This document shows positions 1 to 64,000 of a stretch of DNA of 64,000 nucleotides, piece after piece. The notes under the pieces were generated by a model, which searched no databases, had not been told where the DNA came from, and worked only from the letters and a program-made list of their open reading frames with translations. This stretch comes from Streptomyces sp. 8K308. GTDB taxonomy: Bacteria; Actinomycetota; Actinomycetes; Streptomycetales; Streptomycetaceae. Made by a program: the position numbers and the translations under genes. The DNA is taken from positions 1-64,000 of the forward strand of contig NZ_SMKC01000007.1 in the NCBI RefSeq assembly GCF_004348315.1, given 5' to 3'. Position 1 is the first letter of the stretch, and each line of letters starts with the position of its first letter.

Positions 1-630
1 GCCGGCCACGGCGTAACCGCCACCGCCACCGCCGGCGACCGCGCCACCACCACCGGCCGAACCACCGCTTGCGGCGCCACCCGCGGCGGCCGCCGAGAAG
101 GTGTCGCCACCCGCGCCGCCCTCGGGCGCCGCCGGCGGCTCCGCACCGATGACGCGGGCGAACTCCTCGCCCAACGCCTCCAGTTCGGCTTCGGCCTGCT
201 GCCGCAACGCCTCCCGCCGGTCCTCAGCGACCTCGTTGGTGCGGATCACGCCCATACCGACGTCGATCTGCTTGATCCGCTCTTCCTCCCAGGCGTTGAC
301 CTCGGAGAACTCGACGTCCAACTCGACGGCGCGCTCAGTCGCCTGAGCCGAACGCTCACCGGCCCGCGACAGCTGGTCCGCGATCTGCTGGGCCACGGCC
401 CCCGCGCCCTCGGCCCAGCCGCTGACGGCGGTCATCCGGTCCGCGAGCTCGAGCAGACCGACGCCCTCCTGGGCCTCGGCCTCGCTCGCGGTGCCGGACA
501 ACGCGCCGCTCTCCGCCCCGGCCGCCCTGGCCAGAGCCATCCACGCACCCGCCGCCGCCTGCATGTGGAAGTAGCGGGCGCTCATGATGTCCCTGATGGA
601 CTTGTAGAAGGCTGCCTCAGCACCTGGCAC
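1..630 (-). CDS. ESX/WXG-associated protein with Gly/Ala-rich tail (partial, C-terminus beyond window)
   Basis: The frame is open for at least 210 codons and runs off the left edge, so the C-terminus is missing. The start is taken as the GTG at 630, with a GGCAGG-type ribosome site upstream and an in-frame TGA just before it; an internal ATG at 585 is the alternative. The first ~120 residues are helical, Ala/Glu-rich and without membrane segments. After ~residue 150 the protein becomes a Gly/Ala low-complexity tail. It heads away from three small WXG100-like genes in the same orientation, which suggests an ESX (type VII) secretion partner or substrate. I do not recognise a named family; the role comes from context only. 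Confidence 0.6.
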   Translation of the reverse strand, partial: MPGAEAAFYKSIRDIMSARYFHMQAAAGAWMALARAAGAESGALSGTASEAEAQEGVGLLELADRMTAVSGWAEGAGAVAQQIADQLSRAGERSAQATERAVELDVEFSEVNAWEEERIKQIDVGMGVIRTNEVAEDRREALRQQAEAELEALGEEFARVIGAEPPAAPEGGAGGDTFSAAAAGGAASGGSAGGGGAVAGGGGGGYAVAG

Positions 631-636
631 GTGCGA

Positions 637-1032
637 TCACCTGCCCGGAATGGTCAGAGTGGACCGGCGGTACTCACGTGGCCGGGTCTGGTGGCGTTCC
701 TCCATGCGGTCGTCGAAGCTGGTGACGTCCTTGAGCTGGACCTTCCCCAACTCGACCTCGGCCGCCTCGTCGGTGTCCTCACCGATGCCGGCCGCCTGGG
801 CGGCGCTGACGCGGATGTCATCCACGGTGCGCCCGCTCCGCTCCAACTCACGGAGCATGGCGCGGGCCGCGGTCTCGAGCGCCGCGGACGCCTTCGCCGC
901 GTTCGGCACGTCGCCGAACATCGTGACGTCGGAGGCGATCTGCGCGAAACTGGTCCGCATCGCCGCGAGCCCGTCGCGATCCGCGGCACCTCTCTCGGCG
1001 CCGTTGAGGGCGCCGATGTTCATGATCGTCAT
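637..1032 (-). CDS. Small ESX/WXG100-like protein
   Basis: 131 residues. The start is the ATG at 1032 (MTIMNIGALN); a longer in-frame extension upstream has the composition of antisense sequence and was rejected. The protein is soluble and mostly helical (AAKASAALETAARAML, ELERSGRTVDDIRV), with no signal peptide and no membrane segment, as in type VII secretion partner proteins. It lies 6 bp from the upstream start of the neighbouring gene and 28 bp from the WXG-like gene before it, so it is almost certainly co-transcribed. Family membership is inferred from size, helical pattern and context. Confidence 0.7.
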   Translation of the reverse strand: MTIMNIGALNGAERGAADRDGLAAMRTSFAQIASDVTMFGDVPNAAKASAALETAARAMLRELERSGRTVDDIRVSAAQAAGIGEDTDEAAEVELGKVQLKDVTSFDDRMEERHQTRPREYRRSTLTIPGR

Positions 1033-1060
1033 GATGCCCCGTTTCCCCGTGGTGGGTCCG

Positions 1061-1372
1061 TCAGGCCCCGCCCCTGGCGGCACGCACCATCGCGGCGCCA
1101 CCCTCGATGCCGATGTTCTGGACGTTGCGCACGGCCGTGTTCTGCGCGATGACACTGTCGTCGAACCCGGTGGCCTCGCGCCGGAATATCTGGTCGCGCT
1201 CCTCGAGCACGCCGCCGACCTGGCGGTCGACCTGGCCCGCCTCGATCAGGCCGAGCAGCTGGGCACGGACGTTGTCCCAGATCCCGATGTACCGCTCCTG
1301 CTGGCCGGTGGTCTGGGTCTGGATCGCGTCCAGGTTCTCACTGCGGAACTGGATCAGGCCGTCGTTCGGCAT
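1061..1372 (-). CDS. WXG100-like protein
   Basis: 103 residues, the typical length of ESAT-6/WXG100 proteins, which form helical hairpins and are exported by or pair with ESX systems. The middle carries a Trp-centred turn (YIGIWDNVRAQLLG, about residues 28-41) between two helices, fitting a WXG-type hairpin although the strict W-x-G triplet is degenerate. It starts with ATG at 1372. It is the second gene of the four-gene minus-strand run, with no ESX ATPase in view. No toxin domain is present. Confidence 0.72.
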   Translation of the reverse strand: MPNDGLIQFRSENLDAIQTQTTGQQERYIGIWDNVRAQLLGLIEAGQVDRQVGGVLEERDQIFRREATGFDDSVIAQNTAVRNVQNIGIEGGAAMVRAARGGA

Positions 1373-1421
1373 GACAACTCCTTGTGTTCTCTTGCTTGGT
1401 GGGTTGTGGTCCGGCCGACGG

Positions 1422-1751
1422 TCAGATCGCCGCGGAGATCCGCGGGTCGTAGACGGTCACCTGGTTCACGGCGCCCTCGGCGTCCGCGTCGGTCTCGCGA
1501 CCGGTGTTCGAGGTCAGGCCCAGGTCCTGGGCGAGACCGTTCAGCGCCTCCGCGAGCGCCTGGCCGGCCCGGCCGAGCCCCTCGTAGGTCTCCATGCCGC
1601 GCGCGGTGCCGGAACCGTTGTAGGCGGCCCCGAAGTTGGCGGCGTGGCCGCCGATGCCCGCCGACACCTCGGCCATGTCGGAGAACGCATCGTTGATGAT
1701 GCCCATGACGCGGTCCACCTCTTCAGGGGACAGCTTGACTTCTTCGAACAT
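1422..1751 (-). CDS. WXG100-like protein, first gene of the run
   Basis: 109 residues starting at ATG 1751. Two amphipathic helices flank a Gly-rich turn (GIGGHAANFGAAYNGSG, about residues 32-48), as in WXG100-type partner proteins. It is the most upstream gene of the four-gene minus-strand cluster, 49 bp before the next start, so the promoter should lie in the 1752-2502 intergenic stretch. Its C-terminal 25 residues look disordered, a place where ESX substrates often carry export signals. Function is inferred from size and context. Confidence 0.7.
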   Translation of the reverse strand: MFEEVKLSPEEVDRVMGIINDAFSDMAEVSAGIGGHAANFGAAYNGSGTARGMETYEGLGRAGQALAEALNGLAQDLGLTSNTGRETDADAEGAVNQVTVYDPRISAAI

Positions 1752-2502
1752 CGTTCCTCACTCTCGCACTCTGCTGGTCGGGCAGCGCGATGCCATAACG
1801 CGTGAGGCACACGCCCCCGCATGCCTCGCCCATGATCCGCCAGCGGCGGTAAGGGCACACCAAAAATCACGTATCAGTTGTGTAGCAAACAGCCGAACGC
1901 CGCACGTCGACGCCACAACTCCGGGCACCCTGCGGCGGCTTGGTCGATGTGTTGGCCGTGACACACCACCTGCGCGCATACGGTAGCGCCTACGGCTCGT
2001 AGGCTACCTCAGAGGAAGCTCAAGCCTCAGCAAAAGCTCAACTACCCTCTGTCAGTGGGTTGCACACGCACACTGCCGCGAACGGCCCTGCGACTCCCCT
2101 CCGTTGCTGGCCGACTCCGCCGCGCAGCCACGCCGTCAGGATTTCCTCCACGCTCTCACCGTTCGGGCGTCGACACGGGCAGAGGTATACCCCCCCGCGG
2201 GTCTGGCGTCCCGCCTTCAGACGGCCCCGGGGTTCGGGCCACCAGGTCGAACTACCCCGTGCCAGTCGCGACCAAGGCCAGGCCAACGATCGACTCGCCC
2301 CCGTCGGCCAACACCGCCGCCAGATCGGCCGCGACATGGCCTGGATCGCGCTCCGTACCGTGGGCGGCTCACCTCATGGTGCACTGCGGCGCTCGGACTG
2401 ATACAGGTATACGTCCATCCGTCGCGCGGCGGATCGTTTCGGCGGTAAGCGGAAGCCTCTGCCATACGGGCCGTCGTGATCTCCTCTTGAAAAGGTGTGT
2501 GG
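1752..2502. other. Intergenic stretch without a convincing gene
   Basis: About 750 bp between the divergent WXG-like run and the nuclease gene. All six frames contain open stretches, but each is rich in Arg/Pro/Ser in the manner of non-coding GC-rich DNA. One minus-strand frame (about 2245-2360) gives a short protein-like stretch (PGHVAADLAAVLADGGESIV) with no start codon and an early stop; it could be gene debris. AT-richer patches near 1860-1890 and 2480-2500 are the likeliest promoter areas for the two flanking transcripts. Confidence 0.4.
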
Positions 2503-3522
2503 GTGCGCGTCCTCATATCCCCGTCATATGGAAGTTCCGGAAGCCGGCGTCATTGGGCTGACACGGTCGAGCGCGAAATCGAGTTCGCCAGGCCTCAATA
2601 TGCCACGCTGCTTACGCCAGACCAGCGGGACCTGCTGTCAATGCTGCACCCAGAGGGCAGCGCCCGCTTCTGGGGCGCCACCGAAAGTCACGACAAGAAG
2701 ATGGCTGATGTGGCCAGGGGGGACATAGTTCTGTTCACTGGGCAGAACATGGTCCGGGCAGTGGGTGAGGTCGGCGCCATCTTCCGCAACAGCGCCTTTG
2801 CCGACGAGCTGTGGCCGCCGCAGCCCGGGGAGACGAGCTGGCGTACCGTGTACAGCCTGCTGGATCTTTCTCCCGTGGAATACCCATATGACCGCCTGAA
2901 CGCCACACTCGGCTATCGGCCTGCTCATAACTTCCCCGGCCAGATGGTAGTGAGGGGTGACAAGGCTCGGGCGGTGCTCGAGGAGTTCATGATCACGTCG
3001 GGCACCGAATTGAGTTCTATCGAGGCATCATCCCCGTCAGACGTCGTAGCCTGGGATGCGGTCAGACTTGCCGCACTAGAGGAAAAACGCACCCATACTG
3101 CCACCTTCGAACGCACGCGCCGTCTCGTAATCGTAGAGCGCCGCGAGTCGGAGCTGGTCAGCGAATTCAAGCAGTATCTCTCCGCTCAGGGACGGAAAGC
3201 AGAACGCTTTTACTGCCCTGCGGGGATTACGGACATATACCTTGACGATCCGGTCGATGCCGAGCTGATAGAGGCCAAGAGCAAGCCCACCCACTACCAC
3301 ATACGTCAAGCTCTCGGGCAGTTGTTGGACTATGCGCCGCACTGCCCACATCCAGTACGAAGGCTCACCGGGCTGTTCCCGAACGTACCGGCGATCAGCG
3401 ACATACAGCTACTGCACCGCTACGGAATCGACGTCATACACCGGAAGGTCCCTGGGGTCTTTCAGCGCCTCTCCGCCCCGGACGAACGGCGGAACCTGAT
3501 GCGACAGGTCTGGTCGAGGTAG
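2503..3522 (+). CDS. Putative modified-DNA restriction nuclease: EVE/PUA-like N-domain plus RecB-like PD-(D/E)XK C-domain
   Basis: 339 residues. I chose GTG 2503 because AAGG lies 7 nt upstream; GTG 2497 is in frame but too close to that site. Residues ~17-155 look like an EVE/PUA-type base-reading domain: RRHWADTV start, FWGAT strand, then ARGDIVLFTG and VRAVGEVG. Residues ~205-320 look like a RecB-type PD-(D/E)XK nuclease: Glu216 helix, Asp244 in GITDIYL, E-A-K at 257-259 in ELIEAKSK, and a QxxxY helix (Q273-Y277 in QALGQLLDY). EVE domains fused to nucleases are known in modification-dependent restriction. Domain calls come from motif reading only. It stands alone, with no methylase next to it. 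Confidence 0.72.
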   Translation: MRVLISPSYGSSGSRRHWADTVEREIEFARPQYATLLTPDQRDLLSMLHPEGSARFWGATESHDKKMADVARGDIVLFTGQNMVRAVGEVGAIFRNSAFADELWPPQPGETSWRTVYSLLDLSPVEYPYDRLNATLGYRPAHNFPGQMVVRGDKARAVLEEFMITSGTELSSIEASSPSDVVAWDAVRLAALEEKRTHTATFERTRRLVIVERRESELVSEFKQYLSAQGRKAERFYCPAGITDIYLDDPVDAELIEAKSKPTHYHIRQALGQLLDYAPHCPHPVRRLTGLFPNVPAISDIQLLHRYGIDVIHRKVPGVFQRLSAPDERRNLMRQVWSR

Positions 3523-3555
3523 GACATACGCTGAGTGCCGCTGACGAGTTCAGAT

Positions 3556-3572
3556 CCGGGACTCCGTCCCGG
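3556..3572 (+). terminator. Hairpin after the nuclease gene
   Basis: A perfect inverted repeat, CCGGGAC-TCC-GTCCCGG (7-bp stem, 3-nt loop), sits 33 bp after the nuclease stop and before the convergent DUF397 gene. There is no clear T tract, so termination is possible but unproven. Confidence 0.4.
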
Positions 3573-3656
3573 TCCCCTCGGTCAGCCGGGGCCACCGCGG
3601 CAGGCGTGACGCGGCGGCCCGCACAGGCGCGCGGGCCGTTCCGTGAACCATGGACG

Positions 3657-3866
3657 TCAACCGCCCAGCGCGCCGCCCTTCACAGCTGAGACGAACGACG
3701 ACCAGCCGCACGCAGCGAACGCGAGCACCGGGCCGTGTGAGTCCTTGCTGTCCCGCACGGGGACGACGGTGGGGATGCCGTCGGCGACTTCAACGCATTG
3801 GCCGCCGTCTTGATTGCTGTAACTACTCTTGCGCCATGTCACGGCGGTCAGGTCGAGGGATCGCAC
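3657..3866 (-). CDS. DUF397 domain protein
   Basis: 69 residues. The sequence WRKSSYSNQDGGQCVEVAD near the N-terminus and the later VPVRDSKDSHGPVLAF are the hallmarks of DUF397 proteins, which are abundant in Streptomyces and nearly always lie directly after an Scr1-type helix-turn-helix regulator. That is the arrangement here: its start overlaps the end of the upstream regulator by 19 bp, so translation is probably coupled. DUF397 proteins are thought to act with the regulator, sometimes in toxin-antitoxin-like pairs; no activity is visible from the sequence itself. Confidence 0.92.
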   Translation of the reverse strand: MRSLDLTAVTWRKSSYSNQDGGQCVEVADGIPTVVPVRDSKDSHGPVLAFAACGWSSFVSAVKGGALGG

Positions 3867-4690
3867 GGTACTTCCTCCGGTATGCGCAGAAGGAACTTCT
3901 GCGACTCGGCCGGTGACAGCGCCAGGTCGCGCGGGGAATCGTACGTGTGAAGCATGCGTGCCACCGAGGCGGCTTCCTCGATGATGTCGCCCCGATAGCC
4001 GTTCTCGACGTAGGCCACCGTACGCCCGTCTGGGAGACGAAGGAACATCAAGTCAGCGTTGGAGAAGCCGTGCAGGCCCGCCTTGAACGGAAGGACGTGT
4101 ACGGCCACATCCGCCCGCTCCCCCATCCCCACCAGGTGCTGAAGCTGCGCCCGCCACTCCCCCGCGTCCCGCAGCGGTGTCCGCAGCACCGTCTCGGACA
4201 GAATGGTTCTGAACGGCGGCGCGTCGTCGCCTTCCAGCAGGTCCCGCCGCCCCATCCGCGCCTCGACTTGCTGATCCAGTTCCTCCCCCTTGAGGCCACC
4301 AGAGGCCAGTAGCTCCCGTGCGTATCCCGGCGTTTGGAGGAGTCCGGGGAGCAGGCTCACCGCGTAGTGCCACAGGCTCGTCGCCTGCTCTTCCAACGCC
4401 ATGTAGTGCCGGTACTGCTCACGAAACTGGGACTTGTCGCTGACGGCCAACTCCCACAGTGCCAGCAACAGCCCCGGCGTCCCGTAGTACACGTCGAGCG
4501 CCTGGACGACCTCCGGGCCGCCCAGCGTCTCGCCCTTCTCCATCTTGCCGAACAGCGACCAGTCCCAGCCCAGCCGTTCGCCGAGCCGGCGCAGACTGTC
4601 GCCGCGCTCGGCCCGCAGGCGGCGCAACTCTCCCGCGAAGCGTACGCGTGGTTCTCGGCTGCGACCCATGATCACTCGTCTCGTCGGCAT
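3848..4690 (-). CDS. Scr1-family helix-turn-helix transcriptional regulator
   Basis: 280 residues from ATG 4690, chosen because AAGG lies 5 nt upstream. ATG 4669 (MGRSREPRV) is an in-frame alternative. Residues ~15-65 form an XRE-type HTH (ELRRLRAERGDSLRRLGERL, then WSLFGKMEKGE). The rest is the Scr1/DUF5753 domain, with the diagnostic LLPGLLQTPGYARELL and a C-terminal VAYVENGYRGDII block. These DNA-binding regulators partner with the DUF397 protein encoded just downstream. The two small genes on the opposite strand are divergent, so autoregulation from the 4691-4870 gap is likely. Confidence 0.92.
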   Translation of the reverse strand: MPTRRVIMGRSREPRVRFAGELRRLRAERGDSLRRLGERLGWDWSLFGKMEKGETLGGPEVVQALDVYYGTPGLLLALWELAVSDKSQFREQYRHYMALEEQATSLWHYAVSLLPGLLQTPGYARELLASGGLKGEELDQQVEARMGRRDLLEGDDAPPFRTILSETVLRTPLRDAGEWRAQLQHLVGMGERADVAVHVLPFKAGLHGFSNADLMFLRLPDGRTVAYVENGYRGDIIEEAASVARMLHTYDSPRDLALSPAESQKFLLRIPEEVPCDPST

Positions 4691-4870
4691 GAGCACCTTG
4701 CGTGGAACGTGTGGAACGTGTCCTGTCCGCCCGGGAAGCCCAGCCCCGCCCTCCGACGTGCCCACCCCACCGCGGACGCATTCTCGTAATGGCTCCGTCG
4801 CGCACGGTACGTGGACCGCACCGCCGGAGCCGGGAAACCGCGTGAGTGCACCCGAAGGAGTGAGCGAATC

Positions 4871-5143
4871 ATGACGGTACGGGATGATCACGACAGTACG
4901 TCAGACCGGTCCGTAACGGCCAAGGTCACGGAGGCGATCGAGGCCCGCGACGTTCTCGCGGACGCGCTCCGCCGGGCCGGGATCCAGCTCTCGGCGATGG
5001 ACATCCGTCGCGCCTGGCCCGGCACCGCCCTCGCCGAGACCGGCGAGAAGGCCACCCGCTACGCCTTCGTCCAGCTCGGCTTCTGCTCCGCCCCGGTCGC
5101 TCTCGCCCTCGCCGCCGTGATCACGAAGGGCACGGAGCGGTGA
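4871..5143 (+). CDS. Hypothetical protein, companion of the Scr1 regulator
   Basis: 90 residues. ATG 4871 follows a strong GAAGGAG site. The protein has a short charged helix (AIEARDVLADALRRAG), a hydrophilic middle, and one hydrophobic C-terminal stretch (APVALALAAVITKG). No known domain was recognised. Small proteins of this kind often sit divergent from Scr1 regulators in Streptomyces. Its stop overlaps the start of the next gene by 4 nt (GTGA), so the two form a translationally coupled pair. Function unknown. Confidence 0.7.
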   Translation: MTVRDDHDSTSDRSVTAKVTEAIEARDVLADALRRAGIQLSAMDIRRAWPGTALAETGEKATRYAFVQLGFCSAPVALALAAVITKGTER

Positions 5144-5382
5144 CCGACCAGAGCGACGCGCCACCCCAGGAACCGATCATCGGCGCGACCGTCCACCACA
5201 CGCCGCTCGACCGGGTCGGCGTCGTCATGGGACACGTCGGTCCCTGCTATCAGCTCCGACCGCTGGGAGGCGGACGCGAGTGGGATGCCTCCCCCGACAC
5301 CATCTGGCCGATAAGCCCGAAGGAAGTGCTGCACGCCCGCCTCGCGGTGGTGAACGCCCGCAGCCGGAAGCCGCTCCGTTGA
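5140..5382 (+). CDS. Hypothetical protein
   Basis: 80 residues starting with GTG 5140, inside the stop of the previous gene. The fold looks like a small all-beta domain (IIGATVHHTP, RVGVVMGHVGPCYQLRPLGG). The sequence is soluble, with no signal peptide. Proteins of this type are common in Streptomyces next to Scr1/DUF397 loci; I know of no assigned role. The 77-bp gap before the AAA ATPase leaves open whether it belongs to the same transcript. Confidence 0.65.
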   Translation: MTDQSDAPPQEPIIGATVHHTPLDRVGVVMGHVGPCYQLRPLGGGREWDASPDTIWPISPKEVLHARLAVVNARSRKPLR

Positions 5383-5459
5383 GTAACGCTGACGCGGTGC
5401 GTTTCCGCCAAGAACCCCCAGCGACGGCGCCGGCGCCGGCGCCCAGTAGTCTCTTGCCC

Positions 5460-6680
5460 ATGTCGGCACGCCTGCTCCGCCTCGACGTGGAGAACTTTCG
5501 GAGTTTGCGAGACGTCAGCATTCCGCTTGGCGACCTCACTGTGCTCGTCGGCCCGAACGGCGTCGGTAAGACGAACGTCCTGGAGGTCTTCCGCTTTCTC
5601 GCGGATATCATCCGCACCGACCTCCAGCCAGCGCTCGAGTCACGTGGAGGGTTCGACGAGGTTGCCTTCTGGGGGGGCGAGAAGCCTCCCAGCTCCCTGA
5701 AGATCGGACTGACGGCAACCTGGACCACCAACGCAACGGTCAGCGCCCCCGACAACTACGAGCTCACGATCCGACGGCGAGCACTCGACGGCGAGCGCCG
5801 GCACCAGGGCCGGTACATCGTCTTCCGCCAGGAGAAGTTCGTGTTCAAACGCACCCGTGGGCGAGGGCGGCGGATCACCGTCTCCGGTCAGCAGGCGACG
5901 GTCACAGACACGCAGGGTGAGAAGAAGACGCGACAGAGCAACATCGGCATCAACAAGCTGAGCAGTGGCCTCTCCACGCTGCCCCGGCTCGCAAGGACCG
6001 AAGGGGGCGCGGAGGTCACCAGCGTCGCGCGGCGCCTGTCGTCCCTGCGCGTCTTCGACGTGGACGTCAACGCCGCCCGGCGGCCCTCACGTTACTTCCC
6101 TACAAACAACGCTCTCGCACCCGACGCGCGTAATCTGGCTGACTTCCTCTTCGAGCTCAGGCAAGACGACGACGTATGGAGCCGCCTCCTGGCGGACGCC
6201 CGCTCCGTGCTTCCGCAACTGGAAGACGTCGAGTTCACGATGGCCGTCGGCTCTACTGACGAGATCACGGTCATGCTCCGTGAGCGCGGGCTGCGCCGCC
6301 CCACGCCACTAGCGGATGCCTCCTACGGCACGGTACGTCTGCTCGGTCTGCTCGCGTTGCTCTACGACCCGAACCCAGCCGCGCTGACGTGCGTGGAGGA
6401 GATCGACCACGGGCTCCATCCACAGGCCCTGGAACTGCTGGTCGAGCGGTTGCGGGAGGCCAGCGCCCGAAGCCAGTTCCTGGTGGCCACCCACTCGCCG
6501 GCTCTTGCGGATCGGCTCCGCCCTGATGAACTGGTCATCTGCGAACGTGACGAGTCGGGCGCGTCCCACATTCCCGCCCTCACGCGGGAACAGATCGAGG
6601 AGATCGTGGAGGAGAGCGAGGACCTGCCGCTGGGTGAGCTGTGGTTCTCCGGCGTGCTCGGGGGCGGCATTGAGCGGTAA
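5460..6680 (+). CDS. AAA family ATPase (SMC/OLD-like ABC-type fold), probable defence component
   Basis: 406 residues from ATG 5460. The N-terminus reads RLDVENFRSLRDVSIPLGDL followed by Walker A GPNGVGKT at ~31-38, the classic start of RecF/OLD-type ABC ATPases. Near the C-terminus are a Walker B-like TCVEEIDHGLHP (~310-321) and the ATHSP switch (~344-348). These ATPases sense or clamp nucleic acids and usually act with a nuclease. The next gene overlaps it and carries TOPRIM-like acidic motifs, so the pair resembles a split OLD or PARIS-type abortive infection system. The ATPase call is firm; the defence role is inferred. Confidence 0.9.
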   Translation: MSARLLRLDVENFRSLRDVSIPLGDLTVLVGPNGVGKTNVLEVFRFLADIIRTDLQPALESRGGFDEVAFWGGEKPPSSLKIGLTATWTTNATVSAPDNYELTIRRRALDGERRHQGRYIVFRQEKFVFKRTRGRGRRITVSGQQATVTDTQGEKKTRQSNIGINKLSSGLSTLPRLARTEGGAEVTSVARRLSSLRVFDVDVNAARRPSRYFPTNNALAPDARNLADFLFELRQDDDVWSRLLADARSVLPQLEDVEFTMAVGSTDEITVMLRERGLRRPTPLADASYGTVRLLGLLALLYDPNPAALTCVEEIDHGLHPQALELLVERLREASARSQFLVATHSPALADRLRPDELVICERDESGASHIPALTREQIEEIVEESEDLPLGELWFSGVLGGGIER

Positions 6681-7326
6681 GGCCAAGGTCGCGAAAGCGC
6701 CTGCGGGGAAGTCTGTTATCGTCATCGCCGGGGAGGACAGCAACGACTGCCGAGCTCTGGAAATCCTCATCCGGGAGCTACAGCCCAGCCTCAAGAGCAA
6801 ACTCGTCCGCATCAGCGATCCTGTCAGGCTGAAGACGGCTACCGAAGGCAATCTCAGTCAGCGCATACGCACGATCGTCAACAAGGCGAAGGCGCGGGCC
6901 GCCCGTGACCGTGCCCGACTGTCGGGAATCATCCTCCATGAGGATCTGGACGCTCCCACGGGTCCGCACTACTCGGCCGTCCGCAGCCGTCTGGCCGACG
7001 CACTGGCCAAACACAGCCCCTGCGGCACAGCACTCGCCCTCGCCGCTGAGGAGACAGAGGCGTGGCTGCTCCTTTTCCCTGACGCATTTCCGCATGTGCA
7101 CCCCGGCTGGAGCGTCCCGGCACAGTTACGCGGCAAGGACACCGGAACCATCAAAGGGCCGAAGGAACTACTTAAAAAGAAACTCGGCACTCCCATTTAC
7201 CGTGAGAGCGAGGGTCCAGACATCATGTTGGCGGCCCAGCAGTCCGGGCTGCTCGTGAGCCCGGTCGGGACGAACCAGTCGTACCTGGACTTCGTAGCAG
7301 ATCTCAATGATCTCAGGGTTGGCTGA
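6670..7326 (+). CDS. TOPRIM-like (DUF4276/OLD nuclease-type) partner of the AAA ATPase
   Basis: 218 residues from TTG 6670 (GGGGGCGG upstream, 11-nt overlap with the ATPase gene); GTG 6634 is an in-frame alternative. The order of acidic motifs fits a TOPRIM fold: Glu22 in VIVIAGEDSND, an E/D-rich HEDLDA at ~90-95, then AAEETEAWLL at ~126-134. TOPRIM domains bind metal and cut nucleic acid in OLD nucleases and in PARIS AriB. The middle and C-terminal parts (RGKDTGTIKGPKELLKK) match nothing I can name. The overlap implies equimolar expression with the ATPase. Assignment rests on motif spacing only. Confidence 0.72.
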   Translation: MSGKAKVAKAPAGKSVIVIAGEDSNDCRALEILIRELQPSLKSKLVRISDPVRLKTATEGNLSQRIRTIVNKAKARAARDRARLSGIILHEDLDAPTGPHYSAVRSRLADALAKHSPCGTALALAAEETEAWLLLFPDAFPHVHPGWSVPAQLRGKDTGTIKGPKELLKKKLGTPIYRESEGPDIMLAAQQSGLLVSPVGTNQSYLDFVADLNDLRVG

Positions 7327-7422
7327 CATTCCGTCGGAGGCCCCGAAGCCGTGCATACCGAAAGACCCGTCCGTCGAGGCGAGCGTTCAGGACGTCGTAG
7401 CGCCCCTTCCCTCGCCCGTGGA

Positions 7423-8409
7423 TCAGCCACGCCCACGCCGGTTGCCGCCGTGGTCGGTGATCAGTTCAAGTAACTGGTCGGCCGCACTCTGCCCCTTCAT
7501 CAGGTCGCTGGGCAGGGTGAACGCCTTCGGATAACTGCCGCGGCCGGGTGCGGCGTTGTAGGTGGTCCCGTCGATCTCCAGGCCGACCGCGGTGCTCAGG
7601 GCGGCACGGATGGGCCAGGCCGTGATCTGCGGCAGGGGCGCGCTCGCGATGGGCCGCCGATCGTTGTCCAGCAGGGACAGCACGCCCTGGTCGATCGTGA
7701 CGTAGCCGTGCTGTGCCACCGGGTGGAGTCCTCTGCCGATCTGCACCTCGTCGAAGACGAAGCCGGGTTCGGGAGCCGCCAGCACCGGCCTCGGGCTGTC
7801 TTCGGAGCCCCGTGGTGTGAGCCGCAGCGACGCGGCCACGGCGTCGGCCAGCTCAACCATCCGGTGGGCGGAGTCGCGAACCCAGACCATGCTCAGCAGG
7901 AGCATGTCTTCGGCGTATTCCTTGGGGATCACGTAGTGAGTCACTGCCTCCATCGCCACCTGGTCGCCGAATCCCGTGTCGGACATCACCACCTTGTGCA
8001 ACCTACAAGCCGGGCCCGCGGGCAGTTCGACTGCTGTGATGAGGCTCTCCCGGGCATAGGACACGCCAGGAAAGTTCTTGGGCTCCCGCAGTCTGGCCAA
8101 GGTCGCTTCAACCGTGCGCTGGTAGTCAGGGGTGTACCGCTTGACGTGCACACTCGCGGGCGATGCGGGTGGGGAACTGCGCCGCACGTGCGGCACGTAC
8201 ACGACCACGGGCTCGATCCGTGCCTCCCGAGCCTGGACCCAGTCATCGCTCAGCTGCCGGTACGTCTCCTTCGCGTACCGCTTGTTCCGCCGGCCGCCGC
8301 GCTCCGCCACCTGCCGTGCGACGTGCTCGGCAGGGTCGGTGCGGTTCACATCCAGCCAGAGCCACTCCCCGCCGCCGGGATAGTCGAACCCAGGCACCCA
8401 CTCGGTCAT
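7423..8409 (-). CDS. ESX-associated hypothetical protein (paralogue set, long form)
   Basis: 328 residues from ATG 8409, overlapping the upstream gene by 4 nt. The first ~215 residues are homologous to the proteins encoded at 8406-9071 and 10890-11531. Shared landmarks are WLWLDVNRTDPAEHVARQVAE, PVVVYVPHV, AVELPAGPACRLHKV, and VELADAVAASLRL before a linker. The last ~110 residues are extra and carry a beta-rich stretch (EVQIGRGLHPVAQHGYVTID). No signal peptide or membrane span is seen. It lies last in the minus-strand operon with the WXG-like proteins, so a role in ESX export or toxin handling is inferred. Confidence 0.75.
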   Translation of the reverse strand: MTEWVPGFDYPGGGEWLWLDVNRTDPAEHVARQVAERGGRRNKRYAKETYRQLSDDWVQAREARIEPVVVYVPHVRRSSPPASPASVHVKRYTPDYQRTVEATLARLREPKNFPGVSYARESLITAVELPAGPACRLHKVVMSDTGFGDQVAMEAVTHYVIPKEYAEDMLLLSMVWVRDSAHRMVELADAVAASLRLTPRGSEDSPRPVLAAPEPGFVFDEVQIGRGLHPVAQHGYVTIDQGVLSLLDNDRRPIASAPLPQITAWPIRAALSTAVGLEIDGTTYNAAPGRGSYPKAFTLPSDLMKGQSAADQLLELITDHGGNRRGRG

Positions 8410-9071
8410 CTCGGCTCCCTCGCTCCTTCAGCCAACAGGTCCTGTTCCCCCTGCGCCCGGGCTCCGCCGCCCTCCTGTTCTGGAGAGATCCGGAGCGTGG
8501 CGGCCATGGCATCCGCTATGTCGACCATCTCTGGGCCGACGGCCGGGCTGGCCCAGTTCACCGAGAGCTTGAACAGGACCTCGGGGAACACGGGCGGCAG
8601 GAAGAAGTAGTCGACGTGCTCGATCACGAACCGCCGGCCGTCGTCACCCTTGTCTTCCAGCATCAGCTCGTGAAGTCGGCAGGCCGGGCCGGCGGGCAGC
8701 TCCAGGACGGTGATCTCCGGCCGGCCGTGCCGGTAGGGCTGCGGCCGACGCACCTGGTCGAGGACCGCCTCCACGGTGCGCTCCGCCGGGGCGCAGAGCG
8801 CCCCCTCGACATATGCGCTGGCCGGTACGAGGGGCGGCGCTCCCTGGGGCACCAGCGGGACGTAGAGCACCACGGGGGCGGCCTCCCGTTTCCGCATGTT
8901 CTCCCAGATCACCTTGAGTTCCGGGTAGACAGCCTCCGCGTACTGCCGTGCACGATCGCCGGGCCGCTGAGCGATCTCCCGCGCCGCGAGTTCCGCGCCA
9001 TCGGGATCATTGACGGAGAGCTGTAGCCATCCGACGTCGGGGAAGTCGAACGAGCGGATCCATCTGGTCAC
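8406..9071 (-). CDS. ESX-associated hypothetical protein (paralogue set, short form)
   Basis: 221 residues, overlapping genes at both ends by 4 nt. It shares its whole length with the N-terminal part of the 7423-8409 product: RSFDFPDVGWLQLSVNDPDG, APVVLYVPLVPQG, VLELPAGPACRLHELML, DIADAMAATLRI. The C-terminal ~20 residues are charged and probably disordered. The family is unknown to me. Two adjacent copies and a third close by suggest duplication within an ESX-linked locus. Confidence 0.75.
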   Translation of the reverse strand: MTRWIRSFDFPDVGWLQLSVNDPDGAELAAREIAQRPGDRARQYAEAVYPELKVIWENMRKREAAPVVLYVPLVPQGAPPLVPASAYVEGALCAPAERTVEAVLDQVRRPQPYRHGRPEITVLELPAGPACRLHELMLEDKGDDGRRFVIEHVDYFFLPPVFPEVLFKLSVNWASPAVGPEMVDIADAMAATLRISPEQEGGGARAQGEQDLLAEGAREPR

Positions 9072-10513
9072 CGTGGGGCCCCCTCACTCCCCTGATGGGT
9101 GAACTCGCCAACTTCTGCGGCCTCCTGTGGCCAGGGACTGTCCATGGTCAGCGAGAGGCCAGGGAGGTTGGTGAACGGGATGGCCTGTGGCACGTTCAGG
9201 GCTGGCGACCACGTGTCGTCCAGCGTGACCAGGGTCGATCCGGTGCCGGAGAGCACGCCGCCCTGCTCCACGAGAGCTGCCTGACCTGCGGCCACTCCGG
9301 CGGCGCCGGCGGCGGCAGACGTGGCAGCCCCCATCTCGGTCAACCCGAAGGCTTGCTGAACGTTCCTGGCCATCGACCAGTTACTCGGATCGAAGGGCGC
9401 GCGCAGGCTGGCCATCAGGTCCGGGCCGAGGTTCTGGAAGGTGTGCCGGGCCCATCCCAGAGGGCCGGGGGAAATCGAGCGCCCGAGGATGGTCACCGGC
9501 CGACCCGCCACCTCGGCGGCATCTCGGGCCGCGCGCAAGCCCCGCAGTGCCTCTCCCGGCCCAGCGCCACCCGTCAGACGACGAATCTCCGCCAGCCGAT
9601 CGGCCTGGGGAAGGCCCTCGTCGACACTCCGGACCACGTTCCGAACCGCACCATAGACGCCCCGCCCCCGGGCCGCGCGGGCCGCCGCGCCGGCGGCTCG
9701 GCCGAGGCCGAAGGTCAGCAGGCCGATGGAGTCGATCAGGATGCCCCGCAGGTCGCCCTGGAGCAGGTTCACCACGAGGGAGACGGCGGTGGCGATCGTG
9801 GCGACGGCGGCCAGGGCCTGGCCAAGGACCGGCACCCAGCACAGGAGCAGCGCGGCAATACCGGCGACCATGGCGATCTGGCCGGCCAGTTCCCCGACGA
9901 AGTTCAGGGCCTGGGAGAAGGCCGCTCCCGCGCGGTCCCAGAACCCGTCGGTCAGGCCGTCGCCGCCGATGAACTCCCCGATGGCGTCGGCCGCGCGCTG
10001 CGCCGCGATGTCGCGGTCCTCGATCAGCTCGGCCATCCGGCTCCGGAGCCGGGTCAACTCCGCCTGGGCGCCGGCCAGCTCGCCGGAGAGAGACGCGAAC
10101 TGGTCGTGGGTGTCGGAGTCCTCGTCCTCCGCCGCCGCCACCCTCGGGCCCAGCCGCTCGATCTCCCCCTGCGTCTGCCGGGCCTGCCGGCGCAGGTCCA
10201 GGCTCTCGTCCTGGACTTCGCGCAGTTGCGGCCAGTACTCGGCCAGCGCGTCGGCCGCGGCCTCGTAACGACCGTGGGCGCGGAACACGTCGTCCGACAC
10301 CTCGGTGGCGGTCTCCCGGAAGGCGTCGCCCGCGTCCGACTGCCAGCCGTCCCGGCTGTCGGTCACCTCCCGCAGCAGGTCGCGGGCGCGTTGGATGAAC
10401 TCGGCGGTCTGGCGGTACCGGTCGGCGGCCTCCCGCACCAGCTCCCAGTCGCCGGGCAGCGGGTCCTGGCCGTCCTCGGTCAGCGGAGACCAGTCACGGG
10501 GACGCTCGGGCAC
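9068..10513 (-). CDS. WXG/LXG-like polymorphic protein without a recognisable toxin tip
   Basis: 481 residues. It opens with RPRDWSPLTEDGQDPLPGDW, very like the start of the RHS toxin at 17683 (RPSDWSP). Residues ~25-190 are helical and coiled-coil-like, with the WQSDAGDAFRETATEV motif typical of WXG-type toxins and a YWPQLREVQ motif also shared with the RHS protein. Two hydrophobic segments follow (IAMVAGIAALLLCWVPVLG, AVATIATAVSLVVNLLQG, ~210-255). The last ~220 residues are Ala/Gly-rich with no nuclease or other toxin motif that I can see. It sits 3 bp from a small WXG-like gene that may be its export partner. Confidence 0.78.
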   Translation of the reverse strand: MPERPRDWSPLTEDGQDPLPGDWELVREAADRYRQTAEFIQRARDLLREVTDSRDGWQSDAGDAFRETATEVSDDVFRAHGRYEAAADALAEYWPQLREVQDESLDLRRQARQTQGEIERLGPRVAAAEDEDSDTHDQFASLSGELAGAQAELTRLRSRMAELIEDRDIAAQRAADAIGEFIGGDGLTDGFWDRAGAAFSQALNFVGELAGQIAMVAGIAALLLCWVPVLGQALAAVATIATAVSLVVNLLQGDLRGILIDSIGLLTFGLGRAAGAAARAARGRGVYGAVRNVVRSVDEGLPQADRLAEIRRLTGGAGPGEALRGLRAARDAAEVAGRPVTILGRSISPGPLGWARHTFQNLGPDLMASLRAPFDPSNWSMARNVQQAFGLTEMGAATSAAAGAAGVAAGQAALVEQGGVLSGTGSTLVTLDDTWSPALNVPQAIPFTNLPGLSLTMDSPWPQEAAEVGEFTHQGSEGAPR

Positions 10514-10516
10514 CGG

Positions 10517-10804
10517 TCAGCCCTCCCCGTCCAGCGCGTTGACCAGCTCCGTCTCGATTCCCTCGTATCCCTCGGCGGCGGCCCGCGCGTGCTGGGCCAG
10601 CTTCTGTAGGCCCTCCATCAACTTGCTGCGGTGAATCCGCCAGTTCTCCGCGAACTGCTCCAGCTCGTGGGCCAGATCGTCATGGCCGACCTGCTCGGCG
10701 TAGTCCGAGGCGAGGTCCTCGGCACTCTCGAACTCGGCCGCGACGAAGCGCAGCCGCTCGCCGAGCTCCCGGACGTCGTCCACCGAGACGACGAGATCCG
10801 ACAC
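10517..10804 (-). CDS. Small WXG100-like partner protein
   Basis: 95 residues, ATG start at 10804. It is an all-helical acidic protein (ELGERLRFVAAEFESAEDLA, ELEQFAENWRIHRSKLMEGL) of WXG100 size, with a Trp at ~residue 55 between two helices. It ends 3 bp before the start of the 481-residue WXG-type protein; such tight linkage is typical of ESX partner-substrate pairs. No catalytic motif. Confidence 0.75.
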   Translation of the reverse strand: MSDLVVSVDDVRELGERLRFVAAEFESAEDLASDYAEQVGHDDLAHELEQFAENWRIHRSKLMEGLQKLAQHARAAAEGYEGIETELVNALDGEG

Positions 10805-10889
10805 GTTTCTCCCCCTCCACGTCAGCTGTCACTACGACAAACGAGGCGTAACCCGACAAGCAACGGCCGCCCAGAAGAGCCCCGAAGGG

Positions 10890-11531
10890 CTACGACCACC
10901 GCAGGGTGGCGGCGATCGCGTCGAACAACTCCACCTGGGCGTCGGCGAGCTCGGGCATCGGCGTACTGAACGTCAACACCATCCAGGCGGCGAAGTCCGG
11001 CACCGGCAGGTAGAGGTCGAGGACCGTGTTGGGGCGGTCCGCCGGCTGACCGAGGTCCCTGGTGTCCTCGGTCGTCTCCTGGCGGCGGCAGCGCACGGCC
11101 GGTCCGGACGGCAGGGTGAGCGTGGTCACCTGGGCACCGTCGCCGTACTTGTCGCGGAGGCCGTCCGCCACCATGTCCCCGGGCAGCCGCACCGGCTGCC
11201 CGGGGTCCTCCGGCTCCACCGTCACCAGCAGACTGCACGGGACGGGAAAGCCCAGCACGGCCTGGGTGGACAGATAGAGCTCGATGCCGTTGCGGTCGGC
11301 GGCGGAGTCCACCATGGCGGACAGCATTCCCTGTAGCTCCCGCCGCCGCCCGGCGTGCTCGTCGCGGCTTGGATAGGTGCGGTCCACCAGAGCACGGACG
11401 GACCGGGCGCGGTCGTCGTTCGAGCGCAGCGGAATCCGGTACCAGTCCGTCGGCGTGATCAGGTGATACCGCGACGGTAACCGGGGGTTGGCCCCCGGCT
11501 CCCTCGCGGTCCGTTGCTGTGCCTGGCGCAT
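10890..11531 (-). CDS. ESX-associated hypothetical protein (third paralogue)
   Basis: 213 residues from ATG 11531. It is a more diverged member of the family encoded at 7423-9071: YHLITPTDWYRIPL start, CSLLVTVEPE strand, TLTLPSGPAVRCRR in place of ELPAGPACRLH, and DAQVELFDAIAATLRWS at the C-terminus. It is the first gene of this minus-strand operon, 85 bp upstream of the small WXG-like gene. Function unknown; context is ESX secretion. Confidence 0.72.
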   Translation of the reverse strand: MRQAQQRTAREPGANPRLPSRYHLITPTDWYRIPLRSNDDRARSVRALVDRTYPSRDEHAGRRRELQGMLSAMVDSAADRNGIELYLSTQAVLGFPVPCSLLVTVEPEDPGQPVRLPGDMVADGLRDKYGDGAQVTTLTLPSGPAVRCRRQETTEDTRDLGQPADRPNTVLDLYLPVPDFAAWMVLTFSTPMPELADAQVELFDAIAATLRWS

Positions 11532-11880
11532 GCGGTTACCCCCTCCGGTTCCGCGGATGCCGCGCGACGACAGCGGTCGCCTGGCTCAGATGCGCCTCAC
11601 GAACGTACCCACCGTAGCCGCGCGACCACACAGCCGGCGCTCAGCCTTCACGGAAGAGACACATGACCGGCATTCGACGCCACAGAGTCGGAGTTCAGGT
11701 CGAGGCGCCAAGTGGCCCGGAAACACAAGATGATGACGATCCGTCCGATAATTCTTCTCATACCGGAGAATGCCCCGGTGGCCGGGGGCAGCCCGGCGAC
11801 GTACCCACGGACGTTCGACGGTGACGGCCCGCGCCTCGCGTGGCACGCCGCGCCGCGCCGGAAGGAGAGCGAGACCCGCG
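11532..11880. other. Divergent intergenic region
   Basis: About 350 bp between the ESX-like operon and the pglY relic. An AT-richer patch (11725-11765) may hold promoters. An imperfect GC-rich hairpin lies near 11770-11800. No coding frame looks genuine here. Confidence 0.4.
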
Positions 11881-12497
11881 ATGGCCCTGGCCCAGCAGCC
11901 GCAGCCGCCCCTGCTCCGCGATGTCATCGACATCAAGGAGTCGATATCCACCTCCGACTTCGTGCTCCGACTCTCCGAGGCGACGACCCCGGCCGGGGCG
12001 AAGCACGCGTTGCGGGACTACGTGGTCCCAGAGCGGCTGCTGGAGAACTTCGACCAGGCGCTGGGCCTCATCAAGGCCGCCGTCGACGGGCACACGTCCA
12101 AGGCGGCGTACTGCACGGTTCGTTCGGTTCCGGCAAGTCGCACTTCATGGCGGTGTTACACGCCCTGCTCAGCGGCAGCCCGGCCGCCCGGGCTCGGGCA
12201 GACCTGGACCCGGTGCTGACGAAGCACGAGTGGCTCGGCACGGACGGGAAGAAGTTCCTGCTGGTGCCCTGCCACATGCTCGGAGCCAAGGCCCGCGGGC
12301 TACCGGCAGGTCGCGGACGTCCCGGGGGGATCGCCGAGCGAATCGTGGAGTTCGTCCGAACCGACTCCGTGCCCCTGGCGACCCTGGAGGAGTCCGCGAG
12401 CGACGAGTTGCTCGACGCGTGGATCGAGTCGATCGCCCGGGCCCACGGCATCGGGGAGCGCTTGCTGCTCAGCACGGGCCTGCGGTTCTTCCCCTGA
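11881..12497 (+). pseudogene. pglY: Relic of pglY (type 2 BREX P-loop ATPase), frameshifted and truncated
   Basis: From ATG 11881 (GGAAGGAGA upstream) the frame gives LLRDVIDIKESISTSDFVLR, then DYVVPERLLENFDQALGLIK and DGHTSKAAY, which I recognise as the N-terminus of PglY, the large ATPase of the phage growth limitation/BREX type 2 system. A one-base loss at ~12109 changes frame. The next frame continues at once with the Walker A segment LHGSFGSGKSHFMAVLHALL and on to KKFLLVPCHMLGAK (~12290). After that the match to PglY is lost, and a stop follows at 12495. Intact PglY exceeds 1100 residues, so only ~10% remains. No other BREX gene is in the window. Confidence 0.82.
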
Positions 12498-12563
12498 CTG
12501 GAGTGCCAGCTGCCGGCGAGCGGCTGGGCCGCCGCCGCGCGCGGGCCCCCCGCCGTCGGCGGT

Positions 12564-13091
12564 TCAGGCGTAGGGATTGATCGCGAACTCCGGTCGCTCG
12601 CTCGGGAAGTCCTCGGGGAAGCAGCGGACGCGCAACGACCCCGTCAGCAGGCCCAGGATGACCCTGGTCGAGCTCTCCGCCACCAGGGCGAAGTCCAGCT
12701 GGCCGGCCTCGACGATCAGGGTCGGCCAGGCGTCGGGGGCGCCGACCGGGACCCAGAGGAGCACGTCGCCGTTGTCCGTGCCGCCCCACTGGACGAGGTC
12801 GTCGGTGTCGAGACCGTGCGCGGCGAGCGCCGCCCGGATCCGGGGGATCGGCTTCCCGCGCAGGATGGTCCGCGTAACCTCGGTGGCGGCGGCGATATCG
12901 AGGTGCGGGTTCTCGGCACCGACGCCGTAGATCCACAGGAACTCGTCGAAGCACCCGACGCCGTAGGCGTCGACGAGGGCCCGGTGGCTGTCCGGGACGG
13001 TCCGCTCCACCGCCGCCCCCGCCCGCCGGGGGCGGACAGGGGCGGCCGGTGGCGGGCAGAGCGCGGTGAGTTCGCGCAGGTCGTTGCTCAT
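12564..13091 (-). CDS. SMI1/KNR4 (SUKH) family immunity protein
   Basis: 175 residues from ATG 13091, overlapping the RHS toxin stop by 4 nt. The motif DAYGVGCFDEFLWIYG (~41-56) and the later GDVLLWVPVG and FALVAESSTRVIL fit the SUKH superfamily, best known as immunity proteins for nuclease toxins. Position directly after a toxin whose tip looks like a DNA/RNA endonuclease strongly supports the cognate immunity role. It should bind and block the toxin tip in the cytoplasm. The Arg/Pro-rich N-terminal 30 residues are probably disordered. Confidence 0.88.
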   Translation of the reverse strand: MSNDLRELTALCPPPAAPVRPRRAGAAVERTVPDSHRALVDAYGVGCFDEFLWIYGVGAENPHLDIAAATEVTRTILRGKPIPRIRAALAAHGLDTDDLVQWGGTDNGDVLLWVPVGAPDAWPTLIVEAGQLDFALVAESSTRVILGLLTGSLRVRCFPEDFPSERPEFAINPYA

Positions 13092-16000
13092 ATGTTGGGG
13101 ATTCTCTCGCGGAACGACCAGCCGAAGTCGTCGACGGCCTCGATGAGGACATGACTCGGGATGTCCGCGGTGGCGCTCGCGTACTCCGGGGTCACACTGA
13201 GGATGACCGTGTTGCCGGTGTTCTCCACGTGGGCGGCGATCATGTCCTCCACGTCCGAGATGCGCCCGTTGTTCTGCGCCTGCCCCTGGGTGACCAGGTT
13301 GCGCATGTCCCGGCCGTCGCCGCCGAACTGTCGGCCGATCAGGTGGCCGCGGCTGTGGCCGGCCGCGTCGCCGCCGAAGCCCGGCGGTGCGAAGCGGCGA
13401 CCGCGCCCCGCGGCGGATCCGATGAGGCCGGCGGCCGCGTCGCGCAGCACCTGCGGCGTCACCTCCGCGTAGGCCGCGCCCCGCTGCCCGTTGGGGCCGA
13501 TCTCGCTGTAGTACGGCGAGAGGCCGAGTGGGTCCATGCCGGTGTGCGGGTTGTGGACGTAGGTGGCGGGGTTGGGAGCGGGGGCGAGGCCGAGCGGGTC
13601 CGGGGAGAGGTAGCGGGCGGTCTCGGGGTCGTAGTGGCGGAAGTAGTTGTAGTGCAGGCCGGTTTCGGGGTCGAAGTACTGGCCGGGGAAGCGCAGCGGG
13701 GTGTAGGCGACGGCGTCCGCGTTCCAGGTCACCCGCCCCCACAGGGTGGTGCGGGTCCGCCAGGCGATACCCCCGGACTCGTCCACCAGTTCGGTCGGCG
13801 TTCCGACGAGGTCGGTGACGATGGCGAAGAAGCGTGAGTCGACCTCGTCCTGCGGCGCGTCGGGAGCGATGACGCGTTCCGTTTGGGCGATGGGGCGGAT
13901 CCCGTCGTGCTCCCAGGTCAGCGTCACGGCGTGCGGGTGGGACGGGGTCCACGCTGTCTGTTCGCAGAGTGCGGTGCCGTCCCAGGTGAAGTCGACGCGC
14001 TCGACGACGGTGTGGCCGTCGGGGGCCAGCCGCTGCTTGGTGGTGCGGCGGCCCAGGGGGTCGTAGAGGTAGCGCCAGTGGCTGCCGTCCGGGGTGACCA
14101 CCGCGGTCAGCCGGTCCTCGTCGTCCCAGGTGTAGTGCCAGGCCGCGGGCTTGTGGGAGGGCCTGGCCTGGCGGCGGGTGGTGATCCGGCCCAACTGGTC
14201 GTGTTCGTATCGGGTGTTGCCCGCTCGGGTGACGCGCGTGCCCGTGTAGTCGCGGGTGCCGGTCGCCTCCGCGTGGCCCGGGTGACCGGCCGGCCAGGAG
14301 GCGTCGGTCTGGTTTCCGGCCGCGTCGTAGGCGTAGCGCTCGGTCCAGTTGCGGCCGTCCACGGCCGTGACGCGGTTCGCCTGGTCAAGCACGTAGCGAC
14401 GGCTGCCGGCGCGCTGATCGTCGATGCCGACGAGGCTGCCGTCCGTGGCGTACTCGTAGGACCGGTGCTGCACCCGGCGACCGTCGCCGGCGGTCACCGA
14501 CTGAGCCGTGAGACGGCCGAGTTCGTCCAGGTCCTGGGTGAGCGTGACGCCCGCGCCGAAGCGACGCGCGACCTCCCGCCCCGACCAGTCGTGGGCGAAG
14601 TGGACGGTGCGTCCCGCCGTGTCCATCCGGGTGCGGTTGCCGGCCGCGTCGTAGGCCCACTCCGTGGTGACGCCGCCGGGGGTGACGCGGCGCACGGGAC
14701 GGCCCAGCTCGTCGTGGGTGTAGTGGAGCGTCCGACCGTTGACGGTCTCGCTCAGCAGGAGCCCGTTGGCGTCCCGCCGCAGGGAGAGCGTGCTGCCCGG
14801 AGCCTTCGCCTCGGTGAGGCGGCCGTTGGCGTCGTATCCGAACGTGGTGACGTGGCCGGCGCTGTCCTTGCGCGTCATGCGCCCCATGGCGTCGTAGGCG
14901 AAGCGGACGGTACGGCCGAGGGCGTTGGTGCGGGCGGTCAGACGGCCGGCGGCGTCGTGCTCGTAGCCGACGCGCCGGTCGTCGAAGTCGGTCTCCGCGA
15001 CCAGTCGGCCCGCCGCGTCGTAGGCGTAGGTCCAGGTCAGCCCCTGAGGGTTGGTGACCCGGGTGAGGCGCAGGCTGGCGTCGTGCTCGAACTCGTAGCG
15101 CGCGCCGTCCGGCCCGATGCGGGCGGCCGGCAGGTCGAAGTGGGTGTACTCGAACCGGGACACGCTGCCGGTCGGCGTCGTGTGGCTCGTGCAGTTGCCC
15201 TCGCCGTCGTAGGTCCAGCTCTCCACGGCGCCGTCCGCCGTGACTCGGCGCAGCAGTTGGCCTTCGGTCGTCCAGGTGAGGCGGGTCGTGTGTCCCTGGG
15301 GGTCGGTGAAGGCGACGATGCGGCCGAAGGCGTCGTGTTCCCACGCGCTGACCGCGCCCAGCGGATCGGTCGCCGTCACGGGCAGACCAGCGGCGTCGCA
15401 CCGCACCTCGCGCCGGCCCCCGAGGGCGTCGGTCACCTCCGTGAGCCGCCCCGCACCGTCGTACGCGTACGACGTGGTGGCGCCGGTCGGCTCCGTGACG
15501 GCCACGCAGTTCCCGCGCTCGTCGTACGCGCGCCGGGTGGTGGATCCGTCGGGGAGCGTGACGGCGGACAGGCGCCCCATGTCGTCGTAGTCGAAGCGGG
15601 TCTCCGTGCCGTCCGCGTACGTGATGCCGGCGGGCAGGCCCGAGGGGCCGGTGGCGAAGCGGGTCGTGTGGCCCAGGGGATCGGTCTCGGCGACCACGTG
15701 GTGATCGGCGTCGTACTCGGTGCGGGTGGTGTTGCCTAGGGGGTCGATCTCGGCGATGACGTCGTGGCGGGCGTCGATGACGTAGCGGCTGGTGGCGCCC
15801 TGGGCGGTGGTCAGGGTGGTGACGCGGGCGTCCGGCCAGTCGGGGTGGGTGCCGTCGTAGGCGAGGGAGACGGTGACGTGGCCGGCCTCGCCGCCCTCCG
15901 CGACGCAGCGGTCGCGGTCGTCGTAGCTGTAGGCGTAGCTGCGGTCGTTCCGGTCGGTCCAGGACGTCACCCGCAGCCGCTCGTCGTAGGTGAAGCGCAG

Positions 16001-17683
16001 GGGCAGGCCCGAGGAGTTGATGTCCTCGGTCAGGTTGCCGTCGGTGTAGCCGAACCGTTTGACGACCACCGCCGAGCCGTCGTCGGCGGCGTTCTCCAGC
16101 GCGAGGGTGGTGACGCGGCCGGCTTCGGTGGTGAGGGTGAGGTGGTATCCGCCGGAGTGCCGGATCGCGGTGGGCGCGCCCTGGGGGTCGTAGTCGATGT
16201 CGACGCGGTTGCCGTGGCGGTCGGATATCCCCAGGAGGCGGCAGTCGCCGTCCTCGTCGGGGCGGCGGAAGTGCCGGGTGTGGCCGGTGATGGGGTTGGT
16301 GAGCGTGTACCCGCCGTCGTCGTCGGGCTGCTGGGTGAGGGGCCAGCGGGGGCCGGTCTCGGGCAGGACGGCCGCGCCCGGGGTCTTGGGGTGGGGGTAG
16401 GCGAGGATCATGCCGTCCTCGGCGAGGAACACCACGCCGTCCTCGTCGACTTCGAGGCGCTGGTCGATCGTGGAGGACCAGGACGGGCCGAACCAGCGGC
16501 CGGCGAAGTAGCCGGACTGGACCCGGCGGGTGAACGCGAACGGCAGCCTCCCGGGCAGCGTGACGTCGATCTGGGGCAGGAACATGTGACCGGTGGCCAG
16601 GTCCACCGGGTCGGTCCCACCACTCGGAATCATGTTGCGGGCGCGGGCGTAGGCCGACTGCATGCCGTCGGCGATCATCGTCCGGCCCCGGGTCGCCAGG
16701 CCACGGAGCCCGGCAGCCATCCCCCGCAGGCCGCCACGCGCCAGGACCGCCACTCCCCCGGCCAGACCGCCGAGCGTCGTCAGCCCCTTCATCCCCGGGA
16801 TGCAGTCCAACGCGGCGAAGGCCACGTCCCACAGCGAAGCGCGGCCGTTGGCATAGTCGTACAGCGTGTCGGCCAACACCACCAACGCCGCCGCCAGCAC
16901 CACCCAGGCCAACGGACCACCGATGATCAACACCACGATGCCCAGCACCGCGACGACCACCTTGCAGATCTCCACGATGGTGTCCCAGTTCTCCGACACC
17001 CAGTGGATCGCGTCCTCCCACCACCGCCGGTTCTGAATACCGGCATCGGACGCGGCGTCGATCCCGTCCGCACAGACCCGGGCCGCCTCCTCCCGCATCT
17101 CCCTCGCGGCCAGAGCCAATTGACGCGCGGCCGACAACGCCTCCTCGGCCGCGTCGACCCGGGACTGGGCCGAGGAGGCCGCCTCGTTGGCGGCGCTCGC
17201 GTCCCGGGTCGCCGCCCGCACCTCCGCCTCCGACGGCGGCTCGACACCCTCCCGCTCCAGACGGTCGGCTTCTTCGCCGGCCCGCGAGACCCAGTCCTGC
17301 GCGTCGGTGAGCGCGGCCTGGGCTGAGGAGAGATCGGCCTGCGCGGCGATCGCCCGATCCAACGCCCGGTCCGCCATGCCCTGCGCCGTCTCCAACTGCG
17401 GCCAGTACGACTGCAACGCCCGCGCCGCCATGTCATACGACGTCTGGAGCTTCTCCAGATTGCCGGGGACGCCGTCGAACTCCGACCGGAACGCCTCCGC
17501 CGACAGACCCGCCCAGTCCATGACCGCCCGGTCCTCGGCCATACCACGCACCCGGCCGAGCGCCTCGCCGACATCGTCCGCGAAGGTCCCCAGGTCGTCC
17601 GCCAGCGTGCGGACCTCGTCCGGATTCCCCGGCGTCGGGTCCGCATCCATGTCGACCGGAGACCAGTCAGACGGCCGCCCCAT
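13088..17683 (-). CDS. RHS-repeat polymorphic toxin with WXG-like N-terminus and DNA/RNA endonuclease tip
   Basis: 1531 residues from ATG 17683 (GCGGGGG upstream). It opens with RPSDWSPVDMDADPTPG, then helical WXG-type coiled coils to ~210 and two hydrophobic segments (VVVAVLGIVVLIIGG, WVVLAAALVVLADTLY). Next come a DUF6531 entry module (GTDPVDLATGHMFLPQIDV, ~360) and many YD repeats (YDAAGRL, YDEERG-type). The RHS core ends with YDPETARYLSPDPLGL and DPLGL at ~1384. The ~140-residue tip has GHSRGHLIGRQFGG and NLVTQGQAQNN, the pattern of Endonuclea_NS_2 nucleases. The tip should cut nucleic acids in rival cells after ESX-type or similar export. The SUKH gene downstream is the likely immunity gene. 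Confidence 0.93.
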   Translation of the reverse strand: MGRPSDWSPVDMDADPTPGNPDEVRTLADDLGTFADDVGEALGRVRGMAEDRAVMDWAGLSAEAFRSEFDGVPGNLEKLQTSYDMAARALQSYWPQLETAQGMADRALDRAIAAQADLSSAQAALTDAQDWVSRAGEEADRLEREGVEPPSEAEVRAATRDASAANEAASSAQSRVDAAEEALSAARQLALAAREMREEAARVCADGIDAASDAGIQNRRWWEDAIHWVSENWDTIVEICKVVVAVLGIVVLIIGGPLAWVVLAAALVVLADTLYDYANGRASLWDVAFAALDCIPGMKGLTTLGGLAGGVAVLARGGLRGMAAGLRGLATRGRTMIADGMQSAYARARNMIPSGGTDPVDLATGHMFLPQIDVTLPGRLPFAFTRRVQSGYFAGRWFGPSWSSTIDQRLEVDEDGVVFLAEDGMILAYPHPKTPGAAVLPETGPRWPLTQQPDDDGGYTLTNPITGHTRHFRRPDEDGDCRLLGISDRHGNRVDIDYDPQGAPTAIRHSGGYHLTLTTEAGRVTTLALENAADDGSAVVVKRFGYTDGNLTEDINSSGLPLRFTYDERLRVTSWTDRNDRSYAYSYDDRDRCVAEGGEAGHVTVSLAYDGTHPDWPDARVTTLTTAQGATSRYVIDARHDVIAEIDPLGNTTRTEYDADHHVVAETDPLGHTTRFATGPSGLPAGITYADGTETRFDYDDMGRLSAVTLPDGSTTRRAYDERGNCVAVTEPTGATTSYAYDGAGRLTEVTDALGGRREVRCDAAGLPVTATDPLGAVSAWEHDAFGRIVAFTDPQGHTTRLTWTTEGQLLRRVTADGAVESWTYDGEGNCTSHTTPTGSVSRFEYTHFDLPAARIGPDGARYEFEHDASLRLTRVTNPQGLTWTYAYDAAGRLVAETDFDDRRVGYEHDAAGRLTARTNALGRTVRFAYDAMGRMTRKDSAGHVTTFGYDANGRLTEAKAPGSTLSLRRDANGLLLSETVNGRTLHYTHDELGRPVRRVTPGGVTTEWAYDAAGNRTRMDTAGRTVHFAHDWSGREVARRFGAGVTLTQDLDELGRLTAQSVTAGDGRRVQHRSYEYATDGSLVGIDDQRAGSRRYVLDQANRVTAVDGRNWTERYAYDAAGNQTDASWPAGHPGHAEATGTRDYTGTRVTRAGNTRYEHDQLGRITTRRQARPSHKPAAWHYTWDDEDRLTAVVTPDGSHWRYLYDPLGRRTTKQRLAPDGHTVVERVDFTWDGTALCEQTAWTPSHPHAVTLTWEHDGIRPIAQTERVIAPDAPQDEVDSRFFAIVTDLVGTPTELVDESGGIAWRTRTTLWGRVTWNADAVAYTPLRFPGQYFDPETGLHYNYFRHYDPETARYLSPDPLGLAPAPNPATYVHNPHTGMDPLGLSPYYSEIGPNGQRGAAYAEVTPQVLRDAAAGLIGSAAGRGRRFAPPGFGGDAAGHSRGHLIGRQFGGDGRDMRNLVTQGQAQNNGRISDVEDMIAAHVENTGNTVILSVTPEYASATADIPSHVLIEAVDDFGWSFRERIPNI

Positions 17684-17763
17684 CCCCAACACCCCCGCAG
17701 GCGATCAGAACTTGCGATCGACCACGCTAAACAGTGGTGCGCGGCCCTTCCATGGCAGGTCTG

Positions 17764-18441
17764 TCACAAGTCAGTCAGGAGAAGCGCCTCCAGTCGGTGC
17801 GCGAAGTCACGCCAGTGGGCCCTCGCGTCCTCCGGCACATCCGGGCCCGGCTGGAGGATGCCAGCCAGGCGGGCCACCCGCCAGGTGCGGAACACAGCCG
17901 CCGGGGTGGTGAGGTCGCCGAGCAGCGCGCAGGACACCCGGAGCGCCTCGGCGATCGCCTCGGCGGGGTGGGCGGGGTCCGCGTGGGTCCGGGTGGTCGC
18001 GGCGGCTACCAGCGCGTGCAGGAAGGCGACTGTCTGAAGGTCCGCGCCCATCGTCACCATGCGGCGGATGACGGCGGCGTCGTCGGCGTCGAAGGGGTAG
18101 GGCTCGATGAAGCCCGACCACATCGCCAGGAACGGGGTGGCGTCGTGGTTCTTGTGCCAGCCGAGCTCGTCGACGATGCCCATCGTGTCGTCGCCGAAGC
18201 CGCCGACCTCCTGGATCAGGTTCAGCAACCGGCCGATCTCCGCCTGGCGGCCGGTGGCGAAGTCACCGACCGGCACGCGCGTTTCGCCGACGGCGGCGCC
18301 GAGGGCGACGATGCCGCCGAGCGGCGCGAAGATCTCGCGGGCGAGTGAGGACTCCGGTACGGGGGAGTGGAGCTGAGTCACCTGCATACTCTCCGCTGCC
18401 TGGCCAGGGCCACTGTTCATCCAGTTCATGAACGTGTCCAT
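17764..18441 (-). CDS. Hypothetical protein upstream of the RHS toxin
   Basis: 225 residues, mostly helical and acidic, starting at ATG 18441. No signal peptide is evident. Recognisable stretches are LGWHKNHDATPFLAMWSGFI and DAAVIRRMVTMGADLQTVAF, but I cannot tie them to a family. It is co-oriented with the RHS gene, 80 bp away, and could be an accessory or chaperone for it. Function unknown. Confidence 0.65.
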   Translation of the reverse strand: MDTFMNWMNSGPGQAAESMQVTQLHSPVPESSLAREIFAPLGGIVALGAAVGETRVPVGDFATGRQAEIGRLLNLIQEVGGFGDDTMGIVDELGWHKNHDATPFLAMWSGFIEPYPFDADDAAVIRRMVTMGADLQTVAFLHALVAAATTRTHADPAHPAEAIAEALRVSCALLGDLTTPAAVFRTWRVARLAGILQPGPDVPEDARAHWRDFAHRLEALLLTDL

Positions 18442-18586
18442 GGAGCCCCTGATCCCGACTGTCCCATCGTTGACGCCGGCCGGGTCGTCGGTGTTGTTGA
18501 TGAACCGGTGACCGCGTCGAGGGGGCCTCCGTTCCCACCCGCGTGCGCGTGCGTGGTGCCAAGCGGCCCGCAGGGCCTCGGCTTCG

Positions 18587-19273
18587 TCAGCCGAGCGCGT
18601 CGGCCACCTCGTCGCGCAGCCGGGGCAGCATGTCGTGGAAGATCCCCGGGCACTGGGTGGAGTTGAAGTCCATGTGGCCGTAGAGCTCCGTCGGCGCGAT
18701 GCCGTACTGCTGGCAGACGTAGGCGCAGAGCGTCACCAGGACGTCCCACTGGGCCGTGGGCGGCGTGGCGCCGTCGTGGTAGGCGCCCTCGTTGGCGATG
18801 CCGATGGCGCCGTAGTTCTGGCCCGACGTGTGGGCGCCGAGTACCAGGCCGTTGCCGGCCGTGAGGGTCCGCAGGCTCTCGTGACGGCCCTCGGTGATCC
18901 AGCCGCCGCGGCTGACCAGGAAGTGGTAGCCGGTGTCGATCCAGCGGTTGTCGTCCATGTGGAGGTCCTGGACCCAGTGGGCGTGGGCGTGGGCCTGGGC
19001 GCGGGAGAAGTCGTTCGTGTTGTCGCTGACCGTGTGGTGGACGATGATCTTGGTCGGCCGGTTGGTCAGCACGCTGATCGTGCCGCGGGCCGGGCGGGCG
19101 CCCCAGGTGGCGCAGCTGTCGATGTCTGGCTGCACGGCCGCCGAGCGGTCGGCGGCCGCGGGCGTGGCGGCGCTGGCCGTGCCGGCCATGGAGGCGGTGG
19201 CCGCTCCGGCGACGAGGCCGGCCGTGCCGGCGAGGAGGACGCGACGCCGCATGGGGTGGGTGGCACCGGACAC
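18587..19273 (-). CDS. Secreted N-acetylmuramoyl-L-alanine amidase (PGRP/Amidase_2 type)
   Basis: 228 residues. GTG 19273 follows a perfect GAAGGAG site, 21 bp upstream of an ATG that could be mistaken for the start. A twin-arginine-like signal peptide (MRRRVLLAGTAGLVAG, cleavage after ASA) precedes the catalytic domain. The fold is PGRP/T7-lysozyme-like, with IIVHHTVSD, TGYHFLVSRGG, GAHTSGQNYGAIGIANEG and GHMDFNSTQCPG; the His and Cys in these blocks are the expected zinc ligands. It cleaves the bond between MurNAc and L-Ala in peptidoglycan. It follows a lysozyme gene in the same direction, separated by a strong terminator. Confidence 0.95.
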   Translation of the reverse strand: MSGATHPMRRRVLLAGTAGLVAGAATASMAGTASAATPAAADRSAAVQPDIDSCATWGARPARGTISVLTNRPTKIIVHHTVSDNTNDFSRAQAHAHAHWVQDLHMDDNRWIDTGYHFLVSRGGWITEGRHESLRTLTAGNGLVLGAHTSGQNYGAIGIANEGAYHDGATPPTAQWDVLVTLCAYVCQQYGIAPTELYGHMDFNSTQCPGIFHDMLPRLRDEVADALG

Positions 19274-19340
19274 GATGACTCCTTCGGGCGGGACGAGTGG
19301 GGGAGGAGCGGGTGTGGCGTGTGTGGTGTGGTGGAAAGGG

Positions 19341-19371
19341 AAGGGGGGCCGGCGGGTGGCCGGCCCCCCTT
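19341..19371 (-). terminator. Strong intrinsic terminator after the GH25 lysozyme gene
   Basis: A perfect 13-bp stem (AAGGGGGGCCGGC with its complement, 19341-19353 and 19359-19371) closes a 5-nt loop ten bases after the lysozyme stop. It should end the lysozyme transcript before the amidase gene. Only a short T-rich run follows, as usual in actinomycetes. Confidence 0.78.
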
Positions 19372-19380
19372 CGGTGAGGG

Positions 19381-20289
19381 TTACGGGGTGTTGTTCGCGA
19401 GGGCGAGCAGCCGGTCCCGCGAGCCGTTGAACTGGTTGCGGTCGACGTTGCCCGAGATGCCGCTCACCGAGCCGGTGCTGGTGTACTGCCAGACGGTGTG
19501 GACGCTGAAGCCGCCCGGCAGGGTCGGGCTGTTGGCGGTGGTCCAGTGGGCGACCCACAGGGGGCTCTGGCTGGCCATGCCGCTCCAGCTGCCGGTGCAG
19601 GTGTTCCACCAGCTGGGAGAGGTGTAGATCACGATGTCGCGGCCGGTGCGCGACTTGTATGTGTTGTAGAAGTCCTGGATCCAGCTCCGCATCTGGGAGG
19701 TGGACAGGCCGTAGCACTGGGAGCCGTAGGGGTTGGACTCGATGTCCAGGACGCCCGGCAGGGTCAGGTTGTCGGCGGACCAGGCGCCGCCGTTGGAGGC
19801 GAAGAAGTTCGCCTGGGTGGCTCCGCTTGACGAGTTCGGCAGCGCGAAGTGGTAGGCGCCGCGGATCACGCCCGCGTAGTAGGAGTTGGGGTAGTTGGTG
19901 TTGAAGTTCGGGTCCCGGTAGGTGGTGCCCTCGGTGGCCTTCATCCAGGCGAACTGGATGCCGGCGTTGCGCACCGAGGTCCAGTTGATGGAGCCCTGCC
20001 AGCGCGAGACGTCGATGCCCTGGACGCCGTCGGTGGGGGCGAGCGGGCTGATGATCTCCGAGTCATCGGCGATGGCGCCGCCCTCGTGCGCGAGTTCACC
20101 CGCGCCCATGAAGGCCTGTCCGGGCCGGAGTTCGCCGACCTCGAGGGTGGTGGGCTCGCCGGCCACGTCGTCGGCCGCGGCGGCGCTGCCGGTCGGCGCG
20201 ATCAGCAGGGCGAGGGTGGCGGCGAGCACACCGCCGAGGGTCAGCCGCCCCAGACGGGGTCTGTGGGACCGGGAACTGCGGGACTTCAT
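19381..20289 (-). CDS. Secreted GH25 lysozyme (muramidase)
   Basis: 302 residues from ATG 20289, with an AGGAGG site upstream. A Sec-type signal peptide (LTLGGVLAATLALLIAPTGS, cut near AAAA) is followed by a ~45-residue spacer and a GH25 domain: GIDVSRWQGSINW, FAWMKATEGTTYRDP, GAYHFALPNSS, LPGVLDIES with the catalytic Asp/Glu, and VWQYTSTGSVSGI. GH25 enzymes cut the MurNAc-GlcNAc beta-1,4 bond. With the adjacent amidase it makes a wall-degrading pair that could serve growth, competition or salvage. A palindrome upstream (20442-20457) may control it. Confidence 0.96.
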   Translation of the reverse strand: MKSRSSRSHRPRLGRLTLGGVLAATLALLIAPTGSAAAADDVAGEPTTLEVGELRPGQAFMGAGELAHEGGAIADDSEIISPLAPTDGVQGIDVSRWQGSINWTSVRNAGIQFAWMKATEGTTYRDPNFNTNYPNSYYAGVIRGAYHFALPNSSSGATQANFFASNGGAWSADNLTLPGVLDIESNPYGSQCYGLSTSQMRSWIQDFYNTYKSRTGRDIVIYTSPSWWNTCTGSWSGMASQSPLWVAHWTTANSPTLPGGFSVHTVWQYTSTGSVSGISGNVDRNQFNGSRDRLLALANNTP

Positions 20290-20441
20290 TACTGCTACCT
20301 CCTGGCACGTCATGAGATGTGTGGGGGCATGTGCCACAGCGTGGAGAAACGATCCGCCTGTGAACGGGGCAGGTTGGCGGAGCCGTTGAGCATTCTGTGT
20401 GGGGGTTCGTGGGGGTGTGCGCTCCCTGTGTTGGCGTGAGC

Positions 20442-20457
20442 GCGTCATTAGTGACGC
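20442..20457 (-). promoter_or_regulatory. Palindromic site upstream of the lysozyme gene
   Basis: GCGTCATTAGTGACGC has 6-bp perfect arms around TTAG, about 150 bp before the lysozyme start. It sits in an AT-richer patch, as expected near a promoter. It could be a dimeric repressor site; the regulator is unknown. Confidence 0.4.
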
Positions 20458-20581
20458 ATACAAACCCCGGACAGGTAAAGGGGGTTCGAGATCTCTCTGT
20501 GGTCCATACCGGTGGGCACCGCTCTGACCTGGGGCAACGGGCGTAGACTCCGGGAACTTTCGGACGTGGGAAGCGGGACCG

Positions 20582-21784
20582 TCAGTTCCCGCCGGCCAGT
20601 TCGAAGGCGAGATCGGGGGAGAAGGTGCCGGCCGTGGCGGCGCATCCGTCGGCCTCACCTGGGGGCTTGATCCATAGATACGCGTCTATGGCCGGGTCGC
20701 CCGTTTCGGTGGTCGGGGTCTGGCCGAGGCGTCGGCCGCCCGGGTCGCACCACTCGTCGCCGAGTGGACCGTTGCCGTTGCGGCTCGTGTCGATGACCGC
20801 CCCGAGTCCCGGATCGCCGAGTTCGGCCAGCACCGCCCTGGCGTAGGTCGCCTCGTGGCCGGTGGTGCGGAAGTTGGATATGTTCGTCGCTATGCCGTCG
20901 CCGTTCTCCAGGACGCCGGCGGCGGCGAGCCAGGAGGCCATGTCGGCGGGGGAGTGCCAGTTGGAGTGGCCGCCGTCGAAGTAGACCCTGGCCCGTGGGT
21001 TGGCCTCGTGGATCGTCGCGGCGGCGCGGCTCAGCGCCGCGAAGCGGGCGTCCCGCTGGGCTTCGGAGAGGCAGTCGGACAGCGCGATGGAGTCCGGTTC
21101 GAGGATGACGACCACCGGGCCGCCGCCGAGGCCGGCGGCGAAGTCCGCCATCCACGCGTCGTAGCTGTCGAGGTCGGGAGCGCCGCCAGCGGAGGCGCCG
21201 CCACAGTCCCGGTTCGGCAGCAGGTAGCTGACCAGGATGGGCACCTCGCCCGTCGCCTCGGCGGCGGAGGTGGTGTCGCGGACCTTGGCGGTGACGGACT
21301 CGGCGTCCGTGACCCAGACGCCCTGCGGCTGGCTCGCGATCCGCTCGGCGATCAGCCGTTGCCTGCCGTCGCCCTCGTTGTCGGCGATCCACTGCCGGAC
21401 CTGGGCGTTCGGGTCGGCGAAGAAGTCGCCGGAGACAGGGCCCGGCCGCTCGCCGCCGCCCCCATCCGAGCCCCCGTCGGCATCGTCCCCCTGGCCGTCG
21501 GCTTCGGCGTCGTCGGCGGCGTCCGAGGAGTCGGGCGAGGGCGGCACCATGTCCTCGTCAGGGGCCGGCGCGCTCATCGACTCGTCGGGGCTCGGGGCCA
21601 GTGGGGAGGAGCGGGCCAGCGGCGACGCCCCGGGCGCGTCCGGCTCGCCGGGGCCCACGGCGCCGATGGTCACCACGATCGCCCCCGTGCCAAGAGCCAG
21701 CACCCCCGCCAGCGAGGCGCCGAGCAGGATCCGGGAGCGCGGGACGGGCGGGCGGCGGAAGTCCGGTGCCTTGGGAAGACGCAC
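20582..21784 (-). CDS. GH6 family glucanase with N-terminal membrane anchor
   Basis: 400 residues from GTG 21784 (GAGAGGAT upstream). Residues ~14-40 form one hydrophobic segment (RILLGASLAGVLALGTGAIV) without a clear cleavage site. A ~100-residue acidic, Ser/Asp/Gly-rich linker follows, and then the catalytic domain. GH6 marks are WVTDAESVTAKV, VPILVSYLLPNRDCGG, VVILEPDSIALSDCL (catalytic-acid region), RVYFDGGHSNWHSP, TNISNFRTTGHE and DTSRNGNGPLGDEWCDP. It should cleave beta-1,4-glucan (cellulose) outside the cell, perhaps tethered to the membrane. Confidence 0.93.
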   Translation of the reverse strand: MRLPKAPDFRRPPVPRSRILLGASLAGVLALGTGAIVVTIGAVGPGEPDAPGASPLARSSPLAPSPDESMSAPAPDEDMVPPSPDSSDAADDAEADGQGDDADGGSDGGGGERPGPVSGDFFADPNAQVRQWIADNEGDGRQRLIAERIASQPQGVWVTDAESVTAKVRDTTSAAEATGEVPILVSYLLPNRDCGGASAGGAPDLDSYDAWMADFAAGLGGGPVVVILEPDSIALSDCLSEAQRDARFAALSRAAATIHEANPRARVYFDGGHSNWHSPADMASWLAAAGVLENGDGIATNISNFRTTGHEATYARAVLAELGDPGLGAVIDTSRNGNGPLGDEWCDPGGRRLGQTPTTETGDPAIDAYLWIKPPGEADGCAATAGTFSPDLAFELAGGN

Positions 21785-22069
21785 GAGCCGGGATCCTCTC
21801 ACAGGGCCCACGGGCGACCGGGCCCGAATAGACGATGGTTCCCCGCCCCCGCGTACCGATCGCTGGCGCCGATCATGGCCCGCGCCCTGACCCGGCGTCA
21901 ATGGGAATCGCCGACGATGGCGGGTACTCGCCCCGCTCGGGCCTGGGGCCCGATCCACGTCGGTCACGTCTGTACGCTGCGCGGCGGTTCGGCGCGCAGC
22001 GCCCCGTGCGACGGCCGGTACGAGGGCCCGCCGAGTTCATCCGCGCACCATCGAGTGGAAGGAACACAC
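21785..22069. other. Divergent intergenic region
   Basis: 285 bp between the GH6 gene and the putative RiPP precursor, so it should hold both promoters. No hairpin, repeat or further gene stands out. Confidence 0.35.
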
Positions 22070-22305
22070 ATGCCCGAACGCGAAGCGGACCTCGTACGGA
22101 AGGTCGCCCTGGCCGCCGCCGCGGTCGCCGCGGCCTCGGCCGTCACCGCCGGCACGGCCGGCGCCGCCACGGCCGCCGAGCCGACGTCGGCCGAGGTTGC
22201 CGAGGCGGCCACGGTCGCCCAGCAGGACAGCGCGCTCGGCGCCGTCCTCGGCCGGGTGGCGGCGAGGACGACACCGCCGGCACCCTGGGCATCTTCAACC
22301 GCTGA
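22070..22305 (+). pseudogene. Putative RiPP precursor peptide with apparent frameshift
   Basis: ATG 22070 opens a leader of ~63 residues: EADLVRKVALAAAAVAAASA (signal-like, Ala-rich), then AEVAEAATVAQQDSALGAVL. That frame does not stop in the locus and would run deep into the enzyme gene. About one base lost near 22260 would put it in frame with GEDDTAGTLGIFNR and a stop at 22305, giving a ~78-residue peptide ending 29 bp before the radical SAM start. FxsB-type enzymes install cyclophanes at aromatic residues near the C-terminus of such peptides, and this tail has a lone Phe (IFNR). The precursor assignment is an inference from position. Confidence 0.45.
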
Positions 22306-22334
22306 CGACCACCACGACGACACGAGGGGCAGAT

Positions 22335-23634
22335 GTGGAGGAGACACGAGCGAGGACCCGGCTGCCGGTCGTTCGGGTGAACGAACGGGCCGGCGAGTGG
22401 CCCACCCGGGACGTGACGGAGCAGGCGCTCCTCGATCCCACCTGGCGCCCTCTGCCCTTCGTTCGTGGAGTTCGCCCTCAAGTTCCACGGCCGGTGCAAC
22501 CTGGCCTGCGACTACTGCTACATGTACGAGATGGCCGACCAGAGCTGGCGCGACAAGCCGGTGGCCATGTCCCGACGGACCATCGACCAGGTCGCCCTCC
22601 GGCTGGAGGAGCACCTGCGCGCCCACGCCACCGAGGTCGCCGGTGCCTCCGTCCGGATGCACGGCGGCGAGGCCCTGCTCGCCGGCGCCGACCAGTTCGC
22701 CCACGCCGCTCGCGCCTTCCGTGCCGCCACGCCGCCCGGCCTCTCGCTGAAGCTGGTCACCACCACCAACGGCATCCTCCTCGACGACGACCGGACGCTC
22801 GAGGCGCTGCACGAACACGAGATCGGCGTCACCGTCAGCCTCGACGGCGACCACGAGGCCCAGGACCGGCACCGCAGGTACGCGAACGGGCGCCGCAGCC
22901 ACGACCTGGTGATGCGCGGCGTCGAGGCCCTTAACCGGCCCGCCTACCGGCACCTCCTCGAGATGGTGCTGTGCACCGTCGACCTGGAGAACGACCCGCT
23001 CACCACCTACGAGGCGCTGCGCGCCACCGGCGCGCCGGCCGTCGACTTCCTGCTGCCGCTCGGCAACTGGTCGGCCTCGCCGCCCGGTTGTACGGCCGGG
23101 GAGGGTGGCACCGCGTACGCCGACTGGCTGATTCCGATCTTCGACCGCTGGTACGGCACGGTGCCGGTACCGGCCGGCGTCCGGCTCTTCGAGAACATCA
23201 TGGCCATGAGCCTTGGCGGCCGGAGCCGCAGCGAGGCCGTTGGACTGCTGCCGTTCCAACAGCTGGTGATCGAGAGCGACGGGAGCATCGAGCTCGGCGA
23301 CGCGCTCAAGTCCGCCTACGAGGGTGCCCCGCACACCGGCCTCGACGTCTTCCGGAACTCGTTCGACGACGCGCGGCTGCTGCCCGGCGTCGTCGCCCGC
23401 CAGCGCGGCGTGGCCGGTTTCGCGCCGACCTGCGCCGGCTGTGCCGTCCGGGACATCTGCGGGGCGGGCGAGTACAGCACCCGCTACCGCGCCGGCGCCG
23501 GCTTCCTCAACCCCTCCGTCTACTGCGCCGACCTCGCCAAGCTCATCTGCCAGATCCGGGACCGGGTGCTGGCCGACGTCGCCCGGCTGCGGGACCACAG
23601 GGTCGTTACCGAGAGCGACCGATCGACACCGTGA
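22335..23634 (+). CDS. fxsB: FxsB-type radical SAM/SPASM peptide maturase (apparent frameshift near start)
   Basis: GTG 22335 with GAGGGG upstream opens a frame giving a plausible N-terminus ending PTWRPLPF. One base then shifts it (~22458-22464) to the main frame, which continues EFALKFHGRCNLACDYCYMY. If the shift is real, translation may start at GTG 22465 (390 residues). The CxxxCxxC iron-sulfur motif, DQSWRDKP, HGGEALLAG, VGVTVSLDGD-like GVTVSLDGDHE, CTVDLENDP, and the C-terminal Cys-rich segment (CAGCAVRDICGAG, VYCADL) match FxsB-family cyclophane-forming enzymes. It should modify the small peptide encoded just upstream. Confidence 0.82.
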
Positions 23635-23772
23635 CATGACAACAAGCTGGCGTGGCACACCCTGAGCTGGGCAGTTGTTCCGAGCGGGCCGGCCGGAACC
23701 CCCGCCGCGCCGGCCAAGCCCGGACACGTGGCGTCACCCGGGCGGCGGACGGCAGAGTGGTCCAGGACGGCG

Positions 23773-24896
23773 ATGTCCACCACCAGCTGGCGCCTGAGCC
23801 GGCGAGCCCTCGGCAGGCTGGCCGCCGCGGCCGCCGGCGGCCTGACGCTCGGCGCCTGCGCCGGGCGCCCCGACACCGCGTCCCCGGACGCGCCGCTGCG
23901 CATCACCGCCAACAACCACGTCTGGGCCGAGGCCATCAGGGAGCACTTCGGCGAGATCGAGGAGTGCATCGGCCGCCGGGTCGTCATGTCGATCCTCACC
24001 GTCGACCAGCTCGGCAACAGCTACAACGTCAACCTCAACGCGTCCGCCACCGACATCGACGTGATGATGCTGCGGCCGCTCCAGGACCTGCTGCTCTTCG
24101 CGCACAACGAGTGGGTCGCCGACCTCACCGACCTGGTCACCGACGACCCGGCCTACCACTGGGCCGACTTCCAGGCGGCACCACGCCAGCGCTGCACCGT
24201 CGACGACCGCGTGGTGAGCGTGCCCGTGGTCACCGAACGCCCCGCGCTCTACTACCGCAGGGACCTGGTCGCCGACCTCGGCGGGCCGCCGGCCACCCTG
24301 GACGAGCTGATGGTCATGTCGCTGGAGCTCGCCGACCGGCGCAACGACTTCTACGGCTACGTCGGCCGCGGCCAGCGCAACGGCGCCGTCAGCCAGTGGT
24401 CGAGCTTCCTCTGCTCCTTCGGCGGCGACTTCACCCGCGACGGCCGCTCCACCATCGCCGCCTACGAGTTCTACGGCGGGCTGCTGGAGCGCATCGGCCC
24501 GCCGGGCGCCACCAACATGACCCTGGAGCAGGCCATGCCCGTCTTCGCCCAGGGCAAGGCCGCCTTCTACGCCGACGCCGACGCGATCTACACCAACTTC
24601 CTCGACCCCACGATCTCCACCGTCCAGGACACCATCGGCTTCGCGCCCTTCCCGGCCGGACCCGCCGGCGCCCTCGGCTACAACATCCCCTCCTGGTCCC
24701 TGTCCATCAACGCCTTCTCGCTGCTGCGCGACGACGCGTGGGAGTTCGTCCGCTGGGCCACCAGCCCGGAGATGGTCGCCAGGATCCAGGCCGCCGGCAT
24801 ACCCGGCGCCCGCGAGTCCGCCTGGCCCGACGACGCCACCCTCGCCGCCTTCCCACCGGACCTCGCCGAGTCCATGCGGCTGGGCGGGGAGCTCGG
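23773..24896 (+). pseudogene. Sugar ABC transporter substrate-binding lipoprotein, C-terminally truncated
   Basis: ATG 23773 follows an AGGA site. A lipoprotein signal (LAAAAAGGLTLGACAG) leads into a family 1 solute-binding protein: VIMLRPLQ-like DVMMLRPLQDLLLFAHNEWV, PVVTERPALYYRRDL, AAFYADADAIYTNF and WEFVRWATSPEMVARIQAAG. About 375 residues remain, against the usual ~430. Near 24890-24900 it runs without a stop into the tail of an inner-membrane permease in a different frame. A deletion that took the end of this gene, one permease and most of the next explains this. The protein could still be made with an aberrant tail, but transport should be lost. Confidence 0.8.
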
Positions 24897-25210
24897 CGCG
24901 GACCGACGGCCTCGGCGCGTTCGGCGCGTTCTGGCGGATCGCGCTGCCGCTGGCCGCGCCCGGCACCGCCACCGCCTCGCTGCTGGCGTTCGTCTTCAGC
25001 TGGAACAACTTCATGTTCGCGCTGATCTTCGCCGACGAGAGCACCCAGACCGTGCCGGTCACGATGTTCACCTTCATCTCCTACGCCGGCACCGACTGGA
25101 GCGGGCTGATGGCCGCCGCCACGCTGATGTCGGTGCCGGTCGTGCTGGCCGCCGTGCTCGGCCAGCGCTACCTGGTGGCCGGCCTCACCGCCGGCGCCAC
25201 CAAGAGCTAG
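24897..25210 (+). pseudogene. C-terminal remnant of a MalG-type sugar permease
   Basis: The frame GLGAFGAFWRIALPLAAPG is the EAA-loop region of a binding-protein-dependent permease. It is followed by two membrane helices (TASLLAFVFSWNNFMFALIF, AAATLMSVPVVLAAVLGQ) and the normal end VAGLTAGATKS with stop at 25210. Only ~100 of the usual ~280 residues are left. It is joined out of frame to the truncated binding protein. The stop overlaps the convergent methyltransferase stop by 4 bp. Confidence 0.82.
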
Positions 25211-25812
25211 GGAGCGGCCCGGTACACCAGCAGATAGCGCCAGAACAGCAGGCGGCGGACGGTGGCGCCGGGCAGCAGCTCCGCCGTCCGCCGACGGATC
25301 TCCGGCAACGAGAGGTCCGCCGCCCGCACCGGCGCCTTCGGCGGGGCCGACCGGCCCCCGAGCCGGTCGGCGGCGCCCACCGCGAGCCGGGCCGCCGCGT
25401 TCACCGGCACGGCGGCCAGGGCCCACGCGTAGTCGGCCGGCGTCCGCTCCCGGTAGCAGCCGAGGATCGCCAGCACCCCGCCGGGCGCGAGCGTCTCGCG
25501 CAACCGGGCCACCGTCCCGAACGGCACGTGGTGGATGCTGGCCAGGCAGGAGACGAAGTCGTAGCGGCCGACCGGCAGCTCCATGGTGGTCACGTCCGCA
25601 CGGACGAAACGGGGGCCCGCCGGGCCGGAACGCGCGGTGGCCTCCGCGATGACCTCGGCCGACGGGTCCACGGCGTCCACCGCGAGCCCGCGCTCCGCCA
25701 GCCGCCTGGCGAACCGCCCGGTGCCGCAGCCGACATCGAGCGCGTGGCGGGCGCCCGCCGGCACCCGCCGCAACAGCAGCCGGTGGTAGTGGTCGTTGTG
25801 ATCGAACGGCAT
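25207..25812 (-). CDS. Class I SAM-dependent methyltransferase
   Basis: 201 residues from ATG 25812. SAM-binding motif I is ALDVGCGTGRFARRLAERG (~24-42), followed by AVDAVDPSAEVI, FVRADVTTMELP and YDFVSCLASIHHVPF, in the order of the Methyltransf_11/25 fold. The C-terminal ~75 residues are helical and should bind the acceptor, which I cannot name. It is a lone gene, convergent with the permease remnant. Function beyond SAM-dependent methyl transfer is unknown. Confidence 0.9.
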   Translation of the reverse strand: MPFDHNDHYHRLLLRRVPAGARHALDVGCGTGRFARRLAERGLAVDAVDPSAEVIAEATARSGPAGPRFVRADVTTMELPVGRYDFVSCLASIHHVPFGTVARLRETLAPGGVLAILGCYRERTPADYAWALAAVPVNAAARLAVGAADRLGGRSAPPKAPVRAADLSLPEIRRRTAELLPGATVRRLLFWRYLLVYRAAP

Positions 25813-25864
25813 TCGCCGAGCCTAGGGCCTGTCTTTTGAATTTTCTGGATCAGCGAGCGGCGGA

Positions 25865-26060
25865 TGGCTCCCCCAGCTGACGCTGGGAGGTGCCCTCATT
25901 CGCTGGCAAGGCGCCCCGCGCGGCGGAGGCGCATATCGACAGCAGCGCAGCTCGTACGTGGTCGTACTCGCGCGCGGTGTCCATATGCCGCTCCGCGGCG
26001 TGCGGTAACGCGGCCAGCCGGGATGCCTGGGGGTACCTCCCAGCCGCCAGGCTGGGGGCT
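25865..26060. repeat. Two palindromic units in inverted orientation in a non-coding stretch
   Basis: Unit one (25865-25895) reads CTCCCCCAGC-TGAC-GCTGGGAG. Unit two (26029-26060) reads GTACCTCCCAGCC-GCC-AGGCTGGGGGCT and is close to the reverse complement of unit one. Both fold alone, and they could pair with each other across ~130 bp. The whole 25813-26173 stretch has no convincing gene; its frames read like out-of-frame debris. This fits an actinomycete REP- or MITE-like intergenic element. Nearby 25828-25850 (GCCTGTCTTTTGAATTTTC) is unusually AT-rich and could be an element end. Confidence 0.5.
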
Positions 26061-26173
26061 CGTCGCGAGCCCGCGAAGATCCGGAAGACAGACCCGGGCC
26101 CTGCCCGGCCGGCACGGACCGTCATGTGCGGATGAACGCGGCGCCGGGGACGCGCGCCACGGACGAGGCCGCG

Positions 26174-26461
26174 TCAGGCGGCGCGCGGCGCCGGGGCCAC
26201 CAGGTAGTGGCGGCCGTCGGGGCTCCGGGTCAGCCAGCCGTCGTCGACCAGGTAACGGCGCAGGGCCGCGCAGTCGTCGTGGACGCCGCGCAGCGCGTCG
26301 TTGACCTCGCGCTCGTCGTAGTCGCGGCCCGGCTCGAACAGGGTGTTGGCCAGGTGCTCGAGCAGCTGCCTGCGGCGGGCCGCCCGGCGGGGGATCGCGA
26401 TCAGCCGCCCGCTCGCGAACAGCGCCTCGACCCCGTGCGATCCCGTCTGCCCGCTGCTCAT
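26174..26461 (-). CDS. DUF2087 domain protein
   Basis: 95 residues from ATG 26461. ASGRLIAIPRRAARRRQLLE, PGRDYDEREVNDALRGVHDD and CAALRRYLVDDGWLTRSPDG match DUF2087, a winged-helix-like domain often found in small putative transcriptional regulators. No other domain is present. It is followed by non-coding DNA and preceded, 74 bp away, by the end of an ABC transporter gene. Its target is unknown. Confidence 0.9.
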   Translation of the reverse strand: MSSGQTGSHGVEALFASGRLIAIPRRAARRRQLLEHLANTLFEPGRDYDEREVNDALRGVHDDCAALRRYLVDDGWLTRSPDGRHYLVAPAPRAA

Positions 26462-26535
26462 CGGCTTCCCTTCCCTCGGTGGACGCGGGGGCCAAGCCTG
26501 CCAGCGGCGCCGGCCCTCCGCACCTCGTTTTCCGG

Positions 26536-28176
26536 CTACGCGGCGGTCAGGCCAGCGCCGGGGATCGCGGCCAGCAGCTCGCGGGTGTACGGGCTCTCCG
26601 GCGCCGCGAAGAGCCGGTCGGGGGTGCCGCTCTCCACGATCCGCCCCTCCCGCATCACGTGGACCTGGTGCGAGATCATCCGCACCACCGCCAGGTCGTG
26701 ACTGATGAACAGGTAGCTGAGACCCAGCTCGCGCTGGAGCTCAGCCAGCAGTTCGAGGATCTGCGCCTGCACCAGCACGTCGAGCGCCGAGACGGCCTCG
26801 TCGAGCACCACCAGGTCGGGGGAGAGCGCCAGGGCACGGGCGATCGCCACCCGCTGTCGCTGGCCGCCGGAGAGCTCGTGCGGCAGCCGGTCGGCCATGT
26901 CGGCGGGCAGCGCCACCTGGTCGAGCAGCTCGACCACCCGCCGCTCCCGCTCCTTCGCGGTGCCGATGCGGTGCACCCGCAGCGGCTCCGCGATGGAACG
27001 CGCCACGGTGTAGCGCGGGTCGAGTGAGGCGTACGGGTTCTGGAAGACCGGCTGCACCCGGCGCCGGAAGGCGAACAGCTCCCGGCGGCCAAGCCCCGCC
27101 ACGTCGGTGCCCTCGAAGAGCACCTGGCCCGAGGTCGGGCGTTCCAGACCAAGCAGCAGGTTGGCCGTGGTCGACTTGCCGGAACCCGACTCGCCGACGA
27201 TCGACACCGTCTGACCGCGCGGAATGGTGAAGCCGACCCGGTCGACGGCGGTGAACCGATCCGCCGCGCCGCGGCCCGCCCCCCGGCCGCCCCGCACCGG
27301 GAACACCTTGGTCAGCTCGCGGATCTCCACCAGGTCGCGGGGCTCGGGCCCGTTGCCGGACGCCTTGACCAGCGAGGTGGAGGAGAGGCTGGGCGCCGCG
27401 TCGAGCAGCCGCCGGGTGTACTCGTGGCCCGGGGCGGCCAGGATCCGCGCCGCCTCCCCGGACTCCACGATCTCGCCCCGGTACATCACCGCGACGGTGT
27501 CCGCCCGCTCGGCGGCGAGACCGAGGTCATGCGTGATGAGCACCACGCTGGTGCCCATCTCCTCGGTGAGCGCGTCCAGTTGGTCGAGGATCCGGCGCTG
27601 CACCGTGACGTCGAGCGCCGAGGTGGGCTCGTCGGCGATCAGCAGCCTCGGCCGGCAGGCCAACCCCATGGCGATCAGGGCGCGTTGCCGCATGCCGCCG
27701 GAGAACTCGTGCGGGTACTGGTCGGCCCTGCGGGCCGGCTCCGGGATGCCGACCAGCTCCAGCAGCTCGATCACCCGCGCCCTGGCCGCTTTGCCCGTGG
27801 CACGGCCGTGCACCACCAGAGCCTCGGCTATCTGGTCCCCGATCCGCATCAGCGGGTTGAGGTTGGACATCGGGTCCTGCGGCACCAGGCCGATGCCGGC
27901 GCCGCGCACCGCGACCATCTGGCGCTCGCCGAGCTCCGCGAGATCCCGCCCCTCGAAGAGGATCCGGCCGCCCGTGACCCGCCCGCCGGGCGGCAGCAGC
28001 CGGTTGACGGCCGCCGCGGTCGTCGACTTGCCGGACCCTGACTCGCCGACCACGGCGACGGTCTGCCCGGCCGCGACGTCGAGCGAGACGCCCCTGACCG
28101 CCGGCACGTCGACGCCGCCGGTGCGGAACGAGACGGAGAGGTCGCGGATGGACAGAACGGGGGGTGGGGTATGCAT
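26536..28176 (-). CDS. Dipeptide/oligopeptide ABC transporter ATPase, two fused ABC domains (DppD-DppF type)
   Basis: 546 residues from ATG 28176 (AGGTGA upstream). Two complete nucleotide-binding domains are in tandem. The first has VVGESGSGKSTTAAAV, LVPQDPMSNLNPLM, FSGGMRQRALIAMGL and LLIADEPTSALD. The second (~290 onward) has IVGESGSGKSTTANLL, VFQNPYASLDPRY, LSGGQRQRVAIARAL and LVVLDEAVSALD, where Ala replaces the usual Pro after the Walker B Glu. This is the DppD plus DppF function in one chain. It powers the importer whose permeases and binding protein lie upstream in the same operon. Confidence 0.95.
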   Translation of the reverse strand: MHTPPPVLSIRDLSVSFRTGGVDVPAVRGVSLDVAAGQTVAVVGESGSGKSTTAAAVNRLLPPGGRVTGGRILFEGRDLAELGERQMVAVRGAGIGLVPQDPMSNLNPLMRIGDQIAEALVVHGRATGKAARARVIELLELVGIPEPARRADQYPHEFSGGMRQRALIAMGLACRPRLLIADEPTSALDVTVQRRILDQLDALTEEMGTSVVLITHDLGLAAERADTVAVMYRGEIVESGEAARILAAPGHEYTRRLLDAAPSLSSTSLVKASGNGPEPRDLVEIRELTKVFPVRGGRGAGRGAADRFTAVDRVGFTIPRGQTVSIVGESGSGKSTTANLLLGLERPTSGQVLFEGTDVAGLGRRELFAFRRRVQPVFQNPYASLDPRYTVARSIAEPLRVHRIGTAKERERRVVELLDQVALPADMADRLPHELSGGQRQRVAIARALALSPDLVVLDEAVSALDVLVQAQILELLAELQRELGLSYLFISHDLAVVRMISHQVHVMREGRIVESGTPDRLFAAPESPYTRELLAAIPGAGLTAA

Positions 28177-28178
28177 GG

Positions 28179-29357
28179 TCACCTGTTTCGCGTGGCGCGC
28201 GTGTCGCGCGGTGGTGCGGGGTGTTTCGAGGCGGACGTCACGGCCTCGCCGGCCGCGGCGCGGGCCGCCGCCCACAGGCCGTCGGTCGGCACGGGCGGTC
28301 CGTCCGCCAGCAGACGGCAACTGGCCAGCGCCAGCGCGATGCCGCGGCCGGGCACGAAGCCGACCGCGCAGCCGGTGAATCCCGGATGGCCGAGCAGCAC
28401 GAGCCGCTTGGCACGTTCGGCGCCGATGGTCAACTCGTAGCGCCTGAAGCCGAGGCTCTGGCCCGGGTCCGGCCCCGGTGTGAAGAACTCCTCGGCCACC
28501 TCGGGACGCCACAGCCGGTCGTGTTCGGCGTGGTCGGCCAGCGCGGCCGCGAACCCGACCAGGTCCTCCGGCGGCGCGAACAGGCCGGCGTGGCCCGAGA
28601 CGCCGCCGAGCGCGTGGTGCGCGTTGCCGTCGTTGGGCTCGCCGACGACGGCCGACCGCCGCCAGCGGCCGAAGTCGGCCGCGCGGAACGGGACGGGGTA
28701 GGGCCGGCCGGTGTCCAGCATGGTCATCTCCGCGTCGTCGCCCCGGGCGCTGGTGGCGACCTCGCCCCCGGCGGGGCGGCCGTAACGGGTGGCAGCCAGG
28801 CCGAGTGGCTCCGTCACCAGCGCCCGCACGGCGGCGTCGAGCCGCTGCCCGGTCGCCGCCTCGACCACCTGGCCGAGCAGCATGAACCCGAGGTCGGAGT
28901 AGTGCCGTTCGCTTCTCGGCGGGTAGCGCAGCGGCAGTTCCGCGGCGTGCCGCAGCGCCGCGTCCCGATCGCCGCGCACGGCCGCGTACAGCGGCCACCA
29001 CTCCCAGAGCCCGCCGCGGTGCAGCAGCAGGTCCCGGACGGTGACGGCGTCCTTGCCGCCGCCGGCGAAGCCCGGCACGAAGCGGCGCACCGGCTCGTCC
29101 AGCCCGACCAGACCGTCCGAGACGAGTCGGATCAGCGCCGTGCTGGTGCCAACGACCTTGGTCACCGACGCCAGGTCGTGATGGGTCGCCGTGGTCATCG
29201 GCGCCCCCTCCGGCGACCGTGTGCCGGCCGCGGCGGTGAGCAGGAGGCCGGGGGCGCGCAGCGCGAGCGCGACGCCGGGCGGGGGCGCGGCGCCGTGCGG
29301 TGCGGTGGCCGGCACCTCGGCGATGAGCCGCCGCGTGGCGAGCAGCAAAGCGTTCAC
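28179..29357 (-). CDS. Serine hydrolase of the beta-lactamase/penicillin-binding family
   Basis: 392 residues. GTG 29357 is preferred because AGGGAG lies upstream; an open extension to 29423 lacks such a site. The catalytic SxxK is in LASVTKVVGTSTAL, a YSD motif is in ERHYSDLGFMLLG, and GFTGCAVGFVPGRGIALAL near the end is in the place of the third motif. No signal peptide is seen, so a cytoplasmic or unusual location is likely. In this cluster it may trim peptides or D-Ala bonds of imported muropeptides, like LD/DD-peptidases; that is inference. Its stop lies 2 bp before the ATPase start. Confidence 0.85.
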   Translation of the reverse strand: MNALLLATRRLIAEVPATAPHGAAPPPGVALALRAPGLLLTAAAGTRSPEGAPMTTATHHDLASVTKVVGTSTALIRLVSDGLVGLDEPVRRFVPGFAGGGKDAVTVRDLLLHRGGLWEWWPLYAAVRGDRDAALRHAAELPLRYPPRSERHYSDLGFMLLGQVVEAATGQRLDAAVRALVTEPLGLAATRYGRPAGGEVATSARGDDAEMTMLDTGRPYPVPFRAADFGRWRRSAVVGEPNDGNAHHALGGVSGHAGLFAPPEDLVGFAAALADHAEHDRLWRPEVAEEFFTPGPDPGQSLGFRRYELTIGAERAKRLVLLGHPGFTGCAVGFVPGRGIALALASCRLLADGPPVPTDGLWAAARAAAGEAVTSASKHPAPPRDTRATRNR

Positions 29358-29517
29358 CGTGAACTCCCTGCCAGGACCGGCCGCGACCACCCACCGCCCC
29401 GGCCAGGCAACCGGACCACACACGGCGACAAACCGCCGGGCCCACCGGCGGCGCGGCCCGCCGCCGGGGTGGCGCCTACGGCAGCTTCGGCGCGGAGCGC
29501 GGAGGTGGTGGCCGCCG

Positions 29518-30045
29518 TCATGAGCGTGCTCCCGCGTTCAGCGCGTGCGTCAGGCGGAGCTCCGGTTCGCCGAACTCGCCCTGGACGTGGGTTGTGCCGT
29601 CCTCGCGCCAGCCCTGGGAGCGGTAGAAGGCGCGCGCCGGCTCGTTGGCGCGGAACGCCCACAGGTGGGCCTCGGCGGCGCCGGCCGCCCGCAGCGCGGC
29701 GGTGGCGGCGTCGAGCAGGCCGGCGCCCACGCCCCGGCCCTGGGCGCGTGGGCCGACGTAGAGCGAGTTGACGAGTCCCGTGCCGCCGTCCTCGGCCAGC
29801 GAGAAGCGGGTGACGCCGAGGATCTCGCCCGAGCCCGCCGCCGAGGCGACCCGCACCTCGCCGGGCGCCGCCGCGGCCAGCGCCGCGCGCCACAGCGCGG
29901 TGGCGCGCTCCGGGGTCATCGCGGCCACCAGCGCCGGCGGCAGCACCGCCGGGTAGCTGTCGTGCCAGCAGCCGAGGAAGACCGAGACGACGCCGTCCAG
30001 GTCGGCGGCGGTGGCGGGGCGGAGCACGCGGGGCACGGGCGTCAC
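29518..30045 (-). CDS. GNAT family N-acetyltransferase
   Basis: 175 residues from GTG 30045, overlapping the anmK stop by 4 nt. [20 protein letters not shown] at the start, [20 protein letters not shown] as the acetyl-CoA loop, and [20 protein letters not shown] are the standard GNAT marks. The substrate is not obvious. Tight coupling to AnmK and an amino-sugar deaminase elsewhere in the cluster suggests an amino sugar or cell-wall peptide, but this is a guess. Confidence 0.88.
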
Positions 30046-31211
30046 GGCGCGCTCAGCGTCAGCGCCTTCGGCGGCGTGGCGAGCGGCGCCGGCAGCGTCA
30101 GCGGTCCGGTGCCCGGGGTGAGGCTGCCGAGCACGCGCGGCGCCCGCGCGCCGGTGCCGGCGGGGGAGGAGCCCGGCAGGCCGTGCGCGGTGCACCAGCC
30201 GATCAGGGCGAAGGCGATGGCCTCCTTGTCGTCGGCCGGCGCGCCGAACTCGTCGGAGGCCAGCACCCGCACCCCTGGCAGCGCGGCCCGCAGGCCGCCC
30301 ATCAGGACCGGGTTGCGGCAGCCGCCGCCGGAGGCCACCAGGGTGTCGACCCCGGCGGCCAGCACGTCGCGGGCCACCGTGCGAACCGTCAGTTCCGTGA
30401 GGGTGGCGACCAGGTCGGCCGAGGTCGGTTCGACGCCGGCCAGGGCCGCGGCGCGCGCCGGGTAGTCGCCGTGGAAGTGCTCCTTGCCGGTGCTCTTCGG
30501 CGGCGCGAGGCGGTAGTAGGGGTCATCGAGCAGGACCGCGAGCAGCCGCTCGTCGACCGTGCCCGAGGCGGCGATCCGGCCGTCCTCGTCGTAGCCGGCC
30601 GGGTGCAGGCCCCGCGTGGCGACCACCGCGTCGATCAGCGCGTTGGCCGGGCCGATGTCGTAGGCGTACAGGTCGGAGGGGCCGCGCAGCACCGTCATGT
30701 TGGCGATGCCGCCGAGGTTGAGCGCGGCCGGGGTGCCGCCGAGCCCGGCGAGCAGCAGCCCGTCCAGGTAGGAGACGAGCGGCGCGCCGTGGCCGCCAGC
30801 CGTGATGTCACGGATCCGCACGTCGGAGAGGACCGGCACGCCCGTGCGCTCGGCGATCCAGGCGGGCTGCCCGATCTGCAGGGTGCCGAGGGCCTCGCCG
30901 CCCGACACCCAGTGGAAGACCGTCTGGCCGTGCGACACGATCAGGTCGACGGGGCCCGCCGCCGCGACGCTGGCCGCCGCGACGGCCGCGAACTCCTGCC
31001 CGATCAGGGTGTCGAGTTCGCAGATCTCGGCGAGGCTGGTGGCGGCCGGTGGCAGCGCCGCCGTGAGCCGCTTGCGCAGTTCCGCCGGGTAGGGGGTGCT
31101 CGCGGTGTGCGCGACGGTGCCGTGCAGGGTGTCGCCGGCCAGCGCGTAGTCCACCAGCGCGACGTCGATCCCGTCGTGCGAGGTGCCGGAGATCATGCCA
31201 AGGACCCTCAT
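30042..31211 (-). CDS. anmK: Anhydro-N-acetylmuramic acid kinase
   Basis: 389 residues from ATG 31211. The signature [18 protein letters not shown] at the N-terminus is diagnostic. Further blocks are [55 protein letters not shown] and a C-terminal [14 protein letters not shown]. AnmK opens the 1,6-anhydro ring of anhydroMurNAc and phosphorylates it to MurNAc-6-phosphate, a step of peptidoglycan recycling in the cytoplasm. It overlaps both the permease gene before it and the acetyltransferase gene after it by 4 nt. MurQ, the next enzyme, is not in the window. Confidence 0.96.
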
Positions 31212-32101
31212 CGGGCGCGTCCTCCTCGGTTGCGTGGGTCGAGCGCGTCGCGCAGGCCGTCGCCCAACAGGTTGAGACCGACGACCAGCAGCACGACGGT
31301 GACACCCGGGGCGATCATCGTCCAGGGGGCGATCTCCACCAGCGTGCGCGCCTCGAAGATCATCGAGCCGAGCGAGGGGGCGGGCGGCGGCGCGCCGAGG
31401 CCGAGGAAGCTCAGGGACGCCTCGGTGAGCACCGCCCAGGAGAGCGAGAGCGTCACCTGCACGAGCACGATGGACCCGATGTTCGGCAGCACGTGCCGCA
31501 GCAGGATCGCGATCCGGCCCTGGCCGGTGCTGGTGGCGGCCCTGACGTACTCGATCTCGCGCAGCGAGAGCACCGGGCCGCGGATGACGCGGACGAAGAT
31601 CGGCGCGTAGACGACGGCGATGGCGACCGCGATGGTGAACCAGTTGCGGTCGAAGACGGAGGCCAGGGCCAGGGCGAGCAGCAGCGGCGGGAAGGCGAAC
31701 AGCACGTTGGTCAGGCCGCCGATCGCCGTGTCGGCGAAGCCCCGGAAGAAGCCGGAGACCAGGCCGCCCACGGTGCCCACCACCGTGGCGAGCGCCACCG
31801 CCACCACGGAGATCAGCATCGAGTTGCCCACCCCGGTGGCCACCCGCGAGAACACGTCGCGGCCGAACTGGTCGGTGCCGAAGAGGTGGTCGCCCGAGGG
31901 CGAGAGCAGTCGGTTCGGCGGGTCCTGGGCCACGGGGTCGTGCGGCAGCAGCCCGGTGAACGACAGCAGCCCGGCGACGGTGAGCAACACGACGAGCACC
32001 AGGCCGATGACGCCGCTCGGGCTGCGCAGCACCGCCCGCAGCCTGCCCGCCCGGCGCCCGGTCGGCACCGCGAGGGGCGCGGTTCGCGTGAGATCGGTCA
32101 T
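31208..32101 (-). CDS. Oligopeptide-type ABC transporter permease (DppC-like)
   Basis: 297 residues from ATG 32101. About six membrane helices, the typical [15 protein letters not shown] periplasmic motif, [20 protein letters not shown] as the EAA loop, and [18 protein letters not shown] near the end identify a DppC/OppC permease. It overlaps its DppB partner and anmK by 4 nt each, so the importer and the kinase are made together. That supports a muropeptide or anhydromuropeptide cargo. Confidence 0.95.
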
Positions 32102-33069
32102 GCGGCACGCACCCTCGGGTCGATCAGCCGGTAGGCCAGGTCGGTCAGCAGGTTGACGAGGACGAACGCGGCGGCGATCACCAACACCGTGGACTGCACG
32201 AGCGCGTAGTCCTTCTGCTGGATGCCGAGCAGCACCTGGCGCCCGATGCCGGGCACCGAGAACACCTGCTCCACCACGACGGCCCCGCCCAGCAGATAGC
32301 CGAACTGGAGACCGACCATGGTGACGATCGGCACCAGCGCGTTGCCCAGCACGTGCCGGACCTGGAGCCGCCGTGCGCCGACGCCCTTGGCGCGCGCGGT
32401 GCGGACGAAGTCGTGGGAGCGCACCTCGAGCACCGCGGTGCGGGTGGTGCGCATGATCGGCGCGGCGATGCCGAAGCCCAGCACGAGCGAGGGCAGCAGC
32501 ATCTGTTGCAGGTTGAGCGCCGGATCCTCGAACAGGGGCGCGAACGCCTTGCCGTTGGGGTTGAAGCCGAGGGAGGAGGCCAGCACCGAGAGCAGGGTGG
32601 TGGCCAGCAGGAAGGCCGGGATGGACAGGCCGGCGAGGCCGACCAGCTGCCCGGCGGCGTCGCGCGGCGAGTCCGGCCTGGACGCCGAGAGCATGCCGAG
32701 CGGCACGCCGATGAGCAGCGCGAGCAGGATGGCGAGGACCGCGAGCTCGAAGGTGATGGGCAGCGACGCCAGCGTCAGGTCGAGCACGCTCTCCTGGGAG
32801 CGGGTGGAGTAACCGAGGTTGCCCGTCAGGAGGTTACCGAGCCAGGAGAAGAACTGCAGAACGAGCGGCTGGTCGATGCCGTAGTACGCCTCCAGGTCGG
32901 CCCGCTGCTCGGGCGTGAGCGCCGCGGCCTCGGTGCCGAGGGCCGCGGTGATCTGGTCGCCTGGGATGGCCCGCAGCAGGACGAAGACGAAGACGGCGAC
33001 GCCCAGCAGGGTCGCCAGGGAGGCGACGGCGCGCCGGGTCAGCGGATGGTGGATCAGGGTGCGGAGCAT
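32098..33069 (-). CDS. Oligopeptide-type ABC transporter permease (DppB-like)
   Basis: 323 residues from ATG 33069. The N-terminal helix ([25 protein letters not shown]), a long periplasmic loop with [19 protein letters not shown], and [20 protein letters not shown] as the EAA loop are typical of DppB/Opp[21 protein letters not shown] occurs near the end. It pairs with the DppC-like protein and the double ATPase. The binding protein gene ends 75 bp upstream. Confidence 0.95.
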
Positions 33070-33143
33070 GGTTGCGCAGACTTTCCCGCCGCGTGGGCGC
33101 GGCTCAGGGCCGCCGGGGCCCCGGGGCCGCGCCCCGCCGCGGA

Positions 33144-34694
33144 CTAGGAGGTGAGGGCCGTCGTGCGGAGGAACCGCAGCGAGCCGTTGGGCATCGGCGT
33201 GTAGCCCTGCACCGACGAGGTCGTCGCCGTGTAGCTGTAGCTGGTGAACAGCCAGATCCAGGCGGCGTTGTCCTCCAGGTGGTCGGAGATCTGGTGGTAG
33301 ATCTCGCGGCGATCCTCCGGGTCCTCGATGGCCCGGCCCTGGGCGAACAGGTCGTCGAGCTCGGGCGAGCTGTAGCCCGCCACCGGGTTCAGGTTGCCGT
33401 CGCTGGTGAAGTACCGGCCGTACATGCCGTGCGGGTCGGGGTTGCCGCCGTTCAGCGCGACCGCCGCGTCGAAGTCGCCGGCCACCCAGCGGTCGACGTA
33501 GGCGCCGGACTCGAGCACCTCGAGCTCCAGGGTGATGCCGGCCTCGGCGAGCTGGGCCTGGAGGTTCTGCGCCTCGTTGACGGAGGTCGCGTACTCGCCC
33601 TGGGAGACGATGGTGTTGATCGTGAGGTCCGACACCCCCGCGTCCTCCAGGTACTGGGCCGCCTGGTCCAGGTCACGCTCGGGGCAGGGGCGCGCCTGCG
33701 GGTCGGAGCGGTAGGCCGGGGAGGTGATCGGCCCGGTGACCTCGCCCTCGCCGAGGGCGGCCGTGTCCAGCACCTCCTGCCGGTCGATGGCGCACTGGAT
33801 GGCGAGGCGCACGTTGCGGTCGGCCAGGTCGCCGCGCCGCGCGTTCAGCATCAGCGTGTGGTAGCTGAGCTGCGCCGTGGCCTCCACGGTGACGTCGCCG
33901 GTCTCGGCGGTCTGCGCGACCAGCGGGTCGTCGAAGACGGCCATCTGGACGTTGCCCGACTGGAGCGCGGAGACGATGGCCGACTCGTCGGGGATCACCC
34001 GGAACTCGACGCTGGCCAGCGCCGCCGGGTAGCCCCAGAACTCCTCGTTCCTGACCAGGGTGACGGACTGGCTTGAGACCCGGTTGTCGAAGGTGAAGGG
34101 GCCCGTGCCGTTCGGCTGGGTGTTCAGCTCCTCCTCGGTGTCGTCGGAGGAGAGGATCGCCATGTTGACCGAGGCCAGGTTGGCCGGCAGCGAGGCGTCG
34201 GGGCTGTTGAGGTTGAGCACCACCGTCGTCTCGTCCGGGGCCTCGACCGACTCCACGGCCGCCAGCGAGGCGGCGGCCACGGCCGCGGTCTCCTCGGCCA
34301 TGATGCTCTCCAGCGAGAACACCACGTCCTCGGAGTCCATGGCGCTGCCGTCCTGGAAGGTGACCCCGGAACGCAGGTGGAAGGTGAGGGTGCTGCCGTC
34401 CTCCGAGGTCTCCCACTCCTCGGCGAGGCCCGGCACCACCGACATGTCGGAGTCGAGCTCCGTCAGCGTGCCGTAGATGTTCTGCAGCACGTTCACCGCC
34501 TGGAACTGGGTGGCCGTCCAGGGGAAAAGCGTGTCGGGGTCCGAGGTCACGCCGATGACGAGGTCGCCGCCCCCGGCGGGCGCGGCGCCGTCGGACGAGC
34601 CGGAGTCCGAGCATCCGGCGAGCACGAGCGAGAGCGCCGTGGCCCCGCTCAGCGTCGCCAGCGTGCCGCGGGCTATCCGCTTTCTCTGTGACAT
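33144..34694 (-). CDS. Oligopeptide-type ABC transporter substrate-binding lipoprotein (family 5)
   Basis: 516 residues from ATG 34694 (GAGGAAG upstream). Lipobox LVLAGC follows a hydrophobic signal, then a Ser/Gly tether. SBP_bac_5 landmarks are LFPWTATQFQAVNVLQNIYG, LAEEWETSEDGSTLTFHLRS, FQDGSAMDSEDVVFSLESIM and YFTSDGNLNPVAGYSSPELD. It captures peptides or peptide-linked ligands outside the cell for the DppBC/DF machinery encoded downstream. It is the first gene of the operon and is divergent from the RpiR-type regulator, which probably controls it from the 34695-34911 gap. Confidence 0.95.
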   Translation of the reverse strand: MSQRKRIARGTLATLSGATALSLVLAGCSDSGSSDGAAPAGGGDLVIGVTSDPDTLFPWTATQFQAVNVLQNIYGTLTELDSDMSVVPGLAEEWETSEDGSTLTFHLRSGVTFQDGSAMDSEDVVFSLESIMAEETAAVAAASLAAVESVEAPDETTVVLNLNSPDASLPANLASVNMAILSSDDTEEELNTQPNGTGPFTFDNRVSSQSVTLVRNEEFWGYPAALASVEFRVIPDESAIVSALQSGNVQMAVFDDPLVAQTAETGDVTVEATAQLSYHTLMLNARRGDLADRNVRLAIQCAIDRQEVLDTAALGEGEVTGPITSPAYRSDPQARPCPERDLDQAAQYLEDAGVSDLTINTIVSQGEYATSVNEAQNLQAQLAEAGITLELEVLESGAYVDRWVAGDFDAAVALNGGNPDPHGMYGRYFTSDGNLNPVAGYSSPELDDLFAQGRAIEDPEDRREIYHQISDHLEDNAAWIWLFTSYSYTATTSSVQGYTPMPNGSLRFLRTTALTS

Positions 34695-34911
34695 GAGCTT
34701 CCTCAAAGCTGTGGGGTGTTACTCAGCCGCGCGTGGAGTGGAGACGACGTGTGGAGTTTGACACCAAGACGCCTGCGAAGCGGGGCTGGCAGAAACTTAC
34801 CTTCAAGGAATCCGTGGTGTAAATATGTTCCCTGGTGGGCACGGGAGTTGCCTCAGTCCCGCTACGGTGGGTCGGCGCACGGTTACGGGCGCCGGAACGG
34901 AAGGAACGACC
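34695..34911. promoter_or_regulatory. Divergent promoter region, importer operon / RpiR-type regulator
   Basis: 217 bp separating the binding-protein gene from the regulator. AT-richer tracts (34755-34765 and 34790-34825, including TGTAAATATG) are candidate promoter cores. I could not define a clear palindromic operator. Placement alone suggests the SIS-domain regulator binds here. Confidence 0.5.
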
Positions 34912-35811
34912 GTGGGCCACGATGCCATTGAACGACCCGATTCCCGAACGGTGTTGGTGCGAATGCGCGCGGCGCTCCCGGCGCTGCGGCCCTCCGAGCG
35001 GCGCATCGCCCAGGCATTCCTCGACAGCCCGGCCGACTCGGCGCTGCTCTCCATGGCCGACCTCGCCGAGCGCTGCGGCACCTCGCCGACCTCCGTGGTC
35101 CGCTTCTACCGCCGCATCGGATACGCACACTACCGGGACCTGCGCATCGACGTCGCTCGGGAGGCCACCCGCGAGAAGCTGGCCCACGCCGAGCTGCCGG
35201 CCGTCTCCGGCGACATCGACCGCGACGACACCCTGGACCAGATCGTCTCCAAGGTGGCGCTCAACGAGACCCTGTCGATATCCGACACCATGAACGCCCT
35301 CGACCGCGGGGCGCTCGCCAGGGCCGTGCGGCTCGTCGCCGGCGCCCGCCGGGTGGACGGCTTCGGCGTCGGCGCCAGCTCCTTCGTCAGCCTCGACCTC
35401 CAGCACAAGCTGGTCCGCATCGGCCGCACCGCCCTCAACTGGCGCGACTCGCACGCCGCCAGGACGGCGGCGGCCACCCTGGACGACTCGTGCGTCGCCA
35501 TCGCCATCTCGCACTCCGGAACCACCATTGACACCGTCGAGTTCGTCACCATCGCCCGCCAGGCAGGCGCGTCGACCGTCGCCATCACCAACCACGGACG
35601 CTCCCCACTGGGCGAGGTGGCCGACGTGGTGCTCACGACCGCCGCCCGGGAGACCCGGTTCCGCTCCGGGGCGCTGGGCAGCAGGATCGCCCAACTCATG
35701 GTTGTCGACTGCCTCTTCACCGGAGTGGCGCAAACCTCGTACGACGCCTCCATGGCGGCGTTGCGCAACACCTACGCCGCGGTCCACTACCGAACCGTGG
35801 ACGAGACCTGA
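34912..35811 (+). CDS. MurR/RpiR family transcriptional regulator
   Basis: 299 residues from GTG 34912 (GGAAGGAAC upstream); the frame is open further upstream but without a good site. The N-terminal HTH_6 domain (LRPSERRIAQAFLDSPADSA, CGTSPTSVVRFYRRIGYAHY) is followed by a SIS sugar-phosphate domain from ~125 (VDGFGVGASSFVSLDLQHKL, VAIAISHSGTTIDTV, VAITNHGRSPLGEVADVVL). In E. coli MurR of this family senses MurNAc-6-phosphate, the product of AnmK, which makes the same inducer plausible here. It precedes nagB by 28 bp in the same direction. Confidence 0.94.
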   Translation: MGHDAIERPDSRTVLVRMRAALPALRPSERRIAQAFLDSPADSALLSMADLAERCGTSPTSVVRFYRRIGYAHYRDLRIDVAREATREKLAHAELPAVSGDIDRDDTLDQIVSKVALNETLSISDTMNALDRGALARAVRLVAGARRVDGFGVGASSFVSLDLQHKLVRIGRTALNWRDSHAARTAAATLDDSCVAIAISHSGTTIDTVEFVTIARQAGASTVAITNHGRSPLGEVADVVLTTAARETRFRSGALGSRIAQLMVVDCLFTGVAQTSYDASMAALRNTYAAVHYRTVDET

Positions 35812-35839
35812 ACACCGCGAGACGCAGAACGGAAAATCC

Positions 35840-36625
35840 ATGACAGAGGTCGTCATCGTGTCCGACGCGGCCGCCGGCGGCGAGCTCGCGGCCCGCGCCA
35901 TGCTCGCCGCCCTCGACGCGCGACCCGACGCCGTGCTCGGCCTTGCCACCGGCTCCACCCAGCTGCCCGTCTACCGGGCGCTCGCCGAGCTGATCGCGCG
36001 CGAGCGGCGGGACGTCAGCCGGGTGAGCGCCTTCGCCCTCGACGAGTACGTCGGCCTGCCAGGAGACCACCCGGGGAGCTACCACTCCTACGTGGCCCGC
36101 GAGGTCACCGGGCCCCTCGGCCTCGACCCGCGCCTGGTCCACGTGCCGGACGGCGACCCCGAGCGGGCGCCGTCCGTGGGCGAGGAGTACGAACTGGCCA
36201 TCGAGGCCGCCGGCGGCGTCGACGTCCAACTGCTCGGCATCGGCACCGGCGGTCACCTCGGTTTCAACGAGCCCGGTTCCTCGTTCGGCTCCCGCACCCG
36301 CGTCAAGACCCTCACCGAGCGCACCCGCCGCGACAACGCCCGGTTCTTCGCGACGCCCGACGAGGTGCCGCTGCACTGTGTGACCCAGGGCATCGGCACC
36401 ATCCTGCGGGCCAGGCACCTGCTGCTGCTCGCGTTCGGCACGGCCAAGGCGGCGGCCGTCGCCGCCGCCGTCGAGGGGCCGCTCACCGCGAGCCACCCCG
36501 CCTCGGCCATCCAGCTCCACCCGCACGCCACCGTCATCGTCGACGAGGCGGCGGCCGGCCGGCTCGCCAACCTCGACTACTACCGGCACGCCTGGGCGAA
36601 CAAGCCGGCCTGGCAGGGCATCTGA
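35840..36625 (+). CDS. nagB: Glucosamine-6-phosphate deaminase
   Basis: 261 residues from ATG 35840. LGLATGSTQLPVYRAL, SAFALDEYVGLPGDHPGSYH and LGIGTGGHLGFNEPGSSFG are the substrate-binding and catalytic blocks of NagB, and the Asp/His pair is intact. The enzyme converts GlcN-6-phosphate to fructose-6-phosphate and ammonia, the exit of amino-sugar salvage into glycolysis. It lies 28 bp after the RpiR-type regulator. With AnmK and the peptide importer on the other strand it completes a recycling theme, though NagA and MurQ are not visible. Confidence 0.96.
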   Translation: MTEVVIVSDAAAGGELAARAMLAALDARPDAVLGLATGSTQLPVYRALAELIARERRDVSRVSAFALDEYVGLPGDHPGSYHSYVAREVTGPLGLDPRLVHVPDGDPERAPSVGEEYELAIEAAGGVDVQLLGIGTGGHLGFNEPGSSFGSRTRVKTLTERTRRDNARFFATPDEVPLHCVTQGIGTILRARHLLLLAFGTAKAAAVAAAVEGPLTASHPASAIQLHPHATVIVDEAAAGRLANLDYYRHAWANKPAWQGI

Positions 36626-36723
36626 ACCGCCGGGTGGCGAGCCCCCGCGAGCCCGCACTTGACCTCAATCGCACTTGAGGTCCGAGCCTTGTCGCATCGC
36701 ACCAAGACAGGGAGACGACAACG

Positions 36724-37673
36724 ATGCGGGTGGCACAGGTGACGAGGTTCGGCGGGCCCGAGGTGATCGAGACGGCGAGCTGCCGGATCCCGTTCCGGGC
36801 CCGGGCCAGGTGGTGATCGAGGTCGCCGCCGCGGACACGATCTTCGTCGAGACGCAGATCCGCGCGGGCTGGAACGCCGACCACTGGGGCATGGTCCCGC
36901 CCTACGTGCCCGGTGGCGCGGTGGCCGGCGCCGTCGCCGCGACCGGCCCTGGCGTGGACCCGTCCCTGACCGGCCGCGCGGTCGCCGCGCACACCCGGCC
37001 GGCCGGCGGCTACGCCGAGCGGGCCCTGGTCCCGGTCGAGGCCCTCATCCCGCTCCCGAGCGGCCTCGACCCGGAGACGGCCGCCGCGCTCATGCACGAC
37101 GGCCCGACCGCCCTCGGCCTGCTCGCCGGCGCGGACGTGCGGGCGGGCGAATCGGTGCTGATCCTGCCCGCCGCCGGTGGCGCGAGCAGCCTGCTGGTCC
37201 AGTTGGCGAAGGCGGCCGGCGCCCGGGGCACGGGCGCCGCTCGCGGCAGGCGCAAGCTGGACGCCGTACGCGAGCTGGGCGCCGACGCCGTCGTCGACTA
37301 CTCCGAGCCCGGCTGGCTCGACGGCCTCAGCGCCGACGTGATCTTCGAGGGCGTGGGCGGCGAACTCGGCGCCAGCGCCCTGCGCGCCGCCGCGGACGGC
37401 GCGCGGGTGGCCGCGTTCGGAGCGCCGAGCGGCGACTTCGCGGCGCACGACCCGGCGGAGCTCGAGCGCCGCGGCATCCGGCTCTCCGGCATCCAACAGG
37501 TGCAGTTCACCCCGGAGCGGCTCAGGGAGATCACCGCCAGGGCCCTGGCGGAGGCGGCTGTCGGCCGCCTCCGCCCGCTGATCGCCCAGCGCCTCCCCCT
37601 GGAGCGCGCCGCCGAAGCACACGCGGCGATCGAGTCGCGCGGCGTCGTGGGCAAGACCCTGCTGGTGCCGTAG
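36724..37673 (+). pseudogene. Zinc-binding-type quinone oxidoreductase / alcohol dehydrogenase, frameshifted near the N-terminus
   Basis: ATG 36724 starts MRVAQVTRFGGPEVIETA, then reaches a stop within ~31 codons. A one-base change at ~36775 restores a frame giving GELPDPVPGPGQVVIEVAAA and a complete medium-chain reductase to 37673. It has the RAGWNADHWGMVPPYVPGG, PTALGLLAGADVRAGESVLI and LPAAGGASSLLVQLAKAAGA blocks. No zinc-ligand Cys cluster is seen, as in quinone reductases, which use NADPH. Except for that one base the gene looks intact, so a sequencing error or recent mutation is equally likely. Confidence 0.85.
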
Positions 37674-37687
37674 ACCCAGGCTGGGTC
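37673..37687. terminator. Hairpin between convergent genes
   Basis: GACCCAGGCTGGGTC is a perfect inverted repeat starting at the last base of the oxidoreductase stop and ending 6 bp before the stop of the convergent small gene. It may serve both transcripts. Confidence 0.5.
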
Positions 37688-37692
37688 AGGAC

Positions 37693-37905
37693 CTAGTCGT
37701 TGGTCGCGGTGCGCCCGAGGATGGCGGCGTGTTCGAGCACGTCCTCCAGGGGGTCGTCGATCTGGCCGGTCTGGATCAGGCCGACCCGCGGCCCGATCGA
37801 GGTGGTTCCTGAGTAGTGCTCGTCCGCGCTCGCCGCGCCCGCGCCCAGCGCCGCCGCTCCGAACGTCGCCGCCGCCATCGCCGGCCACCGCGCCCAACGC
37901 CTCAT
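37693..37905 (-). CDS. Small secreted protein
   Basis: 70 residues. A signal peptide (MAAATFGAAALGAGAASADE, cut after ASA) leaves a ~42-residue mature peptide with SIGPRVGLIQTGQIDDPLED and VLEHAAILG. I recall short secreted Streptomyces proteins with a similar 'GLIxxGQIDDPxEDVLEH' pattern, but no function is known to me. It is monocistronic and convergent with the oxidoreductase gene. Confidence 0.72.
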   Translation of the reverse strand: MRRWARWPAMAAATFGAAALGAGAASADEHYSGTTSIGPRVGLIQTGQIDDPLEDVLEHAAILGRTATND

Positions 37906-37990
37906 GTCTCGTGCCCTTTCTCTGCTTACCGCCCTTACCTTTCGTTCATCACGGAAACGTCCCAGAAGGTTACGGCTTCAGCAGGTCGTA

Positions 37991-38916
37991 TTACTGTGCG
38001 TCAGGTGAGCGCCCCTCGGGCAGCACCGCGACCTGGTAGGGGGCGAGCCGCAGCCGTCCGCCGTCCGCCGGCGCGCCGCCCAGCAGGTCGGGCCCGACGC
38101 CGGCCGGCAACGTCACCTCCCGGGCCAGCTCCGTGTGGTGAGCAGGAAGAGGTGGTCCGTACCGTCCTCGGCCCGGCGCCTGACCGCCTCGACGCCCTCC
38201 GGGGTGTCGAGCACCGGGACGACGCCCGCCAGCCGCGCCGCGTCCAGCAGCACCGCGCTCATCGTGGCCTCGTCGGGCGAGGTGCCCAGGTAGGTCGCGG
38301 AACCGGCGCCGAAGCGGTGCCGGGTGGCCGCGGCCCGGCCCCGGTACTCGCCCTCGGTGTACTCGGCCAGCGCCTCCGCGCCGTCCAGCACGATCACGTC
38401 CTGCCACTCGCCGGCGACGCCCGGCCGGCCGGCGTGGCTGAGCCCGCGCGTCTCCTCCGGCTGCAGCGGGCTGAACTCCTCGACCAGCAGCCGCAGCAGC
38501 TCCCGGAAGGCCCCTGGGTGGCCGCCCGCCCTGACCCGGTCATGCTCGTCGACGATGCCGCTGAAGTACGACATCACTGGCCGCGTCCCGCACGAACTCG
38601 TCAGGTTCCGGGCGCCCGGGTCGTCCACCAGGTAGAGGCTTGGCACCACCAGGCGGTAGCGGCCCAGGTCGGCGCGCGGCGAGACGAAGTCGACCGGGAT
38701 GTTGGCGTGCCACAGCGGCCGGTGGTGCGCCAGCACCCGGGCCTTGAAGTCCAGGTCGACCGACGGGTGCCCGGGCAGCTCGACGGCCCACCAGCTCTCC
38801 CAGTCCCACACCACGGCCGTCTCGGCCGCCACCCGCCCGCCGGCCACCCCGGCGAGCCGCGGCAACTCGTCGCCCAGCTCGCGCACCCGGGAACAGCCGG
38901 CGTGGTGCGGAGGTCC
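37991..38916 (-). pseudogene. C-terminal part of a GH42 beta-galactosidase, frameshifted
   Basis: The main frame gives VRELGDELPRLAGVAGGRVA, VVWDWESWWAVELPGHPSVD, HANIPVDFVSPRADLGRYRL and MSYFSGIVDEHDRVRAGGHP, the trimerisation and C-terminal domains of GH42 enzymes. The catalytic barrel (~380 residues) is missing. Two opposite indels between ~38578 and 38605 garble about ten residues and then restore the frame. A further one-base loss at ~38140 moves the end (HTELAREVTLPAGVGPDLL to the stop at 37991) into another frame. It follows a permease stub and a binding protein on the same strand, so it is the tail of a galactoside operon with a large internal deletion. Confidence 0.78.
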
Positions 38917-38929
38917 TCACGAGTCCACC

Positions 38930-39160
38930 CCCCCCGCTGGGGGGCCCGCATCTGGCCGTAGCTGACGCCGAACGCGACGACGGCCAGGCTGCCCGCGATG
39001 GCCGCCCGGGAAGAGCGCGAGGAACGGGGCGAGGAAGGTCCAGCCGAAGGTCCAGCCGTGGCCGGTCTGCCGGCCGAGCCGGCCGGCCCGCACGTGGCGG
39101 CCCGACCCGGGCGGGACGGGGGGCGCGGCCCTGTCGTTCGGGATGGGTGGCGGTGCTCAT
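38930..39160 (-). pseudogene. N-terminal stub of a MalF-type sugar permease
   Basis: ATG 39160 overlaps the binding-protein stop by 4 nt and opens MSTATHPERQGRAP. After a one-base shift the sequence reads GRQTGHGWTFGWTFLAPFLA, the usual start of the first membrane helix of a sugar permease. The match ends at ~39000 and no further helices are found. A C8/G6 tract at 38928-38944 marks the junction with the GH42 remnant. The second permease and the GH42 catalytic domain appear to have been lost in one deletion. Confidence 0.6.
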
Positions 39161-40498
39161 GCGGTCACGCTCAACCCCTTCTGCTCCAGGGCGGCCACGG
39201 TGTCGCGCTGGGTGCTGTGCAGTGCGTCGCGCAGCGGTCGGCCGTCGCTGAGCGCGGCGGCCGCCGCGTCGATGAAGTCGTCGCGGACCTGGTCCATGGT
39301 CGGGCCCCAGGTCGTGACGCGGGTGTGGGCCGTCGCCTCGCGGAAGACGCCGTCGATCGGGCGCCCGCCGACCGCCTCCTGGGGGCGGGAGACCGCCGGG
39401 CGCGCCTGCCCCGCCAGGGAGGCGGGGAAGGGCGCGGCGTGCTCGGGGTCGACCAGCAGGTCGGCCGCGTCCGGATCGGTGTTGAGCCAGGCGGCGAACT
39501 TGACGGCGGTCGCGGCGTGTCGGCTGCCAGTGACGACGGCCGTCGACGAGTCGCCCCAGAAGCCGGAGGACGGCCGGTCGGCCTCGACGCTCGGCAGCGG
39601 GGCGACCCGCCAGGTTCCGTCGGGCGTGATGGGCGGGTACGAGGCGAGGGTGCCGACGCCCCAGGCGGGGCCGAGCCAGGCGGCCAGCGTGCCGTCCTGC
39701 AGCGCGCTGTGCCAGGCGGGGTTCCAGAGCTGGCTGGTCGTCACCAGGTCCTTCGGCGAGCAGTTCGGTCCAGAAGTTGGCGGTCTCGACGGACGGCGCG
39801 TCGTCGATGTCGACGTGCCAGCTCTCGCGCTCGGTGGAGAACCAGCGGGCGCCGCGGGCCGCGGCGAGCGAGGCGCACCAGAAGGCGTCGCCGGCCGGGT
39901 AGGCGGTCAGATAGCGGTCGCGGTCGGCGGCGCTCAGCGCGGCGGCGGTGTCGCGGAACTCGTCCCAGGTGTGGGGGGACGGTCAGGCCATGCGCGTCGA
40001 AGACGTCTTGGCGGTAGTACATGGCCATCGGTCCGATGTCCTGGGGGATGGCCCAGCCCCGGTCGTCGATAAGCACCTGCTGCCAGGCGGACGGCATGAA
40101 CTCGGGTTCCAGCGCGGTCGCCTGGGCGGTGATGTCCTCCAGGTAGCCGGCGACGGCCAGCGTGGTCAGGTTGTTGTAGTCGACCTGGACCAGGTCGGGT
40201 GCGCCGGTGCCGGCCACGAGCGCCGAGGAGAGGCGTTGGAAGATCCTCACCTGGCCGGCGGGCGTGGAGAGTTCGACGTGGACGTCGGGGTGGGTGCTGT
40301 TCCACAGGTCCACGGCCTGGCCGATGTCGGCCCAGGCCCGAACTGGAGCGTGACGGGCCCGGATCCGGACCGCTCCGAGCCCGACCGGGAGCAGGCGGTG
40401 GTGGCCGCCGTGCCGGCCGAGGCCAGCGCGAGGAGCAGGCCGAGGGCGCGTCGTCGGGATGGGTGGGGGAAGTGCGTGGGGAAGCGGCTGCTGGGCAC
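39157..40498 (-). pseudogene. Sugar ABC transporter substrate-binding lipoprotein with three frame disruptions
   Basis: ATG 40498 opens a lipoprotein signal (RRRALGLLLALASAGTAATT AC). Across shifts at ~40340, ~39975 (a G6 run) and ~39752 a full-length family 1 binding protein can be read: ADIGQAVDLWNSTHPDVHVE, GTGAPDLVQVDYNNLTTLAV, IDDRGWAIPQDIGPMAMYYR, GARWFSTERESWHVDIDDAP, WNPAWHSALQDGTLAAWLGP. The total length is near normal (~440 residues). All three lesions are one base, so errors in the assembly cannot be excluded. Its neighbours are a permease stub and a GH42 remnant, pointing to galactoside uptake. Confidence 0.8.
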
Positions 40499-40537
40499 GG
40501 CGTCCTCCGGTCAGCGGACCGACCTGAGCCTGCGGCA

Positions 40538-40573
40538 CCGAAACGTTCCGGGGGTCGAAAATTTTCCGGAAAA
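40538..40573 (-). promoter_or_regulatory. Operator-like palindromes upstream of the sugar-binding protein gene
   Basis: CCGAAACGTTCCGG (40538-40551, palindromic at 12 of 14 positions, central CG) is followed by the perfect palindrome TTTTCCGGAAAA (40562-40573), which overlaps GAAAATTTTC. A central-CG, GAAACGTT-type site 40 bp before a sugar-binding protein gene is what LacI-family repressors bind. No regulator is adjacent, which fits the decayed state of the operon. Confidence 0.5.
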
Positions 40574-40717
40574 GGTTTTCTGGGTGTGTTGCGCTGCTCG
40601 GCGTCGCCATGGCCTCGGGCTTCGTCAACCCTTGGCGCGCGATTCGTTTCCGAGGCGGGCCGTCAACAGGCTTGTTTGAGTGGTGGTTTCCGGAATTCGA
40701 TGTGAACAGTTTCCTGG

Positions 40718-41995
40718 TCAGCGGCCGGGTCGGGCCGCGCCCGGGCGGCGGGCGGCGTAGCCGGCGGCGCCGACCGCGAGCACCAGCGCGCCGGCCAGCA
40801 CCGAGGCGAGCGGCAGCGCGAGGGCCAGGGCCAGGCAGCCCACCAGGCCGACGGCCGGAACCAGCCGGCGCCGTCGGCCCTCGGCCGTGGGGAGCGTCCA
40901 GGCGCTGGCGTTGGCGATGGCGTAGTAGACCAGCACCGCGAACGAGGAGAAGCCGATCGCGCCCCGCAGGTCCACCGTCGCCGCGACCGCCGCGGCCACC
41001 GCGCCGACCGCGAGCTCGGCCCGGTGCGGCACCCCGAATCGCGGATGCACCGCGGCCAGCGGGTGCGGCAGGTGCCGGTCGCGGGCCATCGCCAGCGTGG
41101 TGCGGGAGACGCCGAGGATCAGCGCGAGCAACGAGCCCAGGGCGGCCACCACGGCGCCGACGCGCACCACGGGCGCCAACTCCGGCACCCCGGCGGCCCG
41201 CACCGTGTCCGCCAGCGGCGCGGCGGCGCCGGCCAGGCCACCCGCCCCGAGCACCGCGAGGGCGGCCAGCGCCACCGCCGCGTACACCACGAGCACGATG
41301 CCCAGGGCGAGCGAGACGGCCCGGGGGATGGTGCGCGCCGGATCGCGCACCTCCTCGCCCAGGGTGGCGATCCGCGCGTACCCGGCGAAGGCGAAGAACA
41401 GCAGCCCGGCCGCCCGCAGCAGGCCGTCGGCCCCCGCGTCCGTCCAGCCGTGCGCCAGGTCGATCCGGGCGGCGCTCGCCCGGTCGGAGGTGAGGGCGGC
41501 GACCACCACGGCGGCCAGCACCGCGAGCACCACGGCCACGATGAGCCGGGTGAGCCAGGCCGACTTCCGCACCCCGCCGTAGTTCACCGCGGTGAGCGCC
41601 ACCACGGCCGCGACCGCCACCGCGTGCGCCTGCTCGGGCCACGCGTAGGCCCCGACCGTGAGCGCCATCGCCGCGCAGGACGCGGTCTTGCCCACCACGA
41701 AGCCCCAGCCGGCCAGATAGCCCCAGAAGTCGCCGAGCCGCTCCCTGCCGTAGACGTAGGTGCCGCCCGAGGCCGGATAGCGCGCGGCCAGCCGGGCCGA
41801 GGAGGTGGCGTTGCAGTAGGCGACCAGCGCGGCCAGGGCCAGCGCGAGCGGCAGCGCGGCGCCCGCGGCCCCGGCGGCCGGGGCCAGCGCCGTGAACACG
41901 CCGGCCCCGACCATCGAGCCGAGCCCGATCACCACCGCGTCGAGGAGGCCGAGCCGCCGCCGCAGCCGCGGGCCGGAGCCGCCGGGTCCGTTCAT
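40718..41995 (-). CDS. APC family amino acid permease
   Basis: 425 residues from ATG 41995 (AGAGG upstream). It opens RRLGLLDAVVIGLGSMVGAG VFTALAP, the APC helix-1 signature, and about twelve hydrophobic helices follow. Typical pieces are ARYPASGGTYVYGRERLGDF, FFAFAGYARIATLGEEVRDP and ILGVSRTTLAMARDRHLPHP. It should import an amino acid by proton or sodium coupling. The two downstream genes in the same direction degrade tyrosine (fumarylacetoacetase, HPPD lie upstream on the same strand), so an aromatic amino acid is a reasonable but unproven substrate. Confidence 0.93.
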   Translation of the reverse strand: MNGPGGSGPRLRRRLGLLDAVVIGLGSMVGAGVFTALAPAAGAAGAALPLALALAALVAYCNATSSARLAARYPASGGTYVYGRERLGDFWGYLAGWGFVVGKTASCAAMALTVGAYAWPEQAHAVAVAAVVALTAVNYGGVRKSAWLTRLIVAVVLAVLAAVVVAALTSDRASAARIDLAHGWTDAGADGLLRAAGLLFFAFAGYARIATLGEEVRDPARTIPRAVSLALGIVLVVYAAVALAALAVLGAGGLAGAAAPLADTVRAAGVPELAPVVRVGAVVAALGSLLALILGVSRTTLAMARDRHLPHPLAAVHPRFGVPHRAELAVGAVAAAVAATVDLRGAIGFSSFAVLVYYAIANASAWTLPTAEGRRRRLVPAVGLVGCLALALALPLASVLAGALVLAVGAAGYAARRPGAARPGR

Positions 41996-42060
41996 GGTGG
42001 TGGCCTCTCGCGGGTCTGCCTGCCGTGTCCGGGCCATGATGCAGGACCGGCCGGCGGCGG

Positions 42061-43260
42061 CTACCCGGGGGTCGACCCCACCCGGCCGCGCACCTCGCCG
42101 AGCCGGATCCGGCCGCCGTCGGGCCCGGGGGCCGTGCCGCTGATCGCGACCTCGTCGCCGTCGAGCAGGAAGGCACGCTCACTGCCGTCGGGCAGGACCA
42201 GCGGCTCGGCGCCGTTCCAGGTGAGCTCGATCAGCGAGCCGCGCTGCTCCCTGCGGGGGCCGCTGACGGTGCCCGAGGCGAACAGGTCGCCGGTGCGCAG
42301 CGGCGCGCCGTTGACGGTGAGGTGGGCCAGCTGCTGGGCCGCCGTCCAGTACATGCCGGCGAACGGCGGTCGGGAGATCGGGTGGCCGTTGAGCGTCACG
42401 GTCAGCTCCAGGTCGAGACCCCACGGCTCCGCCCCGGCGTCGTCGAGGTAGGGCAGCGGCCGGGGGACGCGCGGCGGGGGCGCGACCCGGGCGTGGCGCA
42501 GCGCCGCGAGCGGCACGACCCAGGGCGAGACCGAGGTGGCGAAGGACTTGCCGAGGAAGGGGCCGAGCGGCACGTACTCGAAGGCCTGGACGTCCCTGGC
42601 CGACCAGTCGTTGACGAGACAGACGCCGAAGACGTGCCGGTCGGCCTCCGTCAGCGGCACCGGCCGGCCGGGCGTCGAGGGCGCGCCGACGACGAAGCCC
42701 ACCTCGGCCTCGAAGTCCAGCCGGGTGCTGGGGCCGAACACGATCTCCCCGTTCGAGGCACGGCGTTGGCCGCTGGGTCGGACGACGGGCGTGCCGGAGA
42801 CCACCACGGTGCCCGCACGGCCGTGGTAACCGACGGGCAGGTGCTTCCAGTTGGGGGTGAGGGGCGCGTCGTCCGGGCGGAACATCCGGCCCAGGTTGGT
42901 GGCGTGCTCCTCGCTGGCGTAGAAGTCGGTGTAGTCGGCGACGGTGAACGGCAGCCGGGGCGCGGTGAACTCGGCCGGCACCAGCAGGGGTTCGATGGCC
43001 GGCCGGTGCCGCTCGTCGGTCAGCCACTCGGTGATCCGGGCGCGGACCCTGGCCCAGGCCGCCGGTCCGGCGGCCAGCAGCCCGTCCAGGGTGCCGGCGG
43101 CGAACAGCGCGGCGTCCGCAGGCAGCAGGGCCCGCGCCGCCGCCGTCAGGTCGAGCACCAGGTCGCCGATCGCCACCCCGACGCGGGGGTCGGGCGACCC
43201 GGGCGCGGTGAAGCTGCCGTAGGGCAGCGTGCCGGGGCCGAACGGGTGCGCGGGGTCCAC
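42061..43260 (-). CDS. fahA: Fumarylacetoacetase
   Basis: 399 residues from GTG 43260 (VDPAHPFGPGTLPYGSF). The true start may be slightly upstream, since WLD precedes in frame, but no ATG or GTG lies there. FAH blocks are DYTDFYASEEHATNLGRMFR, WKHLPVGYHGRAGTVVVSGT, DFEAEVGFVVGAP and FGVCLVNDWSARDVQAFEYV, with the metal and substrate residues in place. The enzyme splits fumarylacetoacetate into fumarate and acetoacetate, the last step of tyrosine and homogentisate breakdown. It follows the HPPD gene by 50 bp, so the two are co-transcribed. Homogentisate dioxygenase and maleylacetoacetate isomerase are not in the window. Confidence 0.95.
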   Translation of the reverse strand: MDPAHPFGPGTLPYGSFTAPGSPDPRVGVAIGDLVLDLTAAARALLPADAALFAAGTLDGLLAAGPAAWARVRARITEWLTDERHRPAIEPLLVPAEFTAPRLPFTVADYTDFYASEEHATNLGRMFRPDDAPLTPNWKHLPVGYHGRAGTVVVSGTPVVRPSGQRRASNGEIVFGPSTRLDFEAEVGFVVGAPSTPGRPVPLTEADRHVFGVCLVNDWSARDVQAFEYVPLGPFLGKSFATSVSPWVVPLAALRHARVAPPPRVPRPLPYLDDAGAEPWGLDLELTVTLNGHPISRPPFAGMYWTAAQQLAHLTVNGAPLRTGDLFASGTVSGPRREQRGSLIELTWNGAEPLVLPDGSERAFLLDGDEVAISGTAPGPDGGRIRLGEVRGRVGSTPG

Positions 43261-43310
43261 GTCGAGCCAGGGCCGGCCGGTGCTCGGGGACGCGGACCCC
43301 CTCCGCCCGC

Positions 43311-45336
<2,026 letters not shown>

Positions 45337-45440
45337 ACCGGCGTCTGGCCAAGGGACCCTGGTTGGGACCAACGCCGTGCGCTGGCTAGGCTGTTGCCCT
45401 CTTCCCCGATCGTGCCCGTGCCCCGTGAACGGAGGAATCG

Positions 45441-46283
45441 GTGCCATCTCCCCGCTTTTCCAGCACGTTCGCGAGCAAACCCGCGCGCCCCAGCCGGGGG
45501 CTCCTGCCCGGTCGTCGAGTCTGGACCACCCTGGGTGGCACGGCCGCAGCGGTAGCCGTCATCGCCGGCGCGACCGCCATCGCCACCGAGCTCGACTCAG
45601 GCGAGCAGGAGCAGGTCGCCGCCCCCGCGCCGGAGAACGAGCAGCCGGCCGAGCCGCTGGTCGACGAGCCGGTCGAGGAGGCCGAAGCGGCCGAGGACGA
45701 GCCCGCGGAAGAGGAGGAACCGGCGGAGGAGACCGAGGAGCAGCCGCCGCCCCCGCCGGCCGACGAGCCCCCGGCCGAGGAAGCCGAGGAGGAACCGGCC
45801 GAACCGCCGGCCGACGAGGCGGACGAGGAGCCCGCCGAGCCGCCGGCCCAGCAGGACGAGCCGGAGCAGCAGAACCAGCCGGCCCGGGTCACCGGACCCA
45901 CCGGACTCATCCGCGGCCTCGCCGACAAGTGCGCCGAGAGCAACACGTACGAGCCGGGCAACGGTACCGAGCTCCACCTCTGGGACTGCAACGGCACCCC
46001 CCGCCAGCAGTGGACCGTCGCCTCCGACGGCACCCTGCGCGTCCAGGGCTACTGCCTCAGCCTCGCCGGTGGCGCCACCGCCGACGGCACCCGCGTGGTG
46101 CTCGCCGACTGCGACCCCACCCAGGCCATCCAGCGGTGGCGCATCGAACGGGCCGCCCGCGACATCGTCAACGTCGTCGCCGACCGCTGCCTGGACGTCG
46201 CCAACGCCAACACCTCCAACGGCACCCCGCTCCAGATCGCCAACTGCTCGGGCAATCCCGCGCAGAAGTGGACCGCCCCGTAG
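45441..46283 (+). CDS. Membrane-anchored ricin-type beta-trefoil lectin with acidic stalk
   Basis: 280 residues from GTG 45441 (GGAGG upstream). One hydrophobic segment near residues 30-48 (TLGGTAAAVAVIAGATAIAT) anchors or exports it. Then comes a ~95-residue Glu/Pro/Ala-rich stalk built of imperfect EEPAE-type repeats. The last ~130 residues are a ricin-B domain with LIRGLADKCAESNTYEPGNG, CNGTPRQQWTV, GYCLSLAGGATADGTRVVL and NCSGNPAQKWTAP, two to three QxW-type repeats. It should bind carbohydrate at the cell surface. No catalytic domain is attached. Confidence 0.9.
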   Translation: MPSPRFSSTFASKPARPSRGLLPGRRVWTTLGGTAAAVAVIAGATAIATELDSGEQEQVAAPAPENEQPAEPLVDEPVEEAEAAEDEPAEEEEPAEETEEQPPPPPADEPPAEEAEEEPAEPPADEADEEPAEPPAQQDEPEQQNQPARVTGPTGLIRGLADKCAESNTYEPGNGTELHLWDCNGTPRQQWTVASDGTLRVQGYCLSLAGGATADGTRVVLADCDPTQAIQRWRIERAARDIVNVVADRCLDVANANTSNGTPLQIANCSGNPAQKWTAP

Positions 46284-46351
46284 GGCGCGGACGGGCATGG
46301 CAGGCCGATTCGGTCCGTCGTCGCGGTGACGCGTGAAGGAAGGCGCACGTC

Positions 46352-46975
46352 ATGGTGCGGGTGTTCGAGGCCGCGGGCGGTTGGCCGTCCGTGCGGGAAC
46401 GACTGGCGCCGCGCGTCGCGGGCCAGGACCTGGCCTCGCTCGACGAGGCGGTCGAGTTCGCCGTGCGCTGGCACGCGGACCAGACCCGGCCGGCGGGCGA
46501 GCCCTACGTCGAGCATCTGCTCGAGGCCGTGTGCGTGTTGGTCGAGGCGGTCGGCACGACCGACGTCGACGTGTTGCGCGCGGCCGTTCTCCACGACGTG
46601 GTCGAGGACACGGAGTGCTCCCTCGAGGACGTGCGGCAGCGCTTCGGTGACCGCGTCGCGGTCCTGGTCGACTGGGTGACCAAGCCCGCGCCGTCGGACG
46701 GCCTCAGCCGCGAGGAGGCGCGGGCGGCGTATCTCGCGCGCCTACGCACCGCCCCGCCCGATGCCCTGTTGGTGAAGCTGGCGGACCGGCTGAGCAACGT
46801 GCAGCGTCTCGATGCGCATCCCCGGCCGGAGAAACGCCGTTCGTACTACCTGGAGACCGTGAGCTCCATCGTCCCGCTCGCGCGGTCCCATCCCTGGTTC
46901 CGCCAGTGGTACGCGGCCTGGCGCGACGCTTTCCGCCATCTCGCCGACGACAGCCCGGGCGCGCGCCCTCGGTGA
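46352..46975 (+). CDS. HD-domain phosphohydrolase (RelA/SpoT hydrolase or MESH1-like)
   Basis: 207 residues from ATG 46352. The metal-binding His-Asp pair is in VLRAAVLHDVVEDTECSLED, preceded by FAVRWHADQTRPAGEPYVEH and followed by DALLVKLADRLSNVQRLDAH. These match the hydrolase half of RelA/SpoT and the small MESH1-type (p)ppGpp hydrolases. There is no synthetase domain, so hydrolysis of ppGpp or a related nucleotide is expected. The gene stands alone, and its 3' end is 7 bp from a convergent permease gene. Confidence 0.88.
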   Translation: MVRVFEAAGGWPSVRERLAPRVAGQDLASLDEAVEFAVRWHADQTRPAGEPYVEHLLEAVCVLVEAVGTTDVDVLRAAVLHDVVEDTECSLEDVRQRFGDRVAVLVDWVTKPAPSDGLSREEARAAYLARLRTAPPDALLVKLADRLSNVQRLDAHPRPEKRRSYYLETVSSIVPLARSHPWFRQWYAAWRDAFRHLADDSPGARPR

Positions 46976-46982
46976 GCGGCCC

Positions 46983-48236
46983 CTAGGCCATGCCGTGCGC
47001 GGCCCGCGAGCGGCGGGCCGCCGAGTCGAGGACCACGGCGAGCGCCAGCACCAGGCCGGTCACGATGAAGCGGAACGACGAGTCCAGGTCGAGCAGCGTC
47101 AGACCGTTGGAGATCGACTGGATCACCAGGATCCCGAGCAGCGCCGAGAACGCGCCGCCCCGGCCGCCGAACAGGCTGGTGCCGCCGATCACCGCGGCCG
47201 CGATGGCGTTGAGGTTCACGTCGCCCGCCCCGCTCGCCTGGTTGGCCGCCGCCAGCCGGGACGCGGCGAGCAGCCCGCCCAGCGCCGCCAGCGACGAGCA
47301 CAGCACGAACGCCGTGGTGTAGGTGCGGCGGACGTTGATCCCGGCTCGCCGCGCCGCCTCCGCGTTGCCGCCGACCGCGAACAGCGAGCGACCCCAACTC
47401 GTCCTGGTCAGCGCGTAGTGCGCCGCCAGCACCAGACCAACGAAGCAGACGAACATCCAGCCCACGCCCCGGGCCTCGTTCAGGTACCAGGCGGCGAAGC
47501 CGAGGCCGGCCAACACCGCGACGCTGCGCACCACGAGCAGCGGCGTCGACCGCGCCGAGAGCCCGGCCCGCCGCCGCGCCCGGGCCAGCGCGCGGCCCGT
47601 GACGAACAGCCAGACCGCCGCGACCACCACCAGCACATAGGAGAACCAGGCCGGCACGAACGTCAGTTGCGCGAAGCGCACCAGGCCCGAGTCGTACGGC
47701 AGGTTGATCGCCCCGGTGTCGCCCAGCAGGTACAACTGCACCCCGAGGAAGCTGAGCAACCCCGCCAACGTGGCCACGAAGCTCGGCACCCCGAGCCGGG
47801 TCACCATCATCGCGTAGACCCAGCCGATCGCCGCCCCGGTGCCGACCGCCGTCGCCATGGCCAGCGGCATCGGCCAACCCGCGTCGACGAAGGTCACGGC
47901 CGTCAGCGCCGCCGAAAGGCCGCTGACCGAGCCGACCGACAGGTCGATCTGCCCCACCAGCAGCACGCACACCACGCCCAGCGCGATCACGCCCACCGGC
48001 ACGCTCTCCATCAGCAGGTTCACCAGGTTGGCGCTGGAGAGGAAGGCCGAGTTGAGCGACTGGAACACCGTCCAGATCACCACGAGACCGAGCACGATGG
48101 GCAGCGCGCCCAGATCGCCGCCGCGTATCCGCTCGACGATGACCGCGAGCGCGGCCCTGGGCCCCTCGCCCCGCCGCAGCCGCTCGTCGAGCAGGTCGAG
48201 CGGCGCCGCGTCCCGGGCGGCCTTCAGGTCACTCAT
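46983..48236 (-). CDS. Ribose/fructose-type ABC transporter permease (CUT2 family)
   Basis: 417 residues from ATG 48236, overlapping the ATPase gene by 8 nt. It is a ten-helix CUT2 permease (RbsC/FrcC/XylH-like): GVVCVLLVGQIDLSVGSVSG, MVTRLGVPSFVATLAGLLSF, LFAVGGNAEAARRAGINVRR and VIGGTSLFGGRGGAFSALLG. It is longer than the usual ~330, owing to an insert of ~60 residues with two extra hydrophobic stretches around 190-260, as in XylH-type proteins. It imports a sugar or polyol captured by the binding protein two genes upstream. Confidence 0.94.
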   Translation of the reverse strand: MSDLKAARDAAPLDLLDERLRRGEGPRAALAVIVERIRGGDLGALPIVLGLVVIWTVFQSLNSAFLSSANLVNLLMESVPVGVIALGVVCVLLVGQIDLSVGSVSGLSAALTAVTFVDAGWPMPLAMATAVGTGAAIGWVYAMMVTRLGVPSFVATLAGLLSFLGVQLYLLGDTGAINLPYDSGLVRFAQLTFVPAWFSYVLVVVAAVWLFVTGRALARARRRAGLSARSTPLLVVRSVAVLAGLGFAAWYLNEARGVGWMFVCFVGLVLAAHYALTRTSWGRSLFAVGGNAEAARRAGINVRRTYTTAFVLCSSLAALGGLLAASRLAAANQASGAGDVNLNAIAAAVIGGTSLFGGRGGAFSALLGILVIQSISNGLTLLDLDSSFRFIVTGLVLALAVVLDSAARRSRAAHGMA

Positions 48237-49107
48237 CGCCCTCGTCCTTTCGTTCGCTTCTCCGATCGCGCGGCGAAGGCTGGGCTCGTGGGGCATGGCG
48301 CGGGTGGTCAGCCGCGCGCTCGTCGCTCACGTCGCCCTTCCCACGCCGCGCCCGGCGCGTCACCACGTTGTCCGACGCGCCGATGATCGCCGCGACGATG
48401 TCCTCGTCGGAGGCCTCGGCGACCCCGAAGAACCCGTTGTTGCGGCCGAGCCGCAGCACCGCCACCCGGTCGGCGACCGCCCGCACGTCCGCCAGGTTGT
48501 GGCTGATCATCACCACCCCGAGGCCGCGGTCGCGCAGCCGCTCGATGAGGTTGAGCACCTCGGTGGTCTGCGCCACGCCGAGCGCCGCCGTCGGCTCGTC
48601 GAGCACGATGATCCGCGGATCGCCGAGCAGCGAGCGGGCGATCGCCACGGTCTGCCGCTGCCCGCCGGACAGCGCCGCCACCGGAACCCGCACCGAGGGG
48701 ATGCGCGCCGACAACTGGCGCAACAGCTCCCACGACCTGAGTTCCATGGTGACCTCGTCGAGCCGCCGGCGCCGCAACTCCCGCCCCAGGAACAGGTTCT
48801 CGACGACGTCCAGGTTCTCGCAGAGCGCCAGGTCCTGGAAGACGGTGGCCACGCCGAGCGCGTGCGCGTCGGCCGGGCCGGCGATCGTCACCTCCGTGTC
48901 GCCGAAGGCGATCCGCCCCGAGTCCGCGCGGTGCACCCCGGCCAGCACCTTGACCAGCGTCGACTTGCCGGCGCCGTTGTCCCCGACCACGGCCACCACC
49001 TCGCCTGGCGCCACGTCCAGGTCCACGTCGGTGAGCGCGGCGACCGCGCCGAAGTTCTTGCTGATCCCGCGGAGCGACAGGGCCGCGGGCGCCACGTTGG
49101 CTGCCAT
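48229..49107 (-). CDS. CUT2-type ABC transporter ATPase, single domain (FrcA-like)
   Basis: 292 residues from ATG 49107. Walker A GDNGAGKST, Q-loop TVFQDLALCENLDVVENLFL, signature LSGGQRQTVAIARSLL, Walker B IIVLDEPTAALGV and H-loop MISHNLADVRA are intact. Only one nucleotide-binding domain is present, while RbsA/XylG have two, so the FrcA type is the better comparison. The last ~35 residues are Arg/Asp-rich and disordered. It energises the permease encoded next. Confidence 0.94.
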   Translation of the reverse strand: MAANVAPAALSLRGISKNFGAVAALTDVDLDVAPGEVVAVVGDNGAGKSTLVKVLAGVHRADSGRIAFGDTEVTIAGPADAHALGVATVFQDLALCENLDVVENLFLGRELRRRRLDEVTMELRSWELLRQLSARIPSVRVPVAALSGGQRQTVAIARSLLGDPRIIVLDEPTAALGVAQTTEVLNLIERLRDRGLGVVMISHNLADVRAVADRVAVLRLGRNNGFFGVAEASDEDIVAAIIGASDNVVTRRARRGKGDVSDERAADHPRHAPRAQPSPRDRRSERKDEGDE

Positions 49108-49119
49108 CGCCGACCCCGC

Positions 49120-50181
49120 TCAGCCCAGGCCGGCCGCGGCGCAGGCGTCCGCGTACTCGGCCGTGCACACCTCGGACACCTCGATCTGCTCCGACTCGGC
49201 CAGCACCTCCGCCAGGTTGTCCAGCGTCACCACCGTCGGCTCGAAGAGCCGCGCCGGCGTGTCGAACAGGGTGGTCTCGCCCTCCGGCTCCTCGCCCGAG
49301 GCGAACTGGTGGGCCACCTCGGCCGCCGCCTCCGCGACGATCGCGATCGGCTTGGAGATCGTGTTGAACTGGTCGCCCGCCACGATCCGTTGAGCCGCCG
49401 CCACCTCGAAGTCGTTGCCGGTGACCGGCGGCACCTCGACCCCGGCCGCCCGGAACGCGGCGATCGCGCCGCCGCCCGTGCCGTCGTTGGCCGCCACCAC
49501 GCCGGCGATCTCCTCGCCGAACCTGGTGATCTGCCCGCTCACCCACTCCTGGGCGTCCGACGGCTGCCAGTCGGGCGTGTCGTACTCGGCGAGCAGTTCG
49601 AAGCCGCTGTCGTCGATCGCGTTGTGGATGCCCTGCTTGATCAGGCCCGCGGCGGCGTCCGTGGGCGAGCCGTTGACCTGGAGCAGCCCGCCCTCGGCGC
49701 CGGTCTCCCGCAGGTGGTCGACGAGGGACTGGCCGATCTGCTCGCCGATCGCCTCGTTGTCGAAGGAGATGTAGTAGTCGGGCGGCGTCTCCAGGATCGG
49801 CCGGTCGTAGGCGATCACCGGCACCCCCTGGGAGCGCGCCGCGTTCACGATGCTGGCCGCCGCCGTCGAGTCCACCGGGTCGATCACGATCACGTCCACG
49901 CCCTGCGCGAGCGCCGAGTTGGCCTGCTGCTGCTGGCGGGAGGCGTCCGCGTTGGCGTTGTTGTAGATCACCTCGCAGTCGGCGCACAGCTCGGCCATCC
50001 GGGCCTCGAACAGCGGACTGTCGTAGAGCTCGTAGCGGGTGGAGGCGATGTCCGGCATCAGAAAGGCGATCTGGGCCCCGCCGCCGTCGCCGTTCTCGCC
50101 GCCGCCTCCCTCGGTCGTACAGGCGGTCGCGGCGGTCAGGGCCAGCAGGACGGTGGCGGTGAGGGAAACGAGTCTGCGCAC
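49120..50181 (-). CDS. CUT2-type ABC transporter substrate-binding lipoprotein
   Basis: 353 residues from GTG 50181 (AAGGA upstream). A lipoprotein signal (LTATVLLALTAATAC) is followed by a periplasmic-binding fold: IAFLMPDIASTRYELYDSPL, NNANADASRQQQQANSALAQ, VDVIVIDPVDSTAAASIVNA, VPVIAYDRPI and a GNDFE hinge block. This is the RbsB/XylF clan. The ligand should be a monosaccharide or polyol handled by the two FGGY kinases of the same cluster. It lies 12 bp before the ATPase gene. Confidence 0.94.
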   Translation of the reverse strand: MRRLVSLTATVLLALTAATACTTEGGGGENGDGGGAQIAFLMPDIASTRYELYDSPLFEARMAELCADCEVIYNNANADASRQQQQANSALAQGVDVIVIDPVDSTAAASIVNAARSQGVPVIAYDRPILETPPDYYISFDNEAIGEQIGQSLVDHLRETGAEGGLLQVNGSPTDAAAGLIKQGIHNAIDDSGFELLAEYDTPDWQPSDAQEWVSGQITRFGEEIAGVVAANDGTGGGAIAAFRAAGVEVPPVTGNDFEVAAAQRIVAGDQFNTISKPIAIVAEAAAEVAHQFASGEEPEGETTLFDTPARLFEPTVVTLDNLAEVLAESEQIEVSEVCTAEYADACAAAGLG

Positions 50182-50224
50182 GACGGTCCTTTCCGAGCGG
50201 GTGGTGGGGGAGTAGGGGGCCGGG

Positions 50225-50842
50225 TCAGTGCCCGACCAGGGGACGGTTGAGCGACAGCAGCGCGGCCGGTGGGCCGGGCTCCGCCGGCAGCCGGACCTCG
50301 GTGACCGCAACGTTCTCGAAGCGGGGGAAGACCCGGCGGTACATGGCCAGTTCGAGGCCGAGCAACGCGCACAGCGCGAGCCGCAGCACCGTGCTGTGCG
50401 CGACCACGAGCACCGTGCCGTCCGGGTGCCGCGCCACGATCTCGCGCAGCGCGGCCGTGGCCCGGCGGGCGGCCGACTCCGGCGGCTCCGCGCCGGGGAA
50501 CGGGTGCGCCACCGGATCGGCGACGAACGCGCGCACCAGCTCCGGATCGGCCTCGGCCCTGGTACGGCCCTCCAGGGCACCGAAGTCGACCTCGCGCAGT
50601 CCGGACATCACCCGCACCGGCAGCCCCAGCGCGTCGGCGGCCGGCCGCGCGGTGCGCAGCGCGCGGCGCAGCGGCGAACTGACCACGGCGGTCACGCCCT
50701 CGGCCGACACCGCGTTGGCCAGCGCCGCCACCTGCCGCCACCCCGCCTCGCTCAGATCCGGATCGCTGCGCGCGCCGGCATACCGGTTGTCCCGGTGCCA
50801 GACGGTCTCCGCGTGCCGCATCAACAACAACCGCGCGCTCAC
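50225..50842 (-). CDS. Histidine phosphatase family protein
   Basis: 205 residues from GTG 50842. The catalytic LLLMRHAETVWHRDNRYAG is at the N-terminus; the second His is in VLVVAHSTVLRLALCALLG. LREVDFGALEGRTRAEAD completes the phosphoglycerate mutase-like fold. These enzymes dephosphorylate sugar phosphates and other small molecules. It sits 43 bp upstream of the binding-protein gene, so it may dephosphorylate an intermediate of the imported sugar or prevent phosphosugar build-up. Confidence 0.92.
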   Translation of the reverse strand: MSARLLLMRHAETVWHRDNRYAGARSDPDLSEAGWRQVAALANAVSAEGVTAVVSSPLRRALRTARPAADALGLPVRVMSGLREVDFGALEGRTRAEADPELVRAFVADPVAHPFPGAEPPESAARRATAALREIVARHPDGTVLVVAHSTVLRLALCALLGLELAMYRRVFPRFENVAVTEVRLPAEPGPPAALLSLNRPLVGH

Positions 50843-51209
50843 CGGATCACCGCCTGTCGCTCGCCGCGCGGCCGGCCGCCGTCCGGCGCGGAGCGCCGTG
50901 TGAGCGGCGCCGTCGGGCACCGGGCCGGGCTGCGGCCGTCCGTGCGGGCGGCGGGCCGCTGCGTCGGCAACGGCCGTTGGGCGCTGGCGGCTTCGCCGCG
51001 TGCCGCTGGGCGCGGAGCCCGTGGGTTCGATGGGGCGAGGCCGGATGCGACGTCAGGCGGCAGAGGCCGAGGCCCGGCGGTGCCGGCCCGGCGCGTGCGG
51101 GCCGTGCCCTGTCGCTCGCGGCCAGCCCGTGCCGGCCAGGCACCGCGGCACGCCGCCGCGCACGCGGCCGTCGGCCGCCCGTCCGCACGCCGCGCGAGGC
51201 GGCGGGCGC
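50843..51209. other. Unusually GC-rich intergenic stretch
   Basis: About 370 bp between the phosphatase and dehydrogenase genes of the same strand. Open frames exist in several phases, but all are Arg/Ala/Pro-rich like non-coding sequence. I see no start site with a ribosome-binding signal and no conserved motif. It may be gene debris or spacer with an internal promoter. Confidence 0.4.
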
Positions 51210-52262
51210 TCATCGGGCCGCTCCCGTTCGGCCGGTGCCGGCCGGGTGGAGCGGCGGTTCGCCGTTGAGCCAGCGCAGCGCCTCCGCCGCGACCATGCGC
51301 GCCGCGCGTTCGGCCACGGCGCGGCTCGCGCCCGCCAGGTGCGGGGTCAGCACCAGGCCCGGCGCGCCCCGCAGCGGGTGGTCCGGCGGCAGCGGCTCCA
51401 CGTCGTACACGTCGAGGCCGGCGGCGAACAGGTGCCCTTCGCGCAGCGCCGACGCCAGTGCCCCGTAGTCGAGCAGCCCGCCGCGCGCGCAGTTGACCAG
51501 CACGGAGCCGCGCGGCATCGCGGCCAGTTCGGCGGCGCCGATCAGCCCGGCCGTCTCCGGCGTGAGCCTGGCGTGCAGCGAGACCACCGTGGACGAGGCG
51601 AGCAACTCGGGTAGCCCGACCACCCGCACCCCGGCCGGCAGCGTCGCCTCGTCGGCGTAGGGATCGGCCACCAGGACCCGCGCCCCGAGTGCCACCAGCA
51701 CCGCGGCCACCCGGCCACCGACCGCGCCCGCGCCGACCAACCCCACGGTCCGGCCGGCGAGTTCCAGGCCGGCCGCGTCGTAGGCGTAGCCGCCGCCGTC
51801 CCACCGGCCGGCCAGCATGGACTGGTGCGCCGGCGGAATCCGCCGCATCGCCGCCAGCATCAGCGCCAGCGTGTGCTCGGCCGTCGACGCCGCGTTGCGG
51901 CCCGGCGCGAAGGTGACCGTGACGCCGTGCTCGGCCGCGGCGGCCAGGTTGGCGTTGACCGGGCCGCCCCGGCAGACCGCGAACAGCTCCAGGTCGGGGC
52001 AGGCGGCCAGCACCCGCCGGGTCAGCGGCGCCATCTGGGTCAGGCACACCCGGACCCCGGCCAGCGCCTCGATCAGCTGGTCCTCGGACCCCGACGCCTC
52101 CCGCACCTCGGCCACCGGCCCGAACGGCACGTGCGGCCATGGCAGTTCCAGCTCCCGCACCTGCCACGCCGCCGGGTCGCCGGCCTCGTGCAACGCCTCG
52201 ACCAGCAACCGGTTGAGCACGAAGTGGTCCCCGGCGACCAGCACGGGGATGGGTTCCGACAC
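51210..52262 (-). CDS. NAD-dependent D-2-hydroxyacid dehydrogenase family protein
   Basis: 350 residues from GTG 52262. The nucleotide fold GRTVGLVGAGAVGGRVAAVL is in the second half, and the catalytic triad is in place: Arg in LVNCARGGLLDYGAL, Glu in YDVEPLPPDHPLR and His in VLTPHLAGASRAV. The family (PF02826) reduces 2-oxoacids or oxidises 2-hydroxyacids, as SerA and GhrA/B do. Here it may oxidise a sugar-acid or tetronate-like intermediate. Located between an FGGY kinase gene (47 bp upstream) and the phosphatase. Confidence 0.93.
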   Translation of the reverse strand: MSEPIPVLVAGDHFVLNRLLVEALHEAGDPAAWQVRELELPWPHVPFGPVAEVREASGSEDQLIEALAGVRVCLTQMAPLTRRVLAACPDLELFAVCRGGPVNANLAAAAEHGVTVTFAPGRNAASTAEHTLALMLAAMRRIPPAHQSMLAGRWDGGGYAYDAAGLELAGRTVGLVGAGAVGGRVAAVLVALGARVLVADPYADEATLPAGVRVVGLPELLASSTVVSLHARLTPETAGLIGAAELAAMPRGSVLVNCARGGLLDYGALASALREGHLFAAGLDVYDVEPLPPDHPLRGAPGLVLTPHLAGASRAVAERAARMVAAEALRWLNGEPPLHPAGTGRTGAAR

Positions 52263-52309
52263 GTCGCTGCCTCCCTGACTCGTCTGAACAGCCTGACTCG
52301 TCCTGTGGG

Positions 52310-53776
52310 TTACCCGCCGCCGGCGGCGAACCGCGCATCGAGCCAGCCGCGCCGCACGAACTCCGCGACCAGCGCGTGGTATCCGGGGGTGAGCGCGGCC
52401 GTCCGCGCCGGGTCAGGTTCGAGGGTGTGCCGCACCCGCACCAGCCGCCGGGCCGCGCCCGGCACGTCGCCGCCCAGCGCGCCTGCCGCGAGCACCGCCA
52501 TGCCGAGCGCCGGCTCGGGGTTGGCCGGCAGCCGCACCTGGACACCCAACACGTCGCACCGCAGCTGGTTCCACCACGCGTTCCGGGTGGCGCCGCCGGT
52601 GAACGCCACCGGGCCGCCCACGTCCGCGCCCGCGCCGGCCAACACCTCGAACGCCAGCCGCTCGAGGTGCGCGACCCCGAGGCAGACCGCGGCGAAGGCC
52701 GTGGCCTGGTCGTCGCCTGAGACCGCGAGCGGATTACCGTCGAGGAAGCCGCGCGCCTCGGGTGCCACGAAGGGGAACCGCTCGCCCGGGCCCACCAGCG
52801 GATAGCACGTCGGCACCGCGCGCACCCGCGCCGCCCGAGCCGTCAACGCCTCCAGGTCGGCGTCGGGGAAGAGCGCCCGCACCGCCCCGGCGCCGGTGCT
52901 CGACGCGCCGCCCGGCAGCCACAGGTCGCCGTGCGGCGCCCGGTGCGAGTACACCGCGCCGGTCGGGTCGCGCGGCAGCGCGGCGCTGACCCCCTTGAGC
53001 GTCAGGGTCGTGCCGAGCACCGAGTTCCACTCACCGACGCCCAGTGCGCCGGCGGCGAGCTGCGCGGCGCAACCGTCCGTCATGCCGGCCACCACCGGGG
53101 TACCGGCCGGCACCCCGGTGCGGGCCGCCGCCACCTGGCACACCTCGCCGAGCACCGTGCCCGGGCGCACCACCTCGGGCAGCACCGCCGGGTCGACGTC
53201 GAGACCGGCGAGCACCTCGGCCGGCCACCGCTCCTCGACCAGGTCGTAGCCGGTCTTCAGCGCGTGGCTCGAGTCGCTGGCCACCGGGTGGCCGACCAGC
53301 GCGGCGGCCACCACGTCCGGCTGGTGCGCGAGCCGCGCGCCGGTCAGCAGCCCCCGGTCCCGCCACCACAGCAGCTTGGGCAACGCCCAGGACGGCTGCA
53401 TCCGGTACCCGAGCCGCGCCCACAGCTTCGCGCCCGCCTCCTGGGCCTCGGCGGCCAGCGTGCCGGCCCGCGCGTCGTCGTACATCAGCCCCGGCGTGGA
53501 CGGCACGCCGTCCCGGCCGGTCAGCAGCACGGTGCCCGAGGTGGCGCAGACCGCGACGGCGCCCACCGGCCGGCCGTCGAGGCCCGCCGCGAGCTCGGCC
53601 AGCGCGTCGGCGGCCAACGCCCACCAGGCCGCCGGCTCCTGCTCGTGGCGCGGCCCGTCGCGGTGGCCGCGCAACGGGCGGGCCGCGCCGGCCACGGTGT
53701 GCCCCGCGTCGTCGACGGCCAGCGCCCGGACGCTCTGTGTGCCGAGGTCGACCCCGATCCACACCGGCTCAGACAT
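52310..53776 (-). CDS. FGGY family carbohydrate kinase (second of two)
   Basis: 488 residues from ATG 53776, overlapping the other kinase gene by 8 nt. The ATPase-fold start WIGVDLGTQSVRALAVDDAG, the GLMYDDARAGTLAAEAQEAG catalytic-region motif, GMTDGCAAQLAAGALGVGEW, TLTLKGVSAALPRD and AFTGGATRNAWWNQLRCDVL are FGGY marks. XylB-like sugar kinases have this size. The substrate is not readable. A pair of unlike FGGY kinases suggests two related substrates or successive phosphorylations. Confidence 0.94.
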   Translation of the reverse strand: MSEPVWIGVDLGTQSVRALAVDDAGHTVAGAARPLRGHRDGPRHEQEPAAWWALAADALAELAAGLDGRPVGAVAVCATSGTVLLTGRDGVPSTPGLMYDDARAGTLAAEAQEAGAKLWARLGYRMQPSWALPKLLWWRDRGLLTGARLAHQPDVVAAALVGHPVASDSSHALKTGYDLVEERWPAEVLAGLDVDPAVLPEVVRPGTVLGEVCQVAAARTGVPAGTPVVAGMTDGCAAQLAAGALGVGEWNSVLGTTLTLKGVSAALPRDPTGAVYSHRAPHGDLWLPGGASSTGAGAVRALFPDADLEALTARAARVRAVPTCYPLVGPGERFPFVAPEARGFLDGNPLAVSGDDQATAFAAVCLGVAHLERLAFEVLAGAGADVGGPVAFTGGATRNAWWNQLRCDVLGVQVRLPANPEPALGMAVLAAGALGGDVPGAARRLVRVRHTLEPDPARTAALTPGYHALVAEFVRRGWLDARFAAGGG

Positions 53777-55316
53777 CGGCCCGCCACCCTTTCCAGCGGG
53801 AGGCGACCAGCGCTCTGGTGGCCAGGAACTCGGCGTGCTCACGGTCGTGGAACTCGCGCGCGCCGGGCGCGGGCACCAGCCGCCGGTCGCGCCTGACCAG
53901 CGCGGCCGCGGCGGCGCCGAGGTCCTGGTGGTCGCCGAGCGCGGTGAGCGCGAACAGCAGCGCGCCCTTGGCGCCCACCTGGCTGTCCTCGGTGGTGACC
54001 GCCGGCACGCCGGTCACGTCTGCTATCAGCTGGCACCACAGTTCGCTGGCCGCGCCGCCGCCGCACAGCGCCAGCTCGACCGGCCGGTGCGGTGCCGCGT
54101 CCAGGCAGTCCCTGATGACGTGCGCGAGCCCCTCGAGCACCGCCCGGGCCAGGTGCTCGCGGCGGTGTGCGAACAGCAGCCCGGTGACCAGGCCGCTGGC
54201 CGCCGGATCGAGGAACGGCGCCCGCTCCCCGGCCGGCGACAGGTAGGGCAGCAGCCGCAGCCCGTCGGCGCCGGGCGCGGACCCGGCGGCCAGCGCGGAC
54301 AGTTCGCCGTGGTCGCGCAGGCCGAGCAGTTCGACCGTCCAGTCGAGCACGCCGGTGCCGGCCAGCGTGGGGAACGCCCGCAGCACCGGGCGCCACGGCC
54401 CGAAAGCGAGGGTGAGCCCGGACGGTTCGCCGGCCGTGTCGGGGGCGTCGACCAGCACCTCGGTGCAGAGCGTGGTGCCCAGCACGCAGGTGGCCTGCCC
54501 GGCGACGGTCGTGCCGGTGCCGAGCGCGGTGGCCACCACGTCGTAGGGCGCGAGCACCACCGGGGTGCCGGCCGGCAGGCCGAGCTCCGCCGCCGCCTCG
54601 TGGGTCAGCTCGCCGACCTGGTCGGCGCCGGAGAGCAACGGCGGCAGCAGGCGGCGGTGTTCGACCAGCCCGTACGCGGCGAGCAGGTCGTCCGAGTAGT
54701 GACGGGAACCGATGTCGAGCCAGGGCGCCGACGCCTCGGACACCTCGATGCCAAGCACCCCGGTCAGCCGCAGGAACAGCCAGCCGCCGCAGGTGAGGAC
54801 CGCGTGCGCGGCGCGCAGCGCGTCCGGCTCCTCCACGGCCAGCCGCCGCAGGATGGCGTTGGGCAGCCCGGCGTTGGTCAGCGAGCCGTTCTTCCGGTAG
54901 GCGCGAGCCAGCACCCCGGCCGCCCGCCACTCCCGGACCACGTCGGCCGCGCGGGCGTCGTTCCACAGCACCGCGGGCCGCACCGGCCGGCCCCGTCGGT
55001 CGACGAGCCAGGCGCCGTCGCCCTGCGCGGTGAGCGCCACGAGACGCACCGGACCCGGCGCGGCGGCGACGGCCTCGTGCACGGCGGCGGCGACCGCCCC
55101 CCACACCGCGGCCATGTCCTGCTCGGCGCGGTCCCGCCGTGGATGGTCGACCACCGTCTCCCGGCGGCACACCACCACCTCGCGCCCCGCGGCGTCGAAC
55201 ACCACGGCCTTGATGACCGTCGTGCCGGCGTCCACGCACACCGCGAAAGGGCCGTCGAACCGACCATCGAGACGACCGTCGGAGTGACCGTCGAAAGGAG
55301 CATCGTCCAGCGCCAT
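53769..55316 (-). CDS. FGGY family carbohydrate kinase (first of two)
   Basis: 515 residues from ATG 55316. The first ~20 residues are an Asp/Gly-rich tail with repeats (DGRLDGRFDG). Then FAVCVDAGTTVIKAVVFDAA, RPAVLWNDARAADVVREWRA, YDVVATALGTGTTVAGQATC, GTGVLDWTVELLGLRD and ELALCGGGAASELWCQLIAD follow, in the right order for FGGY kinases. It is the first gene of the DeoR-linked operon; a good promoter candidate lies 42-72 bp upstream. It is more diverged from XylB than its neighbour and resembles the LsrK/erythritol-kinase side of the family. That placement is tentative. Confidence 0.94.
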   Translation of the reverse strand: MALDDAPFDGHSDGRLDGRFDGPFAVCVDAGTTVIKAVVFDAAGREVVVCRRETVVDHPRRDRAEQDMAAVWGAVAAAVHEAVAAAPGPVRLVALTAQGDGAWLVDRRGRPVRPAVLWNDARAADVVREWRAAGVLARAYRKNGSLTNAGLPNAILRRLAVEEPDALRAAHAVLTCGGWLFLRLTGVLGIEVSEASAPWLDIGSRHYSDDLLAAYGLVEHRRLLPPLLSGADQVGELTHEAAAELGLPAGTPVVLAPYDVVATALGTGTTVAGQATCVLGTTLCTEVLVDAPDTAGEPSGLTLAFGPWRPVLRAFPTLAGTGVLDWTVELLGLRDHGELSALAAGSAPGADGLRLLPYLSPAGERAPFLDPAASGLVTGLLFAHRREHLARAVLEGLAHVIRDCLDAAPHRPVELALCGGGAASELWCQLIADVTGVPAVTTEDSQVGAKGALLFALTALGDHQDLGAAAAALVRRDRRLVPAPGAREFHDREHAEFLATRALVASRWKGWRADV

Positions 55317-55357
55317 TGCCGCACCACCTCTTTCCGGCCGTGCCAGAAGTGAGGCGT

Positions 55358-55390
55358 ATTACACGCGCGGCCCGCGGGAGTTCGCAACTC
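55358..55390 (-). promoter_or_regulatory. Candidate promoter with overlapping operator for the FGGY operon
   Basis: On the minus strand TTGCGA (55387-55382) and TGTAAT (55363-55358) are 18 bp apart, fitting a housekeeping-type promoter 42 bp before the kinase start. The palindrome GAGTT-CGC-AACTC (55378-55390) covers the -35 box, where a DeoR-type repressor would act. The deoR gene lies ~130 bp upstream. Confidence 0.55.
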
Positions 55391-55518
55391 TTAACATCGA
55401 TCTTGCCGACGGCGCTGGACGGTTCGGAGAAATCCCCAGCTCAGCGGCCGAGAACCCGCCCGCCGGCGGAGGTTTGGAAGGTGAACTTCACACACGCCGC
55501 GACCCGGTCGCCGAGCCG

Positions 55519-56325
55519 TCAGCCGACGTCCACCACGTCGATCACGCCGCCCCTGGCGCGCAGCTCGCGCACCGTCGCCTCGGGGGTGCCGGCGTCCACC
55601 ACCACCCGGTCCAACTCGGCCACCGCGGCCAGCCGGTAGGGCGCCCTGCGGTCGAACTTGCTGTGGTCGATCAGCGCCACGCTGCGGGCCGCCGAGGCGA
55701 TCAATGCCCGCCTGGTGACCATGGTGTTCCGCGACTGGATCCGGCAGATCCCCTGGGCCACCGCGGTCGTGGAGAGGAACAGCACGTCGGGGCAGTGCCC
55801 GGCGGCCTCCCGCGCCGTGGCCTGGCCGAGGAACGAGTCGTACGCGGCGTCGTACCGCCCGCCGAGCCCCACCAACTCGATGCCGGGCCGCGCCGCCAGC
55901 GCCCGCAACACCGGCAGGAAGTGCGTCACCACGGTCAACGGCGCCCGCTCCGGCAGCAGCCTGGCCAGCATCAGCGACGTCGTGCTGTCGTCGAGCGCGA
56001 CCACCTGACCCGGCCGCACCTCGCTCGCCAGCACCTCCCGCGCGATCGCCTCCTTGGCCTCGACCTGCGCCCGCATCCGGTGGTCGAGGTCGCCGTGGAA
56101 GGTGGTGGTCGGCGCGCAGGTCGCGCCGCCGCGCACCTTGTGCAGGAAGCCGCGCCGCTCCAGCTCGTCCAGATCCCGGTGCACGGTCATGATGCTCACG
56201 CCGTACCGCCTGGCCAGTTCGGCCACCCGCACGAACCCGGCCTCCGACACCTGACGGCGCATGGCCACCCGCCGCAACTCCGGATTGCGCCCGGCCCCTT
56301 CGCCGGCGATGGATTCGGTCGCCAC
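55519..56325 (-). CDS. DeoR family transcriptional regulator
   Basis: 268 residues from GTG 56325; ATG 56361 is an alternative. The HTH is near residues 20-50 (VSEAGFVRVAELARRYGVSI, MTVHRDLDELERRGFLHKVR GG), followed by the DeoRC sensor domain: VALDDSTTSLMLARLLPERA, VVTHFLPVLRALA, VELVGLGGRYDA-like ELVGLGGRYDAAYDS and ALIDHSKFDRRAPY. DeoR regulators respond to phosphorylated sugars. It is placed upstream of the two kinase genes in the same direction and most likely represses them. Confidence 0.95.
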   Translation of the reverse strand: MATESIAGEGAGRNPELRRVAMRRQVSEAGFVRVAELARRYGVSIMTVHRDLDELERRGFLHKVRGGATCAPTTTFHGDLDHRMRAQVEAKEAIAREVLASEVRPGQVVALDDSTTSLMLARLLPERAPLTVVTHFLPVLRALAARPGIELVGLGGRYDAAYDSFLGQATAREAAGHCPDVLFLSTTAVAQGICRIQSRNTMVTRRALIASAARSVALIDHSKFDRRAPYRLAAVAELDRVVVDAGTPEATVRELRARGGVIDVVDVG

Positions 56326-56407
56326 GCCCACAGCTTGGCACGCGGACGCTCCCTCGACCATGGGCGTGACACGGCGGGGCCGCGCGAGCCGGGGCACCAG
56401 AGGGGGA

Positions 56408-57277
56408 TCAGCCCAGTTCGGCGAGGCGCGGCAGGCTCAGCATGGCGCCGGTTCTGGTGGTCGTCAGAGCGGCGGCCCGCGTCGCCCACTCGGCGGCCGC
56501 CACGAGGGAGCCGCCATCCAGCAGCGCGGCCACGAGCGCCGCGCAGAAGGAGTCACCGGCCGCCGTGGTGTCCCGCGCCCGGGCCGGTGCCGCCGGCACC
56601 CGCACCAGCCGGCCGTCCTCATGGACCAGACAGCCGTCGGCGCCAAGCGTGACCACGAGACGCGGCACCCGGAGTCGTCGGACCGCCTCCTCGACCTGGT
56701 CCGTGCCGGTCAGGGCGGCAAGCTCGTGGCGGTTGGGCACCAGGAGGTCGACCCGGTCGAGCAGCGAAGCCGGAAGCGGTGTCGCGGGAGCGGGGTTGAG
56801 CACAAAGAGGCCCTGGGTGGCGGCCGCCGCCGCGGCCACGGCCGCGACCGGCGTCTCCAGCTGGCACATGACCGCTCGCGCCGCGCCGAGCACCGGTGCG
56901 GCCGCCGTGACCGTGGCCGGTGACAGCAGGGCGTTGGCGCCGGGCGCCACCACGATGGTGGAGTCGGCGCCGCTGTCCCGCAGCACGACCGCCAGGCCGG
57001 TCGGCGCCGCCTCGTACCCGATGTGCTCGGTGGCGACCCCCTCAGCGGCGAGCACGGCACGCGCCGCGTCGCCCGCCGCGTCCCGACCCGTCGCACCGAC
57101 CATCGCCACCCGGCGGCCGAGACGTGCCAGCGCCACCGCCTGGTTGGCGCCCTTGCCGCCCGGCCCCTGGGCCACGCTTCCCCCCAGCACGGTCTCGCCC
57201 CGCACCGGCGGTCGATCGACGTCCACGGTCAGGTCGACGTTGACGCTGCCCACGACCACGACCTCGGCCTCGCTCAT
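56408..57277 (-). CDS. rbsK: PfkB family carbohydrate kinase (ribokinase-like)
   Basis: 289 residues from ATG 57277, overlapping the nucleoside hydrolase stop by 4 nt. The N-terminal VVVGSVNVDLTVDVDRPPVR, GPGGKGANQAVALARLG and the C-terminal ARDTTAAGDSFCAALVAALL place it in the ribokinase group; the catalytic Asp of AAGDSF is present. The anion-hole motif is DTTAAGD rather than the usual DTTGAGD. It would phosphorylate the ribose released by the hydrolase. Last gene of the seven-gene operon. Confidence 0.93.
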   Translation of the reverse strand: MSEAEVVVVGSVNVDLTVDVDRPPVRGETVLGGSVAQGPGGKGANQAVALARLGRRVAMVGATGRDAAGDAARAVLAAEGVATEHIGYEAAPTGLAVVLRDSGADSTIVVAPGANALLSPATVTAAAPVLGAARAVMCQLETPVAAVAAAAAATQGLFVLNPAPATPLPASLLDRVDLLVPNRHELAALTGTDQVEEAVRRLRVPRLVVTLGADGCLVHEDGRLVRVPAAPARARDTTAAGDSFCAALVAALLDGGSLVAAAEWATRAAALTTTRTGAMLSLPRLAELG

Positions 57278-58221
57278 GCCTGCCTCCCGAGCCGGGCGAT
57301 GGCGGAGACGATCCGGTCCCAGAACGCCTCCCGGTCCAGCTCCACGGCCACCCGGGCGTTGGCCGGCCGCCGCAGGTAGCCGTGCAAGTCCACCACGGTC
57401 GCGCCGCGCGTGTGGCTGCCGCGCAGTTCGATCTCCACGTGCGCCGCCACGCAGCGGACCAGCGCCGGGTCGATCACCCTGGCCACCGCGACGGGGTCGT
57501 GCAGCGGCGGCGCCGGGAAGTTCCACAGCCGCTGGTAGGTGGAGCCGAAGAACGTCATCAGCTCCGCGCACAGCCTCCCGAGCTCCGTGCCGAGGCCGGC
57601 GAGCCGGCCGGTGACGTCCGGTGTGACCAGGGCCTGGTGCGTGACGTTGAGCCCGCACATGGTGACGGGAACGCCGCTCGCGAACACGATCTGCGCGGCC
57701 TCCGGGTCCACGAAGACGTTGGCCTCGGCGTACGGGGTGACGTTGCCACGTTCCGTCGAGCCCCCCATCAGCACGATCTCCCGGATCCGCGGGGTGAGTT
57801 CGGGATGGCGGCTGAGCAGCAGTGCGATGTTGGTGAGCGGTCCGGTGGGCACCAGGGTCACCGGCTCCGGGTGGTCGGTGAGGACCCGGCGGAGCAGGTC
57901 GACGGCGTGCTCGCCTGTCACGTCCACCGTCGGCTCGCCGAACGCCGGCCCGTCGAGTCCGGACTCGCCGTGCACGTCGTCGGCTATCCGCAGCGGCTGG
58001 TTCAGCGGGCGCGCGCAACCGGCCGCGATCGGCACCCCCGTGATGCCGGCGACGGTGCAGATCCGCCGCGCGTTGAGCGTGGTCTTCGCCACCGTCTGGT
58101 TGCCGGCGACGGTGGTGATGGCGAGCAGGTCGACGGCTGGATCGCCGGCCGCCAGCATGATCGCGATCGCGTCGTCGTGGCCGGGATCACAGTCGATGAC
58201 GACCGGGGTGGGCGCGGTCAC
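57274..58221 (-). CDS. Nucleoside hydrolase (inosine-uridine preferring family)
   Basis: 315 residues from GTG 58221, overlapping both neighbours by 4 nt. The calcium-binding N-terminal motif PVVIDCDPGHDDAIAIMLAA (Asp10, Asp12, Asp16, Asp17) is diagnostic. Further blocks are VAGNQTVAKTTLNA, VTLVPTGPLTNIALLLSRHP, EIVLMGGSTERGNVTPYAEA NV and PPLHDPVAVARVIDP with the active-site His. The enzyme cuts the N-glycosidic bond of nucleosides to give ribose and base. This is the clearest clue to the substrate class of the whole operon. Confidence 0.95.
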   Translation of the reverse strand: MTAPTPVVIDCDPGHDDAIAIMLAAGDPAVDLLAITTVAGNQTVAKTTLNARRICTVAGITGVPIAAGCARPLNQPLRIADDVHGESGLDGPAFGEPTVDVTGEHAVDLLRRVLTDHPEPVTLVPTGPLTNIALLLSRHPELTPRIREIVLMGGSTERGNVTPYAEANVFVDPEAAQIVFASGVPVTMCGLNVTHQALVTPDVTGRLAGLGTELGRLCAELMTFFGSTYQRLWNFPAPPLHDPVAVARVIDPALVRCVAAHVEIELRGSHTRGATVVDLHGYLRRPANARVAVELDREAFWDRIVSAIARLGRQA

Positions 58222-58997
58222 GCCATGTCCCTTCCGGCCAGCCACCGACAGGCGTTGGTGAACAGCACGGCGTACCCCTTCCAGTCCAGGAACTCCTGCG
58301 GGCACCAGTGCGGCGCGATATCGGAGGCCCAGGCCAGGGTGCGTCCCGCGCCGACCTCGCGCACGGCGAGCAGCGGGTCGCCGCTCACCTCGGCGACGAG
58401 GTGGGCGTCCTCCTTGAGGCCGAACCGGTTATACCCGAGCAGCACCGGCCACCTCCCGCCGTCGGGCACCCCGGCGACGACGGGGTGACCGGCGTCCACC
58501 AGGAGAGGTTCCGCGCCCTCCGGCGTCTCCACCCGGTCGTCGTACTGAGCGATCACCGCCGGTAGCACTTCTTCCACGGCGCTGCCGTGGAAGAAGCCCT
58601 TGCCCTCGAAGCCCTGGAAGCTCAGGTAGCCGCCGGCCATGGCCAGACCACCGCCCGCGGTACGCACCCACTCGGCCAGCACCTTCAGCCGGTTGGGCCG
58701 ACGCCGGCCGTTCAGCCAGGTGTCCTGGTGCAGGAGCAGGCTGTTGGCGCCGATGTCGGAGAGGATCACCACGTCGAACGCGGCCAGTTCGGCGACGCTC
58801 TGCGGGAAGCGCTCGGGTACCTCGTGCGCGGGCAGGTGGGTGACGGTCATCCCGTCGGCCTCCAGGACGCCGCGCAGCGGCTCGATGCCAGTGTGGAAGG
58901 TGACCGAGGTGAACGCGTCGAAACCTTTGTAGTGGGTGGACTGGCTCACCCATGACTCGCCGGCGACGAGAACACGGAGGGCTGGGGGCGGGGTCAT
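58218..58997 (-). CDS. Class I glutamine amidotransferase-like / ThuA-like protein
   Basis: 259 residues from ATG 58997. It has a flavodoxin-like fold: LRVLVAGESWVSQSTHYKGF, FDVVILSDIGANSLLLHQDT, GGGLAMAGGYLSFQGFEGKG, FFHGSAVEEVLPAVI and RTLAWASDIAPHWCPQEFLD W. This resembles the PF07090/ThuA-type proteins found with sugar catabolism genes. No nucleophilic Cys elbow is evident, so it is unlikely to be a true amidotransferase. ThuA relatives act in disaccharide metabolism. It overlaps both neighbours by 4 nt. Confidence 0.85.
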   Translation of the reverse strand: MTPPPALRVLVAGESWVSQSTHYKGFDAFTSVTFHTGIEPLRGVLEADGMTVTHLPAHEVPERFPQSVAELAAFDVVILSDIGANSLLLHQDTWLNGRRRPNRLKVLAEWVRTAGGGLAMAGGYLSFQGFEGKGFFHGSAVEEVLPAVIAQYDDRVETPEGAEPLLVDAGHPVVAGVPDGGRWPVLLGYNRFGLKEDAHLVAEVSGDPLLAVREVGAGRTLAWASDIAPHWCPQEFLDWKGYAVLFTNACRWLAGRDMA

Positions 58998-60043
58998 GAG
59001 TGGATTCCCTTCGCGGCGGCGGTGAAGACCGCTGCCGGGTTGTGCACGAGTAGCTGTTCCAGGTCCTCGCTCGTCAGGCCGTGGCGGCGGAGGCGGGGGG
59101 AGAACCCGGTGATGACGTGGTCGTAGCCGTAGCCACCGAACCGGGTGAGCATGGTCTTGACGAAGGTGTCGCCGGACAACAGCAGCCGCCCGCCATGACC
59201 GGCGGCCACCAGCGCCGCGACGGCCCGTGCGTTCTCCTCGTCGGATGGCGACTGCGCGTCCTGGTCGGCGAAGTAGAACTCCAGGCCGACCATGTCGTAC
59301 TCCAGCCAGGCGCCGCGTTCGGCCAAGGCGTGCTGGTAGTCGCGGTCGGCGTGACTGGGGTTGAGGTGGCACAGCACGGTGGCCGCCGGATCACCGCCCT
59401 CCTCCGCCACGGTGTCGAGGACCCGGTGCCCGTGCCGTTCCCAACCGGGCAGGTGGACGGAGAGCGGCACCCGGGTCCGACGCTGGGCACGGGCGGCGCC
59501 GCGCAGGACCTTCTCCTCGGCGGCGGTGAAGGCGGCGGAGACGCCGATCTCGCCGATGATGCCGGGGCGCACTCCGGCCACGCCTTCGATGACCTCGGCC
59601 TCGACGCGCTCGGCGACCCCCTCCACTGACATGCGGCGCACCTCGGGAGGATGGCTGGGTTCCAGGTAGTAGCCGCAGCCCATCACGACGTTGAGACCAG
59701 TGCGGCGGGCGATCTCGACCAAGCCGGCCGGGTCGCGGCCGATGCCAGCACACGTCTGCTCGACCATGGTGCGGCCACCGGCCGCGGCGAACCGCGCGGC
59801 TTCCTCGGCGGCCAGCTCGACGTCGTCGAGACGGCAGTTGTCCAGAGAGAGGAACGGGTCGTTCCGCAGCCGGCCGAGATAGCGCATCCGCACCGGGGAG
59901 TGGGCGATCTCGTGGCCTCCGGCGTCGTCGTCGGCCGGCGGGTGCCAGTACACCGAGCAGTCGTTGAGCAGGTGCTCGTGCATCAGCGTCAGCCCCAGCT
60001 CCGCGACGTCGACGGGGCCCGTGACCGTCTGGACCCGGGTCAC
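58994..60043 (-). CDS. Phosphotriesterase-related metal hydrolase (lactonase/amidohydrolase)
   Basis: 349 residues from GTG 60043. Metal ligands of the PTE fold can be read: His22 and His24 in LTLMHEHLLND, Glu165 in GIIGEIGVS where the bridging carboxylated Lys stands in true phosphotriesterases, His197 in SVHLPGW, His226 in VLCHLNPSH and Asp292 in LLLSGDTF. Members with Glu at this position include sugar lactonases and PTE-related proteins of unknown substrate. In this operon a sugar lactone or ribosyl derivative is plausible. It overlaps both neighbours by 4 nt. Confidence 0.92.
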   Translation of the reverse strand: MTRVQTVTGPVDVAELGLTLMHEHLLNDCSVYWHPPADDDAGGHEIAHSPVRMRYLGRLRNDPFLSLDNCRLDDVELAAEEAARFAAAGGRTMVEQTCAGIGRDPAGLVEIARRTGLNVVMGCGYYLEPSHPPEVRRMSVEGVAERVEAEVIEGVAGVRPGIIGEIGVSAAFTAAEEKVLRGAARAQRRTRVPLSVHLPGWERHGHRVLDTVAEEGGDPAATVLCHLNPSHADRDYQHALAERGAWLEYDMVGLEFYFADQDAQSPSDEENARAVAALVAAGHGGRLLLSGDTFVKTMLTRFGGYGYDHVITGFSPRLRRHGLTSEDLEQLLVHNPAAVFTAAAKGIHS

Positions 60044-61062
60044 GACGGCCCCTCGGCGAACCGCGCGAACAGCCGGGTGTTGGCCAGTACCGCCGCGAGC
60101 AGGATGGTGCCCTGGACGATCTGCACGTAGAACGGGTTGACGTGGCTCAGTTGGAGGCCGTTCTCGATGAACCCGAGGGCCAACACGCCGAGCACGCTGC
60201 CCAGGACGCTGCCCCGGCCGCCGAACAGGCTGGTGCCGCCGAGCACCACGGCGGTGATCACGGTCAGCTCGAAGCCGACACCCTGGTTCGACGAGCCGGT
60301 GCCGAGCCGGGTGGCGACCAGCACCCCGGCCAGGGCGGCGGCCATGCCGCAGATCAGGTACACGGTCAGGCCGACGAGCCGGATGTTCACCCCCGCGCGG
60401 CGCAAGGACTCCCGGTTGCTGCCCAAGCCGACGACGTACCTCCCGAAGGCCGTCTTGTCGAACACGACCCATGCGACGGCGGCGAAGACCAGTGCCACCA
60501 CGGCGGCCGTGGGGATGCCGGCCACCAACCCCTGACCGAGGAAGCCGACCCAGCTGTCGGTGGGCAGGGCGATGGAGTAGCCGTCGGTGGAGCGCAGGGC
60601 GGTGCCACGGATGATGCCCAGGGTGGCCAGGGTGACGATGAACGCGGGGATCCCCTGGTAGCAGGAGAGCCAGCCGTTGAGACCGCCGGCGACACCACCG
60701 AGAGCCAGGGCGGCGACGAACGCCAGGGTGGGATCGGTGCCGTGGTCGATCAGGATGGCCAGCAGTGCGCCGCTGAGCGCCAGCACCGAGCCGACCGACA
60801 GATCGATGCCTGAGGTGGTGACGACGAATGTCATCGCGACGGCCACGATCATGACCGGCGCGTTCTGCCGCAGCACGCTCAGCCAGTTGTCCGTGGTGAG
60901 AAAGGTGTCGGCGGTCAGCGAGAAGACGACGAGGACGGCGAGCAGCACCGCTCCGATCGCCACGGTGTGGATGCGCGGTCCCAGGAAGGCGTGCACCTTC
61001 GCGGACCGGCCGGTGGCCAGCCGTTCCGCCCGCTGGGCCGGGGACAGGGTCGGGGCGGTCAC
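60040..61062 (-). CDS. Ribose-type ABC transporter permease (CUT2 family)
   Basis: 340 residues from ATG 61062, the normal RbsC length. Landmarks are VAMTFVVTTSGIDLSVGSVL AL, LSCYQGIPAFIVTLATLGII, VGLGSNRESLRRAGVNIRLV and VLGGTSLFGGRGSVLGSVLG, with about nine to ten helices. Start and stop overlap neighbours by 4 nt. It should pass ribose, a nucleoside or a related glycoside through the membrane. It is clearly a paralogue of the shorter-insert type relative to the permease at 46983. Confidence 0.95.
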   Translation of the reverse strand: MTAPTLSPAQRAERLATGRSAKVHAFLGPRIHTVAIGAVLLAVLVVFSLTADTFLTTDNWLSVLRQNAPVMIVAVAMTFVVTTSGIDLSVGSVLALSGALLAILIDHGTDPTLAFVAALALGGVAGGLNGWLSCYQGIPAFIVTLATLGIIRGTALRSTDGYSIALPTDSWVGFLGQGLVAGIPTAAVVALVFAAVAWVVFDKTAFGRYVVGLGSNRESLRRAGVNIRLVGLTVYLICGMAAALAGVLVATRLGTGSSNQGVGFELTVITAVVLGGTSLFGGRGSVLGSVLGVLALGFIENGLQLSHVNPFYVQIVQGTILLAAVLANTRLFARFAEGPS

Positions 61063-61877
61063 GGGTGGACCCTCTCTTTCGCGGACTCCGTGCCCGGGGT
61101 GGCCGCGCCGTCCTCCGTGACATGGCCGCCGACGATCTCGGTGACCAACTGGTCGAGGCTGGTGGCGCGCGCGTCCAACTCGGTGCGCACCGTGCCCTCG
61201 TACATCACGGTCAGTCGGTCGCAGACCCGGAACAGGTCCTGGAGCCGGTGGGTGATCAGGATGACGCTCACGCCGCGCGCGGAGACCGTGCGGATGAGTT
61301 CGAGCACGGTCTCGACCTCGGTGACGGCGAGCGCAGCGGTGGGCTCGTCGAGGATGAGCACGTGCGGGTCGAAGGACACGGCCCGGGCGATGGCCACGGC
61401 CTGGCGCTGGCCGCCCGAGAGGTTGCGCACCGTCACGCTGGTCAGCGGGATGCGGATGCGCAGCGCGTCCAGGTGTCGCCTGGCCTCCGCGTGCATGCGC
61501 CGCTTGTCGAGGAACAGGCCGCCGGCGGTGCGCGGTTCGCGACCGAGGAAGAGGTTGGCGGCCACGTCGAGGTCGTCGCAGAGCGCAAGGTCCTGGTAGA
61601 CCATGCCGATGCCGGCGTCCCGCGCCTCCCTCGGGTTGGCGAACTCGGTGCGGAGACCGTTGACCCGTATCTCGCCCGAGTCCGGGATGACCGCGCCGGA
61701 CAGTACCTTCATGGCGGTCGACTTACCGGCCGCGTTGTCCCCGACGAGGCCCACCACCTCGCCCGGGCGCACCCGGATGGTCACCCCGCGGAGCGCGTCG
61801 ATCAGGCCGTAACGCTTGCGCACGTCGATCATCTCGACGCGGTACTCGTGCCGCGCCGGGGTGTCGCCGGCCGTCAC
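61059..61877 (-). CDS. CUT2-type ABC transporter ATPase, single domain
   Basis: 272 residues from ATG 61877. Walker A is VGDNAAGKSTAMKV, with Ala in place of the more common Gly of GDNGAGKST. Q-loop MVYQDLALCDDLDVAANLFL, signature LSGGQRQAVAIARAVSF, Walker B VLILDEPTAALAV and H-loop LITHRLQDLFRVCDRL are intact. A single ABC domain again indicates the FrcA type. It is coupled by 4-nt overlaps to the binding-protein and permease genes. Confidence 0.95.
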   Translation of the reverse strand: MTAGDTPARHEYRVEMIDVRKRYGLIDALRGVTIRVRPGEVVGLVGDNAAGKSTAMKVLSGAVIPDSGEIRVNGLRTEFANPREARDAGIGMVYQDLALCDDLDVAANLFLGREPRTAGGLFLDKRRMHAEARRHLDALRIRIPLTSVTVRNLSGGQRQAVAIARAVSFDPHVLILDEPTAALAVTEVETVLELIRTVSARGVSVILITHRLQDLFRVCDRLTVMYEGTVRTELDARATSLDQLVTEIVGGHVTEDGAATPGTESAKERVHP

Positions 61878-62863
61878 TGGAAGATCTCGCGGTAGGGGTC
61901 GACGTTGTCACGGGTCACGATGGTGACCGGGACGTCGATCCGCTCGTCCACCTGCTCGCCGGCCGCCAGCGCCACGGCCGCGTCGACCGCTTCGACGCCC
62001 TCGGTCCTCGGGTCCTGCTGGACGACGCCGGCGACGTAACCGGCGTCGATGCCGTCGATGGCCTGGCTGGTGAGGTCCCATCCGAAGACCGTGACCCGGT
62101 CCTGGGCGCCCTGGCTCTGCACGGCGGCCACGGTGCCGAGCAGGGCGGGCTCGCCGGTGGCGTAGATGATGTTCATGTCCTGCTGGGCGGTGAGCAGGTT
62201 CTCGGCGGCGGTGGCCGCCCCCTCCTGGGTGTTCTCACCATCGACGGTCTGGACCACCTCGGCCCCGGCGGCCTGGACGGTGTCGGCGAAGCTGTCCTTG
62301 CGCAGGTTCTGGATGTAGGAGTTCAGCGCGCCGACCACGCCGATCGTCGGATCGATGTCCTGCTCGTCGGCGTAGGAGTTGACGAACTCGCCGATCTGCT
62401 CGCCGGCCGCCGCGTTGTCCACGCCCACCTGCACGCTGACCGCCGGGTCGTCGATGATCGCGTCCACGGCTATGACATCGACCCCGGCCTGGTCGGCGGC
62501 CTGGATGGCGGGTTTGATGCCCTCCACGTCGATGGCTACCACGATCACGGCGTCGTAGCCCTGCTGAACGAAGTTGGAGACGGCCTGGTTCTGCTGCACC
62601 GGGTCGTCGTTGGCGTTGAAGAGGGTCAGCTCGGCACCCGCGGCGGCGGCCGCCTCCTGGGCGCCCTCGTTCATCTGGTTGAAGAAGATCGCCTGCTGGT
62701 TGATCTGGACCAGGCCAATCCTGACCTGGCCGTCGGCGGACCCGCCGCTCTCCGCGCCGTCCGCGCCGCCCTCCCCCTCGCGGGAGCAGCCGGCGGTCAG
62801 CCCAACGCCCAGGGCGACGGTCAGCGAAGCCGCGACAACTCTGCCTGCGTAGCGGTATCTCAT
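61874..62863 (-). CDS. Ribose-type ABC transporter substrate-binding lipoprotein
   Basis: 329 residues from ATG 62863. Lipobox LTAGC follows the signal helix, with a Gly/Ser-rich tether. IGLVQINQQAIFFNQMNEGA, LTLFNANDDPVQQNQAVSNF, YDAVIVVAIDVEGIKPAIQA and VTVFGWDLTSQAIDGIDAGY are typical RbsB-like blocks. It is the first gene of the seven-gene operon. The palindrome at 62924-62937 lies just upstream and probably controls the promoter together with the divergent LacI protein. Confidence 0.95.
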   Translation of the reverse strand: MRYRYAGRVVAASLTVALGVGLTAGCSREGEGGADGAESGGSADGQVRIGLVQINQQAIFFNQMNEGAQEAAAAAGAELTLFNANDDPVQQNQAVSNFVQQGYDAVIVVAIDVEGIKPAIQAADQAGVDVIAVDAIIDDPAVSVQVGVDNAAAGEQIGEFVNSYADEQDIDPTIGVVGALNSYIQNLRKDSFADTVQAAGAEVVQTVDGENTQEGAATAAENLLTAQQDMNIIYATGEPALLGTVAAVQSQGAQDRVTVFGWDLTSQAIDGIDAGYVAGVVQQDPRTEGVEAVDAAVALAAGEQVDERIDVPVTIVTRDNVDPYREIFQ

Positions 62864-62923
62864 CGGATTTCTCGTTTCTCTTGCGTGGCACCGGGATGCG
62901 CGGCTCCGCGGAAGACGACTTCC

Positions 62924-63037
62924 GGCAATCGATTGCCCGGTGGCGCTGGACAGTAGAGGAGCTCGGGGAGTGGCGTCAAGGGCGAGTACTCGGATACCTT
63001 GCGGAAATATTCATGGCCGATGCTTGCAATCGATTTC
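62924..63037. promoter_or_regulatory. LacI-type operator pair between the operon and its regulator
   Basis: GGCAATCGATTGCC (62924-62937) is a perfect 14-bp palindrome with a central CG. A related half-conserved copy, TTGCAATCGATTTC, is at 63024-63037, exactly 100 bp away. LacI-family dimers bind such central-CG sites. One lies 61 bp before the binding-protein start, the other 23 bp before the lacI-type start, suiting control of both promoters. Confidence 0.7.
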
Positions 63038-63059
63038 TGACCGGGAGGGCTCCAGAGTC

Positions 63060-64000
63060 ATGCCGACGATCCATGACGTGGCGCGGGAGGCAGGAGTGTC
63101 CGCCTCGACGGTCTCCCGCGCGCTGTCCGGCTCAAGGAAGGTCAGGCCGGAACTGGTGCGGCGCGTCAGCGAGGCCGCCGAGGCGCTCGGCTACCGGCAC
63201 AACGCCGTGGCCCGCGCCCTGCGCACCAACCGCTCCGACACGATCGGCATGGTCGTCCCGCAGATATCCAACCCGTACTTCCCGCTGCTCGTCGAGGCGG
63301 TGGAGCGCCGGCTCCAGCGGTCGGACATCGAACTGCTGCTGTGCGACTCCAACCGGGACGTCGCCGTGGAGGCGCGCCGGCTCCAGGCCCTGGTGGACCG
63401 TCAGGTGGACGGGATCATCATCAGCCCGCTCGACGCGGTCGCCAGCGCGCGGGCGGTGCGGTCGACGGGCGAGCGGGTGCCCCTGATACAGGTGGACCGC
63501 CGGGTGGAGGGAGCCGTCAGTGACTGGGTGGGCGCGGACGACGACGCGGGCATAAGCCAGTTGGTGGACCTGCTGGTCGCCCGGGGCAGGCGGGGCCTGG
63601 TCCTCGTCAGCTCGGCCTTCACCAACTCGTCGGCGGTCGCGCGTGCCCAGGCGTTCGAAGCGGCCCTGGCACGGCACGGTCTGAGTCCCGCCCGCTCACC
63701 TCTGCTCGGGAGCTTCGAGGTGGCCTGGGGACTCGAGGCCGCCCGCCGGCTGACGCGGCGTGAGGCGGGCGCCGCGGAGGTGGACGGGGTGGTCTGCGGT
63801 AACGACGTGATCGCGCTGGGCATGCTGCGTGGACTGCGCCTCGCCGGGGTCCGGGTCCCCGACGACATGGCCGTCACCGGCTTCGACGACATCGCTTTCG
63901 CGGAGATCTCCGATCCGCCGCTGACGACCGTGCGGCAGCCCTGGGAAGCGATGGCCGACGAGTGCGTGCGGCTGCTGCTGCGCGCGGACCCCGTCCCGGG
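63060..64000 (+). CDS. LacI family transcriptional regulator (partial, C-terminus beyond window)
   Basis: 313 codons are present from ATG 63060 before the window ends; LacI proteins are usually ~335-345 residues, so little is missing. GGGAGGG lies upstream. The HTH and hinge read TIHDVAREAGVSASTVSRAL, VRPELVRRVSEAAEALGYRH N, with the usual Leu hinge region. The sensor domain follows: TIGMVVPQISNPYFPLLVEA, VDGIIISPLD, GADDDAGISQLVDLLVARGR and AVTGFDDIAFAEISDPPLTT V. It is divergent from the nucleoside/ribose operon and should respond to its sugar. Confidence 0.95.
   Translation, partial: MPTIHDVAREAGVSASTVSRALSGSRKVRPELVRRVSEAAEALGYRHNAVARALRTNRSDTIGMVVPQISNPYFPLLVEAVERRLQRSDIELLLCDSNRDVAVEARRLQALVDRQVDGIIISPLDAVASARAVRSTGERVPLIQVDRRVEGAVSDWVGADDDAGISQLVDLLVARGRRGLVLVSSAFTNSSAVARAQAFEAALARHGLSPARSPLLGSFEVAWGLEAARRLTRREAGAAEVDGVVCGNDVIALGMLRGLRLAGVRVPDDMAVTGFDDIAFAEISDPPLTTVRQPWEAMADECVRLLLRADPVP

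Follow-up and report, generated by a model that had tools for sequence, protein, structure and literature searches.

The locus

The window, i.e., the whole stretch of DNA analysed, comprises 64,000 nucleotides of Streptomyces sp. 8K308 (contig NZ_SMKC01000007.1, positions 1 to 64,000). Our subject is a pair of overlapping genes within it, here called A and B, which lie beside a regulator pair:

3657–4780, minus strand: XRE + DUF397 pair (by Pfam, HTH_31 and DUF5753 at 3848–4780 and DUF397 at 3657–3866)
5447–5452, plus strand: possible −10 box (TAGTCT), 7 nt before the start codon of A, which may indicate a leaderless transcript
5460–6680, plus strand: gene A, ATG start, 406 aa; OLD-type ABC ATPase (AAA_21; PADLOC HEC-01A), predicted sensor
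6670–6680, plus strand: 11-nt overlap of the A and B reading frames
6670–7326, plus strand: gene B, TTG start, 218 aa; DUF4276-type, TOPRIM-like predicted nuclease (PADLOC HEC-01B), predicted effector

The initial annotation had described an OLD-type ATPase gene overlapping a TOPRIM-like gene, with an Scr1-type regulator pair beside them, and the 11-nt overlap, the AAA_21 match and the Pfam matches of the regulators bear this out. Both proteins align over nearly their whole length with counterparts in five named Streptomyces relatives (67–68% identity for A, 55–58% for B), so both can be taken as real genes. Upstream of A, a TA-N3-T hexamer, often GATAGGTT, begins 10–13 nt ahead of the start codon in 21/23 relatives (18/23 by a narrower scripted count), making it a possible leaderless promoter of the A–B system.

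The XRE–DUF397 pair is of an ordinary Streptomyces type, described as regulators (PMC10364602, PMC6262351) and elsewhere treated as a toxin–antitoxin pair (PMC7159879). In the 21 genomes counted, DUF397 matches range from 16 to 52 a genome, so the presence of such a pair alone says little. DUF397 lies within 3 kb of A–B in all five related loci (L002–L006). Of 20 other genomes, five (L056, L059, L063, L066 and L068) have a match equally near to A–B or to what is left of it, where the counted densities give a chance expectation of about 0.5/20. The 3-kb cut was picked post hoc, and we treat this enrichment as a lead only.

Gene A is an OLD-type ATPase

In Pfam, A exceeds the cut-offs for AAA_21 (E = 5.7e-38, 132.1 bits), AAA_15 (3e-20, 73.6 bits) and SMC_N (2.9e-14, 53.5 vs 40 bits), and its RecF match is under the cut-off (34 vs 172 bits). 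Walker A (GPNGVGKTN), Walker B (LTCVEEIDH) and switch-histidine (ATHSP) stretches can be recognised by eye. A long coiled coil would be hard to fit into the 406-aa product. A predicted model had a mean pLDDT of 48 and was set aside.

A matches 136 PADLOC families at E ≤ 1, and by far the strongest is HEC-01A (PDLC04183, E = 3.5e-199, residues 1–403 of 406); the much weaker ones include AriA (2.7e-35), PDC-M07A (1.5e-34), mad3 (1.7e-30) and AbiLi (5.1e-28). The adjacent gene B matches HEC-01B models and no others in PADLOC (six families), the best being PDLC04207 (E = 1.5e-82, residues 15–214 of 217). Both members of HEC-01, an A-type ATPase and an adjacent B partner, are thus present at near full length, and we found no difference that would exclude membership.

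By these profile matches, the pair is HEC-01, an already catalogued and little-studied candidate anti-virus system, and not a new system. The initial annotation's suggestion that it might be undescribed therefore falls, since dedicated PADLOC profiles exist for both proteins. HEC-01 reportedly originates from the Payne et al. 2024 preprint. "HEC-01" together with "PADLOC" was not found in the literature searched, and a wider search returned, judging by titles, chance "HEC-01" strings, papers citing the Payne et al. preprint and users of "guilt-by-embedding". HEC, as used in PADLOC-DB, abbreviates "Hma-embedded candidate". A 2026 paper says that a 2024 preprint credits several HECs, including HEC-06, with antiviral activity (PMC12988326).

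Gene B has an invariant set of metal-binding-type residues

B residues are numbered as in our protein P0002, i.e., over the 217 residues that follow the TTG-encoded Met, so E21 here is the Glu22 of the initial annotation. We aligned the window protein with 21 relatives (n = 22, broken copies excluded), and nine residues were invariant in 22/22 sequences: E21, D25, H89, D91, D93, E127, E129, W131 and K164. The key positions, all on the plus strand, are:

6733–6735: codon of E21, the TOPRIM-type glutamate after beta-1; 22/22
6937–6951: HEDLD motif (H89, D91, D93), with DxD-type acids of TOPRIM where beta-3 ends; 22/22
7051–7065: E127-x-E129-x-W131 motif (ETEAW), proposed second-metal ligand, common to DUF4276
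7162–7164: codon of K164, in the PKE stretch of the RGKDTGTIKGPKELLKK region; 22/22; proposed counterpart of Bp OLD K562

The TOPRIM-like acids that the initial annotation saw in the second protein are present in all of the aligned sequences, and their loss among homologues, which it had named as evidence against its reading, was seen in none of the 22 sequences.

No Pfam match of B reached its cut-off; the values were E = 0.0036 for baeRF_family2 and E = 0.23 for DUF4276 (12.1 vs a cut-off of 30.2 bits). We rejected baeRF_family2 as an identity for B, this weak match appearing in 1/22 sequences, the window's own. DUF4435 matched neither B nor any other of the 22 aligned sequences at E ≤ 1, and the RloB profile had no match to B at that limit. 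Sequence searches of the PDB with B found no credible relative (best E = 0.52 in one search and no match in another).

B belongs to the DUF4276 superfamily

The DUF4276 Pfam profile (PF14103) matches 4/22 of the aligned B-family sequences at E ≤ 1, with a best value of 0.0031. We gathered DUF4276-type matches from 60 genomes of the class (3) and 396 of the phylum (9) and used 11/12, dropping a contig-edge fragment (L073); 8 of the 11 exceed the Pfam cut-off and three (L090, L091 and L092) are below it. Profile–profile comparison of the B family (22 sequences) with these 11 gave a probability of 97.3, an E-value of 2e-11 and a score of 76.9 over 190 columns. Among column-shuffled controls (n = 50), 49 scored 19.9 or less, and one reached 132.2, exceeding the real score through a 12-column end artefact.

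A mixed alignment of 17 rows (7 B-family and 10 of the 11 DUF4276-type proteins) shows which positions are shared. D91 is kept in 17/17 rows, as are E129 and W131, while positions 89 and 93 vary. At the E21 position, 15/17 rows carry Glu and two carry Asp (L088 and L089, 2/10 of the DUF4276-type rows), and the K164 position carries lysine in 7/10 DUF4276-type rows and none in 3/10.

The neighbourhoods agree as well. In all 11/11 DUF4276-type loci, the gene has an A-related AAA ATPase ORF next to it, and the two such pairs that were scanned (L072 and L074) both match HEC-01A/B and have the same gene order as A–B. HEC-01B models such as PDLC04196, PDLC04200, PDLC04202 and PDLC04205 match B and its relatives and also the DUF4276 protein of L072. 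Two PADLOC labels appear to be swapped: PDLC04144, named HEC-01B, matches ATPases, and PDLC04143, named HEC-01A, matches a DUF4276 protein.

On this profile evidence, B is a divergent, full-length DUF4276-type protein at the superfamily level. Of the families that the initial annotation had proposed for a profile check, DUF4276 thus held up and DUF4435 and RloB did not. It had also set apart the C-terminal RGKDTGTIKGPKELLKK region as an extra segment that could not be placed; because the profile alignment is full-length, this region belongs to the shared DUF4276-type domain, and it contains the invariant K164. The word DUF4276 was absent from the literature searched, and a sequence comparison of DUF4276 with the PDB found no credible relative (best E = 0.043, to designed proteins).

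Is B a TOPRIM protein?

TOPRIM domains are described as having an invariant Glu, a DxD motif and a four-stranded sheet, and the Bp OLD residues are given as E400/E404, D455/D457, T506/E508 and K562 (PMC6755086). B has residues in the same order (E21/D25, D91/D93, E127/E129 and K164), which is an analogy of order with Bp OLD and not a superposition. The role of second-metal ligand, for example, would pass to E127/E129 from T506/E508.

In a predicted model of B, strands at residues 14–20, 44–48, 82–91 and 120–125 with helices between them give a beta-alpha-beta-alpha-beta-alpha-beta topology, with E21 just past strand 1 and D91/D93 at the end of strand 3. A glutamate after beta-1 and a DxD after beta-3 are therefore found in 22/22 sequences, given the predicted strand ends. 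The model is weak, with a mean pLDDT of 54 and values below 50 from residue 123 onward. A Foldseek search with it had nothing at E ≤ 0.001, its leading rows being thiamin pyrophosphokinase, MmtN and RadA. VIA-align brought up riboflavin/lumazine synthases and designed cages, with a top Z of 7.3. The fold-search rows listed for this model were generic alpha/beta matches, with no TOPRIM fold among them. At the profile level, the B family did not match a TOPRIM profile built from six OLD sequences (probability 0.4), and DUF4276 matched it weakly (probability 22, E = 0.001, 66 columns). From the motifs and predicted topology, we infer a TOPRIM fold for B, and its conserved residues make a metal-dependent nuclease the probable function.

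Distribution and co-occurrence

Among 295 genomes of the genus, B was found in 24 (E ≤ 0.001) and A in 17 (E ≤ 1e-60). All 17/17 genomes with A also have B, and all 16/16 genomes with uninterrupted B (one near-full-length match of at least 200 residues) also have A. A failure of the two genes to co-occur had been named at the outset as grounds for abandoning the pairing; in these genomes they go together. In the remaining 8/24 genomes, the B match is split, interrupted or short (G052, G158, G271, G030, G221, G177, G182 and G231), that of G231 being marginal at 29% identity. The A match of G077 covers 147 residues only and that of G246 contains a stop, and both genes appear intact in 14/24 genomes. 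The 8/24 degraded or marginal copies of B suggest that the pair is rapidly lost, although draft assembly errors could explain some of them. Beyond the window's own, B was found in 1/395 genomes of a phylum sample (396 genomes), also in the same genus. Plasmid and phage records gave no B match at the limits used, and among viral contigs, 40 stretches fitted a pattern and none was a relative of B.

These data bear on two explanations that have no need of a defence role. The first is that A–B is a housekeeping DNA-repair pair, with A as a RecF/SMC-like ATPase and B as its accessory nuclease. A does exceed the SMC_N cut-off, but its RecF match falls short, B is patchy both within the genus and across the phylum sample, it decays frequently, and the pair has no single common context (see below). 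We therefore consider a repair pair very unlikely.

The second is that A–B is a type IV-like toxin–antitoxin pair. AAA_21 is annotated as "putative AbiEii toxin", A matches AbiLi (though also a great many other ATPase profiles), and B is often broken, being uninterrupted and near full length in 16/24 genomes. However, no antitoxin family was among the matches of B in Pfam, NCBIfam, PADLOC or PHROGs, its conserved metal-binding-type acids suggest an enzyme, and restriction-type genes are close by in 13/25 loci. In PARIS, ariA and ariB are each reported to be deletable alone without toxicity (PMC9122126). A toxin–antitoxin pair is a doubtful account of A–B, to which we give little credence.

Genomic context

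We compared 25 homologous loci (5 named loci and 20 regions, broken copies included); some are cut by contig ends, so the counts are lower bounds. In at least 13/25, tblastn shows relatives of one or both of two genes, which encode a 1686-aa MTase (found in 10 loci) and a 2321-aa helicase (in 7). The 13 are L002–L006, L053, L057, L063–L065, L068, L069 and L071. The MTase matches the PADLOC type IIG REase-MTase profile (E = 2.9e-301) and DrmMI (1.8e-50), and the helicase matches DruE (2.3e-86). In these 13/25 loci, the nearer of the two genes is within 4.6 kb of the pair. The MTase match stops about 100 bp before A in L002–L006, and the helicase begins about 100 bp past B in L064; elsewhere one of the two can lie up to 8.4 kb off. 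As L002–L006 are closely related, we also counted without them, which leaves 8/20 loci with an MTase and/or helicase. The remaining 12/25 loci have neither gene, nor does the window.

A–B and the IIG/DrmMI-like MTase and/or DruE-like helicase may form a composite defence cassette. We also considered, and rejected, a chromosomal hotspot as the reason for the conserved flanks: the flanking genes proved to be the DruE-like helicase and IIG/DrmMI-like MTase. A search with the helicase start gave some match in 112/121 genomes, mostly short, and was set aside.

In the window itself, a scan of flanking genes turned up no intact defence system, and no helicase family (Pfam, E ≤ 1) in the five genes upstream (2497–5382) or two downstream (7423–9071). 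A truncated, frame-broken 5′ fragment of a BrxC/PglY gene lies at about 11908–12290 (plus strand), ending before an Rhs-like gene; it matches PADLOC PDLC02488 in two frames (E = 2e-26 and 2.5e-22, profile positions 3–127 of 1240), and Pfam gave nothing over cut-off there. This match makes it an apparent leftover of a BREX/Pgl-type system. The argument from a defence neighbourhood is therefore moderate for the A–B family, since 12/25 loci lack both reference genes, and weak for the window copy, which has this fragment alone.

Two other parts of the window deserve mention. Upstream, a 341-aa protein (2497–3522, plus strand) matches phrog_14240 of unknown function (E = 2.9e-10, residues 7–170) and nothing in Pfam (at E ≤ 0.1), in NCBIfam or in PADLOC; by eye, its C-terminal part has a D..ExK pattern resembling a PD-(D/E)XK nuclease. 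Downstream, the minus-strand region 7423–11531 holds three similar-looking genes (7423–8409, 8406–9071 and 10890–11531) and an EspC-like gene (10517–10804) that is barely over the Pfam cut-off. A sub-threshold WXG100 match lies at 1422–1751 (minus strand), and the 1534-aa protein at 13088–17692 (minus strand) is RHS/YD-repeat-like by eye. Taken together, these genes resemble a type VII-secreted polymorphic-toxin region.

Proposed mechanism

We consider it likely that A–B is a HEC-01 candidate defence system in which A is an OLD-type sensor and B is a DUF4276-type, TOPRIM-like nuclease under its control. The ATPase would probably sense a phage product or DNA state and hold B inactive until infection, whereupon it would release or activate B. 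As a two-metal nuclease, B would then cut nucleic acid, be it tRNA, DNA or another target, and stop phage growth, and the likely outcome would be abortive infection, like that of AriA/AriB in PARIS, whose ATPase sensor is described as keeping its TOPRIM nuclease in check pending a phage trigger (PMC12409363, PMC9122126). The families, the linkage and the conserved residues are observed; from these and from such systems we infer the sensing, that A controls B, that B is a nuclease, and the target, outcome and antiphage function, which makes A–B probably a split, PARIS-like sensor–nuclease pair acting through abortive infection. A 2026 survey describes OLD-type ATPases paired with TOPRIM or other nucleases near BREX-type systems as backup effectors (PMC12839542), and that description agrees with the sensor–nuclease reading of A–B.

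A more specific idea is that HEC-01 pairs of the DUF4276 branch are "guards of restriction", with the ATPase sensing phage inhibitors of the nearby MTase/helicase defence genes and unleashing the TOPRIM nuclease in response. We think this unlikely. If true, it would be an independent parallel to PARIS with a different effector family, and a solo copy such as that of the window would guard unlinked restriction systems.

For the sensor–nuclease reading, what is new here is the placement of HEC-01B in the DUF4276 superfamily with an OLD-like, TOPRIM-type residue pattern. Connecting HEC-01B with DUF4276 and with a TOPRIM-type active site offers a testable step which gives an opaque candidate system a mechanistic frame, and the OLD-nuclease-like pattern names the B residues worth mutating.

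Comparison with known systems

PARIS is close in architecture, and the initial annotation was right that the two functions are split here as they are there: both have two genes, an OLD-type ATPase and a TOPRIM-type effector, the latter predicted in the case of B. The published detection rule for PARIS asks for AAA_15/AAA_21 at 32/27 bits and a DUF4435 partner of at least 27 bits (PMC9122126). A is well above the ATPase thresholds, but the DUF4435 partner is missing, so by this rule the pair is not PARIS; DUF4435 also had 0 matches in 60 genomes of the class. That A–B might be a divergent AriA/AriB is suggested by this shared architecture and by the AriA match of A. However, A matches HEC-01A far better, the AriA model length of 304 is that of a generic AAA_21 domain, and B is DUF4276-like whereas DUF4435 is given as the family defining AriB (PMC9122126). 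A divergent PARIS is accordingly a highly improbable identity for the pair.

Single-chain OLD proteins differ in fusing ATPase and TOPRIM domains, whereas A and B are separate ORFs. A–B resembles OLD and Gabija GajA (Class 1/2 OLD) in its type of ATPase and in a catalytic-type residue order that parallels Bp OLD. It differs from OLD in that the B family has no profile-level match to the OLD TOPRIM, and from Gabija in that no UvrD-like helicase gene is among the neighbours scanned.

DUF4276-type proteins share with B the full-length profile match, an E129-A-W131-type motif in all rows, the lysine of a PKE/AKE stretch in most and, again in most, an S-x3-F-type tail. B differs in scoring under the Pfam cut-off and in having the HEDLD motif and a longer central segment. 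How many OLD classes and systems exist is, according to a review, still undecided (PMC10568477), and the A–B branch is one more split OLD-type member, with HEC-01 as the known system whose profiles both window proteins match.
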